The notes under the pieces: generated by a model
Told to the model about the DNA's origin: nothing
Databases searched by the model: none
The model's input: only the letters and a program-made list of their open reading frames with translations
Part shown: one piece after another, positions 1 through 64,000 of the stretch
Layout: the number at the start of each line of letters is the position of its first letter
How positions within the stretch are numbered: position 1 is the stretch's first letter
NCBI GenBank assembly: GCA_948567375.1
Contig: OX419755.1
Coordinates: 65,476,944 to 65,540,943, forward strand
Origin: Lunularia cruciata
Taxonomy: Eukaryota; Streptophyta; Marchantiopsida; Lunulariales; Lunulariaceae
DNA length: 64,000 bases
Direction of reading: 5' to 3'
Translations under genes and position numbers: made by a program

Positions 1-1
1 C

Positions 2-3000
2 TATGATATCATTCTGGGTCTACCTTGGCTTGAATGTCATAAGGTTCAATTTGATTGGACCCGACACCAAATTCAAGTACAACACCAAGGTAGGAATTTC
101 CGATTAGGTTGTCTGGCACCTCTGAGTAAGACGCCTAAGAATAGTCGGTCCCAAGATGGGAGTTTGTCGAGAAGGTAGCCATAGAGCAAATCTGGAAGAG
201 AGATGAGTCCCAAGATGGGAAGTTTGCCAGGAAGGCAACCATGGAGCAAGCTTGGAAGAGAGATGAGTCCCCAGAAGGGAAGTTTGTTAATGAAGCAGTC
301 ATAGAGCAAGCTTTGGAGGAAGATAAGTCTGTATTTGCGGTGTGGATCAAGCCGATTGCACAAGAACAATCTGAGGAGGGCCAAGTGCCGCATCAAGCAA
401 TGGTTGATCAGATAGTTTAGGAGTTTGCAGATGTGTTTCCGGATGATCTGCCAAAGGGATTACCCTTTGATCGAGGTATGCCCTTCAAGATCGAGTTATT
501 GCCAAGGAGTACTCCAGTGAGTAGACCAATCTATCGGCTCTCACCAAAGGAGTTAGAGGAGTTGCGAACAACACTTACAGAGTTGTTGGAGAAGGATTTC
601 ATACGACATAGTACCTCTCCTTGGGGAGCACCGGTACTATTTTTTCCAAAGAAGGATGGAGGACTTTGTTTCTGTATTGATTACCGTGGACTCAATAAGC
701 AAACCGTGAAGAATGCATATCCCTTGCCTCGGATCGATGACCTGCTTGATCAACTAAGTGGAGCATGCTACTTTTCCAAGCTGGATCTTTGTAGCGGCTA
801 TTGGCAAATTCCTATTGAAGGCAAGGACGTGCAAAAGACTACTTTTTGCACAAGGTACAGACATTTTGAATGGAGAGTTCTACCTTTCAAACTCACTAAT
901 GCTCCAGCAATCTTCATGGATCAGATGCATCGGGTGTTGGAGGGACTATTGGATTGGTCCATGGTGGTGTTCTTAGATGATATCTTAATCTATAGTAGGA
1001 CAGAGGCAGAACACATGAATCATGTACGAGAAGTCCTAAGACGATTACGACAATGCAAATTTTACTGCAAGAAGTCAAAGTGTGCTTTTTGGCAGAAAGA
1101 GGTTACCTTCTTAGGTCATAAGATCTCATCTGAGGGGATCAAGATGGAAGAAGAGAAGATCAAGACCATTATTGATTGGCCTACCCTAAAGGATGCTACA
1201 GAAGTACAAGCATTCAATGGATTGGCCAGTTTTTACCGACGGTTCATCCACTATTATGCTCACGTGGCTGCACCATTGATTGACCTCTTGGGAAAGAACT
1301 CGAGCTTCCAGTGGACCACCAAGCATGAAGAAGCATTCTAGAAGTTAAAGCATATGGTGTCTTCAAGACCCATTCTTCAACCATACGATCCTCAACTACC
1401 TTGTGTGGTTGATTTTGATGCTTCTAACTTTGCAATTGGAGTTGTGTTGCAACAAGAATTTCTAGATGGACTACATCCTATTGCCTTTGTGTCTTGCCGA
1501 CTAAATACAGCTGAAAGAAATTACTCTGCTCGAGATGGGGAACAACTTGCAATGGCCTATGCCACCAAGGTATGGAGGCATTATCTCTTGGGGAAACAAG
1601 TGATCATGCGAATTGATCACAAGCCATTGTTGCAGACCTTACACTTGGAGCACATGAAGAGTCGGCATCATCGATGGGAAGAGCAACTCCAATTGTTTGA
1701 CATCAAAATTGAGTACACACCAGGTCGGTTCCATGTCATCCTTGTTGCTCTATCACGACGACCTGATTTGAAGGCTCTTCCTCTCATCACGGCGGCAATT
1801 ACAACGGTGTCCATTGACCCCAAGGTTCATAATGAGTTTCAATCAGCTCTACAACAAGATCCCTTCTTCCAAATGGTACGCGGTTGTCTAACAGCATGCA
1901 ACAAGGAGTACAACACCTTCTCCTTCAAGGAAGGCCTTTTATTCCATGTAGACCAGATCTATGTTCTAGCCAAAGGTGATCTTCAACTTGTGCGCCTTCA
2001 AGAAGCCCATGATTTACCAATAGCTGGTCACATGGGAGTGGACAAGACCTTGGGTACCCTCCAACACCAATGGTGGTGGTCCAACATGACACAAGATGTT
2101 TGACACTTTGTCCGATCATGTGAGAGTTGCCAACGGAACAAGGCCAGCAACCAGAAGCCAGGTGGACTCCTTCAACCACTGGCCATTCCATCCGCTTGTT
2201 GGGAGCATGTGAGCTTGGATCTCATCACATCCTTGCCAAAGACAAAACAAGGCCACACCGCAATCGTGGTGTTTGTGGATAAGCTTAGTAAGCAAATCCA
2301 CTTGGCACCAACTTGTGATACAGTGGATGCTCCAACCTTAGCGCAAATCTACTTCAACAATGTCTTCAAGCATCATGGGATGCCACGTGTACTCATCTCC
2401 GACCGTGATCCTCAATTTACAGGAAAGTTTTGGCAAGCACTCTTCTAGATACTCGGCACCAAGCTTGCTTTGTCCACTGCCTATCATCCTCAAACTGATG
2501 GACAAACCGAACGCGCCAATCGTACATTGGAGGATATGTTGCGGGCCTTTGTCAATGTCCACCATACCAACTGGGATGAATGTCTTGTAGCTGCAAAATT
2601 TGCCTACAACAATTCCAAACAGGCAAGCACCAGATTTTCTCCCTTCTTTCTCAATTTTGGCCAAGATCCGCTTGTTCCAGATTCTCTTCTTGCTCCCCCT
2701 CCCTCTCAAGTTCCTCATACTTCCACATTCTTGACCACTATATCCCAATCTCTCTAGCAAGCCAAGTCTCACCTCCTTGTTGCTTAGAATCGCCAAAAAC
2801 AATATGCGGACCACCATTGTCATGATCTCACCTTTGAAGTTGGTAATAAAGTCATGCTATCCTCTAGTAACCTCCCTCTCCCACTTGATACCCAAGTTCG
2901 TAAACTTGCTCCTAATTGGATAGGACCCTTTGATATCACCCACATTGTCTCTCCTATTGCTTATCGACTTGCCTTGCCTTGTCACATGCATATCCATCCT

Positions 3001-3375
3001 GTCTTTCATGTTTCCAAGTTGAAACCCTTTGTTCCTAACCCCTCTTCCTTTTCCTCTTGAGTCCAACCTCCTCCTCTGCCTATCCCTATCAATGATCATG
3101 AGGAGTACAAAGTTGATCATATCCTTGCGCGTCGTCATATTCAACGAGGCCGTCGCTAACATACGGAGTACAAGGTCCTTTGGAAAGGGTATCCCCTTCA
3201 TGATGCCACATGGGAACCTCTTTCCCACCTCCAAAATGCATAGATGGCCATCAAGGAATTTGAAGCTTCACTTGTGACGAGGACGTCACCAACTAGCGGC
3301 GGGGGAATATGTAACAATATGGAGTTTAGCGACAAAGTTAGTCGAGCTTCCAAAGTAGAGAATAAGGCAAAATAG
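2..3375 (+). pseudogene. pol: Chromovirus pol: PR tail-RT-RNase H-INT-chromodomain
   Basis: This is the polyprotein that copies and integrates element A. The first codons show the protease C-terminus (ILGLPWL). RT starts near 421 and carries the FLDDIL active site near 975. RNase H follows from about 1390. Integrase has a Zn-binding region near 2000-2150, then catalytic SLD (2213), SDRD (2398) and the E of QTERAN (about 2505). The chromodomain lies at 3094-3290, with EYKVLWKGYP and TWEPLSHL visible. In-frame stops are at 418 TAG, 1339 TAG, 2101 TGA, 2446 TAG, 2755 TAG, 2785 TAG, 3058 TGA, 3157 TAA and 3241 TAG. Each is one C-to-T step from CAG, CGA or CAA. The frame reads into the LTR, as in element G. 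There is one small indel around 160. The gene is non-functional as it stands. Confidence 0.93.
148..326 (+). repeat. Three 60-bp tandem repeats in the PR-RT linker
   Basis: Three consecutive units begin at 148, 207 and 267 (59, 60 and 60 bp). Each encodes a variant of a 20-residue charged segment that starts SQDGKF and contains EQA and KRDE. The first unit has lost one base and is frameshifted. Remnants of similar repeats occur in the matching linker of element G (about 46,060-46,215, - strand), so the repeat belongs to the family. Its function is unknown; it may be a flexible spacer between protease and RT. Confidence 0.75.
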
Positions 3376-3731
3376 CCTAGAATATTCTAGAAGCATCTAA
3401 GAAGCTTCTTGGGAAGCTTCCCAACTAGTTAACTTGCGCCCTAAACAGGTAGCTTCTAGAAGGAAGCTTCTAGAAGCTTCTAACTAGCTTAGCTTGCACG
3501 CCAAGTAGGCGGCTTCTAGAAGGAAGCTTCTTGAGAAGTTTCCTAGTTAAATTGGCTTGCACTCCAAGAAAGCGGCTCAAGGAAGCTTCTTGAGAAGCTT
3601 CAAGGTCTCATATGCTACCTATAAATACCAAAGCCAAAGCTCATGCTAGGCATTTGGAGTTTTCCCTCATTCAAGTGTCCCAATGTGAGGTTCTATTCTC
3701 CTATTTCTCTCCTCGGTTTTGGTCTTTTACA
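3310..3731 (+). repeat. 3' LTR of element A
   Basis: The LTR starts TGTAACAATATGG immediately after a polypurine tract (GGCGGGGGAATA, about 3298-3309) and ends TCTTTTACA, giving the usual TG...CA ends over 422 bp. The right boundary is set because the next base resumes element E's PHD-finger remnant. The same start and end are seen in both LTRs of element G. The LTR contains a dense array of GAAGCTTC-type palindromes (3385-3610) and a TATA box at 3620-3627. Confidence 0.88.
3385..3627 (+). promoter_or_regulatory. Heat-shock-element array plus TATA box in LTR A
   Basis: Alternating GAA and TTC units spaced by two bases match the plant heat-shock element nGAAnnTTCnnGAAn. The best run, 3463-3480, has four perfect contiguous units (GAA-TTC-GAA-TTC). 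Further clusters lie near 3396-3420, 3452-3475, 3520-3540 and 3583-3602. A canonical TATAAATA sits at 3620-3627, directly downstream, so the array is where upstream promoter elements should be. Established knowledge: HSFA binding to such arrays drives heat-induced transcription of the Copia element ONSEN. Heat response of this LTR is inferred. Confidence 0.65.
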
Positions 3732-4148
3732 GCAATGGTACATGCAAGCTTGTGGTGTTTAATACGTGGTTTGTTTGGTAGAGCTGCTACTATGTTGGTG
3801 TGTGATAGCTTTTTGAGAAAATAACATATGACATGTTTGACTCTTCCCCTCACATGGTTCCTCAAGGATAGTGGCTTTGTCCTCAATGTACTTGACCTTT
3901 AGCTAGTTTATTCTTTATGTGATATAGATTGTAGACATGTGACTAAATATGGAGCTTGATTACACCTAGCTTCTTGATCTTTGCCCACCATAGAGCATAT
4001 CACATACTTAGAGAAGATGGCTATTTGGAGTTAGAGAGATGTAACCACCAACTAGGGGGCTGATGATGGTACTTTAGAGTTTATGTATGATTTTGTATGA
4101 ATTGTGCTTCTATAATGTATGGTGTTGATAGTATTTTATGTTGTGTAG

Positions 4149-4211
<63 letters not shown>

Positions 4212-4740
4212 ACAACTATCATGACATTTGTAGTACCAAAGTTAGTTTGCTCGGATGCTAGAGTGATAGTCTTGGCGGCCAAAGTTATATTAGTAGTTGC
4301 TTACAAACTTCTTTGGGGTGGGCAGATTTTGTGTTAAGGCTATTGATTACACCATGGGACCCACTCTTACTTGCATTGTTTGCATCATCAATGGAATCAT
4401 TAGGGCTAGAAATCTAGGTCCAAAAAAGGAGTATACCTTTGAAATGCAACTCCAGAGAGCTCACTTCTTTGATGTTGAGCCTTTGAGCTCTTGGTTATGG
4501 TGGACAAAGACCAACAAGCAGCCCCCAGAGTCTCTTAGCTAGAGTGAGTGTGGTTTCATTGTAAGCAAGGTCCATTGTTGGTAGACCATTGAATTGAGGA
4601 TTTATTTTTTATTCAAGTTGAGTGTGAATTGATTATTGTGGTAATTTAGAGTTTATGTATGACTTTTGTATGAGATGTCTTCTATAGTGTATGATGTTGA
4701 TAGTGGTGTATGTTGTGTAGAGATGTATATATGCACAAAA
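3732..4740 (+). mobile_element. Element E: 3' end of a DNMT/PHD-family Ty3 element (remnant)
   Basis: The segment directly after LTR A matches the last part of element B read on the opposite strand. A decayed PHD finger (3733-3895) keeps GRAATMLVCDS. It is followed by untranslated sequence, a polypurine tract CTAGGGGGC (about 4052-4060), a Q repeat (about 4062-4149), an AT microsatellite, a P repeat (about 4218-4633) and a second Q repeat (about 4635-4740). The rest of E lies left of the window, displaced by element A. Sequence decay is heavy, so E is an old copy. It independently shows the unusual Q-P-Q ending. Confidence 0.82.
4150..4206. repeat. (AT)n microsatellite at the Q-P junction of element E
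   Basis: About 57 bp of pure AT dinucleotides. They lie exactly between the Q and P repeats, where the young element B has a short TATATAC tract, so the microsatellite probably expanded from that seed. Element D has a similar expansion at the same junction. Confidence 0.95.
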
Positions 4741-5169
4741 AAACAAACACGTTCTATTTAAGTGATTTAAGAAGTTTTTGGCTAAAGAGCATTGAGAAGA
4801 GAAAGATTTTTGGTCTCATAGTCCTTGACTATCAATATGCCTTGGCATTAGCAATCAACAAGCATTCACAAATAAAATTAAGAAATGTATGCACCTACAA
4901 GTTGTGGAGTGGCAAGGAAAACTATACATGGAGACAAAATTACAAAGTGAGATAGATCTAAAACTAGACATGGGCAATGATAGATTTTGGGAAGAATGGA
5001 AGGATATTGATGAGGAAGAATGGCATATAGATGATCCTTTATGGGGTATCAAGACATGTCTTTGAAGGTGGTGAGACTTTGCTTGTGATATTTGGTAGAT
5101 TGATGGCCAATGGAACAAAATAGGGAGTTTATATCTCAATTGTTCATAAATTTAGATCCTTTGCAATTC
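4741..5169. other. AT-rich flank between element E and the Harbinger remnant
   Basis: No gene was recognised. Element E is inserted here. A coding-like stretch at about 4940-5040 (reading FWEEW and DEEEW) may be the N-terminal part of the Harbinger transposase that follows, but I could not tie it to a known motif. Confidence 0.4.
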
Positions 5170-6095
5170 AAAATATTAATGAGAATAGATGTGAATCCAT
5201 TTATACTTTGTTAGAATTAATCAAATACCACTAGGTTTCCAAGAGAGCAAGTCAGAGAGGAAACAAATACCTATTTTGATTCAACTTGCAATAGCCCTAC
5301 ATAGATTTGGTCATAATAGGAATAGAGCCTACATTGCAAGGGAGATGAATTTGTGGGATATCATCTCTATATCCACTACAAATTTCACAAAGATTGATTG
5401 CTATCATTTTATTTAATTTGTTTAGGGAGGTGATATGGCCCAATGTAGAGGAGAGAGAGGATTTCAAAGGTTTTTTCAATGAAAGAATTTCTTGGATGTG
5501 TTGGATAGGTCAACATGACATTATTCTCTTTAGCCTAAAGATGTTATATCAAAGGAACTTATTTTAAGATGAAGGAGTCTTATTCTATCAATAGATAAGT
5601 GATATGGAACAACATGAGATGCATTATACATATTAGGAGTGGTAAGCTCTTGTTTTATATATCTTACTTTTCTATTTTTTATCATTTCAACTTTGAATAC
5701 TTGGTATTATGAGTATTGTTATGGCCTACTTGGTGTGTAGGGATACCAGATTCTTGCCATGATATGACTTGCCTAAAAACATCTCCACTCTTGAATTCTT
5801 GAGGAGCCAATGACTCATTCAATCATCACAAATATATGTTAGGTGATCTTGGCTATGCTCTCATGAGCCATTTGGTGCCTTTATTTAAGTGTAGCATTTT
5901 AAAAAGAGAATAAGTATCAATAAATGTGTAGCATGAACTTGAGTAGTAAATGAGCATTGAATAGGAGTTTTAAAGAGAAAATGACACTCATTATGGGAAT
6001 TAGGGGTACAACTGAAAAGTAAACAAGAAAAGAATGGATATCTCTTATGTCGGATTAGTACATGTATCATTTTGCATAATTTTCTTCTTAATAGA
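5170..6095 (+). pseudogene. PIF/Harbinger-type DDE transposase remnant with intron
   Basis: Translated pieces follow the HARBI1/PIF transposase in order: PILIQLAIALHRFGHNRNRA (about 5273-5332), a WP.EER segment (about 5438-5460), GCVG followed by the decayed first DGT (about 5490-5518), SCHD after a GT-AG intron (5642-5740, 99 bp), YMLGDLGYAL with the second D (about 5835-5865), VNEH.IGVLK with the catalytic E (about 5943-5970), and the closing IILHNFLL (about 6068-6090). It would cut and paste an element with short TIRs and a 3-bp TSD. Stops and frameshifts disable it. No ORF2 (MYB-like) partner or TIRs were found. The family call rests on the conserved order of several motifs. Confidence 0.72.
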
Positions 6096-8925
6096 CAAGA
6101 TATGTGAGAATAAGGGAAAAGTTAGCTTATGAAGAAATAGATGTAAAAGAAACACCTATGTTCAATGTCCATGATAGCTGATGTAGAGAAGAGAGAAGGA
6201 AAATAGTGGTGAATACATGTTGTATGTTCAAAAGACTTGGAAGATTTTTTAACTCTTGATAACAATACTAAATTGTAAGCTCTTTATTATAACTAATTCT
6301 TGATTATGTCATGAAATCTAACCATGTCCAAGTAGTGGGGTAGCTTAGAGTGTTAGAAACTGATGCTTCATGAAACCATCAATATTTTTTTTAGCTTAGT
6401 TATATAATGGATGTTACTTGTGAGAGTTTGAGTAGCTTGTATTTAGCTATATATACAGATATAAAAGATGATATGGATGCATGAGATCAACTTTTGGCAT
6501 TGGGTGTTTAGTTATATGTAGATATATGAAAGATGATATGGATGCATGAGATCAAGTTTTGGTGTTAGCTGAATAGCAGAATTTAGGAAAAGACAAGAAA
6601 AGGATCATTGGATTAAGGGTAATCAAAATGACTCTTCTTTCATGTAGTTGAATTATGTCTTCCCTAAATTGATGTCCCCCCATATAAGATTCAGTGACTT
6701 TTATTCCTCTCTTAATGATTCTTTGAGGCTATGAAAAATTAAAGAAGAGTTACTTGTTTGTTCTCTTCAATGATTCTTTGAGGAATTAAGGAAGAAGTTT
6801 GTTGAAGAGAGGAATTATAAATGAAAGATAGTTGTTGGGTTTCCTTGTTAGAGAGGAATTTATATATGAAAAAAGTCAGTTTTTTACTTTATTTTTCTCA
6901 ATGGAAGTGTAGTTTCAAAACTTCCCAAATAAAGAGCAAAGGATCAAGGAGGTGCAGATTTTCAAAAGAGTTTGAGAAGGTCCTAATAAGGAGCAAGGAA
7001 TCAAGGAGGGGTAGATTTTTGAAAGCCAAGGGAGCTGAGGAGGATATTGCAAAAAGGCAACAAAAATCAGGAGAAGATTGAGAGTACGGGCTTGATTTAA
7101 ATTTTCAAGGAAGTGTAAGGCAATCAAGGGGGACAAAAAATAGGATAAGACCAAGAGTTTGTGCTTGATTTAAATTTTCAAGGAAGGGTAAAGAAATCAA
7201 GGGAGAGGAGGAGAGATAGAAAGGTTTTGCAAGAGAAAGATAGAGGTTTTGGGAGGCAAAGGACAGAGAGAGTTTCAAAATGCAAGAAAGGGAAGAGAGC
7301 AAAGAGAGTGAGAAAGACAATCCAAGATGGAGAGAGAGGAGGCAAGCTCAAAGGAGAGGACCAAAGAACTTGATCCAAATTTATTCACAAAGAGGTTTTG
7401 AAGGCAAGAGAGGGAGTGAAGCTCATAGAGAGGTTTCAAAAGGCAACATCCAAAGAGGTTCTAAAATGAGAGGAGAGGGAGAAGTGCAAAGAGAGCAAGT
7501 AGGAGAACTCAAGAGTTATTTCTTAATAGAGAGGTTATGAAGAGGGGTGAAAAAGAGGTTGTGACAGGTACAAGATAAAGAAAGCATCAAAAGGCAAGAG
7601 AGGAACGAGTGCAAACAAGGTGAACACAAGAACCCAAGAGGGAGGGGAGGGGGCAAGCAAAGGGGAGGACTAGAGAACTTACCAGATTTCTTACTCAAAC
7701 CAGAGCACTTACTTGATAGAGATTGGTATTGTATATGAGAGAGAGTGTAGGACATGCCCAACATGGAAGTTTTCAAGGAGGGTGGATGGTTGATAGGAAA
7801 CCTTGGATCAATGGGCAATAATATGATATTCATCAAGTGTGTTGGGCTGGATTAGACCCAAATTTGACAATCTGTGGAGTCAATTTGTGAATCAGACTTG
7901 GAAGCTATGGGGTCGAAAATTGCTATTTGCTTGCATTACCCATGTAAGTATTCTTCATTTGATTTGAAAATTGACACTAGAAATGGTAGATAGGTTCTGC
8001 CAATTACTCAAGTTTTTTTGTTGTAGAACCCCCATGACCTCCAAAACCTAGAACTTGATCCATGAATTCTGAACAAAACCCACCCTAAACCCTAAAAAAT
8101 ATTCAGTTGAAACCTTCCTTATTTCCATGAAAGCCATGCAAAATCCTTTTGAATTCTGCAAAAATCTAACAAAACCCTAGAGAAACCACCTTTGGCACAA
8201 CAACATAGAAAAACCCCAAGACATGACCCAAGTCCTCCACAAGACCCTAGCAAAACCCAAATTCCTCTGAGATCATGAAAAAATCCTAGCAAAAATCCTA
8301 GCAAAAATCCCAAGACAAGACTTGACACCCTAGTGAAACCCTCACAAAATCCAGAATCTTGTGAAATTTTTGCAAAACCAGAACAAAACTCCATGAATAA
8401 ATTAGAAAATTGGCAAAACCCTTATGGAACCCGACAATAAGCAAAAAATTAGTGAAACATTATTTTTTCACTTTTTCTATATTTTCATGACTGGTGAGTT
8501 GTATCTTCTGTTGCCTAGATGGAAGGAGGTACAAGATGACATTTGTTGGTCAATGTTTCACTCATGTTTTCATAGAGAGTGGATTCATAGATGAGGGAGA
8601 AGCTGATTGTGACACTATAGTCTAAGAAAGGACATCTATTCAAGATGTCGGAGCAAAAAACAAGAGTCAAGATGAGGAAGGTCAGTGAGTGTAAATTAGT
8701 AGCATGTTTCTTGGAAAACCTAGGTATCTTCTACTTTATGTACTATGTACCATATGTACATCATCAAATAAATGATATACCATGGGGTGTATGGTGTTTA
8801 TTGCCTTGAAATCCATATCTCTTCGTAAGTTTCATTAATGTACTCATTGAATGTGTGCTTATCAAGCTATGTATATGTTTTAGGGTAGCTTGCTTCAATC
8901 ATGCAAGGAGGTGGAACCTCATTAG
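6096..8925. other. Decayed AT- and GA-rich sequence, no gene recognised
   Basis: A roughly 67-bp tandem duplication lies at about 6438-6570 (shared core GATGATATGGATGCATGAG). From 6900 to 7840 the + strand is strongly purine-rich (GAGAGAGG and CAAGGAAG motifs). It includes degenerate repeats around a TTGATTTAAATTTTCAAGGA core at about 7093 and 7167. Short open frames here are low-complexity Arg/Glu/Lys strings on one strand and Leu/Ser strings on the other, so I do not call them genes. Between 8040 and 8400 the sequence is rich in AACCCTA and AATCCTAGCAAAA motifs. Confidence 0.5.
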
Positions 8926-10830
8926 GTGATGGTACTTGGAGAAGAGGTGAGGAGTCTTTTACATTACTCCCATATTGCTCTACATTACTCCATAAGAGGT
9001 CATCCTTGGAGGAGCTTCTCATTTCATCATTTGTATTTGAGTGAGGAGTTAAGAGAGAGCATTGTGAGAGCTAAGAAGAGAGGGTCCAAGGAGCATGAGG
9101 TCCAACCCATGTTGGTGGAGTCACATGTATTGGATAGAGAGGATGTTACCTTAACACATATAGAGACTTTCTTTGTACAAGGAGAGGATTCCTTGTGACT
9201 TACCATTACTCCTACCCGAGCTACTACCACTCGTGGTATTAGAGCATTGAGAGAGTGTGTGATATAGGTGTTATTTTGGATGATAGTGCTAGAGTGGTAG
9301 ATTCTAGTGAAAGAGTTTTTATTGAGGAACTTCAGAGTAGAGAGAGAGAGAGAGCAATTGTTGAGAGGGAGTTAGCACTTGTGGAGAGAGAGCACATTGT
9401 GGGAGACATATAGAGGAGAGAGAGAGAGTTCTTGATGGGAGAGAGCAAGCTTTGGGATACTTGGAAGGGAAGGAGAAGGAGTTGGAGAGGAGAAGAGAGA
9501 CCAAGAGTAGACTATGACAGAGAGAGAGAGTTTGTACTTGATGTTGGTGAGAGTAGGAAGAGAGAGACAAAGGATTTGATAAGGCATTTTGATGAGCTTG
9601 AAGTTGGGAAACTGATTATAGTAGCAATTTATTAGTTGTAGGTATGGGGCTACCTCCAAGAGATACAACTCTCCATAGGAAAGTTGAATCGTACAAATGT
9701 TGCATTGAGGAGATCCAAACCAATAGGATTGACATGATTAGGGAAGAGACTTAGATACACAAAATTGAGTTGGGAGAGTTTATTGTGCATGAGGAGACCT
9801 AGACCAATGAGATTTACATGATTAGTGAGGGGGCTCAAACACACATAATTGAGCATGGGTTAGAGATGCAATCAATAGAGATGCAAATAGAGCTTCATTT
9901 GCATGGATTGCCTAGAGAAAAACCATGAGTGGTGATTGGAGATGTGGACATCATTGCTTGGAGACTTTCAAACAATCTTGCACCTTTGCCTACTTTTGGT
10001 CATACCTCCCAAGAGATTGAGTGGTTAAAGGAGAGGAGAGAGACACTCATACGTGAGGTTTCTAGACTATCTACATTGCAAAAAAGGATGAATGAGACCA
10101 TAGAGTTTATTCCTTTCTTGCTTTATGCCCATGACAAGTAGGGGAAGATTTTGGTCTTGGATATTGGATACTTGGTATGGATCATGTGGGATAGTAGTAG
10201 ACTCTCTAGCCATTGGTGCTCTTTGATAAGTACCACTTGGTGCCATTGGTGCTCTTTGACTCTCTAGCCATTGGTGCCCATGACAAGTAGAGGAAGATTT
10301 TAGTCTTGGATATTGGATATTTGGTAGAAATCATGTGGGATAGTAGTAGATTCTCTAGCCATTGGTGGTCTTTGGTGGAGAGGGATGGATGGGTTCCATT
10401 TAGACCAAGGAGTACTTTTAGATATATCTTGTGTCTTTGATTGAATGAGTTCATGGAGTACTATGTTATGCATTTTATGGTACTCATTTGGATTGACAAT
10501 AGGAGGCAGGATTGTAAGCATATGTTGAGGAACATATAGAGCCATGATTTCTTACCTGAGGGTGTACACATGGGTGCCTACCTCATGGGGGTGTTTGATG
10601 ATATGGATGGGAATAGAGACAAGTATCAAGACTATATTGTTTGATCTCATAGTGCATTTATCGCTATGGGTTTAGGTTTGCCAAATATAGTGATAGCAAA
10701 TAGTGTATTCCTACCTTATTTTAGGAACCATCCCCATGGTGCTATTCATCCTCCATTGTTTACTACTTTCTATACTCAAGTAGCAAAGTTCACATTTATC
10801 CTCATGTGATTGATTGATAGTTTTTCTAAA
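8926..10830 (+). pseudogene. Unrecognised coding-like remnant with coiled-coil segment
   Basis: No known family was recognised. One region (about 9320-9915) reads as Arg/Glu-rich helical sequence with spaced REREF, EEIQTNRIDMIREE and HEET pieces, suggesting a long coiled coil. The next (9929-10140) reads FGHTSQEIEWLKERRETLIREV. A third (about 10,300-10,830) stays open in sense for long stretches with few stops, including EGVHMGAYLMGVFDDMDGN and NHPHGAIHPPLFTTFYTQVA. Stops are mostly TAG. It could be the gag-like protein of an unknown or non-autonomous element or a dead host gene. No RT, integrase or transposase signature was seen next to it. Confidence 0.35.
10139..10375. repeat. Imperfect tandem duplication of about 127 bp
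   Basis: Two copies of a segment run from GACAAGTAG through TCTTGGATATTGGAT and CATGTGGGATAGTAGTAGA to CTAGCCATTGGTG (about 10,136-10,225 and 10,279-10,375). A shorter echo of the GCCATTGGTGCTCTTTG part lies between them. The duplication lies inside the unrecognised coding-like remnant and probably arose by slippage or unequal exchange. Confidence 0.75.
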
Positions 10831-11798
10831 CAGATTTAGGTTGTAATTAAGATTTGCTATTGGGTTTCTCATAGACAAATGGACTTCAGATTGTCTACTA
10901 TAGTATAGTTTGGATCCTTGTGAGGGTCTAGCCTTGGCCTTTCAGGACCCTCCTATGCATAATGGCAAGTGGGATCTTCTTTGGAGATACAATATTGTTT
11001 TGATTACTAGATCTATCATCATTATATGGATGATGCATGATTAGAGCATATCAGATTAGAACAACTCCCACCCAATATAGAGGATATAGATCCCACTAAG
11101 GTTCTTGCTTAGACATCCATGTATAGTGACCCACCCATCATTTGCCATTTTCCTAGTAATGATGTCTCCATTTTTCATGAGAGTACCATGTTATATTATT
11201 ATTTTTACACATTTATATATCCATACTTTTCCATATATATCTTTTCATATATCCATACTTCATCTCTCTTCTCCATGTGATTAACTCATGAGCTTTAAAT
11301 TGGTATCCTTTTTGCTTATGTGTACTTTGTGACTTGCACTCTTATTTTATTTATATTCATATCTCTTGCACATATGCCATGTGAAACCCCATGACATCTA
11401 CTCAAAAACCATCTGAACCAAATAAACCCAAATGAGAACCATGCAAAACTTGGAAAAATTTGCACTAGCACAAAGCAAGACCCAAGTTGGACCAACAGAA
11501 CCCATTCAAACCTATTTCTACTTCCTTGGTTTGCAGTAATATTTCAGTGATCCTGGTGCAAAACCCCACCCTAAATGGCAATACACAAGTGTATGAAATC
11601 CCACCTATTTTGGTGATACTTGAGTGACCTTGGCACAGAACTCCACTCTTTTAGTAGTGCCCAAGCAAAACCTTGATTCTTAGTGTAGCACTCATTGCAA
11701 TATAAAAAGAAAAATTAGTCCAAAAAAGCTAAACAAGATCAAGGACAACAATAAAATTTATCCACACTTTGCTCCATAAGTGCATGCATAAAATTTAA

Positions 11799-11801
<3 letters not shown>
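10831..11801. other. AT-rich region, no gene seen
   Basis: No domain signatures, RNA genes or repeats of note were found. Weak coding-like text from the preceding remnant may extend to about 11,150, with increasing stops. Confidence 0.5.

Positions 11802-11844
<43 letters not shown>
11802..11844. repeat. (AT)n microsatellite
   Basis: About 43 bp of uninterrupted AT dinucleotides in AT-rich sequence, with no associated gene. Confidence 0.95.
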
Positions 11845-11851
<7 letters not shown>

Positions 11852-13999
11852 AAAGATGGAGCTTCAATAACAAAGTCAGCACATTTGAGGAGTGTAGCAA
11901 GCACTACTATTGCAACAAAAAAGCATTGTGAGGAGTACATTGCATGAATGTATTTAGATGCAAGGAATAAATCTTGCTTCCAGTAATAGGGTGAGAGAGT
12001 GACTACGACAATGAATCAGTTCTACCCTTGGCATTTTAGCATAGTGCATTTAATATGGCACAATGCATTTTCTATCATTATTGGAATATTCAACCGGGTT
12101 ACTATCTATATCCAACATACTTTCTGGATTGTGCATGATTCTTATTATGCTTTGATCTTTTCTGGTGTCTTCTCTACTTTTGCTAATTCTAAAATCATAG
12201 AATGAAACCTTTTGGATTTTGAGGTCTTCTTTTTAAATCTCTTCTTTTCCAGCTTGGAAACTAAAGTAATCTATTTAATTCTCCTCTTTATTAACTTAGA
12301 AATTAAAGCTCTCTTTTCAACTTCACATTTCAGTTGTAACTTCTCCATTTTTGCAACCTTTTGAGCTTCAATTTCTATGAATGTGCACCTCTTTCTAGCT
12401 TCAACTAACTTGCTTCTCATCTTGGTCATATTAAGAAAGATCTTGAATGAAGTCGGAGACAATAGTATACAAAGGTGTCTTTGAAGAATGTGTATTCATT
12501 GAAGAAGAAAGTGTCTTTCCTTGAGAGAATTTTCTTTATTTTAGAGATCCTATCTTATGTTCTCCTTCCCTATCACACTCATGGTCTCCTTCTCTAACTA
12601 CTTCATGTGTGGATGGTTCTTCATCTTCAAAGGTAGTTAATAGACCAAGAAAGTTTAAAAAAACCAATTTTGATTGACTCTCCTCCTCTTGCCCTTGCGC
12701 CTCCAATATACTCCTCAAAGCCATGAGACAATGGTACATAAGGAAATGACTATTGGGTGCTAAGAATTAAAAACCCTTTTGTGCTAGTACCACAAAAGTC
12801 ATATGTGTTTTTTTCTTTGGCACAATCCTTTCACTTGAGTTAAAATGTAACTTTGGACCTCATTTCCTCTTCTATTACCATCTCAAAAAATTCATTTTTC
12901 CACTCCTGATGATACAAAGGCAGGTGGAGAAATAAGAACACTTCCACCAAATAAAAGATCCATTCTTGCATGGTATGGACATTGATGATTTATTTTATCC
13001 TCAATGGACTTCCATCCTTGTTTGTGTTCCTTCTTGATGAATCCTTTGCCCGTGCATTTGTCTTTCCAAGGTTGCACAGACTTATAAGAAGTCATGTATC
13101 AAGCACATTTCTTTTGCAGTCCGCCTCTCACCATAGATTTTGGGAATCCTTTTCCAGATTTCATGAGATAGGTGGCCATGTAACTGAAGGCAATATTCTT
13201 CTAGACAAGTTTCTTGCTATTACCTCCATGGATTTGCTTGAAATGATCTAGGCTTTCTAAATAACCCAAGATTTGACTATAATGATGAGATATCATTCTA
13301 AACTTATCATCTTCCTCCCTTTCAATTTCACACAAGTTGCTTTTGATTTCACACCCTCTAAAGAAAGAGCGGACTATGGAACCAAGGAAACCATGGTTAA
13401 CAAATCTAGAAATTTCACGAGAGTATGCGAGGCATTCACTTATTTTTGGATAAGTGAATGATCTAGAGTAAAATCTACCAAATTAGAACTTGCTAATGGA
13501 GAATGTGAAGCACCGTTAGATTTTTTTGGAGAAAGTGCAATTGGATTGAAACTATCTAATGGATATAAAATTCCCACTTCAAGAGGCGGCAGAGTGCAAT
13601 CCATATCTACTATCACCCTTGATCTCAAAATCTCACTTCCTTGTGAATAGATGCACATACTTGTGTTCTCTCCACTCCCCAAAATGAATGATTGTGCGCA
13701 TTATCAAATCTTGCTGCACAATAACCACAATTTAACTTTTTAATTGCAGATTTCAAATTCCAAGAACATAGCATGAACTAAAAAATGTCAAAACCACAAT
13801 TATTCATTAACAATTTCATCATGGGCTTTTGAAACACCTCATAGAAGTAAGATTTTGGGAGAGATCGAACAAGTGTAGAGAGAATCATTGGTTTTTATTT
13901 CAAGCTATGATATTTGAATCGGAGTAGGGTTTGGAATTCAAAATTTACACAAAGCTGGTGTTGTTGTCATGTTACCTTCATTCCGAAAACCACCTGTAC
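11845..13999. other. AT-rich region with short - strand coding-like fragments
   Basis: On the - strand, 13,682-12,271 contains several short open pieces. One is a Lys/Glu-rich helical fragment (12,462-12,271) and one an acidic fragment (12,739-12,536) with EAQGQEEES. They are separated by stops and frameshifts. I recognise no family. They may be remnants of one dead gene or element. Confidence 0.35.
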
Positions 14000-15398
14000 C
14001 GGTCCATTATCTCTAATCATATTTATGACTAAATAATAATATTCCTTATTTTTTGATTTTTGGCACCATAGATTTTCATCTTATCCCGAAAGTGAGAAAA
14101 TGAAATGATCCATAAAGTAGGTGGGGACCTGTGAAACATTTTACAACTATTTCATGTTGAGAACAAATTTTAATTACAATTAGTCCCTAAAAATTTTTAC
14201 GGGTTCCTACACCCATAAATATCTCGTTAATAACGATTTTGAAACTCCCATTAATGGGTAACTTTTTTCATGACCCGCAAATTTTTTCGGTTACGGATGA
14301 ACCGTAGACTATAACGCCTGGTAAATCATACTGAAATATACCTCCGGATAGCAAATTAATTTAAACATATACGTTCGTGAATTTGTGTGATTCTTTTTAC
14401 GAAAGCCCGACAGAAACTTTACGGGCTTACGGGACCAACTTATCTCCCATAACTCGCGACCTTAAAACTCCTAATATCTCTCAAGTGTGTACCAAGTTCT
14501 CTTTAACGAGCATGTACTGAGGTGTATGAGATCTGTGTGGATTTAATTTTTCTACATGCAATATTTGTATGAATCTTGCGGCGAAGTTTTGAACTTTCAA
14601 AATCGTGGGTTGATTGAAGCTTATTTCTATAGGGTTGGGTGAACCGTATTTCAGGTATCGACAATTGGGATAGACAAAATATACAAACTGGATAAAGCAC
14701 AAGTATTGAGTATGTCTACTTTATAATGGATGTAGTATGTAGTACTTTATATTGAGTATGTGAAATTTATAACGGATGGTGACCGACCTTTACTCTCCAT
14801 CAATGCGATTAAGAGGTAATATCAAACAGGAGAATAGTTTCTCTAGAAAACAAAGGTGCAGAAATTATCTCAATAATTATACGTCTAAGTTCATATGGAT
14901 TGAAATACACAATACAAAAGATGACGCTTGAAGACTGAATGTACCTCAAATTAATACAGGTAGTTTCATGGGAACTTAGTATGAGGTTGAGAATACAGTA
15001 ACTGTTTTGAAGAGCATCTATTACACAGGATCACAATGAGCTCTATAAAATTTATACAATCACTGAAATGATTAGTATTTAATACAGAATTTGAAGTCCA
15101 TGCGTACGCGCTCGTATGATATTTATCGATAAATATAATTTATTTCACTCAAAGTCGGATGTATTCTATCAAGGGTATAGTTTGTATCTTAACCAGGGTA
15201 AATTACCCTATTTATAAGTTAAAAAGCCTTTATTTTGTTATAGTCAAAGTCAAAGTCAAATGTATTCTATCAAGCGCATGCGTTATATCTTAACCAGGGT
15301 AAATCATCCTATTTATGAGTGAAGAAGCATTTCTTATATCCACATGTCAAAAGTCTCACGTTAATACTTTCCAAGCATATCAGTTTTAAGACTTAGGG

Positions 15399-15400
<2 letters not shown>

Positions 15401-15488
<88 letters not shown>
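15401..15488. repeat. (AT)n microsatellite
   Basis: About 88 bp of pure AT dinucleotides, the longest simple repeat in the window. It is in non-coding sequence. Confidence 0.97.
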
Positions 15489-15492
<4 letters not shown>

Positions 15493-18400
15493 TTATGCAT
15501 ACTGATATTTTCTTGGTCAAATTGCACACATTTGAGTGGGCAATTTAGTGAGTCCAAGCATCGTCTTTGGCACAGTCTAAAAAGAAGAGCTACGAAAAGC
15601 TAATTTTGAGCATATATCCACATACAGGCGTACCAATACTAAATTATTAAAACGATATAGGACAGAATTCAAACGAAAAAATAAGTATAAAAAGATCACA
15701 TAGATTTATCTTCCAAAGTTTACAGAAAAATCTACTCAATAGAGATATGCAAACGTATATTCTAGATCAATGATACATATCTTAAAACATTGATGAATGA
15801 TTGAACCTTTAGATCATCTTTTCATGTATGATTATAGTTCTATCTTATGTTAGTTTGTCCAAAACATTGTAGAATCATTAAATGAACATAATTTGATCTA
15901 ATTCTTCTTTTATGAGTCGAGAAGAATACTTTTGAAATATAAATATTTGAATATTAAGGGAAACTGTAAACCTGTTTTTGCTCATCCATCTCACTTCTCT
16001 ATTGTATTGTACAGTACCTCACCAACCAACCAGATTGTTGTGCAAGATTTTTCAATGCATGACACCGTGGTATATACCATGAGCCAGGCCACAACGGTAG
16101 GACATTTTATAGAATCCTATGGCCATACAACAACAAGCGGCTATGCCAATTTCACACAATTGCCCAATCTGATTGGCTGGAATTGTTAGAACAGGAGGGG
16201 TGAAGTTGATGAGCAAACAAGGTGAGGTGGGTTTATTGTTTCCCAAATATTATACTTAAGTGAATTATAGACAAATACATATAGTGGAACAGTAAACCCA
16301 CCTCACCTTTTCTTTTCATTTACCTCACTCCTCTACGGTCCTTTACAGTGTGTAAATATACCAATCAAACCACTTCCCTTATGCTATGAGCTTGGCTACA
16401 ATGCTAGAATTCAATTCCACAAATTCCTTTTAAGTTATCAATCTTTTATTACGAAAATGCTTAGAGAGCCCTACAAAATCTGAAAAGACTTCATCTAACA
16501 TACACATTTGAGATTTAGCCTTAATATCCCCAGATTATTTAAACCTTTTCCGGTGATTATTTAAACATAAACATAGGACAAGACGCTTGGTCCGTACGTG
16601 ATAGTTCATTGTTCACATAAGGTTCGGTCTCACTGGATGAGCAAAGAACCAAGAGAGTCTTGATATGACTGTTCTTTGGAAAATTTGATGGTATATTTAC
16701 ATTGACCTTCTTCAGTCTAACAATGGACCACTTTAGCTGAAATAATTTTCTCGTTGTTTTATGACAAAGTATCAAGCGTTATCTCATCTCACTAGATCAA
16801 GAGTTATCTCATCGACGTTAGTACGATTTTAAAGCGATTTTAGGTGTCTAGACTTTATGTGCAGTTCATTTGCATGAGGATTTATCAAAAATTGCTCACC
16901 AACACATCAAACAAATAATAGTGTTATGTGTTTCTTTTCACTGTACAACTTTAGTTCAGAGTTTGGGGTTTAACGTCGGGGTATATACTCAAATGCACTT
17001 AAGAAGAACTTTAGAAACGATAGGAAAACGAATAGTACAAGAAACTTTATTGCATTATTGACATTGCTTTTGAATCCAATCCTCTGATAATAATACATGG
17101 TCATCTGCACACTGAGTGTCAAGTTGTCAACGTAATCTTAAAATATAAAAGATACAATGACTTTAAACTATTCACCAAAAGAAGCAAAAGCGTGACCGCG
17201 TAGAAAACACGAAGGATGGTTAACCCTAAAACCGAAAAAAGGGAAGTTATATTTACTAATTAGAAAAATCATTCTCATATTGGAACTGTTGGATCAAATT
17301 ACAATACAAGGATCAAGTTGAATCAAACTGAAATGCCCCTAATTTTCATGCATAGAATAGTAATCAACTTTTTGAAGGTATATGTTATATCGATATAAAC
17401 TAATATAGTGATGATGCCTACATAAACTAGCTGATAACTTGTGACTCTTAAGGGTTTTAGTTAAAACATAACAACGAGGGATGTCCCTAGATCTAAGAAT
17501 ATATAATAAATGTAAAAATAAGCATAGAGAGAGCTTTCCATATCAACCTCTCTTAGCTATTCGCAATTCTTTTTCCTGAACATTTCTTTCCATAAACTTT
17601 TCATCTTTGATTAAAGGAAGTCGTTCATTAAACACATATCAAAGAGTCAAACACATTTGTCTTTGTTTTTTTATGGAATGTATCTATTTTCACTTTTTCT
17701 TCTAACGATTTAAAACATATTCTGTTCTGTGTTTACTTACTCATCTCGTATTCTTCCCATTCCATTACCTTTTTATCTCGCTTTTCTTTTCATTTCATTT
17801 CGCATTCTTGGTTTGCTTGTATATCTTCTTACTTGCATCGACTGAATCCCCTATTCTATGAACAGCTTCTGCTCCCATAACTCGAGTACACCATGAGTCA
17901 GAACATGAAATATCGTCATACGATTTACCAAATTAAAATTACGTACGGTGCTGCCACACGGCATATACATACGATCTACAGAAATGTCCATCTACCATAC
18001 TACAGTTCAGTACCAGATCCAGAGTTTGTATAAGTTTGTCCCGGTTATCTCCTGCCCCTTAGAATCTGCAACTGATACGGTTATAAGGCAAATCAAACCT
18101 GACGCACCGTGTCCAACCTCTCTACGGCTATCTACTTGTCTCAATCCAATGGGAACGTCCTACAAAAGGTCATCTTAAGTGGAATGACTTGTCACCGCGA
18201 CTGCGGACTGTCTTGGTGGCATCTGACCTGCTACCAAAGGTTCCGCAGGACTGACAGCGTGGAAGAGGAATACAGGCTATCTATGTTTCCTTACATACTA
18301 TGGACCTGAAAGGAGTCGAACTAGCAATCTCATACTATTGACCTGAAAGGACCTGAGCATTCTCAAGTGCTTGTTCCTAGCCAGTTTCCTTGTCTACATT

Positions 18401-20174
18401 CACAGAGTCGAATCTAATCTTTTGAATATCCGTTTAGATATATTTGCAAAAATATTTGCTCTTCTTGAGCACAGTACTTTTTGGGGCGAAGAAAATTGCA
18501 GTTCTTTCTCAGTGAGGTGTGGTAAAATCGGTATCAATTCTGCTTCATTCCCCTGAATTGCACAGATAGGGAAGAACATTATAGATAGTATTTTAGTAGG
18601 ATTCGGTGATCATGCAAGAGTAGGTGTTTCTCTTCGAACGTTAACTGCCTTAGAAATGACCTGTTTGGTTGAAATTATACGACATGCCAGAGAATCCATG
18701 GCCACAGAGGAATCTCCACTTGGGCAAACACTATCATTAGCAACGGAGGAACTGGGATCCAGAATAAGGGATCGCCGTCCTAAGGGACGGGACGGAAGCG
18801 TCGGCTGGCCCAGTGATCAGGCATCCTACCGCAGGGAAAGACAGACTTCTTCTTCCTATATTTTATTTCCACATGGGAAGAGGTCCCGCCACCTGTCGCT
18901 TTAGCTAATTTTAGCACAACTTAAAGCGAACGACGACAGAAGAGAATGTTCTTATCGATCAGTATCTTACATCCTAAGCTTCCTCGGCTAACCTGGGAAG
19001 TTTCTGGAGATGGTTCTAGAACGAAGTAACGAAGGGCTTATCCGGAGACGTGTATTGCGTACATGAGGAAATTTGTTTTTTCATCTTCCAGTTCTAAAGT
19101 CTGTTTAGGGCAGCGAGCGAAGGTTATGATTGGGGCGATGTGGTTTGTTTGAGAGTTTTCTCAGTTTCAGTTTTCAAAAGCGAAGCGAATATTCTGTGGT
19201 ATATTGCTTTACTGTATTAGTGAACAATTTTGCTCTTTACTTTTCTTAAGCCTTTTGACCAGAGTAAGACCTACCTACCTAGGGTGTCCAATACGGCAGA
19301 TAATTAGATTACTAACATTGTTCTATGGGCGTGAGTACACGAAATCCGTATTCTCAGAAGAAGTCAAAAGAGATATTTATTAGAGTTAGATACAGCTCGT
19401 GACTTTGAGTGCATTAGGGACATAGAAAAAGATTTCGTTTCACAAGGGGGGATGGTGAAAGAAAATGCAAAGTTGAACTTCGAGTTTGAACTTGCAGTTA
19501 AGTGTGGTTTAAATTTAATTAATCTCATGTGAACCATCGTTGTTCATCGCTCTTATCTACTCGGGAGGGAGGCCGTTGAGCTGATTCGCAATCAATCTTT
19601 CATGTTTTTAAAGCACAGTATATTCAAACTTCATGCACGCGTCACAAATGTGCTGATAACAAAGACCTCGGATGTTGAAAATGTGCAAACTCATGTTCAG
19701 CTGCACATATGCGAATGTTTTTGATTGTGTACTACAGCAAAGCAAATCACTTAGCCTCACTCAAATTGAGAAAATAAACATTAAATTACAAGAATTACAT
19801 GGAATGAGTAAACTATCAATCTGATTTGCATATGTCAAACCGAGTTGAGTTGATCGATAGAATCACTAGTTTCTTGAGATTTCCGACCTGTAGCTACACA
19901 GAGCAGTTTGACGGTGCTCGAAAGGAGTAGTGCATGATTAAACCCGATCGACTTTTCCCCATTTCTGCGGTGCGCTTTATTGGCTGGCCAGCCCGAGACG
20001 TAGACACGATCCACGTCAGTACTATAAACAGTTTTAAAGAACGCCGTCCCAGGCCGTCGATCTCTCATGGGATCCAAGCCTGGCGCGTGTAATCGACGAT
20101 CATTTGGTGGCCAGTTTTCTGAAGATTCTACAAAGTAGTCGTTCATGATGACATGGCTAACGGAAAGGTTGATT

Positions 20175-20185
20175 GTCCCACATCG
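20175..20185 (+). promoter_or_regulatory. USE-like motif GTCCCACATCG
   Basis: This is an exact match to the plant snRNA upstream sequence element RTCCCACATCG. In true Pol II or Pol III snRNA promoters a TATA box follows about 24-35 bp downstream; here that interval is GC-rich with no TATA. The same string also occurs in some plant retrotransposon LTRs. It is therefore listed as a motif only, without an RNA gene. Confidence 0.25.
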
Positions 20186-20559
20186 GTGCGTGACTGGACG
20201 AAAAAAGGCCCGCAAGTCAGGCCGTAACTGTCCTATCGCACATGCTCATGCAGGAGATGTCCTCTTGGCCGCGGAAAAAGCTAGTCGAGTCGAACTACTA
20301 CTGCATGGGCCTGGCCTGGTCAGAGAAGGAAGGAAGAAAGACGACGAAGAGAGAAGCAACCGGAGGCGAAGAAGAAGCAGGAGCAGTAGCATCAGAAGAA
20401 CACAGAAGTGAGTTTGGAAAATAAATTGAACTGTGAACATACAACAACAAATACCCGCACACAACAGTACTAGTTACGCCCGCACACGGTGCTGATGGTG
20501 GTCTGGTCCACCAAATCAGTTCAGCTCAGTAGTGTTGTTCAGTTGGCGCAGAGGAGTAG

Positions 20560-20946
20560 TAGACGAAGAGAGGTAGGGAAGGGATAGATTTTAGTAGTAT
20601 ATCAGGAGAAGAAGAGAGCGAGGGAAATTGAGAAGCAGGGAGAGACGGGGAGAGGGAGGAGGTGGGTGGTAATCAAGCATCGTCGGATTTCAGCCATGCC
20701 TGCAGCCTCAATTGTTTGCGGTTGTTCCTCGCTGGGCAGCAGAGAGGCGGATCAGAGCAGAGCGCCTCAGCGGGAGGAGGTGTGGTCCTGGCAGGCAGCG
20801 AGAAAAATTGGGAGAGGGGGACAGAGTTAACGGAGGATCTAAAGGGGTCTGTAAAGGTTGAGAGAGTCGCGACTACGTTTCGAACGAACAAATTTGGTTG
20901 TCAAATCAGATAAGACAGACTGATAGAAAAATTTGAAGAGAATCAG
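20560..20946 (+). promoter_or_regulatory. Purine-rich presumed 5' UTR of the ceramide synthase gene
   Basis: The 390 bp before the start codon are rich in GAGGAG and GAGAGAGA blocks and lack an obvious TATA box, as in many plant housekeeping-gene leaders. ATG triplets at about 20,697 and possibly others precede the main start, so short upstream ORFs may exist. The transcription start cannot be fixed from sequence alone. Confidence 0.4.
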
Positions 20947-23467
20947 ATGGCGATGGTGATAGGAGGAAGTATGGACGTGCTAGAGGATTCGATTAAGAGG
21001 TGGAGAAGTGGAGAGTGGCCAGATTGGGAACTAGAGAGCTATCCCGAAGCGCAGGATTTGCTAATGATTCCTGTGTTCGCGGTCTTCTTCTTTACAGCCC
21101 GTTATCTACTCGACTCCTTTGTTTTCGAGGTCTGTACTTCTTCATTTCCATCATTCCCGGAATTCCTCCCCCGGGTCCTTTCCCCTGCAACTGGGAAGAG
21201 AGAGGTTGAGCTTCGACCACGGGCGTGTAGCGTTCGTGAATTAGCTACAGGAAATGTAGTGAGCACGTATGTGGTTGATGCTCTCGGTATCGGGTGGTGG
21301 CGGAGAGTTCCATGAGGTATTCGAAGAGTCTCGAGAAAACTTTCATTGGGACATGACCACTGGAGCTTTACTGTTTCGTGATAAGAAACTGCCAGATGCA
21401 GAAGAAAATTATATATTCTAGGTAGCATATACAATTCGTATGTCTATGTGCTGGTTCCATATCTAGTGGGTTATGTGGTTCATACTTCTCGTCATGGGGT
21501 AGCTCAAAGTTACACACACTTCTTTGGGTTACTTTTATACCGAATGGGTTGGGTAACAAGTTTGTCGTTGGTTGATTGCTTGCAGGCATTAGGAAGAAGG
21601 TTCATCTTTGGGAACGCAGATTATAGCTTGAAGGGATACAGCGAAGCCGAAATAGAGTCGCTGCAGAAAACGCACGTGAAGTTCAAAGAGTCAGCATGGA
21701 AGTTGTGCTACTACCTGGCCGCAGAGATATTTGCATTGGTGATTTCTTACAAAGAGCCTTACTTCTATGATAGTGAGAAGTTCTGGGTAGGACCTGGTAC
21801 TCAACAATGGCCCGATCAAACGACAAAGTAAGGTTCTTCTCCAGCAGAATTACTTGCTGTATCTGATCCTTGGCATTAGATACTGAGCCCCTGCTTAAGA
21901 ATGAAAACAGTATTGTGTTCAGGTTTGTCTTAGTGCAGTTTCAATTTCAGGAACAAACAAGGGGACAGCTCAAAGTTTAATTCTTGCTGAATTTCGTGTC
22001 TCGAATTCGAATTTGTTGGTATTTAAACGGATTTCTGGTGAACACCCAGGTGAATCATTCAAAGAAAATCCCTCAAGTTCAAGAATATAAGTAATTAGCT
22101 AAAACTTTGGAAACCTTGTAAGATTGAAGATGGAACGTATCTTATGGGCTAATTGGATGAGACAATCTACTTGTGCTGTTTGATTCATGACAGGCTGAAA
22201 TTGAAGCTTCTATATGGATTCGCGGGTGGCTTCTACACCTACAGTATTTTGGCCCTCATCTTCTGGGAGACAAGACGCAAGGATTTCGGCGTAAGCCTGT
22301 CACACCACATCGTCACTGTTATTCTCATAGTGTTCTCCTACATGGCGAGGTATATATCTCCACGAGGCGTGCTGATATTGATCATGATGTATGTTTGATC
22401 GTGGAATTGAAAAGATATCGTAGGATATTTGCTGGAATTTATTTGATTTTACAGCAAGGCAGACAACTTTTTTCGTCTTGAATTGAGAAATTTGCTATAA
22501 GCTTATGAGTAAGAGCGAATTCGGCGGTTCTTCCTTTCGAGAGCGTATATCGTCCAATAGACATACAAGGTGGATAGCCCGAACTTCTGCGGAAATTGAA
22601 TTTCAACATCACTTTTCGAAGGGTTTGCATTGAGCTGAAGAGATATCTTGGATGCTGTCAAAGTGCATGGTTTGAAACTGTAGTGTGGTTGACTTTGCAG
22701 GTTTGCTCGGCTAGGGGCCATAGTTCTTGCTATACATGATGCAAGTGATATTTTCTTGGAGGCGGGAAAGTTGACGAAGTATGGCGGCTCCGAAATTATA
22801 CCCAGCATTGCCTTTGTTATGTTTGCGATCTCGTGGATTGTCTTGCGTCTCATCGTATACCCGTTTTGGATAATTCGGAGCACAAGGTAACCTACGTTCA
22901 CCTAAACCTGGGCGCTACGGTCAGGATATTTGACTTGGAAGTATTTCGACGCTGTGGATGACAAACGTTAGACCTTGAGACTTTATGAAATTCACTCACA
23001 CTTGTTATGTCGACGCTGTGGATGACAAACGTTAGACCTTGAGATTTTATGAAATTCACTCATACTTGTTATGTTTCATGTCTGCAGTATTGAAGTACTG
23101 AGCGTCCTCGATAGAAACTTCGAGAATGGACCCCTTTTGTACTACTGCTTCAACACTATGCTGATCAGTCTCTTTGTTCTCCATATCTATTGGTGGATTT
23201 TGATATGGAGGATGATTGTAAAACAAGTCCAAGCTCGCGGCAAGGTTTCAGATGATGTTCGGTCTGGTGAGTGTTGTCTTTGTCCTACGTTGAAACTTAA
23301 GCAGAAGTGTATATAAAATAGATCTGTGAATCTTGCAATACTCATCACTATGGGGCGATGATATTTGGGAGATATTTGACAGCAAAAGCGAGAGAGCAGT
23401 AATAGGCTTGGTACTGATTTGATTTCCTTGTGCAGATTCTGAGGAAGAGGATGACAAGATTGACTGA
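20947..23467 (+). CDS. LAG1: Ceramide synthase (LAG1/LOH family, TLC domain), six exons
   Basis: It acylates sphingoid bases with acyl-CoA to form ceramides in the ER membrane. The proposed exons are 20947-21129, 21586-21827, 22194-22349, 22701-22886, 23088-23266 and 23436-23467. All introns are GT-AG and phases are kept, giving 325 residues. The N-terminus has W..GEWPDWE followed by a first membrane span (about 38-60). The TLC domain begins around KFKESAWK (92-99). The Lag1p motif holds the catalytic histidine pair HH at 179-180 and HDASD at 206-210. WETRRKDFG precedes the pair. Four to six hydrophobic spans follow through about residue 290. The C-terminus is acidic ([10 protein letters not shown]), a plausible CK2 target as in yeast and plant homologues. 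The start is the first ATG matching the family N-terminus. No disabling change was seen. It is the only clear host gene here. Confidence 0.93.
22946..23074 (+). repeat. 63-bp tandem duplication in intron 4
   Basis: The segment CGACGCTGTGGATGACAAAC through CACTTGTTATGT is present twice head to tail (about 22,949-23,010 and 23,011-23,073), differing by only about two bases. It is wholly intronic and leaves the exon 5 acceptor (CTGCAG, ending at 23,087) intact. It is a recent duplication with no coding effect. Confidence 0.85.
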
Positions 23468-25395
23468 ACAGATTGAGCAGAGCGATCATCTTTTCTCCTT
23501 GTTTCGATCCCAAGTGCACGTGCTACTGAACAGCGAAATTTAGCTTCACCTCATATCCAGACTCTCCTAACAGACTTCTTCAACCAGGCGGGTCGGATCC
23601 GGAAACGACTGAGTGGCAAATCAATCAACCAGCAGGACCCATGCGTATTATGATTAATGTAAAATATTCCTCATTACTACAGACGTTAAGGACTTGTGTT
23701 AGAGGTTCAACATATGAGAAATCTTCATCCGAGGATACCACCGAAAGAGATCTACAGAGCACGTTACATCCAAAAGTTGTAGATCCGTCCGCGTCTTTGC
23801 TGCTGGTAAATGGTAGGGTTGCTGGTAAAGTTCGAATCACAACAGAATATCAACTGCTAGGTCAAGGGATACAACAGAGACTCCACGTAGTTGAGTACTT
23901 GGAGAGAGTGAACTAAGAAAACCTTGTGTAAAATACCTGCATCAACTGGTGTTATCAAGTTGTCCGATACGCATGAAGGTCATATGATCATGAGTCGTGT
24001 AAATTCAACAGATCCTCTGCAATCTAGGGCCAAACTAGTATCAGGCGAGAACATAATGAATTACGTCGATCTTTGCATTCAAGCTCTACCTGGTGTACTT
24101 AGTAGGTACTCTCTCCAGACACGATATTATTCTTATTGAACTGTCATGAGGTTGAGGGTTTCTTTTTGTACGAAGATGATCGCGAAGTCCCGGAGACGGA
24201 TGGCTGCTGTCTAGATCTCGTCACCTTTAGTTTCTCGAAGTGTACAGTCATTTTTTGTCTCATTTTTATTGCAGCCGCATTGGTTCACGGATAGTCTGAG
24301 AATTTCTCGGTTTCTGGAACCATTTATTGCTCCGTTTCTGGAATCATTAGGTCAGTCCTTGTACTTGTACAGCTGATATTGATCAAATATGAAAGCGAAG
24401 ATGTACGAACTTGAAAGTATCTGTTGTACGTCGTTCATATGTACACTAGGGAGTTTCAAATGTAGAGTTACGGGTGACGCACTGAGATTCAACTTTTCTA
24501 CGGGTAAAAAGTCTCGCGACCATAAAATGTTACGGGAAATCGAAAAGGTAGCTCTGGCAACGGGGTCTTCATTCGTCGAATTTATCGAATTCTCTCGTAT
24601 ATCTAAACCCTAATGTACGATGGATAGTCAAAATCTACATTTCAAACCCCCTATTGTTGACATGAATTGACTGCTTTCGTCTGCTCGTCGTGCTTGGCAC
24701 TCGAGGATTGCAAAAGGAGAGCTCTCCTGCGAATACCAACCCTGCAGATTGAGGGTTACCCCCATTTTACACCTTATGTCTCATCCTTGCACGGCTTAAT
24801 GGTCTTTCCGTCCTTCTTGTTATTCTACGCTGTCACCATTTTCAGACAAACCCTTCATTTGTTGTTGCGCCACGGAATTTTCGTCAGGGACTGGGAAAAC
24901 TAAAGGTGACTATACTTTATGCATCCGTCTCTAATCCACCACATAAGCGTGCTTTATCTGGCTGTTAGCAAAGAAACTCGAAGCAGGAGAAGTTCGTGAC
25001 AGGAATATTACGGGTGGGAATGTTTCCCGAACACTAATTATTCAGTTTGGTTTAGTGTTATGTCTCTAATCACTCAATGTCATTTCTTCCGTTTAGTTTC
25101 ATGTAATCAATTAGTGCCACGAGATCGGGGTACTAAAATATAGAAGCCTATCTTTGTAGTAGACATGAACCCCATATCGACCATGTATAATAAGGAGCAA
25201 GATTATATAATAAATTGATTCATTCAAGAATACTGTATATTGATGGTTATCTCTCGTGTGAGGCTAAACAATGTTACAATTGATTGTAGAATTGTCTGAA
25301 ATAGAGAGGGCAAGTTTGGTAATTCAGTGTTTGAAAAGGTCTAGGCAGGATAAGACAAGTGAATTTCCGACTATGGATGTAATTTGAGTGCAAAA
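23468..25395. other. Downstream of ceramide synthase; no further gene recognised
   Basis: The first few hundred bases are presumed 3' UTR. The open frames at 23,641-23,916 and 24,389-24,613 show no family signature and no convincing splice context. CG dinucleotides remain common until about 25.1 kb, after which AT-rich transposon sequence begins. The missing left LTR of Copia element H may be within 25.0-25.4 kb, but I could not find its ends. Confidence 0.45.
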
Positions 25396-26440
25396 ATGAA
25401 AAACAATTACTTGAATAATGTGGAGAAGCTAATGAGCAAAAATGATAGTACTTGGAGATTCAGAACGAGAAACTTATTCAGAGGCCATGATCTTTGGGAT
25501 AAAGTTAAAGGAGCCGAGAAGAAACTTTTCGATCGATACATAAGACTTCAACAAGAACGCTAAAACAGCCTTGGCAATATCTATCCGGGAGTACGAGATC
25601 TTGCATATCAATAATTTTAAGACAGCAAAGTAAGTTTGGGATATATTTTACTATAAGTATGAGAATAAATCAGGAAATTGTTCTTGAGGCAACTTTTAAA
25701 TTCTCTTTAGATAATATAATTGATGGAGGAGAGAAGATGGACGAGAAGAGATTTATGAACGAGCGTCTGACTACCATAAAAAATTTTGAGTAGCCATTAT
25801 CATATGTGCAGATGAAAGGGGAAGATAAGGATCTAATGTTAGAAATAAAGGATGGTATAGCTTCTTCATTTTAGGACGTTGTAACGACAATAGAGAGAAA
25901 CAAAATGCAATAGCTTAAGAAGTTGTACAATTTCTTCATTTCAAGAAATATTCAAAGGGGAGACCATGCACAATGTAGCCATACAAGGAAGTATAGGTAT
26001 TGCTTGATTTCTAAAAACGATGGGGACATTTTAGGAAGAAGAAACTTGTAGAAAACTTAATAAGTCCTAGTAGGAAATGTAGAGCTGGAAAATAAGGGGC
26101 TGGAGTGTTTTCTTCATGAAAAACTGCCCCTGATTACTATTGAAGGTATGAATATTTTAAAAAAGAATATGAAGAATGGAGGACTGGAAAACCTCACATT
26201 TGATCAGATTGTACTGACTTTCCTAAAGAGGATACAGCCAAAAAGAAGAAGCTCTGTTTTAGCTCATAATTGATTGTCTATGATTCTCAAAAGACGTGGT
26301 GAATGGAATGAAGAGCTCTAATCACAAGATGTTTTCACAAGAATAGTTTTCTTATTTTATAAATATTGATGGTTCTTTTGTTGCTATGGATGATAAACTC
26401 ATCAGTAAAGTAAAAAGAGAAGGCAATGTATAAGTGCAAT
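25396..26440 (+). pseudogene. gag: Copia gag (UBN2-type) and protease-start remnant
   Basis: The Gag reading shows STWRFRTRNLFRGHDLWDKV near 25,450-25,510, the classic W.F...L.....LWD signature of Copia Gag. A degraded AKxxWD-like and RMxL-like region follows. At about 26,345-26,430 the text FSYFINIDGSFVAMDDKL resembles the segment after the protease DSGA motif in Copia elements (variable loop followed by V..... G.G.V). Many stops. The frame is lost at 26,440, where an inverted repeat begins. Confidence 0.65.
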
Positions 26441-26508
26441 AGCACACTAACTCACCAAATCATCATATTATGATAAGAAACTAGTGTTAGTGCGCTACTA
26501 CACTTATA
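26429..26508. repeat. 23-bp inverted repeat pair with 34-bp loop
   Basis: Arms 26,429-26,451 and 26,486-26,508 are complementary at 20 of 23 positions (cores TATAAGTG, TAGC and CACTAAC). They sit exactly where the Copia H reading breaks. They might be a miniature hairpin, or the two ends of a foldback or MITE-like element, or mark an insertion junction. The sequence cannot decide. Confidence 0.6.
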
Positions 26509-28879
26509 AATTTGAAATGATTAGATTCAAAGATGAGTACTTTATTGTCACTTCTTTCACTTCTTGTGCATAGACAAATCCTTGAAGAAGATAATGAGAC
26601 CAACCAAGGCATATCATAGAAATTTATAAAGGTAAACCCACTCACCCTTACAATAAATCCAATTAACTCTTGAAAGTGATAATTCAATTCAAAAGTCTTA
26701 TGTCTTTAAAGTCACTTTATTGAACTTCCTTTCCACAAGTCTAATAGTACCTCCAAAAGGTATCAACTCTTGTCCAAAGGTCATAATTTCCAAAGGCCGG
26801 AATCCTTTCCAAATGAATCAAGCCTTGTAAAACCAAAACATGTCTATGCAAGGAAAATATTCCATGGATTTTGATTTCCATCTAATTTCAACATTACAAT
26901 CCATTCACATGTCCATCAAGGTGTTGCTTTTAGACAATCACTTCTACACCAAGGATCAAACACACAAGGAATGAAGCAAAGCTTGTAAAGATTTGACATG
27001 AATACAAAACACAAAGGAATGACACTGCCCAAGGATGTAAAAATGACAAAGAGTGTAAGCAATTTCACTTATTAACCATTGAACTGAACAACATGGCAAG
27101 TTGAATGCTTGGCCTAAATATCCGGTCACTCAAAACTAAATGCTACATTGGTATAAATCCTAAGTATCCAACTGGTACGTATATTCCTTTGAAAAAGTAC
27201 TAATTGAATCCAAAGGATCTAGAGTCCTTCCTAAGGTTACCTTTCTCTATCTTCCAAGCTTCCTTAGGCACACCTACAAGAATTCTATCTAACTTCTTTG
27301 CTACACTCATTGAAGTAAATTCTAAGTAATCCTTAATCTTTAACATATTTCTCTGCATTCTATCTAATTTTATTGAAGCATCTTCTCATTTCTTTCCTTT
27401 AATCTTCTTAAATTAACTCCTAAGTTTTTGAAATAACTTAGTCTCATCCTCATATAGACTTCTACAAACTCAACTAAAATTGCTTGTAATCTCCTACATA
27501 AGACTCTTTCCTTGACTTACTTGCATTCCTTCTCTTTCAAGTCCTATCTCTTTGGGTTGGTGTCTGCTCCATTCTTTGAGACTAGTATATCTGGATTAGT
27601 ATTAGCATTTATCTTCTCAACTTAGATCATTGTGTGTGACATCTCTTGGATTCGAATGGTTGCCACCTTAGCTCTTCATTCAAATCTCTTATCTCCATCA
27701 CCTTGGCCTTTTGAAATTTGATCCATTTCCATTCCATCTTGCCCTTTTCTTATTTGATCTTCATACACTTTGCATCCTTCTTAGTGCATTCTTTCTTAAG
27801 TCTTTTATGACTAAGTATGCCATGCCTTGCATCTCCTTCGTATCCTTCTTGACGGCTTGCAACTTCTTATGTAGATGCTCTAACTATTTTGCCTACGATT
27901 CAACCTTGGCCATCAAGGTTCCATCTCTTCCTTCATCCTACATAAATCTTCTCTTATTGATGCAATTGAAGATTGCTACTTCTTCATCACTCTCCTAGAA
28001 TCTTCTAACTCCTTCTAAATGATTTGCCTATCACTCAAGAATTTCTTCAAGGTGCTATGCATCCACCTTGGTAACTCGCCTAAGCTTCTTACTTTTGCTC
28101 CTAATTGTTCCTCACAGACATTGATAAAAAATTGAATTGCTAAAACCACCTCTTCAATCAAGGTATCTAAGATTTTTTGTCAACAACCAATGGTTGCTAT
28201 TGTGCCACTTTTTCTTCATGACCTTTGGATTTGATCAAAACACCTCACCTTTGGAAGGGATGCTCTTACCTTGAAATTCCACCTTTCAAATAAATTTCAC
28301 CCATAAATTCATATGCTCATGATTTTTGCTCTAAATTTTCAAACTCTACAACTTTGGTGGCAATAGAAAAGCCTTGAAAAGATGCTTCCAAGGAGATAAA
28401 ACATTGCCTCATTTAAACTTTGACCATTTTTTGACCTCATTTAAACTTTGACCAAAAAGATATCAACCTTGAATTGCTCTTTGGGTAATTTTTTGACTTA
28501 GCCTTCCAAATTTATTTGGTAGGCTAAGTCAAATTTGGTAGGAAATCACTCCTTTGGAAGGAATAGACCCACCAAACCTTTGAAATACTCTCCAAACTAC
28601 ACAAAAACAAACAAAATTTGTAAACTTTGAAAATCCATGATAATAATCTAGCTACATGGTTGCATCAAGGGAATATGAAATATGTGGTATGTTCCAAGAA
28701 TTGTGCACAACCTTCCAAAGTACAATGAAATCATGAAACCAAGTATTCAATGGAAGTATTTGTGATGAGAAAGAATGTTGGATAAAAGATAAAATCAGAA
28801 TCTCAAGGTAGTTGCTAAAGGAACTAAAGGAAGGAAAGTTGCTTCTTATTTGAAGACTCATGGTGCTATTGGAGCAATA
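26509..28879. other. Unclassified AT- and pyrimidine-rich insert within Copia H
   Basis: H's protein text stops near 26,440 and resumes near 28,880, leaving about 2.4 kb that matches no expected Copia segment. The + strand is rich in CTTCTAAC and CCTTCC motifs. Open frames are short and low complexity. A duplicated TCATTTAAACTTTGACC segment occurs at about 28,408 and 28,438. It is probably another old insertion of unknown class. Confidence 0.4.
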
Positions 28880-29363
28880 ATTGAGACAAATTTATAGCAT
28901 GAAAGATATATCAATTCAAATTTAGAGTCTTAAAGATCTTGAAAGCAAAAATGATCATTGGTTTACCAAAGACCATTATTACAAAGAATTTTTATAAGGG
29001 TGTTTCAAGGGAAAGCAAGCAAGGTTAAAGTTTCTTGTAAGTGGCTCTACAAGGTCTAAGAAATTTTTCAAGCATCTTTGTGTTGATTTTTTAGACCTAT
29101 GCAAACCAAATCATATAAATTTTCCAATTATATTCTATTTATAGTGGATGATTTCTCATTAAGAGGTCATTTTTATTAGAAAATTCAGAAGCTTATGAGC
29201 AAATTTGAGGGTTAATTAATTTAGTTGAGAACTAAATGGTTGAAATGATATAGCAATGTTAAGATGATCAAACTATATAGTGGAAGAAAATTCCTTTTCA
29301 AAGCTTTTGAAGAGTTTTGTATAAGCATAGGTGAAAAATCCACCCACAATATCCTACACTCCA
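28880..29363 (+). pseudogene. Copia integrase remnant, N-terminal part
   Basis: Text includes KAKMIIGLPK, FYKGVSRESKQ, a decayed D-containing core with FQLYSI and FLLENSEAYEQI, then WKKIPFQSF and KIHPQYP just before element D. These align in order with the GAG_pre-integrase and rve domains of Copia. The catalytic residues are hard to assign because of stops. Confidence 0.7.
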
Positions 29364-30430
29364 TGTCATGGCATTTGCAACACCAAATTTAGTTTGCTCC
29401 CAAGACTATCACTAGAGTGATAGTCTTGGGAGTCACAATTATATCTATAGCTACAGAGGGACTACTTAGTGGTGACTAGATATTACATTAAGGTTCATGG
29501 TTGCACTGTTAGAGCCACCATTAATGCCATCAATACCATCAAATGTGCCATTAGGGTTGTACTCCTTGGTTGCTTGAAGAGTGTAGATTGACAAGTTTTT
29601 GTAGGATTCTTAATGGAAGCCTAGAGAGAGCCTACATAAGGTATACACTCACATGAAATGGTTGATCATTTTCGTTTAGGGAGTTACTAAAGCACATGCT
29701 ATCCAACTTTAGAGTGGGATACTAGATAGAGAATTGAGATGTAGAGTATGTGATGCTACCTGATTATAGGAAACCTCACCAACTTTGGCAGTTGCCTTTG
29801 GTTTGGAAAATCATATTGTGCTAAACATGTTGGAGGAGAGAATAATAACATCTAGATTTGGTAGAGAGACCTCATCTACAATGGTTACTTCTTCTAAGAT
29901 GCAACAAAGTAACCCACACCATGTTGGCTTTTGAAGGCAGAGTAGATAGCCCCAATCTTATAGAGAAAGGAGAGGGCTTAAACCTAGAGGGTTGCACATA
30001 GACCCTTACCATCATTTTTTGGTCAACAAATTTTAGTGTAGTGTTTCTTGTTGGACTTGTGGTGGACCTCACCACAAGAAGGACTGTACCCAAGGTAGTG
30101 GGGATGATACCTTTGGAACACCTCAGCCAACCTAGAGGTAGTATGACCATTGCCATAGATATGGTCATACTAGTGATGAATGCTTTGACCTACACTTGGA
30201 ATTACATGGTAGGACTACTATGGCAATAGTTAGAGGATCCACTGGTCATAGAGGACAAGGTGGTAGAGACACCTAGTAGAGACGCAATATTACTTCTAAT
30301 TCAGCAATGGTTACTTGGATTGAGTAGTTGAAGCAAAGATTAGCCAGCATGGCTATAGCTTAGAGGAGATCAGATCCAAGTGTTGAGGCTTCTACTTCTT
30401 ATGTTGGTGATAAAAATATGCTTGCCTCTA
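29364..30430 (+). pseudogene. gag: Element D: P fragment fused to gag remnant
   Basis: P runs to about 29,575 and then jumps into mid-gag at the codons equivalent to RTDKL in element B, a deletion of P's end, the 5' leader and the N-terminal half of Gag. The remaining Gag keeps pieces such as DRELR, SPTLAVAFGL, ERI, FGRETSSTMVTSS and the two zinc knuckles near 30,045-30,200 (degraded). A coiled segment matching TRIEQLEQRLASMAI follows at about 30,310. Confidence 0.75.
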
Positions 30431-30699
30431 TGTGCAAATCAAGACAAGTAGATGCATTTGCTATAATGACTAGAAGTCCAATACATGCTCTTGAGCTTAG
30501 ATGAACATTAGTGGAGTTGGACCTATTGAGAAGAGAGGCTAGTAGACAAGTTAGACTTTAAAGTCTTTCATATTTTCTAAGACACTATAGACCTTATCCA
30601 TGGCTCTTAAACATCCAAATGCAAGCATAGTAGGTGTAGATGGAAGGTAAGATTGACCAAATGCTAGTTAGCTACCTACTTCTACCATGGCTTTGTCTA

Positions 30700-31180
30700 A
30701 CACAATGGGGCGGCTTAGCTAATCATGCACTTCCTTTTGTTATCAACCAATGACATATTTACATTGGACTAGTCATACTACTAATAATGCTATGATGAGA
30801 GCCCATGCCATTGTAATAATAGAAAATTTTTATGATATATTCCTTGTTGGAGTAGTGCTATACCTATCTTAGCTAATCATGCACTCCTCTTTGTTACCAA
30901 CCAATGACATGTGTACATTGGACTAGTCATCCTACTGATAATTCTATGATGAGAGCCCATGACATTATAATACTAGCAAAGTTGTATGATATATTAGTTG
31001 GTGAGGTAGTGCTATACTTAGGAACTTTACCTCATCAAAATACTAGTGGAAATTTGCCCTCCTACCAACAATTGGTTGGGTGTCATAGTATAGCAAATGG
31101 TTTGGTTCAGTTGGTGCACCTAGTGTTGTATGTTGTCTGGCCCAACCATCCTTCCTTGCCTTCTTTATATTGGTTGTGAT
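30700..31180 (+). pseudogene. Element D protease remnant with internal duplication
   Basis: The region equivalent to the protease C-terminus is present twice in tandem (about 30,722-30,870 and 30,876-31,020). Both copies carry an HPTD.S.MRAH-like segment followed by YDILVG-like residues. The second copy continues to PSYQQLVG. The first half of the protease, with the DSGA motif, is not recognisable. Confidence 0.65.
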
Positions 31181-32869
31181 ATGTGTCTCATTGATCTTGT
31201 GTTGTTCTCTTTGTTTGCAACCTTCTTGATATAGCTACTTTGTTGTCTAATACTTTCGATGGTTTCCATCTTGACAAATTAAAGAATTCACTCATGTTTG
31301 AGTTATTACAATCTAGTCTAATTGATAGGAGTGATCTGAGGCATTCTATAAAGGCCATAACATCCATTGTAAGTTGTCATTCTTCACTTAAATAAAAGAA
31401 ACTGACACTTTCTATCAAATCTATAGCAAATTGATATGTAGAAACACAAGAACAATTTGAGTAGCATATGAAGAGTTTACTTTCTACCAAGTTGATCTTT
31501 AACCTCTCAAAGATCTTACAAATTAAGGTGATGGTTGTGATGATTTGGCTAGGTTATCAGTCTCTAACCATACAACCTATAATAAATAGATCTAGAGGCT
31601 TTAGGGTTGTGAGTGAGTAATGCACAAAAGAACTTACATAGTTTCATGAACATGTACAAGGCTGACAAAAATTTTGAAGTCAACACAAAATTGTTGTAGC
31701 CAATATAGGAGTTGGAGTATCTTCAATGAGGAGAAATTTTGATAAATCACTTTATGGGTTGGCATCTAAGAAGGCCGCCAAAATGTCAAACAAGCCAATT
31801 GAATTCTAATTTTGAGCTTGCTTACTTGCAACATACTTTGGTTATATTTTTTGTGTTTTTCCTTTGTTGTCAACTACCAACCTCTACCAAATATCATTCT
31901 CCAAGTTAGCAAGAAAACCACAAGAATTTGATCTTGTGCTAATCAGAGAAAGAATTTGACATTAGAAGTTTGTTTGACTGATTAAATCCTTGCACATTGT
32001 CCACGCTTTAATTGATCTCAACAATTCACCAACTCCATTCTGCAAGACTCAATCTCATCAAGCTTGGTAAAATTCTCAAATATTACATTGTCTCAATTCT
32101 AAGACTCTTTGGATTTTGGTAATTTTGACTTCTCAATTAAATTTTAGCACTTGGAATCCCTATTTGGTTTCATATTCCATCATCATAACATATATTAAAA
32201 AATATTTCCAATGACTTTAGACCAACGATAGAGAATTTGACCTTATACATGTTGTTGACTTTAGACCACCAATAGTGAATTTAACCTTATACATATTGTT
32301 GACGGTATCAACTCAAAATGCATCAGCTGCCAAAACATGCATGGATCATAGGTGCAAATTTCTTCTAATTTATCTATTTCGTAAGTCACATTTTGAAGCT
32401 CAAAACCTGCATTCTCTACAAATTGCATGTGTCGGCACAATCATAGATGATTCAAAGATCTACATCCAATTCATGGTACCTTCTTTCAACCTTTTGTTGA
32501 TCCGTGGCAACTCAAAGAAATCATGGTAATGGTCACAAAATCCCCTTGAGTATCAATCAATCTCCAAAACAAGTGTCAACCAATAGAGGAAGTGCTCTAC
32601 TTTTTGTTTTACAAATTTCAACATAATTAGCAAAGTCAAGTTATACATAAAATTTTGGTTACTTATTAACTAAGCAAGTTGTAGAGCACCTCCTTTGAGC
32701 TACAACACATGTTCCAAGCTAGACTCATGCTTCCATGGGATGCTTGGAAATCCACTAGCAAATTTGGGATGGATATAGAATAGTTTTTTTTGAAAGTTTT
32801 AGTAATATTTTTTTGAGTGCTGCTAAAATAAAGTAGTTGAAGTGTTAACTAATTTAGAACTCTCCAATT
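31181..32869. other. Unidentified insert within element D
   Basis: Element D's reading leaves the family consensus after the protease and returns at about 32,870 with the DNMT N-terminal leader. The 1.7 kb between holds no signature I can name. One stretch (31,250-31,800) reads open-ish on the + strand (LDKLKNSLMFELLQSSLIDR) but is unrecognised. An echo of TTTAGACCA.CAATAG.GAATTT.ACCTTATACAT occurs twice near 32,215-32,300. Confidence 0.4.
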
Positions 32870-33119
32870 TGATAAGAGACTCAAAATTATTGGCAAGGGT
32901 GTGGAAATGTAGTAAGTGCATATGGAGAGATATAAGTTCCTTATCATATTGTGGAGTTATGATTAGGAGTTGTAGCTTCATGCAAAGAGGTTGATACAAT
33001 ATGCTTTGAGTGGAGCCTTTGTACCCCTAGTGGACCAATTTGATAATGATCCTATGGAATCTATTACCTTGTCACCTTTGGATATCACACTTATTGCTTG
33101 GCAATATTTGGTAGAGTGA
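32870..33119 (+). pseudogene. Element D DNMT remnant, N-terminal leader
   Basis: Text resembles the B leader in order: SGAFVP (about 33,014), a decayed acidic stretch, then SPLDITLIAWQYLVE (about 33,074-33,115). It stops where element C is inserted. The same codon series continues without loss at 41,901 (VYLLYFFGGI), so C interrupted methyltransferase motif I. Confidence 0.8.
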
Positions 33120-33123
33120 GTAT

Positions 33124-33817
33124 TGTCATGCGTATATACATCGCTACACAACATACATTGCTGTCAACATCATACACTATAGAAGCACAACTCACGCATA
33201 AGTCATACATAGGCTCTAAAGTCCCACAATTGCACCCTAGCTTTGTTTACAATCAGATTGTTACAACTCTTGAATCCACTCAACTCAGATAAGTACTTGA
33301 TCTGTCACTCTATAAACTACCAACAACTAGGCACTAATTACAATCAAGCCACACCCACTCTAGCTAAGAGAATCCAGATGACGCTTGCCGGCCTCTGTCC
33401 ACCGTATCCAGGAGCTCATAGGCTCAACATCAGAGAAGTAAGCTCTCTGGAGTTGCACTTTGAAAGTATACCCATGGACTCAAGCTAGGTCTAAAATCCT
33501 AATGGTCCCACTGATGACGCACTTGACGATGCAAATGGTGCAAAGGGACGGTGGGCCCCACCATGAAGTCAATACCCTGAACAAGAAATCTGACCGTCAA
33601 AAAGTAGTCTCTGAGAAACTGCTAAAATAACTCTAACTACTATCAATGCAACTCTAGTGTCCGAGCAATCTAGATGCGACACTGCAAGTGACGTGACAAC
33701 TGTCATGCGTATATACATCACTACACAACAAACATCATTGTCAACATCATACATTATAGAAGCACAACTCACACATAAGTCATATATAGGCTCTAAAGTG
33801 CCACAATTGCCCCCTAG
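33124..33817 (-). repeat. Element C 3' terminus: PPT-Q-P-Q
   Basis: Reading - strand from the inside out: polypurine tract CTAGGGGGCAA (about 33,817-33,807), Q (33,806-33,701), AC-GT spacer (33,700-33,699), P (33,698 to about 33,250), a 20-bp piece resembling the polypurine-tract region (CTAGGGTGCAA, about 33,243-33,233), then outer Q (about 33,232-33,124). The outer Q ends at the target-site duplication. The P copy retains the GTGGGCCCCAC palindrome. Confidence 0.85.
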
Positions 33818-33973
33818 GTGGTGGTTAGGTCCCTCTAACTCGAGATAGCCATCTACTCCAAGTATATGGTATACCTTATGATGGGCAAAGATCAAGAGGC
33901 CGGGTGGTATGGAGCTCCATTGTTACTAGCCTATCTGCAATCTATACCATATAAAGAATGAACTAGTTATATG

Positions 33974-34125
33974 TCAACTACATCTAGGACATAACCACTG
34001 TCCTTGAGGAACCACCGTGAGGGGAGGATTCATACATGCTATATGCCATCCTCTTGAACAACTATCACACACTAACATAGAAGTAGCTCTACCAGAAGAG
34101 CCACATAACATATACCTCAAGCCTA
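33974..34125 (-). pseudogene. Element C PHD finger
   Basis: The C4HC3 spacing is kept from the second cysteine (MLCGSSG, VCDSC, GWHIAC, WLCPRC). The first cysteine is replaced by tyrosine (RYMLC). It shows that the PHD finger belongs to the family and is not a feature of B alone. A solo LTR is inserted just upstream in the reading direction. Confidence 0.85.
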
Positions 34126-34148
34126 CACGTACAAGTGCCAAGCTTGGG

Positions 34149-34889
34149 TGTAATACTCCAAGGACAAGAGAAGAGAGAAAACACAGATTGCACACTCAAA
34201 CATTCGATGCTCCAAGGGAGCACCTTCTCTTTATTATATAGACAAAGAGGATCTCCTACAAGGAAGCTACACCATAGGATTAGGGACATAGATAGGTGAC
34301 ATGTCAGCAAGCTCCACCCTTGGATTACTTACTTGGATGGGTGACCTGTCTGGTCTAGGTCCTATCTGGTTGGTCAAACAAGCTTTGACCAGAGGGAATC
34401 TTTTAGGGAATCTTCATGTAGGAATCTCAGAATCACATGAGTAAGGTACCATTGGAAAGCTCTCGACGAGACAAACCAAGGGAGAGGGAAGGCCAGCCTT
34501 TCCTCCATTGGGGGGGGGGAATCTGCACATTTTTGAGGCCTAATTCATCCGTTTAGGCCTCCAAAATTGCCTTCAGAGATTTCAGGCATATTTCGGTTCC
34601 TACTCTATTAGTAGAAGTCCCCTTTTGGTGATACCTCTTTTTGACCTGTTTAGTCCATCATGTGTAACATCCTTCCAGATGTTACCAAACCAATTCTCAC
34701 CTTTAAATCATATGTCTAGCTATTGGTTCTAAGGTTCTCAAGTCTATTTCGGTTTCTGCCCTATTAGTAGAAGTACTCTTTTGGTGATACTTCTATCTGA
34801 TCTATTTTGACCATCAGGTATAACATCATTCTAGATGTTACCAAACCGAATTTCACATCTAGATCATATGGCTAACCCTTGGTATTACA
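34149..34889. mobile_element. Solo LTR (741 bp) inserted in element C
   Basis: Ends are TGTAATAC and GTATTACA, an 8-bp perfect terminal inverted repeat. They are flanked by TTGGG (34,144-34,148 and 34,890-34,894). Removing it restores the AAGCTTGGGTCCATAG string seen in element B. No internal region is present. The right half contains two divergent copies of a roughly 155-bp unit with GTAGAAGT, TTTTGGTGATAC and GATGTTACCAAACC. The parent retrotransposon is not in this window. Confidence 0.82.
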
Positions 34890-34999
34890 TTGGGTCCATA
34901 GTACCATCAATGTTTGGGAGGTGGCATGGCGCACAATTGCGCACATGATCCTTCCAATAACACCATCATGTCCTTCTAACCCAAGGACTCCAGATGGTA

Positions 35000-37960
35000 A
35001 AACCTCATGCACTCTCAAGATAGTGAGGCCTATCTAAACATCAAGTGTCATCGGTGTTGTTTGTTGTAGATATACATAGTCTCATGGATGAAATTGACGG
35101 ATTGAGGGTCTATAACCTCCTCTTTAAATGGTAACATAGCGTAAAGTATCTCTATGTTGAGCAATCGCCAAGTTCTCAAAGGCCATTGGCATCACTCTCC
35201 AAAAGATCTCTGCCCGTTGAGAACATGCGCTCATCCGTACATCAGGGTCATCCAAGTCCAAAACTACATAGCATCTTGAAGAATGGCTATAGGTAAATCT
35301 AGATCTTGTCCATAGAGTAGAAAGTACGAAGAGAAGGATGCTAAGGAGACTTTCCGACTAAACCGATAGCCCATGGCCAACCAAGGTAACTCGAGATCCC
35401 AATCTCCCAAGTGGCCTCTTTGCAAACCATACTTTTGCAATCCTCTCTTCACCATCTGAACCACTCTCTCAGCTAAGTCATCTGCCTCAAGGTGAAATTG
35501 GGATGTAGTATGATGATCAATCAAAGCCTTGTCACACAAGACCTGAAACTCCCCAAGAACTCTATACCCTGATCAGTCAAAACCTTAGCTGGTGCACCAA
35601 AATGACTAAGAACTCGATCTAGGAACAAGTAAGTTGTCCCTTCACTAGACTTGTCAAGAAGTGCCACCAACTCAATCCACTTAGAGAAGTGCTTCACTAT
35701 CACCAAAACATACCGATGATGTCTCACAGTCAACAGTAAAGGTCCAGTGAAGTCCAAACTCCTACGGTAATCCAATCCCATGATAGGTAATGGGTGTAAC
35801 TGTGGCATATGAGCATTAAATGATGCTCTAACTTGGTCACAAACCACACATTTGGCAACAAAATGCTATACCTCGGTCTGCATACCACGCCACCAATAAT
35901 AACTCTGGAGTAAGCTATATGTATGCTTTACTCTAAAATGTCCTAGCTCCTCATGAGCATGACGGACCAATTGTGGTCTCTAAGATGGAAGTGGTACTAC
36001 TTGCACTCTACCATCCTCCCATACACACAAAAGATGTTTACCCTCCAATCTAGACCATCTGGCTTGCTGAAGAACACGGTCTCTCTCCTTGGCCCCAGCT
36101 GTACCACCCACAACACCAATGCAAAGATAGTCCATCACTAAGACATCATCATGAATGTCTCGCTTAATTGTACCAATATCATCACTCTCTGGATCTATGA
36201 CCTCAATAACTCCTCCTATATGCATTGAGAAAGATACCACCAAAGTCTCTAAAAATATACACAGAAAGGCCAATGCATGCCAACCTAGCACCATCTCCTC
36301 AACTTTCTCACCATGCCAACATGCTCTGGTTTGATCCTACTGGTTGGGACATGGGTTTCTACTCAACCTATCTGCATCAAGGTTCACCACTCCAAGTCTG
36401 TGAACAACCGTGAAATCATACTCCTATAAAATCAGAGCCCATTGTGCAAGCTTCCTTGAAAGCTTGTCGTACTCCATCAACCACTTCATTGGCTGATGAT
36501 CAGTGATAAGAGTGAAGGGGTTACCAAATAGGTAACATAAAAAATGTGCTACTACCCAAACTGCTGCCAAGCACTCTCCCTCATATGAACTATACTTCAC
36601 CTCTGCTGAATTATTGGAGCGACTAGCATAGGCCACCACAAACTACTTCTCCTCATCATCATGCTAGGTGAGCACCGCTCCAAGCCCCAACATACTCCAA
36701 TCAGTATGAACCTGAAATGGTCGTCCTCTGATCGGTCTCCTCAAAATAGGAGTAGATGTCAACCTCTCCTTGAGCTCTACAAAAGCTCTCTCCTGCTCAT
36801 CTCCCCAACACCACTCTTGTGTAAGCTTGGTCAGCTTTGTCAAGGCTTTGGCAATGGCATTAAATCCTCTAACATAGCGGCGATAGAAATTTGCCAACCC
36901 ATGGAATGATCACACTTTTCTCACATCCGTAGGCCGAGAAATATGTGCAATAGCCTCCACCTTGGTTTGCTGAACACCAAGTCCTCCGGGGTAGATAGTG
37001 TGACCCAAATACTCAACCTGCTTGTGGAAGAACCTACACTTCCCAAGATGTAATTTGAGTCCATGAGATCTCAACCTCTCAAACACCTTTAACAATTGTC
37101 TCTCATGCTCCTCCATAGCAGTGCTACAGACCAAAATGTCATCAATATAGCACCGAGCAAAATCCAATCCAACTAGGATCCTATCCATGACCCTCTAGAA
37201 CTCAGCAGGAGCATTCTTTAACCCAAACGGTAAGAACCTCCACTAATAGAACACATCCTTACTGTGAGGATCAATAGCCCAAAATGTTGTCTTGGACGTA
37301 TCCTCCTCCTTGATTGGCAACTGATTATATCCCGCTCGAAGATCCAAAGTACTGAAGACCTTTGCATGCCCAATTGCATCAAAAATCTCCTCTGGTGTAG
37401 GTATGGCATATCAATCAGCCCTGGTCTATCAATTGATAAGATGGTAATCTCCACACATCCGCCTATCGGTGTAGTTGCCATGCATATCCTTCTTGGTTGG
37501 CACCATTGTCTCTGATGCATACTCTCCATGTGAAATCTCCACCAAACCAGCCTCAAAAAGGTCACTACTCCGGCTCTGAATCAATGTCCTCTCCATCTCA
37601 CTATATCAATAAGGACATTGGAAAACTAGTGTATTGTTAGTCAGCTCAATCCATATACTAGGTCCCTTTAGAGCACCCAAATCCTTCATATTGATGGCAA
37701 AACAACTTGTGTGGCTCCTCAAGAACCTCCAAACCCTCCGTCTTTCCTCTCTAGTAAGCTTGGGTCCAAGATCTGGCTCCTAAGTATCCTTTGTAATTGT
37801 AGTAGGAGTGGAAGACGTACTAATTGGCTGCTACACTGGGCCCTTGGGAGCAATAGTGTCATGCTCCCGACCACTAGAGGTCCCAACCTCTATGTGAAAA
37901 ACTCACTGCACTTTGGCTGCAACCTCCACACGTCCTCTAGTTGCATCCCAAGTGGACCAA
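35000..37960 (-). pseudogene. pol: Element C RT-RNase H-integrase
   Basis: The segment is collinear with B's pol (offset about 17.17 kb). Recognisable parts are RT with RRMCGDY- and DLRAGY-equivalent regions (37,570-37,260) and YIDDIL (about 37,150-37,130), the RNase H region with TDWSMLGLGAVLT (about 36,700-36,664) and TDHQPMKWLMEYDKL (about 36,510-36,470), the integrase Zn region, SLDFTGP (about 35,755) and LTDQGIEF (about 35,575). Many TAG and TGA stops and occasional indels make it non-functional. Confidence 0.85.
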
Positions 37961-39482
37961 GGGTGTAATCCAAGTAGCCCACGCTCACCTAGATGGACTC
38001 CAAGTAGACCACTCTCCCTAGTAGCTACTGGCTGTGTCCCAAGAATACCATGCCCACTTGGTCCATCGTCCCTAGCATGTGCCTGAATCGTCTTGATAGG
38101 CACAAGGCTCACAAGTGTGATGCCTATGTGGTGATGCCTATGAAGCGCATCTTATGCTCTCTGCCAAGCCAAGGCTCACAATCCAAGTTAAAGAGTTCAA
38201 GTCCATAGCCTGACCTAATACATGACGCTTGGATGCCTCTGACACTGCTAGAACAACGATAATAGCGGTGCAAAAACCCATCGCCCGCTCTCTCTCATCA
38301 ACATTGGGCTCCACCAATTGCTTTAACTATGAGTCCCAAACAAGTCCAGGTCCTCCCTCTCAAAAAGCATGAGAGCTTGGGAAACTCATGAGTGTGGGAA
38401 ATGCAACTCTAGGCTATCCAACTAGGTTCACCATTGCCATAGGTGACCTATCAGCCACTACCAATGTTTGAGATTGACGCTCAACATCCAAGATACCATC
38501 AACAAGGATGTGGTCAAGTCGTTGAATCCCATTATAAGCATGTTGTAGAACCTATTTGGGTAAGAGGTTCGTCCACCAAAGACAAAGACGATGAGCCTGT
38601 GATCCCACTTTGGCTGCATCTAACAATACAGCAAGTCCTATCCAAGAATGGACCTGATGTGTACTCGCCACGACTCTGGTGAAAGAATCACCCATCAAAA
38701 GAACATTCTCCAAAAAGTAAGTTAGAGGAACGGACTGATGAACCTGGAGATGTCATAGTATCCATAACATCTCCCAAAACACACCAGAACAAGGATGTTG
38801 AAGACCCAAACCTTGGCCAGCACGTGTATGTCTCTTACATGGCCATCCAAAAATCACCAAGTGAATAGGTCCATATCTCTCTAGATCATCCGCCCCCAAT
38901 AAGAATGTCTACTAGTAGGGCCTTCAGGTAACCTCTAACTACTGACATCAGTAATAACTCGGGATATTGATAGGCCAAGTGTGCCACATGATGTAGAGAG
39001 ACTTGCCTAGCAGTCTCATCTCTCTCTACATACAAGTACCTCTATACTCGTATACCTGCTTGTAATACCGCAGCCAGTCCAATGTTAATCCCACCGAACA
39101 ACTCCAATAGACATATCTCCTCTATTAGATACTACCAAGCAATGAGTGTGGTATCCAGAGGTGTCAAAGTAATGGACTCTGGAGGCTCATCCTCACACTC
39201 ATCTCTTGATGGTACAAAGGCTCCACTCCAAGCCTACTGCACCAACTGATCTGCATGTTGTTGCAACACCGCCTCTGAAATCCACAATGGAACATCCAAG
39301 GTGGGTGGAACAATCCCACTCATACTCTAAATCCGAGTGATCTCCTTTGGTATTGGAGTATCCTTTGCATGGGCGTTCCTCTCCAACAATCACCAGGCCA
39401 AGTAACTGCACCACTGAAAGCTAAAACTAATGCTGCCATGGTCCCGGACTGTAGTGAGCCAAGACTGTCACTACTAAAGCGT
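37961..39482 (-). pseudogene. Element C DNMT domain
   Basis: It is collinear with B's methyltransferase. The catalytic segment GWPC is still readable at about 38,845-38,835 and motif I is recognisable near 39,110-39,080, with scattered stops. The reading ends abruptly at about 39,483, at the codons equivalent to FNSGSLGSL, where unrelated sequence begins. Confidence 0.78.
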
Positions 39483-41642
39483 AATAGAGTATGTACATGA
39501 CTAACACCGTTTGAGAGTAATCCACCCTAGGGAACACAAAAGGCTCAGGTTGCTCCAAGATTTCTATAGTAACATCAAATCCTAGAGTGCATATTAATTG
39601 AACCCTCATGGATAGTTTATCCATAAGTTGAAAGATTATCTCCATCACTAATCTTGAGAACTAGCTGATGATGGTGATAGTATTTTTATAGTTGTACTAA
39701 GACTCTCTCCAAGATCCTTCACCAAAGTCTCCAAAAGTGATTTTACTCCACTACACTCATGTCCTTTTGGAAGTCCTTCAACTCCACAAACCTCACACAA
39801 CTCTTTGGTCTTAGATCTTCTCCCTCCCAATCTTGGTGAAGAAGGTCTAACATGCAAACCCAAGTCAAGTAAGCCTCTCCTTTCCCTCAATCTCTTGCTC
39901 TCAAAGGTCAATGGACATGAACTTGCCTTATGTCTCTTCTCTCCACATAGAAAGCACTTAGACTCACTCTTTCCTCCGAGTGGTGTAGGTTTTTGGATCC
40001 TCTCAACACTCTCTTCAAATTCTCTTATAAACTCTCTTTTCCTCAAATCCACCCCTACAATCACCTCAAAACCTTGGGGAACCTTGCCTAGTCTCAATTT
40101 TCATGTTCCCAAGATGAATCTAAACACTCAAACATGCTTTTAGTTGCTCTCAAACTCCTCATGCATGAGATCTCCACTTTGCAGAATTGACCCTTCCTCA
40201 CAATTTCACTCAGGTCTCTTAACTAGTATGTGATAGTCATCTGAAATTTTGCACACGTAATTACAACTCTAGTGTGTCCCTCCATGCAACATTTCAAATC
40301 TTTTTATTGATCCATTTGGCCTAGACACTTTTCTATTCAGCACACATATTTCAGATTTGGTCTGAAAACCATCCCCTTCACTTCAAAAACTCATAACTCC
40401 TTGCACAAGAATGATCTCTCTATACTTTTTGTGGCAGAAAGTAGGATACAATGCACTTAATCTTCTTGGAAATTTTCAGGAAAATTCAATAAAATTTGAA
40501 GAAATGGCAGACTCTGTACAATTTTCCAGAGAGCATGCAGTTGTGAGAGCAGTTTACCCTATCAACTTTCAAAAATTCTAACCCAGTGCGCATAGTAGCT
40601 CTCACAATAATTTCAAGTGTTCTAACTAAAAGATAACCTAAGCTATCATGTGTAGAAATTTCATGTCCAGATCTCAAACTTGAGATTTTGCCCAAAATCA
40701 CCTTAATCCCCAAAATCTGCAATCCACCTCACACAATCTCTCCAAATCCTCGCATGTGTACAAGATGTATAAAATCACTTCAAAGACATCATAATGAACA
40801 AAAGGGTATAAAAATGGATCTTGGTTCTCTAACATAAGTTCAACACTCTCCTCTCCTAATGTTCTCTCCAAGTGAGCTCTCATAGCCTCCTTCTGTCTAA
40901 TGTAGAATTGAACGCGGAACATTATCTTGCCTTCTAGAGAGGTCTTGGCAATGGAACCAAAAATGTGAGCCAGCTTGTCTCTCACTCAAGATAAACCTTT
41001 GGTGGCTATTATGGTAGCGCACCATGGACTAAGAAGGCAAGGAACCCCAACTCCATCATACTCCTCCAAGGCTAACACTCCAAGACTCAAGACATTGCTC
41101 ACTGAGAATTCAATGAGAGAGAGATAGTTGCAAATGAAAGGATGATGAGTACCTCCTCACCCCATGTTATATACTTGTGAAATAGTTACGTACCAAAGTT
41201 ACTAATTATCATAGTAACTCAAGTTACTAGACTAAAAGTCAAGTAAAGTCAAAAAGTAGAAAGGAATATCTATTCACATGGGCATATTCCCCTAAGCATG
41301 TGGTCTTATCTTGACCCAACCACTAAGTCAAGGATTCCTTCACATGTGCTTTCCTTGGACTAAAGAAGAATCCAAAACAAAAAGGCTTGCGGGCCCAAGA
41401 GTTCTCCACTCTTTCCTCAAAGCCAAACACCTAGGGATAATTTTAGTCAACACACTAAAATCCAGAATAGTGGTGCTCATCTTTTCTACTTCCTCTAAAG
41501 TAAAGTCCTCTCTATCTTAGCTATGACTAACTTTAGCTAACCATGACTAATATAGAACCATCATTTATCTCTATATAAATGATATCTCTTGAGTACTTGT
41601 AATACCAAGCTAAATATCACAATACCACACACATGCACAAAT
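39483..41642 (-). other. Foreign 2.2-kb segment replacing the 5' half of element C
   Basis: This segment is unrelated to the family and sits between C's DNMT and a truncated P. On the - strand one open frame (40,097-39,648, 149 codons) has a CX2CX4HX4C zinc knuckle (CFLCGEKRHKASSC) and a second Cys/His cluster (CEVCGVEGLPKGHEC). Another (40,985-40,698) and a third (39,648-39,470) share a similar domain with PF..P.V.Y and YILY. A TATAA-like site lies near 41,170 on the - strand. It could be a captured host gene or the gag of an unknown element. I do not recognise it. Confidence 0.5.
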
Positions 41643-41900
41643 GGGTGTTATAGCTCTCTAGAGCTTCACTTTGAAAGTATACCCTTGGACTCGAGCTAGG
41701 TCTAAAACCCTAACGGTCCCATTGACGGCACACTTGACGGTGCAAAGTGACAATGGGCCCCACCGTGAAGTCAGTACCCCAAACACGAAATCTGACCGTC
41801 AGAAAGTAATCTCTGAGAAACTGCTAAAATAACTCTAACTACTATCATTGCAACTCGAGTGTCCAAGCAATCTAGATGCGACACTACAAATGGCGTGATA
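41643..41900 (-). repeat. Element C 5' terminus: truncated P repeat
   Basis: Only the outer 258 bp of P remain, from the TSD side (TATCACGCC on the - strand) inward to the point equivalent to the GAGAGCTCACTT segment. The inner part is lost to the foreign segment. The GTGGGCCCCAC-type palindrome is partly preserved (ATGGGCCCCACCGT). Confidence 0.85.
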
Positions 41901-41904
41901 GTAT

Positions 41905-42723
41905 ACCTACTATATTTTTTTTGGTGGGATCAATAGTGGACTAGCTACAATATTATAGGTAGGCATATAGGTTTAAAGGTACTTATATGTTGAGAGGGAT
42001 GAGACTACTAGACAAGTCTCTCTACATTATATGAACACTTGGCATGTCAATTTCTTGAGATATTATTGATATCAATAATTAGGACTTACCAAAAGACCCT
42101 AGTATCAAACATTTTATTACCAGGAGCACATGATCTTGAGAGAGATGGTATTGTATATTTGGTGATTCTTGGATGGTCATGCTAGGACATACTCGTGTTG
42201 GCTAAGGACAAGGTTAAAAGAATCCCTATTCTAGTATGTTTTGGAAGATGCTACATATATCACATCATCTCCAAGTTCATCAAGCAATTTCTCCAACATA
42301 CATTTTGGAGAACATCCTTTTTATTGGTGATTCTCGCATACAAGTGATGGTGAGTATAGATCAAGTTTGCAATAGTTAGAATGGATACTTATGTGCCAAA
42401 AATTGGACCCAAGCTTAAAAAGGGCAAAGATAAAGAGTTTGGAGTTAAGGAGTTACACAAGTTCTTTTACCTTCAACATGAAGGATTTGGGTGCTCTAAA
42501 AGAACATAATATTTGGATTGAGCTAACTAGTGATAAACTAGTATTTTGATGATTCCATAGATATTAATATGGAGAAAACTTTCATTTAGAGCAAGAGTCG
42601 AGACCTTTTTGAAGTTGCTTTGATAAAGATCTCACATGGAGAGTATGCTTTAGCCATAGTGATGCCAACTAAGAAACATATCATGGTAACTACATAGATA
42701 GGCAAATGTGTGGAGATTATATC
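41905..42723 (+). pseudogene. Element D DNMT and RT start
   Basis: Motif I reads LLYFFGGINSGLATIL. PGAHDLERDGIVYLVILGW followed by SC marks the decayed catalytic PC motif (about 42,120-42,180). YILENILFIGDS marks motif VI (about 42,298-42,335). After a deletion of the C-terminal DNMT region the reading resumes as MKDLGALK and IELTSDK (RT leader, about 42,478-42,540), then RQMCGDY (about 42,700-42,720), where element G is inserted. Heavily mutated. Confidence 0.78.
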
Positions 42724-43115
42724 TATAAAGACCACAAACCGAGGAGGGAAATAGGAGAATAGAAGCTCACATTGGGACACTTGAATAAGGAAAAACTCTG
42801 AATGCCTAGCATGAGCTTTGGCTCTTGTATTTATAGGGAGCATACAAGGCCCTTGAGAAGCTTCCTTGAGCCACTTTCTTGGAGTGCAAGCCAAGTTAAC
42901 TAGGAAGCTTCTCAAGAAGCTTCCTTCTAGAAGTTGCCTATTTGGCGTGCAAGTTAAGCTAGTTTGAAGCTTCTAGAAGTTACCTACTGGGTGCAAGCTA
43001 AGCCAGGAGCTTCCCAAGAAGCTTCTTAGGTACTTCTAGAATATTCTAAGCTAATCGTCTTATTTGCTATATCATTAGCTCTACTAACTTTGTCGTTAAA
43101 CTCCATATTGTTACA
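42724..43115 (-). repeat. 3' LTR of element G
   Basis: On the - strand the LTR starts TGTAACAATATGGAG after the polypurine tract AGTGGGGGAATA (about 43,127-43,116) and ends near 42,724 (decayed TCTTTATA). It contains the GAAGCTTC-type repeats and a CTATAAATAC TATA box (about 42,838-42,829), matching LTR A in layout. Confidence 0.85.
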
Positions 43116-44730
43116 TATTCCCCCACTACTAGTTGGTGACGTCCTTGTTGCTAGTGAAGCTTTGAACTCTTGGATGGCCAATTGTGCATTATGGAGATGA
43201 GAAAGAGGTGCCCATGTGGCATCATGAAGGGGATACCCTTTCCAAAGGACCTTGTACTCCGTATGTTGTCGACGGCCTTGTTGAATATGGCGACGCACAA
43301 GGATATGATCAACTTTGTAATGCTCATGATCATTGATAGGGATAGGAGGAGGGGAGGTTGGACTCGAGAGGAAAAAGAAGAGGGGTTAGGAACAAAGGGT
43401 TTCAACTTGGAAATATGAAAGACAAGATAGATGCACATATGACAAGGCAAGGCAAATCAATAAACACCAGGAGAGACAATTTGGATGATATCAAAGGGTC
43501 TTATCCAATTAGGGGTGAGATTACAAACTTGGGTATCAAGTGGGAGAGGGAGGTTATTGGATTAGAGCATGACCTTATCACCAACTTGAAAGCTGAGATC
43601 ATGGCGATGGTGATCCACATATTGTTTCTGCCAATTTTCAACAACAAGGAGATGAGATTTGGCTTGTTGGAGGGATTTGGAGATAGTGGTCAAGAAGGTG
43701 GAAGTATGAGTGACATGAGACAGGGGAAGAGCAAGAAGGGAATCTGGAACAAGTGGATCTTGGCCAAAATTGGGAAAGAAAGGAGAGAATCCGGTGCTTG
43801 CTTTGTTAGAATTGTTGTATACAAACTCAACAACTGCAAGACATTCATCTCAATTGGTATGGTGAATGTTGATACAAGTACAAAGCATATCTATTAAGTT
43901 GCAATTTGCACATTCAGTTTGTCCCTCTATTTGAGGATGATAGGCTATGGAAAAAGCAAGCTTGTGCCGAGTATCTAGAAGAGTGCTTGCCAAAACTTTC
44001 CAATGAAGCGAGGATCACGGTCGGAGATAAGTACACACAACATCCCATGATGCTTGAATACATTGTCAAAGTAGATTTGTGCCAAGGTTAGAACATCCAC
44101 AATATCAACCATTGGTACCAAATGGATTTTCTTACAAAGCTTATCCACAAACACCACAATTGTTGTGTGGTGTTGCTTTGTCTTGGGCAATGAGGTGATG
44201 AGATCTAAGCTCACATGTTCCCAACAAGTAACAAGAATGGGGAGTGGTTGAAGGAGTCCACTTGGCTTCTAGTTATTGGCTTTGTTGGATTGATAACTCT
44301 CACACAATTGGACAAACTCCCAAAAATCTTGTGCCATGTTAGGCCACCACCATTGGCGTTGGAGGGTACCCAAGGTCTTGTCCACACCCATGTGACCAGC
44401 TATTGGTAAATCATGGGCTTCTTGAAGGCGCACAAGTCGGAAATCACCTTTGGTTGGAACATAGATCCAATCCTCATGGAATAGAAGGCCTTCCTTGAAG
44501 GAGAAGGTATTGTACTCCTTGTTGCATGCTTTCATAAAACCATGTACCATTTGGAAGAAGGGATCTTGTTGTAGAGCTGACCAAAACTTGTTATGGACCT
44601 TGGAGTCAATTGACACCATTGTAATTGTTGCCATGATGTGAGGAAGAGACTTCAAATCAGGTCGTCGTGATAGAGCATCATGGATGACATGGAACCAACT
44701 TGGTTTGTACTCAAGTTTGATGTCAAACAA
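43100..44730 (-). pseudogene. Element G RNase H end, integrase and chromodomain
   Basis: Integrase Zn region and HMGVDKTLGTLQRQWWWP lie in 44,730-44,340, the core with SLDLITSLP at about 44,205 and SDRD at about 44,030. The central part (43,900-43,450) is frameshifted. The chromodomain at about 43,310-43,120 reads TEYKVLWKGYP and DATWAPLSHL. The reading continues into the LTR, as in A. Stops and frameshifts make it inactive. Confidence 0.85.
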
Positions 44731-45099
44731 TTGGAGTTGCTCCTTCCATCAATGATATTGACTCTTCATGTGTTCCAAGTGTAGTTCTGCAACAATGGTT
44801 TGTGATCAATTTGCATGATCATTGTTTCCCCAAGAGATAATGCCTCCATACCTTGGTGGCATATACCATTGCAAGTTGTTCTTGATCTCAAGCATAGTAA
44901 TTTTTTTAGTTGAATTTAGTCAACAAGACACAAAAGCAATGAAATGTAGTCCATTTGGGAATTATTATTGCAACATAGCTCTAATTGCAAAGTTAGAAGC
45001 ATCAAAATCAACCACACAAGGTAGTTGAGGATCATATGGTTGAAGAATGGGTCTTGAAGACACCATCTATTTCAACCTCTAGAATGTTTCTTTGTGCTT

Positions 45100-46010
45100 G
45101 GTGGTCCACTAGAAGCTCAAGTTCTTCCTCAAGAGGTCAGTCAATGGTGCAGCCACATGAGCATAATAGTGGATGAACCGTCGGTAAAAATTGGCCAATC
45201 CATTGAATGCCCATACTTTTGTAGCATCCTTTGGAGTAGGCCAATCAGAAATGGCATTGATTTCTCCTGTTCCATCTTGATCCCTTCCGACGAGATCTTG
45301 TGACCCAAGAAGGTAAACTTCTTATGCCAAAAGGCACACTTCAACTTCTTGCAATAAAATTTCCATTGTCATAGTCATCTTAGGACTTCTTGCACATGCT
45401 TCATGTGTTCTGCCTCTGTCTTGCTATAGATTAAGATATCATCCAAGAACACCACCATGTACCGATCCAATAGTCCATCCAACACCCAATACATCTAATC
45501 CATGAAGACTATTGGAGCATTAGTGAGCCCGAAAGGTAGAATCCTCCACTCAAAATGCACATAACTTGTGCAAAAGGTAATATTTTGCATATATTCCCTA
45601 TCAATGGGGATTTGTCAATAGCCACTATGAAGATCCAACTTGGAAAAGTGTCGTGCTCCACTCAATTTATGAAGCAAGTCATCGATCTGAGGCAAGGGAT
45701 CTGCATTCTTCACTGTTTGCATATTGAGCCCACGATAATCAATATAAAAACAAAGTACTCCATCCTTCTTTGGAACAAATAGTACCAGTGCTCCTCAAGG
45801 AAAGGTACCTTATCGTATGAAGTCCTTCTCCATTAACCCCGTAAGTGTTATTTGCAACTCCTCCAACTCCTTTGGTGAGAGCAAATAGATTGGTCTACTC
45901 ACTAGAGTACTCCTTGGCAATAACTCAATCTTGAAGGGCATACCAAAATTGGAGGGTAATCCCTTCAACAAATCATCGGGAAACACATCCACAAACTCCT
46001 AAACTATTTG
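45100..46010 (-). pseudogene. Element G RT
   Basis: FPDDLLKGLP and KELEELQITLTGLMEKDFIR mark the RT start (about 45,985-45,812). FLDDILIYS-equivalent text lies near 45,455-45,430, and FTFLGHKISSEGIKM at about 45,320-45,270. Several stops are of TAG type. It is collinear with element A's RT. Confidence 0.85.
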
Positions 46011-46353
46011 ACCAACCATTGCTTGATGAGGCTCTTGACCTTCCTCAGATTCTCCTTGTGCAATTGACTTGATCCATACCATGAAAATAGGCTTATCTAC
46101 CTCCAAAGCTTGCTCTAGAGCTCCTTCACTAACAAAATTCTCATCTAGGGACTTATCCACCTTCAAAGCTTGCTCTATGGCTGCTTTCTTGATAAAATTT
46201 CCATCTTGGGACGGATTATTCTAAGGTGTCTTACTCAAAGGTGCCAAACAACCTAATCAAAAATTTTGACCTTGGTGTTGTATTTGAATTTTTCATCAAT
46301 TCCAATCAAATTGAACCTTATGAGGTTCAAGCCAAGGCAAACCCAAAATGATA

Positions 46354-46815
46354 TCATAGTGTAGAGATGCCACTACAAACCTTACACTCCAAATACTCCT
46401 TCCCAATCTTGAATGTAACAAGATGTAAGGTACAAAATGTAGAACCCTTTCTACCATCCACCATCATCAATCTACTTTCAATTATTGGCTTGATAATAAT
46501 ACTCAATTCCTTTGCTAATTGCATAAACATACAATTCTTTGAACTTCCAAAATCAATCAAAATCTTACAACCACTATTAAATATCATAGCTTGCAAGTGA
46601 AGCAAACTTGTATAGGTCGAGGCTTCAATCCCATTGGAACTGATCAAGTTCCCAGTAGGCAACTTGAAATCTCTTATTAGAATTCTTTGTTTTTCTGATC
46701 ATTTTGCTCCACAACCTCTATTCATGCAATTTGTTGAGATCACTCATTCTTGAGTGGACATTTAGCAATATGATGTCCCATCTAGCCACAATAAAAGCAT
46801 TGCCATTTTTCCGTA
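46354..46815 (-). pseudogene. Element G protease and Gag zinc knuckle
   Basis: A CX2CX4HX4C knuckle (CFYCG.MGHHIAKC) is readable at about 46,803-46,762. Downstream, 46,662-46,354 reads LIDFGSSKNC, the retroviral-type aspartic protease motif with the active-site DSG changed to DFG, consistent with a C-to-T change in a serine codon. It is inactive. Confidence 0.8.
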
Positions 46816-47824
46816 ATCTTTCTCAATCTATTATACCAAGTGGTCTCTATTGGATAGCATCAATCTCCATTGGTGCCGGCTCCTCCACACGTGTGTAATA
46901 TGCTAGTTGGTTTTGTGAAGTTTGAGGTCTAGACCAAGTTGTCACAACCAAGGGACAAAGTGCTCTGCTGGTTGCATGGCTTCTTCCAAGTATTTTGGCT
47001 CTTGTATAGTCACTTCTAATTTGGTTTGTGACTTCAAGCCCCTCACAAATAAATACAAAGCTTCACTATTTATTATATCTAGAATTTACATAATGGTGTT
47101 CTAGAATTGCATGATGTAGCTTCTTATAGAACCAACCTACTTCAACTCTACCAACTTATCATGTGTAGCTAGTATGGCATTTATTACTTGGAATTGCCCA
47201 ATTATTGCACACTTGAATTCTTCCCATGTCAAGATTGGTGCAACAAATTTCCTTTCAGCTCGTTCCACTTGGAATTGCTACCATAGCTTTGCTGCTCTGT
47301 CCAATTGGCTTGAAGCTAAGAGAATTTTTTTCTGTTCATCTTGAAGATTTGTAGCCTTGAAATAACATTCACAATCAAATAAAAAATTCTCCACTATGCC
47401 TAAGAGATTCTTGTCATCAATACCTTGGGGTTTGAAAATCAGATTTGGTCTTCTCCTTCTTGAAATGGTACTCTCTCTATGTGCTCTTGTCATTGCTAGT
47501 CTCATTCATCCAACAATCAAGTACGGTGCTCAATTTGTTATTGTATAGCAATGATAACCTTGGGCATTGCCGCCATGGCTACTACTCTATCACACTAACC
47601 CTATTATCTAATTTACTAACACATAAATGCAATACGTCCACCATTCTCCATAAGTTCCAACCTGAAGTACCAAGGGTCTCTCGGACAAGGTGATTCCATT
47701 TAGAAAATTTTGCCCAAAACATGAGGTGATGAATATGTGAAGTAATGTTTCGGTAGTACCTGAATACAAAAATCCCAATGGTTTGGCAGAAATGGATTTG
47801 GTGGTCCATAAATTCCATTGATCC
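46816..47824 (-). pseudogene. gag: Element G gag remnant
   Basis: 47,505-47,278 contains LGIVENFLFDCECYFKAT and DEQKKILLASSQLDRAAKLW, the standard retrotrans_gag capsid signature (F......YF......D......L..A..W). Flanking parts are frameshifted. Confidence 0.75.
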
Positions 47825-47844
47825 CATTCTTACTCTAATACCAA
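47825..47844 (-). other. Primer binding site of element G (tRNA-iMet type)
   Basis: Immediately inside the 5' LTR the - strand reads TTGGTATTAGAGTAAGAATG. This matches the common plant iMet primer site TGGTATCAGAGC at 10 of 12 positions. Its place, directly after the LTR's terminal TTTTACA, supports the LTR boundary. Confidence 0.75.
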
Positions 47845-48214
47845 TGTAAAAGACCGAGACCAAGGAGAGAAATAGGAGAATAGAATATCACATTGAGATA
47901 CTTGAGTGTGGGAAACTCCAAATGCCTAGCATGAGCTTTGGCTTTGGTATTTATAAAGATCATACAAGGCCCTGCCTTGAGAAGCTTCTCATGAAACTTC
48001 CTTAAGCCGCTTTCTTGGAGTGTAAGCTAAGTTAACCGAGAAGCTTCTCAAGAAGCTTCCTTCTAGAAGTTATTTACTTGGCATGCAAGCTAAGCTAGTC
48101 AGGAAGTTTCCCAAGAAGCTTCCTATATACTTCTAGAATATTCTAAGCTAATTTGTCCTATTTGCTACTTTGTTAGCCCTAACTAACTTCATCACTAAAC
48201 TCCATATTGTTATA
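47845..48214 (-). repeat. 5' LTR of element G
   Basis: On the - strand it starts TATAACAATATGGAG (expected TGTAACA, one base changed) and ends GGTCTTTTACA. It carries the same GAAGCTTC/TTCTAGAA clusters as LTR A and a TATAAATAC box (about 47,957-47,949). Confidence 0.85.
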
Positions 48215-49480
48215 TTGATAGAGTTTGACAAGCTTTCAAGAAAGCCTACACAATGGGCTTTGATTTCACAAGAGTATGATGTCATTGGTGATCACCAACC
48301 TAGAATAGTGAATTTTGATGCAAATAGCTTGACTAGAAACCCATGGACTAGCTAGCATGATTAGACAAAAGCAAATTAGCATGGTATGATTGATAAGGAG
48401 ATAGTGCCAGGTTGGAGTGCATTTGCCTTTTTATGTGTTGATTGGAGCTATGGTGGTTTCTTTATCAATATATACAAGAGGGGTTGTTGAGGTCTCTAAT
48501 CCATAAGATTGAAGATATGAATACATGTCAGCAAGATATTTATGATGATATTTTGATGATGGACTATCTATGCATTGGTTTTGTCAGGTGGCACAATTAG
48601 TGCCAAGGAGTGGGACAATCTCCTTTAGCAAGCCAAGTAGTTTAGATTGGAATGTGGATATCTTATTTGGATATGGGAGGATGGTAGAGTGTAGGTAGTA
48701 ACCCTTTCATTTCAAAAACCACAATTGGTATGTCATGCTCATAAGGAGTCAAGACATTTTGGAGTGGAGTGGCCATATAGCTTACTCTTGAGTCATTATT
48801 GGTGGTGTGATTTTTAGACCTATATGCAATAGCTTGTTGCAAAATATATGTGATTGAGTTAGAGCATCATTCACTGCTCTCACGCCACAATCACACCATA
48901 TCGTAGGGTTGGGTTACCATTGGAATTTGGATTTTGCTGGACCTTTACCATTGATTGTGAGATATTATTGATACATTTTAATTATGGTGGAGCACTTCTA
49001 CAAGTGGATTGAGTTGGTGACACTTCATGACAAGTCCAATGAAAGTACAATTTCTTCATTCTTGGATAGTGTCTTAGTCATTTTGGTGTACCAATTGAGG
49101 TCTTGATCTATCAAAATATAAAGTTCTTGTGGGAGTTTCAAGTCTTTAATGACAAGGCCTTGATTGATCATCTTGTTATATCTTGAGATCACTCTAAAGT
49201 AGATAGTTTGGTAGAGAGAGTTGTTCAAACAATGAAAAGAGGATTACTTAAGTATGGTTTCCAAAGAGTCCACTTAAAAGATTGAGATCTTGGTTGGATA
49301 TGGACTATTGGTTTAGTTTACAAGTCTCTTTAGCATCCTTATCTATCTACTTCTTATTTTATGAACAAGATCCATATTTACTTGCAGCCATTCATCATGA
49401 TATTACTATAGTTTTGGACTTGGATGATCTAGATGTATGAGTGAATGCATGTTTTCAAGGGTAGAGAGTGATTCTTATGA
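48215..49480 (+). pseudogene. Element D RNase H end and integrase
   Basis: After element G the reading resumes with FDKL and TQWALISQEYD (RNase H end), then VNFDANSLTRNPW. Integrase follows: CHAHKESRHFGV (about 48,733-48,770), SHYWW (about 48,792), LDFAGPLP-equivalent text (about 48,925), FYKWIELV (about 48,993), and the D and E regions at about 49,110 and 49,210. It ends with DLDDLDV-like text near 49,425. Many stops. Confidence 0.8.
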
Positions 49481-49754
49481 CCTTTGAGATATTAGCAATT
49501 GCACAACATAAAAGTACCTTATAATATGTCACTATTTGAGGGAGAGGTTATAGACCCTTGATCCATTAGTTTAATCTTGTTGAGTGTGTATATCTATCAT
49601 AAAATGCACCAATAACTCCTGATGTGATTATATGTCACACTATCTTGAGAATGCATGAGTTTTTTCCATCCAAGTCCTCATGTTGGAAAGGCATGGTGCT
49701 ATTTGGAATGATCATGTGCACAATACCAACTTCCAAACATTGATGGCATGATAG

Positions 49755-49935
49755 ATCCAAGCTTGGTAGTTGTACGGGTAGGCTTGTAGTGCATGTTATG
49801 TGGCTCTCTTGGAGGAGCTCCTATTATGTTTGTATGTGATAGTATTCAAGAGGATGGCATATGACATGTTTGACTCCTCCACTCACGATGGTTCCTCAAA
49901 GGCAATGGTTATGTTCTTGATGTTCTTGACACCTT
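49755..49935 (+). pseudogene. Element D PHD finger remnant
   Basis: Text equivalent to CMLCGSSGGA.TM.VCDS is followed, after a one-base shift, by GWHMTCLTPPLT and QRQWLC. It is the third PHD copy seen in the family, preserved in position after the integrase tail. Confidence 0.75.
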
Positions 49936-50100
49936 AGCTCATTCATTCCTTATGTGATATAGATTGCAAACAAATGACTAAAAATAGGGTACAATAGCAC
50001 CTGTCCACTTGATCTTTGTCCACCATAGGGCATGCCATATATTTGTAGTAAATGGATATATGGAGTTATAGAGACCTAATCACCAACTAGGGTGCAATTT

Positions 50101-50191
50101 TGGTACTTTAGAGTTTGTGTGTGACTTCTTACATGAGTAATGCTTCTATAGTGTTTGTTTTGTGTGTGTGTGTGTGTGGATATAGATATAT

Positions 50192-50226
<35 letters not shown>

Positions 50227-50503
50227 ATTTTATTTTATTTTATATTATTTTATTTTTTGTTGGCACCAAAGCTAGTTGACAAGATATTGGAGTGATAGTC
50301 TTGGTAGTCACCGTTATATCCATAGGTACTCAAGGACTACTTAGTGGCGGTGGATATTATGTTAGGTTCTTGATTGCACCGTTAGAGCCACCATTTTCAT
50401 TGCCAATGTTGTCAAATGTGCCATTTAGTGTGCCATTAAGGCTAGACTCCTTGGCCATCCTAGGAGTATATACTTTGAAGTGCAACTCTAGAGAGCTCAC
50501 TTC
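50101..50503 (+). repeat. Element D 3' terminus, first part: Q, microsatellite, P (interrupted)
   Basis: A polypurine tract (CTAGGGTGCAA, about 50,087-50,097) leads into Q (about 50,101-50,165), whose end has expanded into a (TG)n, (AT)n and (TTTTA)n tract. P begins near 50,262 and is cut by element B at 50,503. The remainder of P resumes at 60,990. Confidence 0.82.
50161..50262. repeat. Compound microsatellite (TG)n(AT)n(TTTTA)n
   Basis: TG repeats (50,161-50,178), AT-rich repeats (to about 50,222) and TTTTA units (to about 50,262) lie at the Q-P junction of element D, the same place as the AT tract in element E. Confidence 0.92.
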
Positions 50504-51722
50504 TGTCGTGCGTATATACATCGCTACACAACATACATCGCTGTCAACATCATACACTATAGAAGCACAACTCACACATAAGTCATACATAGACTCTAAA
50601 GTGCCACAATAATCAGATTGCTTAACAATTCAACTCAACTCAACTCAGATCAGTACTTGATCTGTCACTCTATAAACTGCCAACAACTGGGCACTGATTA
50701 CAGTCAAGCCACACCCACTCAAGCATAGAGAATCCAGGTGACGCTCGCCGGCCTCTGTCCACCATAGCCAGGAACTCGAAGGCTCAACATCAGAGAAGTG
50801 AGCTCTCTGGAGCTCACTTCGAAACTATACCCCCTGGACTCGAGCTAGCCCTGAAACCCTAACGGTCCCGCTGACGGCACACTCGACGGTGCAAACGGTG
50901 CAAAGTGACGGTGGGCCCCACCGTGAAGTCAGTACCCTGAACACGAAATCTAACCATCGGAAAGTAGTCCTTGAGAAACAGCTAGAATAACTCTAACTAC
51001 CATCACTGGAACTCTAGTGTCCAAGCATCTAGATGCGGAACTACAAATGGCGTGACAGCTGTTGTGCGTATATACATCGCTACACAACATACATCGCTGT
51101 CAACATCATACACTATAGAAGCACAACTCACACATAAGTCATACATAGACTCTAAAGTGCCACAATAATCAGATTGCTTAACAATTCAACTCAACTCAAC
51201 TCAGATCAGTACTCAGATCTGTCACTCTATAAACTGCCAACAACTGGGCACTGATTACAGTCAAGCCACACCCACTCAAGCATAGAGAATCCAGGTGACG
51301 CTCGCCGGCCTCTGTCCACCATAGCCAGGAACTCGAAGGCTCAACATCAGAGAAGTGAGCTCTCTGGAGCTCACTTCGAAACTATACCCCTTGGACTCGA
51401 GCTAGCCCTGAAACCCTAACGGTCCCGCTGACGGCACACTCGACGGTGCAAACGGTGCAAAGTGACGGTGGGCCCCACCGTGAAGTCAGTACCCTGAACA
51501 CGAAATCTAACCATCGGAAAGTAGTCCCTGAGAAACAGCTAGAATAACTCTAACTACCATCACTGGAACTCTAGTGTCCGAGCATCTAGATACGGAACTA
51601 CAAATGGCGTGACAGCTGTCGTGCGTATATACATCCCTACACAACATACATCGCTGTCAACATCATACACTATAGAAGCACAACTCACACATAAGTCATA
51701 CATAGACTCTAAAGTGCCACAA
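50504..51722 (-). repeat. Element B 3' terminus: Q-P-Q-P-Q
   Basis: Reading - strand outward: Q (51,722-51,617), GC, P (51,614 to about 51,167), Q (about 51,166-51,060), GC, P (51,057 to about 50,610), Q (about 50,609-50,504). Two 557-bp units are nearly identical. The ancestral family ending is Q-P-Q, so B has gained one extra P-Q unit. Each Q-to-P junction has the palindrome GACAGCTGTC (once with one change). The outermost Q ends at the target-site duplication. Confidence 0.92.
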
Positions 51723-51735
51723 TCGCCCCCCTAGC
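51723..51735 (-). other. Polypurine tract of element B
   Basis: The - strand reads CTAGGGGGGCGAT immediately before Q, which begins TGTGGCAC. The same tract and position are seen in C (CTAGGGGGCAAT), D and E. In an ordinary LTR element this is where plus-strand priming defines the start of the 3' LTR, which here would be Q rather than P. Confidence 0.75.
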
Positions 51736-51890
51736 TGGCGGTTAGGTCCCTCTAACTCCAGATAGCCATCTACTCTAAGTATATGGTATACCCTCTAATG
51801 GGCAAAGATCAGGAGGCCGGGTGCTATGGAACCCCATCGTTAGTCGCCTGTCTGCAATCTATACCATATAAAGAATGAACTAGCTATAGG

Positions 51891-52031
51891 TCAAGTACAT
51901 CTAGGACATAACCACTGTCCATGAGGAACCACCGTGAGGGGAGGAGTCATACATGCCATATGCCATCCTCTTGAACAGCTATCACACACTAACATAGTAG
52001 CAGCTCCACCAGAAGAGCCACATAACATACA
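51891..52031 (-). CDS. PHD zinc finger at the C-terminus of Gag-Pol (element B)
   Basis: The last 46 residues of pol form a C4HC3 PHD finger. Ligands are CX2C (CMLC), CX2C (CDSC), HX2C (HMAC) and CX2C (CPRC), with the conserved aromatic two before the last pair (QWLC) and a PPL turn. PHD fingers commonly bind the histone H3 tail, modified or unmodified at K4. Here it occupies the position where chromoviruses carry a chromodomain, right after the integrase tail (RFHRGDYVYL, RVRKVLPSG). A natural TGA stop closes the frame at 51,891-51,893. Copies in C, D and E confirm it. Targeting of integration by histone state is inferred. Confidence 0.9.
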   Translation of the reverse strand, partial: CMLCGSSGGAATMLVCDSCSRGWHMACMTPPLTVVPHGQWLCPRCT

Positions 52032-53135
52032 CCTCAAGCCTGCACGTACAAGTGCCAAGCTTGGGTCCATAGTACCATCAATGTTTGGGAGGTGGCATGG
52101 CGCACAATTGCGCACATGATCCTTCCAAACAACACCATCATGTCCTTCTAACACAAGGACTCCAGATGGCAAAACCTTGCGCACTCTCAAGATAGTGCGG
52201 CCTGTAGAAACATCAAGTGTCGTCGGTGCTGTCTGCTGTAGATATACATAGTCTCCTCGATGAAATCGACGGATTGAGGGTCTATAACCTCCTCCTTGAA
52301 TGGTAGCATAGCGTAAAGTATCTCTATGCTGAGCAATCGCCAAGTTCTCAAAGGCCATCGGCATCACTCTTCAAAAGATCTCTGCCCGTTGAGAACATGC
52401 GCTCATCCATACATCGAGGTCATCCAAGTCCAAAACTACAGTAGCATCTCGACGAATGGCTGCAGGTAAATCTGGATCTCGTCCATAGAGTAGAAAGTAT
52501 GGAGAGAAGGATGCTAAGGAGGCTTGCCGGCTGAACCGATAGCCCATGGCCAACCAAGGTAACTGGAGATCCCAATCTCCCAAGTGGCCTCTCTGCAAAC
52601 CATACTTTCGCAATCCTCTCTTCACCGTCTGAACCACTCTCTCTGCTAAGCCATCTGCCTCAGGGTGATCTCGGGATGTAGTACAATGATCAATCAAAGC
52701 CTTGTCACACAAGACCTGAAACTCTCCCAAGAACTCTGTACCCTGATCAGTCAAAACCTCAGCTAGTGCACCAAAATGACTAAGAACTCGATCCAGGAAC
52801 GAGTAAGCTGTCCCTTCACTAGACTTGTCAGGAAGTGCCACCAACTCAATCCACTTGGAGAAGTGCTCCACCATCACCAAAACATACCGATGATGTCTCA
52901 CAGTCAGCGGTAAAGGTCCGGCAAAGTCCAAACTCCAACGGTAACCCAATCCCATGATAGGTAATGGGTGTAACTGTGGCATAGGAGCATTGAATGATGC
53001 TCTAACTCGGTCACAAACCACACATCTGGCAACAAATTGCTGTACCTCGGTCTGCATACCGTGCCACCAATAATGACTCTGGAGTAAGCTATATGTACGC
53101 TTTACTCCAAAATGTCCTAGCTCCTCATGAGCATG
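52032..53135 (-). pseudogene. Integrase domain of element B
   Basis: An N-terminal HHCC zinc domain (HEELGHF ... CVVC) is followed by the DDE core: D in SLDFAG, D in LTDQGTEF and E in GLAERVVQ, with 34 residues between the second D and the E. HPEADGLAER fits the Ty3 HPQTDGQTER motif. A TGA at 52,371-52,373 (CGA to TGA) separates the core from the tail. The tail contains a short basic beta-like segment before the PHD finger. The 4-bp target duplication agrees with a DDE integrase rather than a tyrosine recombinase. Apart from the stop the domain looks intact. Confidence 0.93.
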
Positions 53136-54896
53136 ACGGACCAACTGTGGTCTTTGTGATGGAAGTGGTACTACTCGCACTCTACCATCCTCCCATACAC
53201 GCAAAAGGTGTCTACCCTCCAATCTGAACCGTCTGGCTCGCTGAAGAACACGGTCTCTCTCCTTGGCCCCAACTGTGCCACCCACAACACCAGTGCGAAG
53301 ATAGTCCATCACTAAGACATCATCATGAATGTCTCGCTGAACTGTACCAATATCTTCACTCTCTGGATCTGTGACCTCAAAAACTCCTCCTGTATGCGCT
53401 GAGAGAGATATCACCAAAGTCTCTGCAAATATACACAGAAAGGCCGATGCATGCCAACCTGGCACCATCTCCTCATCTGTCTCACCATGCCAACGTGCTC
53501 CGGTCTGATCCTGCTGGCTGGGACATGGGTTTCTACTCAACCCATCTGCATCACGGTTCACCACTCCAGGTCTGTGAACAACCGTGAAATCATACTCCTG
53601 TAAAATCAGAGCCCATCGTGCAAGCTTCCCTGAAAGCTTGTCGGACTCCATCAACCACTTCAGCGGCTGATGATCAGTGATGAGAGTGAAGGGGTTACCA
53701 AATAGGTAACATCGGAAATGTGCTACTGCCCAAACTGCTGCCAAGCACTCTCCCTCATATGAACTATACTTTGCCTCTACTGAATTGTTGGAGCGACTAG
53801 CATAGGCCACCACAAACTCCTTCTCCTCATCATCATGTTGGGTGAGCACCGCTCCAAGCCCCAACATACTCCAATCAGTGTGAACCTGAAATGGTCGTCC
53901 CCTGATCGGTCTCCTCAAAATAGGAGCAGATGTCAACCTCTCCTTGAGCTCTACAAAAGCTCTCTCCTGCTCATCTCCCCAACACCACTCCTGTGTAAGC
54001 TTAGTCAGCTTCGTCAAGGCCTTGGCAATGGCACTAAATCCTCTAACATAGCGACGATAGAAGTTTGCCAACCCAAGGAATGCTCGCACTCTGCTCACAT
54101 CCGTAGGCCGAGGAATACGTGCAATAGCCTCCACCTTGGTCTGCTGAACACCAAGTCCTCCGGGGTAGATAGTGTGACCCAAATACTCAACCTGCTCATG
54201 GAAGAACCTACACTTCCCAGGATGTAATTTGAGTCCATGAGATCTCAACCTCTCAAACACCTCCAACAACTGTCTCTCATGCTCCTCCACAGTAGTGCTA
54301 TACACCAAAATGTCATCAATATAGCACCGAGCAAAATCCAGTCCAGCTAGGATCCTATCCATGACCCTCTGGAACTCAGCAGGAGCATTCTTCAACCCAA
54401 ATGGTAAGAATCTCCACTGATATAACACATCCTTGCCGTGAGGATCAATAGCCCAAAATGCTGTCTAGGACTTATCCTCCTCCCTGATCGGCAACTGATG
54501 ATATCCCGCTCGTAGATCCAAAGTACTGAAGACCTTTGCATGCCCAATCGCATCAAAAATCTCCTCCGGTGTAGGCATGGCATACCGATCAGCCCTGGTC
54601 TGTCGGTTGATAGGATTGTAATCTCCACACATCCGCCTATCTGTATAGTTGCCATGCATATCCTTCTTGGCTGGCATCACTGTCGCTGACACATACTCTC
54701 CATGTGAAATCTCCACCAAACCAGCCTCAAAAAGGTCACTACTCCGGCTCTGAATCAATGTCCTCTCCATCTCACTATATCGATAAGGACGTCGGAAAAC
54801 AGGTGTGTCACTAGTCAGCTCAATCCGTATACCAGGTCCCTTCAGAGCACCCAAATCCTTCATACTGAAGGCAAAACAACTCGTGTGACTCCTCAA
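53136..54896 (-). pseudogene. pol: Reverse transcriptase and RNase H of element B
   Basis: RT begins after the linker with the Ty3 signature IELTSDTPVFRRPYRYS, then MCGDYNPINRQT, FSTLDLRAGYHQLPI, WRFLPFGLKNAPAEFQRVM and the active site YIDDIL. One TAG (54,465-54,467) interrupts it between the DLRAGY and WRFLPFG blocks. RNase H follows with TDWSMLGLGAVL, YEGECLAAVWA, TDHQPLKWLM and NRDADGLSR supplying the acidic residues. A spacer of about 130 residues, unlike known domains, leads to integrase. These enzymes copy the element's RNA into DNA inside the particle. Confidence 0.95.
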
Positions 54897-55340
54897 GAAC
54901 CTCCAAACCCTCCGTCTTTCCTCTCCAGTAAGCTTGGGTCCAAGATCTGGCTCCCAAGTATCCTCTGTAATTGTAGTAGGAGTGGAAGACGTACTGATTG
55001 GCTGCTATACTGGGCCCTTGGGAGCAATGGTGTCATGCTCCCGACCACTAGAGGTCCCAACCTCTGTGTGAAAAACTCCCTCCACTCTGGCTGCAAGCTC
55101 CATACGTCCTCTGGCTGCATCCCATGTGGACCAAGGGTGTAATCCAAGTAGCCCACGCTCACCTGGATGGACTCCAAGTAGACCACTCTCCCTAGTAGCT
55201 ACTGGATGTGTCCCAAGAATACCATGTCCACTCGGTCCATCGCCCCCAGCATGTGCCTGAATCGTCTCGATAGGCACAGGGCTCACAAGTGTCCGAGTGG
55301 TGATGCCTATCAAGCGCATCCTACGCTGCTCTGCCAAACC
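54897..55340 (-). pseudogene. Linker between methyltransferase and RT (element B)
   Basis: About 150 residues with no known domain. A Gly/His/Leu-rich stretch repeats a motif (ESGLLGVHPGE, then RGLLGLHP) and ends in a Thr/Ser-rich segment and an RRRVWRFLRSH helix. A TAG at 55,005-55,007 interrupts the frame. It probably serves as a flexible spacer or protease-cleavage region separating the methyltransferase from RT. Confidence 0.6.
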
Positions 55341-56687
55341 AAGGCTCACAATCCAGGTCAAACAGTTCAGGTCCATAGCCTGACCTAACACCTGACGCTT
55401 GGATGCCTCTGACACTGCTGGAACAGCGGTAATACCGGTGCAAAAACCCATCGCCCGCTCTCTCTCATCAGCATTGGGCTCCACCAACTGCTGTAACTGT
55501 GAGTCCCAAACAAGTCCAGGTCCTCCCTCTCGAAAAGCATGAGAGCCTGGGAAACTCATGAGTGTGGGAAATGCAGCTCTAGGCTGTCCAACTAGGTTCA
55601 CCACTGCCATGGGTGACCTATCAGCCACTACCACTGTCTGAGACTGACGCCCAACATCCAAGATATCATCAACAAGAATGTGGTCCAGTCACTAAATCCC
55701 ATCATAAGCACGCTGTAGAACCTCTCTGGGTAAGAGGTTTGTCCACCAAAGACGAAGACGATGAGCCCGTGATCCCACTCTGGCTGCATCTAACAATACA
55801 GCAGGTCCCATCCAAGAATGGACCTGATGTGTACTCGCCACCACTCTAGTGCAAGAATCACCCATCAATGGAACGTTCTCCAAAAGGTAAGCTGGAGAAA
55901 CAGACTGATGAACCTGGAGATGTCGTAGTATCCGTAACATCTCCCAAAACACACCAGAACGAGGATCCTGAAGACCCAAACCGTGGCCCGCACGTGTATG
56001 TCCCTGACATGGCCATCCAGAAATCACCAAGTGAATAGGCCCATGTCTCTCTAGGTCATGCGCCCCCAGTAAGGAAATGTCTCCTGGTAAGGCCTTCTGG
56101 TAACCTCTGACTGCTGACATTGGTAATAACTCCGGATACCGATAGGCCAAGTGTGCCACATGATGTAGAGAGACTCGCCTAGCAGTCTCATCTCTCTCTA
56201 CATACAAGTACCTCTGTACTCGGATACCCGCCTGTAACACCGCAGCTAGTCCGGTGCTGATCCCACCAAACAACTCTAATAGACATATCCCCTCTACTGG
56301 ATACTGCCAAGCAATGAGTGTGGTATCCAGAGGTGTCAAAGCAATCGCCTCTGGAGGCTCATCCTCACACTCATCCCCTGATGGTACGAAGGCTCCACTC
56401 CAAGCCTGCTGCACCAACTGATCTGCATGTTGCTGCAATGCCTCCTCTGAACTCCACAATGGAACATCCAAGGTGGATGGAACAATCCCACTTGTACTCC
56501 ATAGCCGAGTGATCTCCTCTGGTACTGGAGTATCCTCTGCATGGGCGTTCCCCTCTAATAAGTCACCAGGCCAAGTAACTACACCGCTGAAAGCCAAAAC
56601 TGATGCTGCCATGGTCTCGGACTGTAGTGAGCCAAGACTGCCACTATTGAAGCGTACTGGTAGGCGACATACCCGTCCCTCACCAGA
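55341..56687 (-). pseudogene. C5-cytosine DNA methyltransferase domain, DNMT3-like (element B)
   Basis: All key C5-MTase motifs appear in canonical order. Motif I is LLELFGGISTGLAAVL (SAM binding). Motif IV is SGWPCQGH, with the catalytic Cys at 56,007-56,009. Motif VI is LLENVP. Motif VIII is SRAHRLRLWWTNLLP. A short target-recognition region follows, then ERERAMGF (IX) and KRQVLGQAMD (X). The order is not permuted, unlike plant DRM enzymes. The AHR.R..W.NL.P block and the short C-terminus resemble DNMT3. It is in frame with protease and RT. The only lesions are TAG at 56,688, and TAG plus TGA at 55,689-55,694, all C-to-T type. It would transfer methyl groups to cytosine, probably on new cDNA or chromatin. 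Confidence 0.92.
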
Positions 56688-57479
56688 CTACCAACCAGGT
56701 CTATAAGAGGTTGTCTCCTCCCAATAGTCAATACTGAAACCCATAGGGTATAACACTGCTCCCCCAACTAGCACATCATATGACTCAGCTATCGTCGCAA
56801 TAGCCTGAGCTCTCACCACTGAGCTATCAGTCGGATGACCAGGCTGAACCTGGACAACAAGCTCCCCACGTGTGATGTATTGTGTCGAACCACCACCAAG
56901 AGATGTTTGGATCTGAAATGGACACCTCTCCACATCGGTCTTCCGTAACTCCAGACCAACAACTGCAGCCTTCCCCAACATAAGGGGCTGCGCACCAGAG
57001 TCTAACAAGACTCTTTGTGGTGTATAGACCTTCCCTGAAGGTCCTACCAAACGAAAGATCCCCCTCTGGTTATCCAATAGGACAACACCAGGTGTAAACC
57101 GCGCTCTCTCAAAGGCCGGTCTAGCTGGCAACTCCTCCAGTCTAGCCGCTGCTGCCTGCCATAAACCACTGGTCGCTGAACGGATCCCATGCTCCTCAAC
57201 CAAGTCAGCTCTACTACCAACCACCTCTGCTCTAGTAGTAGAAACTGCACCATCCCTACTCTCACACAACGTGGCAGCCAATCGGAACACTGGGGCTGGG
57301 TCAACTCCCAATGTAAACATGTCACTGGCTGAAAATAAAGGATGCCGCATAATCAGCTGAGCCGCCCCCAACATCATGCTAGACTCAGTCTGTGTAGTAG
57401 CAGGTGGCTGACTAGCAGGTAGTCCATCATGTACTCCATCACCACCTACCACACCTGCACTAGGACGTCTAGGAACCAT
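56688..57479 (-). pseudogene. Aspartic protease of element B
   Basis: The active-site motif is VLLDSGAQPLML, followed by the flap region, then YDVLVGGAVLYPMG near the C-terminus, which corresponds to the ILG(M)DWL position of Ty3 proteases. It would process Gag-Pol. It begins after TAG stops at 57,633 and 57,489 in the same frame, and a TAG at 56,688-56,690 separates it from the methyltransferase. The first 100 residues are a low-complexity Ala/Glu-rich region. Confidence 0.88.
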
Positions 57480-59292
57480 GGATGTCGTCTACAATGCCTC
57501 AGATAGCGTGAAAGACTGGGGAAGTCTGACCTGTCTCCCAACCTCTCCTCTCTGTGGGTCCAACTCCACTGATGCTCCTCTAGGCTCTGGAGCACGTACT
57601 GCACTCCTAGTCACTGCTGCAAATGCATCCACCTATGTTGCTCCGCACATGAAGTCCAAAGCATCTCTATCACCAGCATATGAGGTGGAAGCCTCAGCAC
57701 CTGAATCTGATCTCCTATGAGCAATAGCCATACTAGCCAATCTCTGCTCCAACTGCTCAATCCGAGTAGCCATAGCTGTGTCAGAAGTAAGGGCGGGTAC
57801 TGCACCCCTACTAGGTGTAGATCCTCTACCACCACCTCTACCACCTCGTCCTCCATGAACTGGAGCTCCTCTACTACCTGCCATAGCAGCCCTACCACTC
57901 CATAACTCCAGGTGTAGGTCAAAACACCGGTCACTAGTATGACCAAATCTATGGCAATGCTCACACTGCCTCTGTGCTGGCTGTGATGCACCAGAGGTAT
58001 CAGGTCCGCTGCCCTGAGTACACTCTCTCCTATGGTGAGGTCCACCACAAGTCCAACAAGCAACACCACCACTCACTGGCTGCTGCTGACCCAAAAATGA
58101 GGGTAAGAGGTCTAACTCCACTAGGCCCTCCACTCGCTCCATAGGATCTAGGCTGTCCACCCTGTCCTCGAAAACCAACTGGGCGTGGTGCACTCTGCTG
58201 CACTCTAGAAGAAGTCACAACCGTGGATGAGGTCTCCCTACCAAATCCAGATGTCACCACTCTCTCCTCCACCATGTTGAGCTCAATACGCTCAGCCAAA
58301 CCAAAGACTACTGCCAAAGTGGGCGAAGTAGCCTGCAACAACGTAGCATCACGAACTCTACGTCGCAACTCCCTGTCCAGTATCCCATACCAAAACTGGA
58401 CTGCCTGGGCCTCAGTAACTCCCTGAGTGAAACTGATCAGCCGCCTCATGCGAGTGTATGCCTCGCGTAGGCTCTCTCCAGCCTTCCGCTGGAACTCCTG
58501 CAAGCTCCTCAGCTTGTCAGTCCGCACTCCCTGGTAGTTCTGCCTCAAACATAGGAAGAACTCAACCATAGGGTTAAACCATGGTACCACACCACCTCCT
58601 GCAGCGGTACCTCCACTCGTAGTAGCACTATCTCCAGCTAGTGCACCTCCACTAGCTCCACCAACACTACTCGAGCTAGAACTCGTAGGTACAGCCGACC
58701 TACTCCTGGCCACCGAACCTGAAGTGATGGAGACATAGTGTGGAGACCAATATTGTCTCCATAACTCAATCTCCTCCAAATGAGCTCTCCTGAACTCATG
58801 GTAGTCGTCCATCGGTGGACCCTCCAAGTGCTGAAACAACCCCTTCCATGCCATGAAAGGTGTGAACAAAGTCGGGTTCCGCATCTGCTGCAGATCACAC
58901 CAACTATCAAACTCTTGGATGAAGTCATCCAACTCAATGGTACCCACTGTACCAGAGTAACGCCTAGGGCCTTTGGAGGCCCCATAAATCTCGTCCATGT
59001 CCCACAACAACGGTGCGGACACACCAAGTGCACTCTCAACTGAATCAGCTCGTGTGTCGAACTCCAACTCAGAGGCAATCTCCTCCCTCATTGGGACCTG
59101 AGATACAGGCTGATACCGAGTACCACTCCGAGTAAACCCACTGCGTACTGCAGGGCTAACTCCTCTGGAATCTCCAAAGAACTCCGTCGTGACCACGTAA
59201 CTGCAACAGCAAACCCGAACCACCAACTGCAACCGCAAGTCGCAACTGCAAGTGCTCCACCAAGTGCCAACACCACCACGTGCCAACACCAA
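57480..59292 (-). pseudogene. gag: Gag of element B with two zinc knuckles
   Basis: The capsid-like core has FLCLRQNYQGV, LREAYTRMRRLISF, FWYGILDRELRRRV and AVVFGLAERIE, typical of retrotrans_gag. It is followed by two CCHC knuckles, CWTCGGPHHRREC (CX2CX3HX4C) and CEHCHRFGHTSDRC (CX2CX4HX4C), a Gly/Arg-rich segment (GGRGGRGGGRG) that may bind RNA, and a short coiled coil (RIEQLEQRLASM). A single frameshift near 58,080-58,160 separates the core frame (59,292-58,030) from the knuckle frame, which is the pol frame. The true ATG is uncertain: the listed 59,292 end is a TTG codon. Confidence 0.85.
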
Positions 59293-60535
59293 CTAAACAC
59301 CACCCACTAATGTAACTCTACCGAGATAACTACACTAGGGGAAGGGCAACCTGTAACCTGCCATCATAACACGCACTCTCACGGTCTGCAGGTCATCACT
59401 TCCTGCCTCACCGGAGAGAAACAAAGGTAGTCTGACTGGTCATCACTCCAGCCTCACCATCGAGAGCACACCAGAGCACCAACACTCAAAAGTCAAGGCA
59501 CCTCACACAAACGTGGTGCACAAACAGGAAGCAGAGAATGGAGGGGATCCAATCACAAGAAATCTAAACAAAAACCCTCCATCTCATAACACAACACGGG
59601 ACTGACTCTGCCACCATTTGGCATTTGACATAAGAGTAGTTCGTATCTAAGTCCTAAGCTACCAGGATCACCAAGAATGGGATCAAACTGCCTCTCCTAG
59701 CCAAAGCTACATGTGTATAGATAACAGTGGCACAGTCACTATGACAACAAGTGAAGGTGGACCAGTTGGCTAGGGCACCAGTCTAGGAACAAGAGATCTA
59801 GGGGTCAAACCCTGTTGCGCACAATCTAGCAAGAAAGGCAGATTTTGCCAACCAATGACCAAGATCTACACTAAACTAGCTAGCCTCACGCCAGCAAGCT
59901 GGCTTGCTGGCCCTTCTGGCCCTTCTAGGCCTTCGTAGCCTCTCATAGCCCACAACCCTATGCCTCGAAGCCTCGAAGCCTCTAAACGCCGAAATTCAGC
60001 CAAATGAGGCCTTTCTTGTTGCCACTTCGAACCTCCTCCAAAATTGGCGAAACTTCTCCAAATCTGCGAAACTCCTCCAAACTAGCGGAACTTCTCCAAA
60101 TCTGGCCAAACAGCAAAACTCCTCCAAATCTGACGTAAACCCTAAAGATGGATGTCTGCCAAATCCCCCGCTAACTTTCCACTCGAGCCAAATTGACAAA
60201 ACGGGTTTTTCCAAATCACAATTTCATGAGAAGAGCTTTCCAACTCCACCTTCAATTTCACTTTCTGAGGCCAACTTGCAGCAAATTGGTCCTGCCTTCA
60301 CCTCCTGAGCTCAAAATCACAACACTGCTCAAAAATTGCTCCTTCTTTGCTCGAAATTTGGCCAGCGCTTCCGCACACCGTCCGCCTAACTGCCAAATTT
60401 GCATCAACTACACGAGCTTCTGCACACTAGGGAAACATAGAACCTGAATCGAGCTACCACGATCCACCGAGCTTGGAGATACCACCAACACTCAACGTTC
60501 CTGCACCCAATTTCCCCCTGACTTCACTTCTCTGA
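59293..60535 (-). other. 5' leader of element B
   Basis: 1.2 kb between the 5' P repeat and gag, with no domain. A stretch at 60,120-60,000 repeats CTCCAAATCTG-like units. A possible iMet-like primer site (TGGTGGCAGAGTC on the - strand, about 59,613-59,601) sits far from P, so it is uncertain as a PBS. Directly after P the - strand reads TCAGAGAAGTGAAG, which is not a clear match to a tRNA 3' end that I can name. Confidence 0.5.
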
Positions 60536-60985
60536 TGTAATCAGATTGCTTAACAATTCAACTCAACTCAACTCAGATCAGTACTTGATCTGTCACTCTA
60601 TAAACTGCCAACAACTGGGCACTGATTACAGTCAAGCCACACCCACTCAAGCATAGAGAATCCAGGTGACTCTCGCCGGCCTCTGTCCACCATAGCCAGG
60701 AACTCGAAGGCTCAACATCAAAGAAGTGAGCTCTCTGGAGCTCACTTTGAAACTATACCCCCTGGACTCGAGCTAGCCCTGAAACCCTAACGGTCCCGCT
60801 GACGGCACACTCGACGGTGCAAACGGTGCAAAGTGACGGTGGGCCCCACCGTGAAGTCAGTACCCCGAACACGAAATCTAACCATCGGAAAGTAGTCCCT
60901 GAGAAACAGCTAGAATAACTCTAACTACCATCACTGGAACTCCAGTGTCCGAGCATCTAGATGCGGAACTACAAATGGCGTGACA
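60536..60985 (-). repeat. Element B 5' terminus: single P repeat
   Basis: 450 bp that start TGTCACGCCATTTG at the target duplication and end CAATCTGATTACA. It is nearly identical to the two P copies at the 3' end. It is not followed by Q, whereas both 3' P copies are. It holds the palindrome GTGGGCCCCAC and spaced ACGGTG repeats (60,818-60,852), and a TTTATAG TATA-like site near 60,600 that could drive transcription. Confidence 0.92.
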
Positions 60986-60989
60986 CTTC

Positions 60990-61250
60990 TTCTATTTTGA
61001 GCCTTTGAGCTCTTAGCTATGGTGGACTAACGCTAGAGAGTGTAACTTGGATTCTTTGAATTAGAGTGGGTGTGGCTTGATGGTGTAATCAATGCCTATT
61101 AGTAGAGATTATAGAGTTAGAGTTTTAATTTCTGATCATTGATTATTGTAGCAGTTTAGAGTTTGTGTAACTTCTTGTATGAGTTATGTTTTTATTGTGT
61201 ATTATATTGATAGCAATGTATGTTATGTAGTGATATATATGCGCAAAACA
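60990..61250 (+). repeat. Element D 3' terminus, second part: rest of P and outer Q
   Basis: P resumes with TTCTATTTTGAGCC (after the CTTC duplication) and ends near 61,145. Q follows (about 61,146-61,250) with the TTTAGAGT, CTTGTAT and TATGTAGTGATATATATGC blocks. It ends at the TCCA duplication. This completes D's Q-P-Q ending. Confidence 0.85.
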
Positions 61251-61660
61251 TCCATAAAAACATGGTATAGTTGAGAGGAGAAATCATAGAGTAATAAAAA
61301 TATTTAAGACAATGCTTAAGGGAGTTTGGATAATCATTTTTGGGTCAAGCTATGAATACAACATTTTATCTTTGAAATAGGAGTCCAAAATTATCACTTG
61401 TGTTAGGAACTCTAAAAGAAGCCTTCATAGAAAACAAAAAAGGAGAAAAAATACATGGATTTTTCATTATATATAATTTATTCATATGCTAAAGGAGGAA
61501 AGACAAAAGCTTGATGAAAAGAGTATGGAATGTATTTCTTTTGGCCATGGAGAAAGAGAAAAGTGCTTATAAATTCTTTTATTAAATTTCTTGAATTGTA
61601 TATTTTAGTAGAGATGCAATGTTAAATGAAAAAAATCATCTAGTAGAGAAAGGTGAAATT
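61251..61660 (+). pseudogene. Copia H integrase remnant, C-terminal part
   Basis: KHGIVERRNHRV follows element D's right TSD and is the conserved (Q)NG(V)(V)ERKN(R) motif of Copia integrase with its catalytic E. It continues with AMNTTFYL.NRSP (about 61,350-61,390) and SRDAMLNE (about 61,605-61,628), in the expected order. The text on the left of D leads straight into this motif. Confidence 0.78.
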
Positions 61661-63440
61661 GAAAATGAAAATCTGATTTACCAAATTCTAGAGAGAATGT
61701 TGAGCACAATGAAAAATAGTTATGTAGCTTTCAACAATCTTAAATTCTAAAAATTGGAAATTGAAGGAAATACTCACATCCATGTAGCAATATTACAAAT
61801 AGTAATATTTCTCCTTTTGAAGAATGGTCAAGTTGTGGGTGAAGATTAGCAACCAACAGTCTTTTCTAAGCATGAGGAGCCAAAAGGCATGAAAAATAGA
61901 TGAAGCTTATACAAAAGGACTAAAATCTAAAGTTACTCCATAAGTTACCTACAAGAAGAGAATTTTGAGAAAATATGTGGGATTTTTTAAGGTAATTTTA
62001 ATGGAGATAAGTATAGAATCAAGTGAACTTTATGGTTTTGAGGATGCAAAAAATATTCAAGAGTGGTTTATAGCAATGGAGGATGAGTGTAATGCTATCA
62101 TCAAAAATCATACTTAAAACTTGGTGGAACTACCAGCAGGTTAAATGACTTGGAGTATTCAATGGATTTCTAAACTAAATTCAAGGATAGACACAAGATA
62201 TAAGGTAAGGCAAGGTTAGTGGTTGAAGAATATTCTTTGATAAAAGATGGTGAACTTAATGAGACCTTTACATGTGTGGCTAAACTAGATAATTTACATA
62301 TTGTATTCCTCTATCTATTGAATTTGGTTTGTCAATCCATCAAAAGGAAGTAAATAATCTCTTTCTTGATGAGTACTTGAAGAGGATGTACCTATATGAT
62401 TACCTTTGGGATTTATTCAACCAAGGAAAAAATACTTAGTGTGCATTTCTCCATGAAACTGAAACAATCTACAAGGCTTTGGTATATAAAAATTGATATA
62501 GAATAGAGAAATTGATCATTTCGGGCTAGAAGTTTATTTTGTAAAGAATTTTTTAAATTCCAAAATAGATATGATTGAAAGAGAAAGGGATTCTGAATTT
62601 TAATTCTTCATGTGGATGATGTTATCATAAGTCATAAGTGGAGATAGTGAGGAACTTGTCAAGAAGGTGAAGAATTTTATGATATCAAATTTTGAGATGC
62701 AAAACTTAAAAAGATTTCATCTTTATCTTGGTCCTTAGATCTTGAGCAAGAATGAGATCAATATGCACCCAAGCCAAGGAAATTCAAGAGATTTTTGATA
62801 CATCCGCATGAAAGAGTGTAATACAATTACAACTCAAAATATTTATGGAGAATTGGAAATCAATGAGAATGAAAAGAAATTTGATGGTAATTTATTCAAG
62901 AAATTAGTAGAAAATTTGATATTTCTCACTAAGTGAATGTGTAGCTAAGTCATGAAAGAGTACTAGAAATCTCATTCATTGTATACTAAAAGGATCTTAT
63001 GATATCTCAAAGACAATAAACTCCTGGATAGAATATAAGAAAACATGAAGAAATTTAATCGGAGGGTTATATCAACTCAAATTTTGTTGGAAGATAGACG
63101 ATGGTTATCTTCATCAAGTTATGGATTCACTTTATGGATTATGGTATGGAATGGTTTGTCTCATAGTTCTCAAAGAGCAGGCTTTAATGGTTTTATCTTC
63201 TGCACAGTATCAACTAATATATGATGTGACATATGAAGCAATTTAGTTCTTAAGGATTTGACCAAAATAGTAAACAAAAATGTTCATTGACAATTTCAAC
63301 TGTATATCCTAAGCCAAGATCTAAATATTGAAACTCCATATTTCGGGGAAATACAAGGTGGAAAGGTGACTTTTGCATAAATATCCACAAAGAACAATTT
63401 GCAAATAGTTTTATGACAAACGCTCATATATTATTCTTTG
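61661..63440 (+). pseudogene. Copia H RT and RNase H remnant
   Basis: NTWELV-like and W..K.K text occurs near 62,110-62,180, ETFTCVAKLDN (about 62,260-62,292), and the YVDD-equivalent ILHVDDVIIS (about 62,600-62,630). FHLYLG (LHYFLG equivalent, about 62,718), a GSLxYL-like segment at about 62,900 and RIL.YLKDN (about 62,985-63,010) follow. RNase H is faint to about 63,440. Every frame is broken. Confidence 0.75.
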
Positions 63441-64000
63441 AGACTTATATTACCATCGATTGAGGACGAAGAAAAACAGTTCGGTATAATAAACATTAGT
63501 GTATAATATAAGAACGTAATATTTCTGGGATAATATTATTTTCATGCTAATCCGTAGTCTAACAATGTTATCGAACAGATTCCTGAAATAGAAAAACTTG
63601 AATAATAATTTCAAGCACGCGCAATCAATGTGGTTCGGTTCCGTTTGGACTGTCCTACAAACACTCATTGAGAGAGAGATGCCTAATAAACTAAGCAATT
63701 CTAGAATTCTAGAGAAGAAAGGTCGGTAAAGTCAGTTTCGGAAAGTTCTGAATTCCTTGCCCGGAGAGAGAGGCATTGGACTATGAGATCCTTTCGTATA
63801 GAAACCATAGAAACGAGATGGGACACTTGAAGACATTTGAAGCTATAGCAAAACGCGAAGCGCGTACTAGTCACAATATGTCATGGACAAGTTTACGATG
63901 TGGATAGAGGGGGACCACCATGAAGATACTCTAGCTGAATGAATTCTCCAAATTGACCTTCGGACTTTTAGGTGGAACCGGGCTTCGCAGCTGCAGAAAA
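63441..64000. other. Right edge: no gene recognised
   Basis: CG dinucleotides become common again (CGAAGCGCG, CGGACTTTT), resembling the gene island at 14-25 kb rather than the transposon nest. No open frame of note and no LTR end for Copia H were found. Confidence 0.45.

What the first reader, a model, noticed from the sequence alone, without database searches (positions are those of the whole stretch)
55341..56687. Ty3 retrotransposon carrying a complete DNMT3-like DNA methyltransferase between protease and RT
Seen: C5-MTase motifs I, IV (PC), VI (ENV), VIII, IX and X in canonical order, in the same frame as protease and RT, with copies in C and D. Known: DNMT-bearing retrotransposons have been reported in dinoflagellates and charophyte algae (as I recall, de Mendoza and colleagues 2018). 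I do not recall one described with this domain set in a land plant. Inference: a cytosine-methylation writer travels in the particle and could methylate cDNA or the insertion site, either to hide from or to tame silencing. The layout looks DNMT3-like, not permuted like DRM.
Basis: partly seen in the sequence, partly recalled or inferred. Interest (0 to 1): 0.93.

Follow-up and report, generated by a model that had tools for sequence, protein, structure and literature searches.

The report
Retrotransposon carrying a DNA methyltransferase gene
A jumping gene in what looks like a moss- or liverwort-type plant carries its own DNA-methylating enzyme, a rare arrangement known from a few algae; relatives in public data suggest it is old and widespread in green plants.

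Summary
Window 56687-55340 (minus) encodes an unpermuted C5-cytosine methyltransferase (MTase) between protease and RT of a Ty3/Gypsy element (PF00145 5.5e-8; relatives to 3.8e-125). This copy is broken. The kind is known: DNMT-bearing Gypsy elements of Klebsormidium (PMC5890265), with the same A-coding-B-A-B repeats. What I add: (1) the MTase ends the Gag-protease ORF, and a UAG-CARYYA leaky-stop context precedes RT in 26 of 26 copies compared, so the enzyme is probably made at Gag, not Pol, level; (2) the integrase ends in a PHD finger; (3) 4-bp target duplications flank the A start and B end in 17 of 18 copies assessed, from which I infer that a DDE integrase inserts a permuted, probably circle-derived, DNA; (4) relatives occur in liverworts, Sphagnum, Closterium and, by gene labels, chlorophytes; elements with the MTase before integrase instead of before RT form one clade in MTase and RT trees. 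Function is inferred: methylation of the element's own DNA. Inserted copies carry the CG+CHG decay of ordinary silencing. DNMT3 versus phage-like origin is unresolved. Other copies were found through their MTase, so how many lack it is unknown.

The parts
60986..60989 (.). 4-bp target duplication GAAG, upstream side
   Evidence: sequence; same 4 bases follow the B3 end at 50503-50500
60538..60985 (-). repeat A1 (448 bp), element start TGTCACGCC
   Evidence: same start in 17 fetched genomic copies
60530..60536 (-). primer-binding-site-like ATCAGAG directly after A1 (tRNA-iMet-like; tRNA assignment recalled)
58033..59292 (-). gag (open piece)
   Evidence: Retrotrans_gag weak, E 0.0093, below the curated cut-off; matched at 85-98% aa identity in 19 of 20 fetched copies
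57636..58214 (-). CCHC zinc-knuckle region between gag and protease (in another frame than gag in this copy)
   Evidence: translation; gag-CCHC-PR-MTase is one ORF of 1428 aa in 2 of 20 fetched copies
56691..57488 (-). aspartic protease region
   Evidence: no Pfam match itself; relative P0105 has Asp_protease_2 and DNA_methylase in one ORF; 94-98% aa identity in 20 of 20 fetched copies
55340..56687 (-). C5-cytosine methyltransferase; this copy has two adjacent internal stops (55694-55689)
   Evidence: PF00145 5.5e-8; homologs to 3.8e-125; DNMT3A 1.3e-21 by profile; motif positions
55008..55339 (-). tail of ORF1 after MTase motif X
   Evidence: open to the TAG in 2 of 20 copies with whole ORF1
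54999..55007 (-). TAG CAG CCA: stop in UAG-CARYYA readthrough context between ORF1 (MTase) and ORF2 (RT)
   Evidence: 26 of 26 copies TAG + CARYYA; role of CARYYA in plants PMC2754532 (passages)
54468..55004 (-). reverse transcriptase, N part
   Evidence: ORF2 of 1037 aa open from the codon after TAG in 2 of 20 copies
52374..54464 (-). RT end, RNase H, integrase H2C2 and rve core
   Evidence: PF00078, PF17917, PF17921, PF00665
51894..52370 (-). integrase C terminus with PHD finger (finger about 52031-51897)
   Evidence: PF00628 2.9e-11; PDB relatives CHD4, KMT2D, KDM5, PHF12, ATXR5
51723..51732 (-). polypurine tract AGGGGGGCGA
51617..51722 (-). repeat B1
51611..51620 (.). B|A junction palindrome GACAGCTGTC
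51166..51614 (-). repeat A2
51060..51165 (-). repeat B2
50610..51057 (-). repeat A3 (extra unit of this copy)
50504..50609 (-). repeat B3, element end ACGACA
50500..50503 (.). 4-bp target duplication GAAG, downstream side
33124..41900 (-). copy C of the same family, 91.7% DNA identity over 4.6 kb, flanked by GTAT/GTAT
32943..33116 (+). MTase fragment of the older element into which C inserted

Best explanation
It is a broken copy of a multi-copy Ty3/Gypsy retrotransposon, a relative and variant of the DNMT-bearing elements described from Klebsormidium. ORF1 encodes Gag, CCHC, protease and, at its C end, an unpermuted C5-MTase; a leaky UAG-CARYYA stop is read through at low frequency to add RT, RNase H, DDE integrase and a PHD finger (ORF2). 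Shown: domain order, shared frame, shared stop and context, A-coding-B-A-B repeats, 4-bp target duplications, many copies, one RT clade for the MTase-bearing elements sampled. Inferred: that readthrough happens; that the MTase is therefore made at Gag-like amounts and freed by the protease in the particle; that it methylates the element's newly made DNA (probably CG) so that the copy enters the genome already methylated and is accepted and kept silent, limiting damage; and that the PHD finger helps choose the insertion site by reading histone H3.
For: Architecture and frames; ORF1 1428 aa open in 2 of 20 and ORF2 1037 aa open in 2 of 20 selected copies, none with both; TAG+CARYYA 26 of 26; MTase core N/S among shared variants 0.41 of the expected ratio (25 N, 26 S), like RNase H-integrase 0.45; MTase core 66% identical to Marchantia P0102 while its N linker is 47% and protease 55%; RT clade 100/99 including three Klebsormidium elements against five other Ty3 elements; two SymbioDIRS retrotransposon DNMTs methylate CG de novo in yeast (PMC5890265, section read); viral CARYYA-type contexts gave 32% (TMV) and 11% (BNYVV) readthrough in a plant assay (PMC2754532, passages).
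Against: No activity data; the Klebsormidium Gypsy DNMT gave no methylation in yeast, called inconclusive. The 26 copies are close relatives, and the variants at YY are C-to-T, which keep Y whatever selection does, so they are not 26 independent tests of the stop. Some relatives hold MTase and RT in one ORF without a stop (P0180, P0212), so readthrough is not universal. In one search the MTase linker (0.42) and tail (0.35) are as low as the core, so within this family the test does not single out the catalytic part, counts are small, and copies were chosen for long open frames. The footprint of inserted copies is CG plus CHG, host-like, and the same for a Ty3 pair with no MTase seen, so no sign of the element's own enzyme is visible.
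Confidence: 0.6

Rival explanations
1. The MTase is a passenger: a captured domain without a role in the life cycle, kept by chance and shared descent.
For: The three MTase elements in the window are all decayed or interrupted; other Ty3 families persist beside it; no activity shown for the Klebsormidium relative; linker and tail have N/S as low as the core.
Against: N/S of shared variants as low as for integrase; core better conserved than linker and protease against Marchantia P0102 and Calypogeia P0094; where a GxPC motif was found it reads GWPCQ in 81 of 83 proteins (of 166 listed, many partial); retention in two positions of the polyprotein.
Confidence: 0.13
2. The MTase works on host DNA or host silencing, for example methylating competitors or disturbing the host methylome to the element's benefit.
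For: At least 25 copies verified in this genome; Gag-level expression predicted.
Against: Inserted copies look silenced in the ordinary CG+CHG way and a Ty3 pair with no MTase seen looks the same; Klebsormidium has a land-plant-like methylome.
Confidence: 0.15
3. The MTase modifies the element's RNA (DNMT2-like) rather than DNA.
For: C5-MTase folds can act on RNA; the authors of PMC5890265 raise this for LINE DNMTs.
Against: Profile match far better to DNMT3 (1e-21) than to DNMT2 (2.6e-5).
Confidence: 0.08
4. The domain descends from a phage or virus C5-MTase rather than from a plant DNMT3.
For: BLASTP: for 14 of 16 retro-MTases a phage enzyme is the best non-retro match; PHROG 116 at 4.8e-22 for P0094; 121 phage records match P0006; PCQ motif like Dcm (recalled).
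Against: The comparison is tilted: phage rows were full length and picked by a retro-MTase query, DNMT3 rows were pieces. PDB profile favours DNMT3. In the tree without four long rows, retro plus DNMT3 lie on one side against five phage enzymes, 98/99. Tree unrooted and outgroup small; in the fuller tree one phage row joins the retro clade, flagged as a long-branch join.
Confidence: 0.3

Closest known systems
KnitGypsy-Dnmt3 of Klebsormidium nitens (PMC5890265)
   Same: Ty3/Gypsy, unpermuted DNMT in the coding region with RT, DIRS-like A-coding-B-A-B repeats; three K. nitens elements fall in the same RT clade
   Different: here a shared UAG puts the MTase in the Gag-protease ORF; PHD finger documented (the word PHD is not in the paper's main text); land-plant-type host; target duplications recorded; wider distribution
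SymbioDIRS-Dnmt3 (dinoflagellates, PMC5890265)
   Same: retroelement with DNMT in pol, split direct repeats, two domain orders
   Different: tyrosine recombinase there, DDE integrase and 4-bp target duplications here
Plant chromoviruses
   Same: Ty3/Gypsy with a chromatin-reader domain at the integrase C end
   Different: PHD finger, not chromodomain

Membership tests
DNMT-bearing Ty3/Gypsy (KnitGypsy-Dnmt3 kind) | Ty3 order RT-RNaseH-integrase | tested here: met
DNMT-bearing Ty3/Gypsy (KnitGypsy-Dnmt3 kind) | unpermuted DNMT in the coding region next to RT | tested here: met
DNMT-bearing Ty3/Gypsy (KnitGypsy-Dnmt3 kind) | DNMT in the Pol polyprotein ORF, uninterrupted with RT | tested here: not met
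   same frame but a UAG lies between in 26 of 26 copies; hence filed as a variant
DNMT-bearing Ty3/Gypsy (KnitGypsy-Dnmt3 kind) | DIRS-like repeats A-coding-B-A-B | tested here: met
   this copy: (with one extra A-B); full pattern seen in 16 of 20 fetched copies; legend
DNMT-bearing Ty3/Gypsy (KnitGypsy-Dnmt3 kind) | shared ancestry of RT with K. nitens elements | tested here: met
   clade 91/91 inside a 100/99 clade against 5 outgroup Ty3; whether those three K. nitens gene models carry the DNMT was not seen
DNMT-bearing Ty3/Gypsy (KnitGypsy-Dnmt3 kind) | purifying selection on the DNMT | tested here: inconclusive
   shared N/S 0.41 of expectation, small counts, linkers equally low, copies chosen for open frames
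DNMT3 family | motif order I-IV-VI-VIII-X | tested here: met
DNMT3 family | nests within eukaryotic DNMT3 | tested here: inconclusive
DNMT3 family | methylates CG de novo | not testable with these tools
   no assay
DRM | permuted catalytic domain | tested here: not met
   the host's own DRM-like gene (L003) is permuted
DIRS | tyrosine recombinase, no target duplication (second criterion recalled) | tested here: not met
   rve integrase; 4-bp duplications in 17 of 18
Chromovirus | chromodomain at integrase C end | tested here: not met
   PHD PF00628 instead

The most novel reading that the evidence does not exclude
One ancient acquisition gave rise to a green-lineage clade of Ty3 elements in which a C5-MTase and, in many members, a histone-reading PHD finger have been kept together from chlorophytes to bryophytes. 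In the lineage of this window's element the writer sits in the Gag ORF behind a leaky UAG, so it outnumbers RT in the particle, and the DNA is inserted by a DDE integrase from a circularly permuted (2-LTR-circle-like) form cut at a palindromic B|A junction, unlike textbook LTR elements.
Probability: 0.38. Interest if true: 0.78.

Novelty: new variant of a known kind. Interest (0 to 1): 0.62.

Why it matters
It shows that retrotransposons carrying a DNA-methylation writer are not a curiosity of one alga but occur in land-plant-type genomes in many copies. It offers a testable system for why a transposon would encode the very mark used to silence it. The writer in the Gag ORF and the PHD reader on the integrase make a write-and-read hypothesis that can be tested by protein biochemistry. 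The permuted insertion with target duplications, if confirmed, would be an uncommon integration route for a DDE integrase.

Tried and rejected
Rejected: chance similarity (E-values); host MTase gene beside a transposon (same frame as PR and RT; same place in 20 of 20 MTase-found copies); DRM (permuted); reading the MTase-RT TAG as decay (26 of 26 copies). Phage contig L001 carries a plain phage Dcm and was used only as a comparison row. Plasmids: no match at 1e-5. Genome contigs: no relative. The idea that the MTase spares copies from silencing was tested by deamination footprint and not supported. Structure prediction could not be run, so no fold search was made. A genome-wide copy count, a search for the D subfamily and an MTase-blind search for copies were not obtained: the genome search answered once. 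The integrase row was read out of frame by my slip (26 stops) and gives no result. Paper searches for retrotransposon DNMTs in bryophytes or green algae brought up, as far as titles, abstract starts and passages show, PMC5890265, PMC6338049 and PMC12344493; several lists were cut (15 of 22, 15 of 39, 12 of 111, 12 of 24, 12 of 14) and the library holds open-licence papers only, so absence from print is not shown.

Dropped rows: 4 of 20 copies (L014, L017, L018, L026) not assessed for target duplication because an end was missing or mutated; L022 assessed and negative. Trees: one search used 20 of the 28 proteins that hold MTase with RT or RNase H, plus three pairs joined by equal contig length (an inference) and four other rows; one search left out three short type-2 rows, and one K. 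nitens row and the Tetrabaena row did not enter. One search left out four long rows. The 20 fetched copies were chosen for long open frames out of 123 scored rows. The first part of the B-C alignment is poorly matched and is within its counts.

Full report
Observation. On the minus strand, 57488-51894 reads protease, MTase, RT, RNase H, integrase and PHD finger in one frame, with stops. The MTase piece 56687-55695 hits PF00145 at 5.5e-8 (33 bits, cut-off 22), and 91 public proteins match it at E <= 0.001, best 3.8e-125. Named sources include Calypogeia fissa, Marchantia polymorpha and M. paleacea, Riccia sorocarpa, Sphagnum species and Closterium; most others are entries without an organism name. 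The copy is interrupted: a stop between protease and MTase, two adjacent stops within the MTase, frame changes in the gag-CCHC part. Copy C differs from it at 209 of 1834 aligned bases, of which 114 are C or G here and T or A in C (the first stretch of that alignment is poorly matched), the mark of deamination.

Genome. The window lies in a 566-Mb genome (74 contigs, unnamed). PF00145 gave 123 scored matches from 2161 candidates. Of 29 that I looked at, 25 are this element (20 fetched, four loci L006-L009, and this copy) and four are host genes: two DNMT3-like genes split into exons, a DRM-like and a CMT-like gene (gene names by motif, recalled). I did not verify the other 94 rows. Because these copies were found by their MTase, copies that lack it would not show.

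Structure of the element. In 20 copies chosen for long open frames, ORF1 (gag-CCHC-protease-MTase) is an uninterrupted 1428 aa in 2, and ORF2 (RT-RNase H-integrase-PHD) an uninterrupted 1037 aa in 2; none has both. ORF2 begins at the codon after a TAG that closes ORF1. That TAG is present in 26 of 26 copies (24 genomic loci and window copies B and C), followed by CAGCCA (22), CAGCTA (3) or CAGTCA (1), all CARYYA. CARYYA after UAG is the readthrough context of tobacco mosaic virus; TMV and BNYVV contexts gave 32% and 11% readthrough in a plant assay (PMC2754532, passages only). So the MTase is at the end of the Gag-protease ORF and RT is, on this reading, an extension. Caveats: these copies are recent relatives, so this is one lineage's state. 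In other lineages some public ORFs also end within 150 aa after motif X with like ends (P0057, P0070, P0093 in SATK; seven others in IQ), though I saw proteins only, not the DNA at the stop; P0180 and P0212 run on into RT.

Ends. In 16 of 20 fetched copies one search shows A, coding region, B, A, B; the others are truncated or rearranged at an end. The element begins with TGTCACGCC, has an ATCAGAG primer-site-like motif after A, and ends, after a polypurine tract, with B-A-B (...GCACGACA). This copy has B-A-B-A-B. Four bases are duplicated at the two outer ends in 15 of 16 genomic copies with both ends in hand, and in window copies B (GAAG) and C (GTAT): 17 of 18. The integrated ends are therefore the A start and the B end, not the ends that the primer site and polypurine tract define. 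The sequences next to those two sites (...GATTA and TTGTGG...) abut at A2|B2, and B|A reads GACAGCTGTC or a form one transition or so away (A|B junction matched in 16 of 21 copies, B|A in 19 of 21). I infer a circle with two BA units opened by the DDE integrase at a B|A palindrome. The repeat layout itself was reported for K. nitens (PMC5890265, section read).

Constraint and silencing. Among up to 21 copies, N/S of variants shared by at least two copies, divided by the expected ratio, is 0.41 for the MTase core (25/26), 0.52 protease, 0.67 RT, 0.45 RNase H-integrase; the MTase linker is 0.42 and tail 0.35, so the core is not singled out; singletons are 0.87 for the core. Against Marchantia P0102 the core is 66% identical, the MTase N linker 47%, protease 55%; RT-RNase H is 78% and the integrase tail with PHD 81% against two other Marchantia proteins. 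Singleton C-to-T (or G-to-A) changes fall on 101 of 263 CG, 169 of 495 CHG and 117 of 1823 CHH sites, against 54 of 2645 transitions at A/T. A Ty3 pair in the window with no MTase seen shows the same pattern. Copies look silenced like other elements.

Relationships. A profile of six retro-MTases matches solved DNMT3A/3B/3C at 1e-21 to 1e-17 in colinear order, DRM at 3e-10 over half, M.HaeIII and M.HhaI at 5e-8 and 1e-7, DNMT2 at 2.6e-5; no structure labelled DNMT1 or CMT was among the 57 matches at 0.01. Retro-MTases form one group (100/99, 16 rows; 100/100, 15 rows). Against a plain DNMT3 descent, BLASTP gives a phage enzyme as best non-retro match for 14 of 16, with the bias noted under the rivals. 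Descent is open. Of 123 proteins tested (118 from the ORF2 search and five earlier MTase hits), 34 contain the MTase: 16 before RT, 12 between RNase H and integrase, 5 before integrase on pieces without RT, and one rearranged Marchantia gene model. The second layout is one clade in the MTase tree (SH-aLRT 100, 12 rows, quick method) and in the RT tree (100/100, 7 rows). The RT tree joins all MTase-bearing rows and three K. nitens elements at 100/99 against five other Ty3 elements. Against strict co-descent: P0193 and P0216 sit beside the second layout in the MTase tree (84) but with the bryophyte-type elements in the RT tree (88/80 and 96/93), and P0267 falls weakly (70) beside the outgroup in the MTase tree. 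Gene labels place members in Tetrabaena and in 'Tetstr1', which I recall as Tetraselmis. The simplest reading is one old acquisition and one change of position, whose direction is not settled, rather than a capture in the Klebsormidium lineage as the 2018 paper proposed. The outgroup is small, so this is support and not proof.

Prior work. PMC5890265 (abstract, introduction, first two Results sections, the charophyte and yeast sections, and the Discussion read) is the precedent. PMC6338049 (passages) states that methylase-bearing transposons are not present in land plants such as tracheophytes. PMC12344493 (passages) mentions DNMT3 in retrotransposons of streptophytes. None of the passages I saw names bryophytes as carriers. 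The bryophyte proteins found extend the range.

PHD finger. PF00628 at 2.9e-11; best solved relatives are fingers of CHD4, KMT2D, MLL3, PHF12, KDM5 and, lower, ATXR5. A role in insertion-site choice is inference by analogy with chromoviruses (recalled).

Noticed in passing
window 29617-50157: An older plus-strand element of the same kind appears cut by copy C (33124-41900) inside its MTase gene and by another Ty3 element (about 42727-48212) inside its RT; integrase-PHD resumes at 48215-49908. The target duplication of the second insertion was not found.
   Followed up: partly
window 1-3727 and 42727-46212: A second Ty3 family, two copies 85% identical, only about 34% identical in RNase H-integrase to the MTase element; no MTase seen with them.
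   Followed up: partly
window 50504-51722: This copy has an extra A-B unit (B-A-B-A-B) inside an intact 4-bp target duplication, suggesting multi-unit circles or recombination.
   Followed up: no
P0218, P0220, P0223, P0227, P0228, P0233, P0236, P0237, P0245, P0249, P0250, P0251: Related elements with the MTase between RNase H and integrase, a second domain order.
   Followed up: yes
L043 and L044: Two host DNMT3-like genes split into exons in the same genome, roughly 40% identical to human DNMT3A over aligned pieces and distinct from the retro-MTase.
   Followed up: partly
P0150 (Marchantia polymorpha Mp_7g09570): Gene model joining a partial MTase to an integrase-PHD tail; either a deletion copy or a gene-model artefact.
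   Followed up: no
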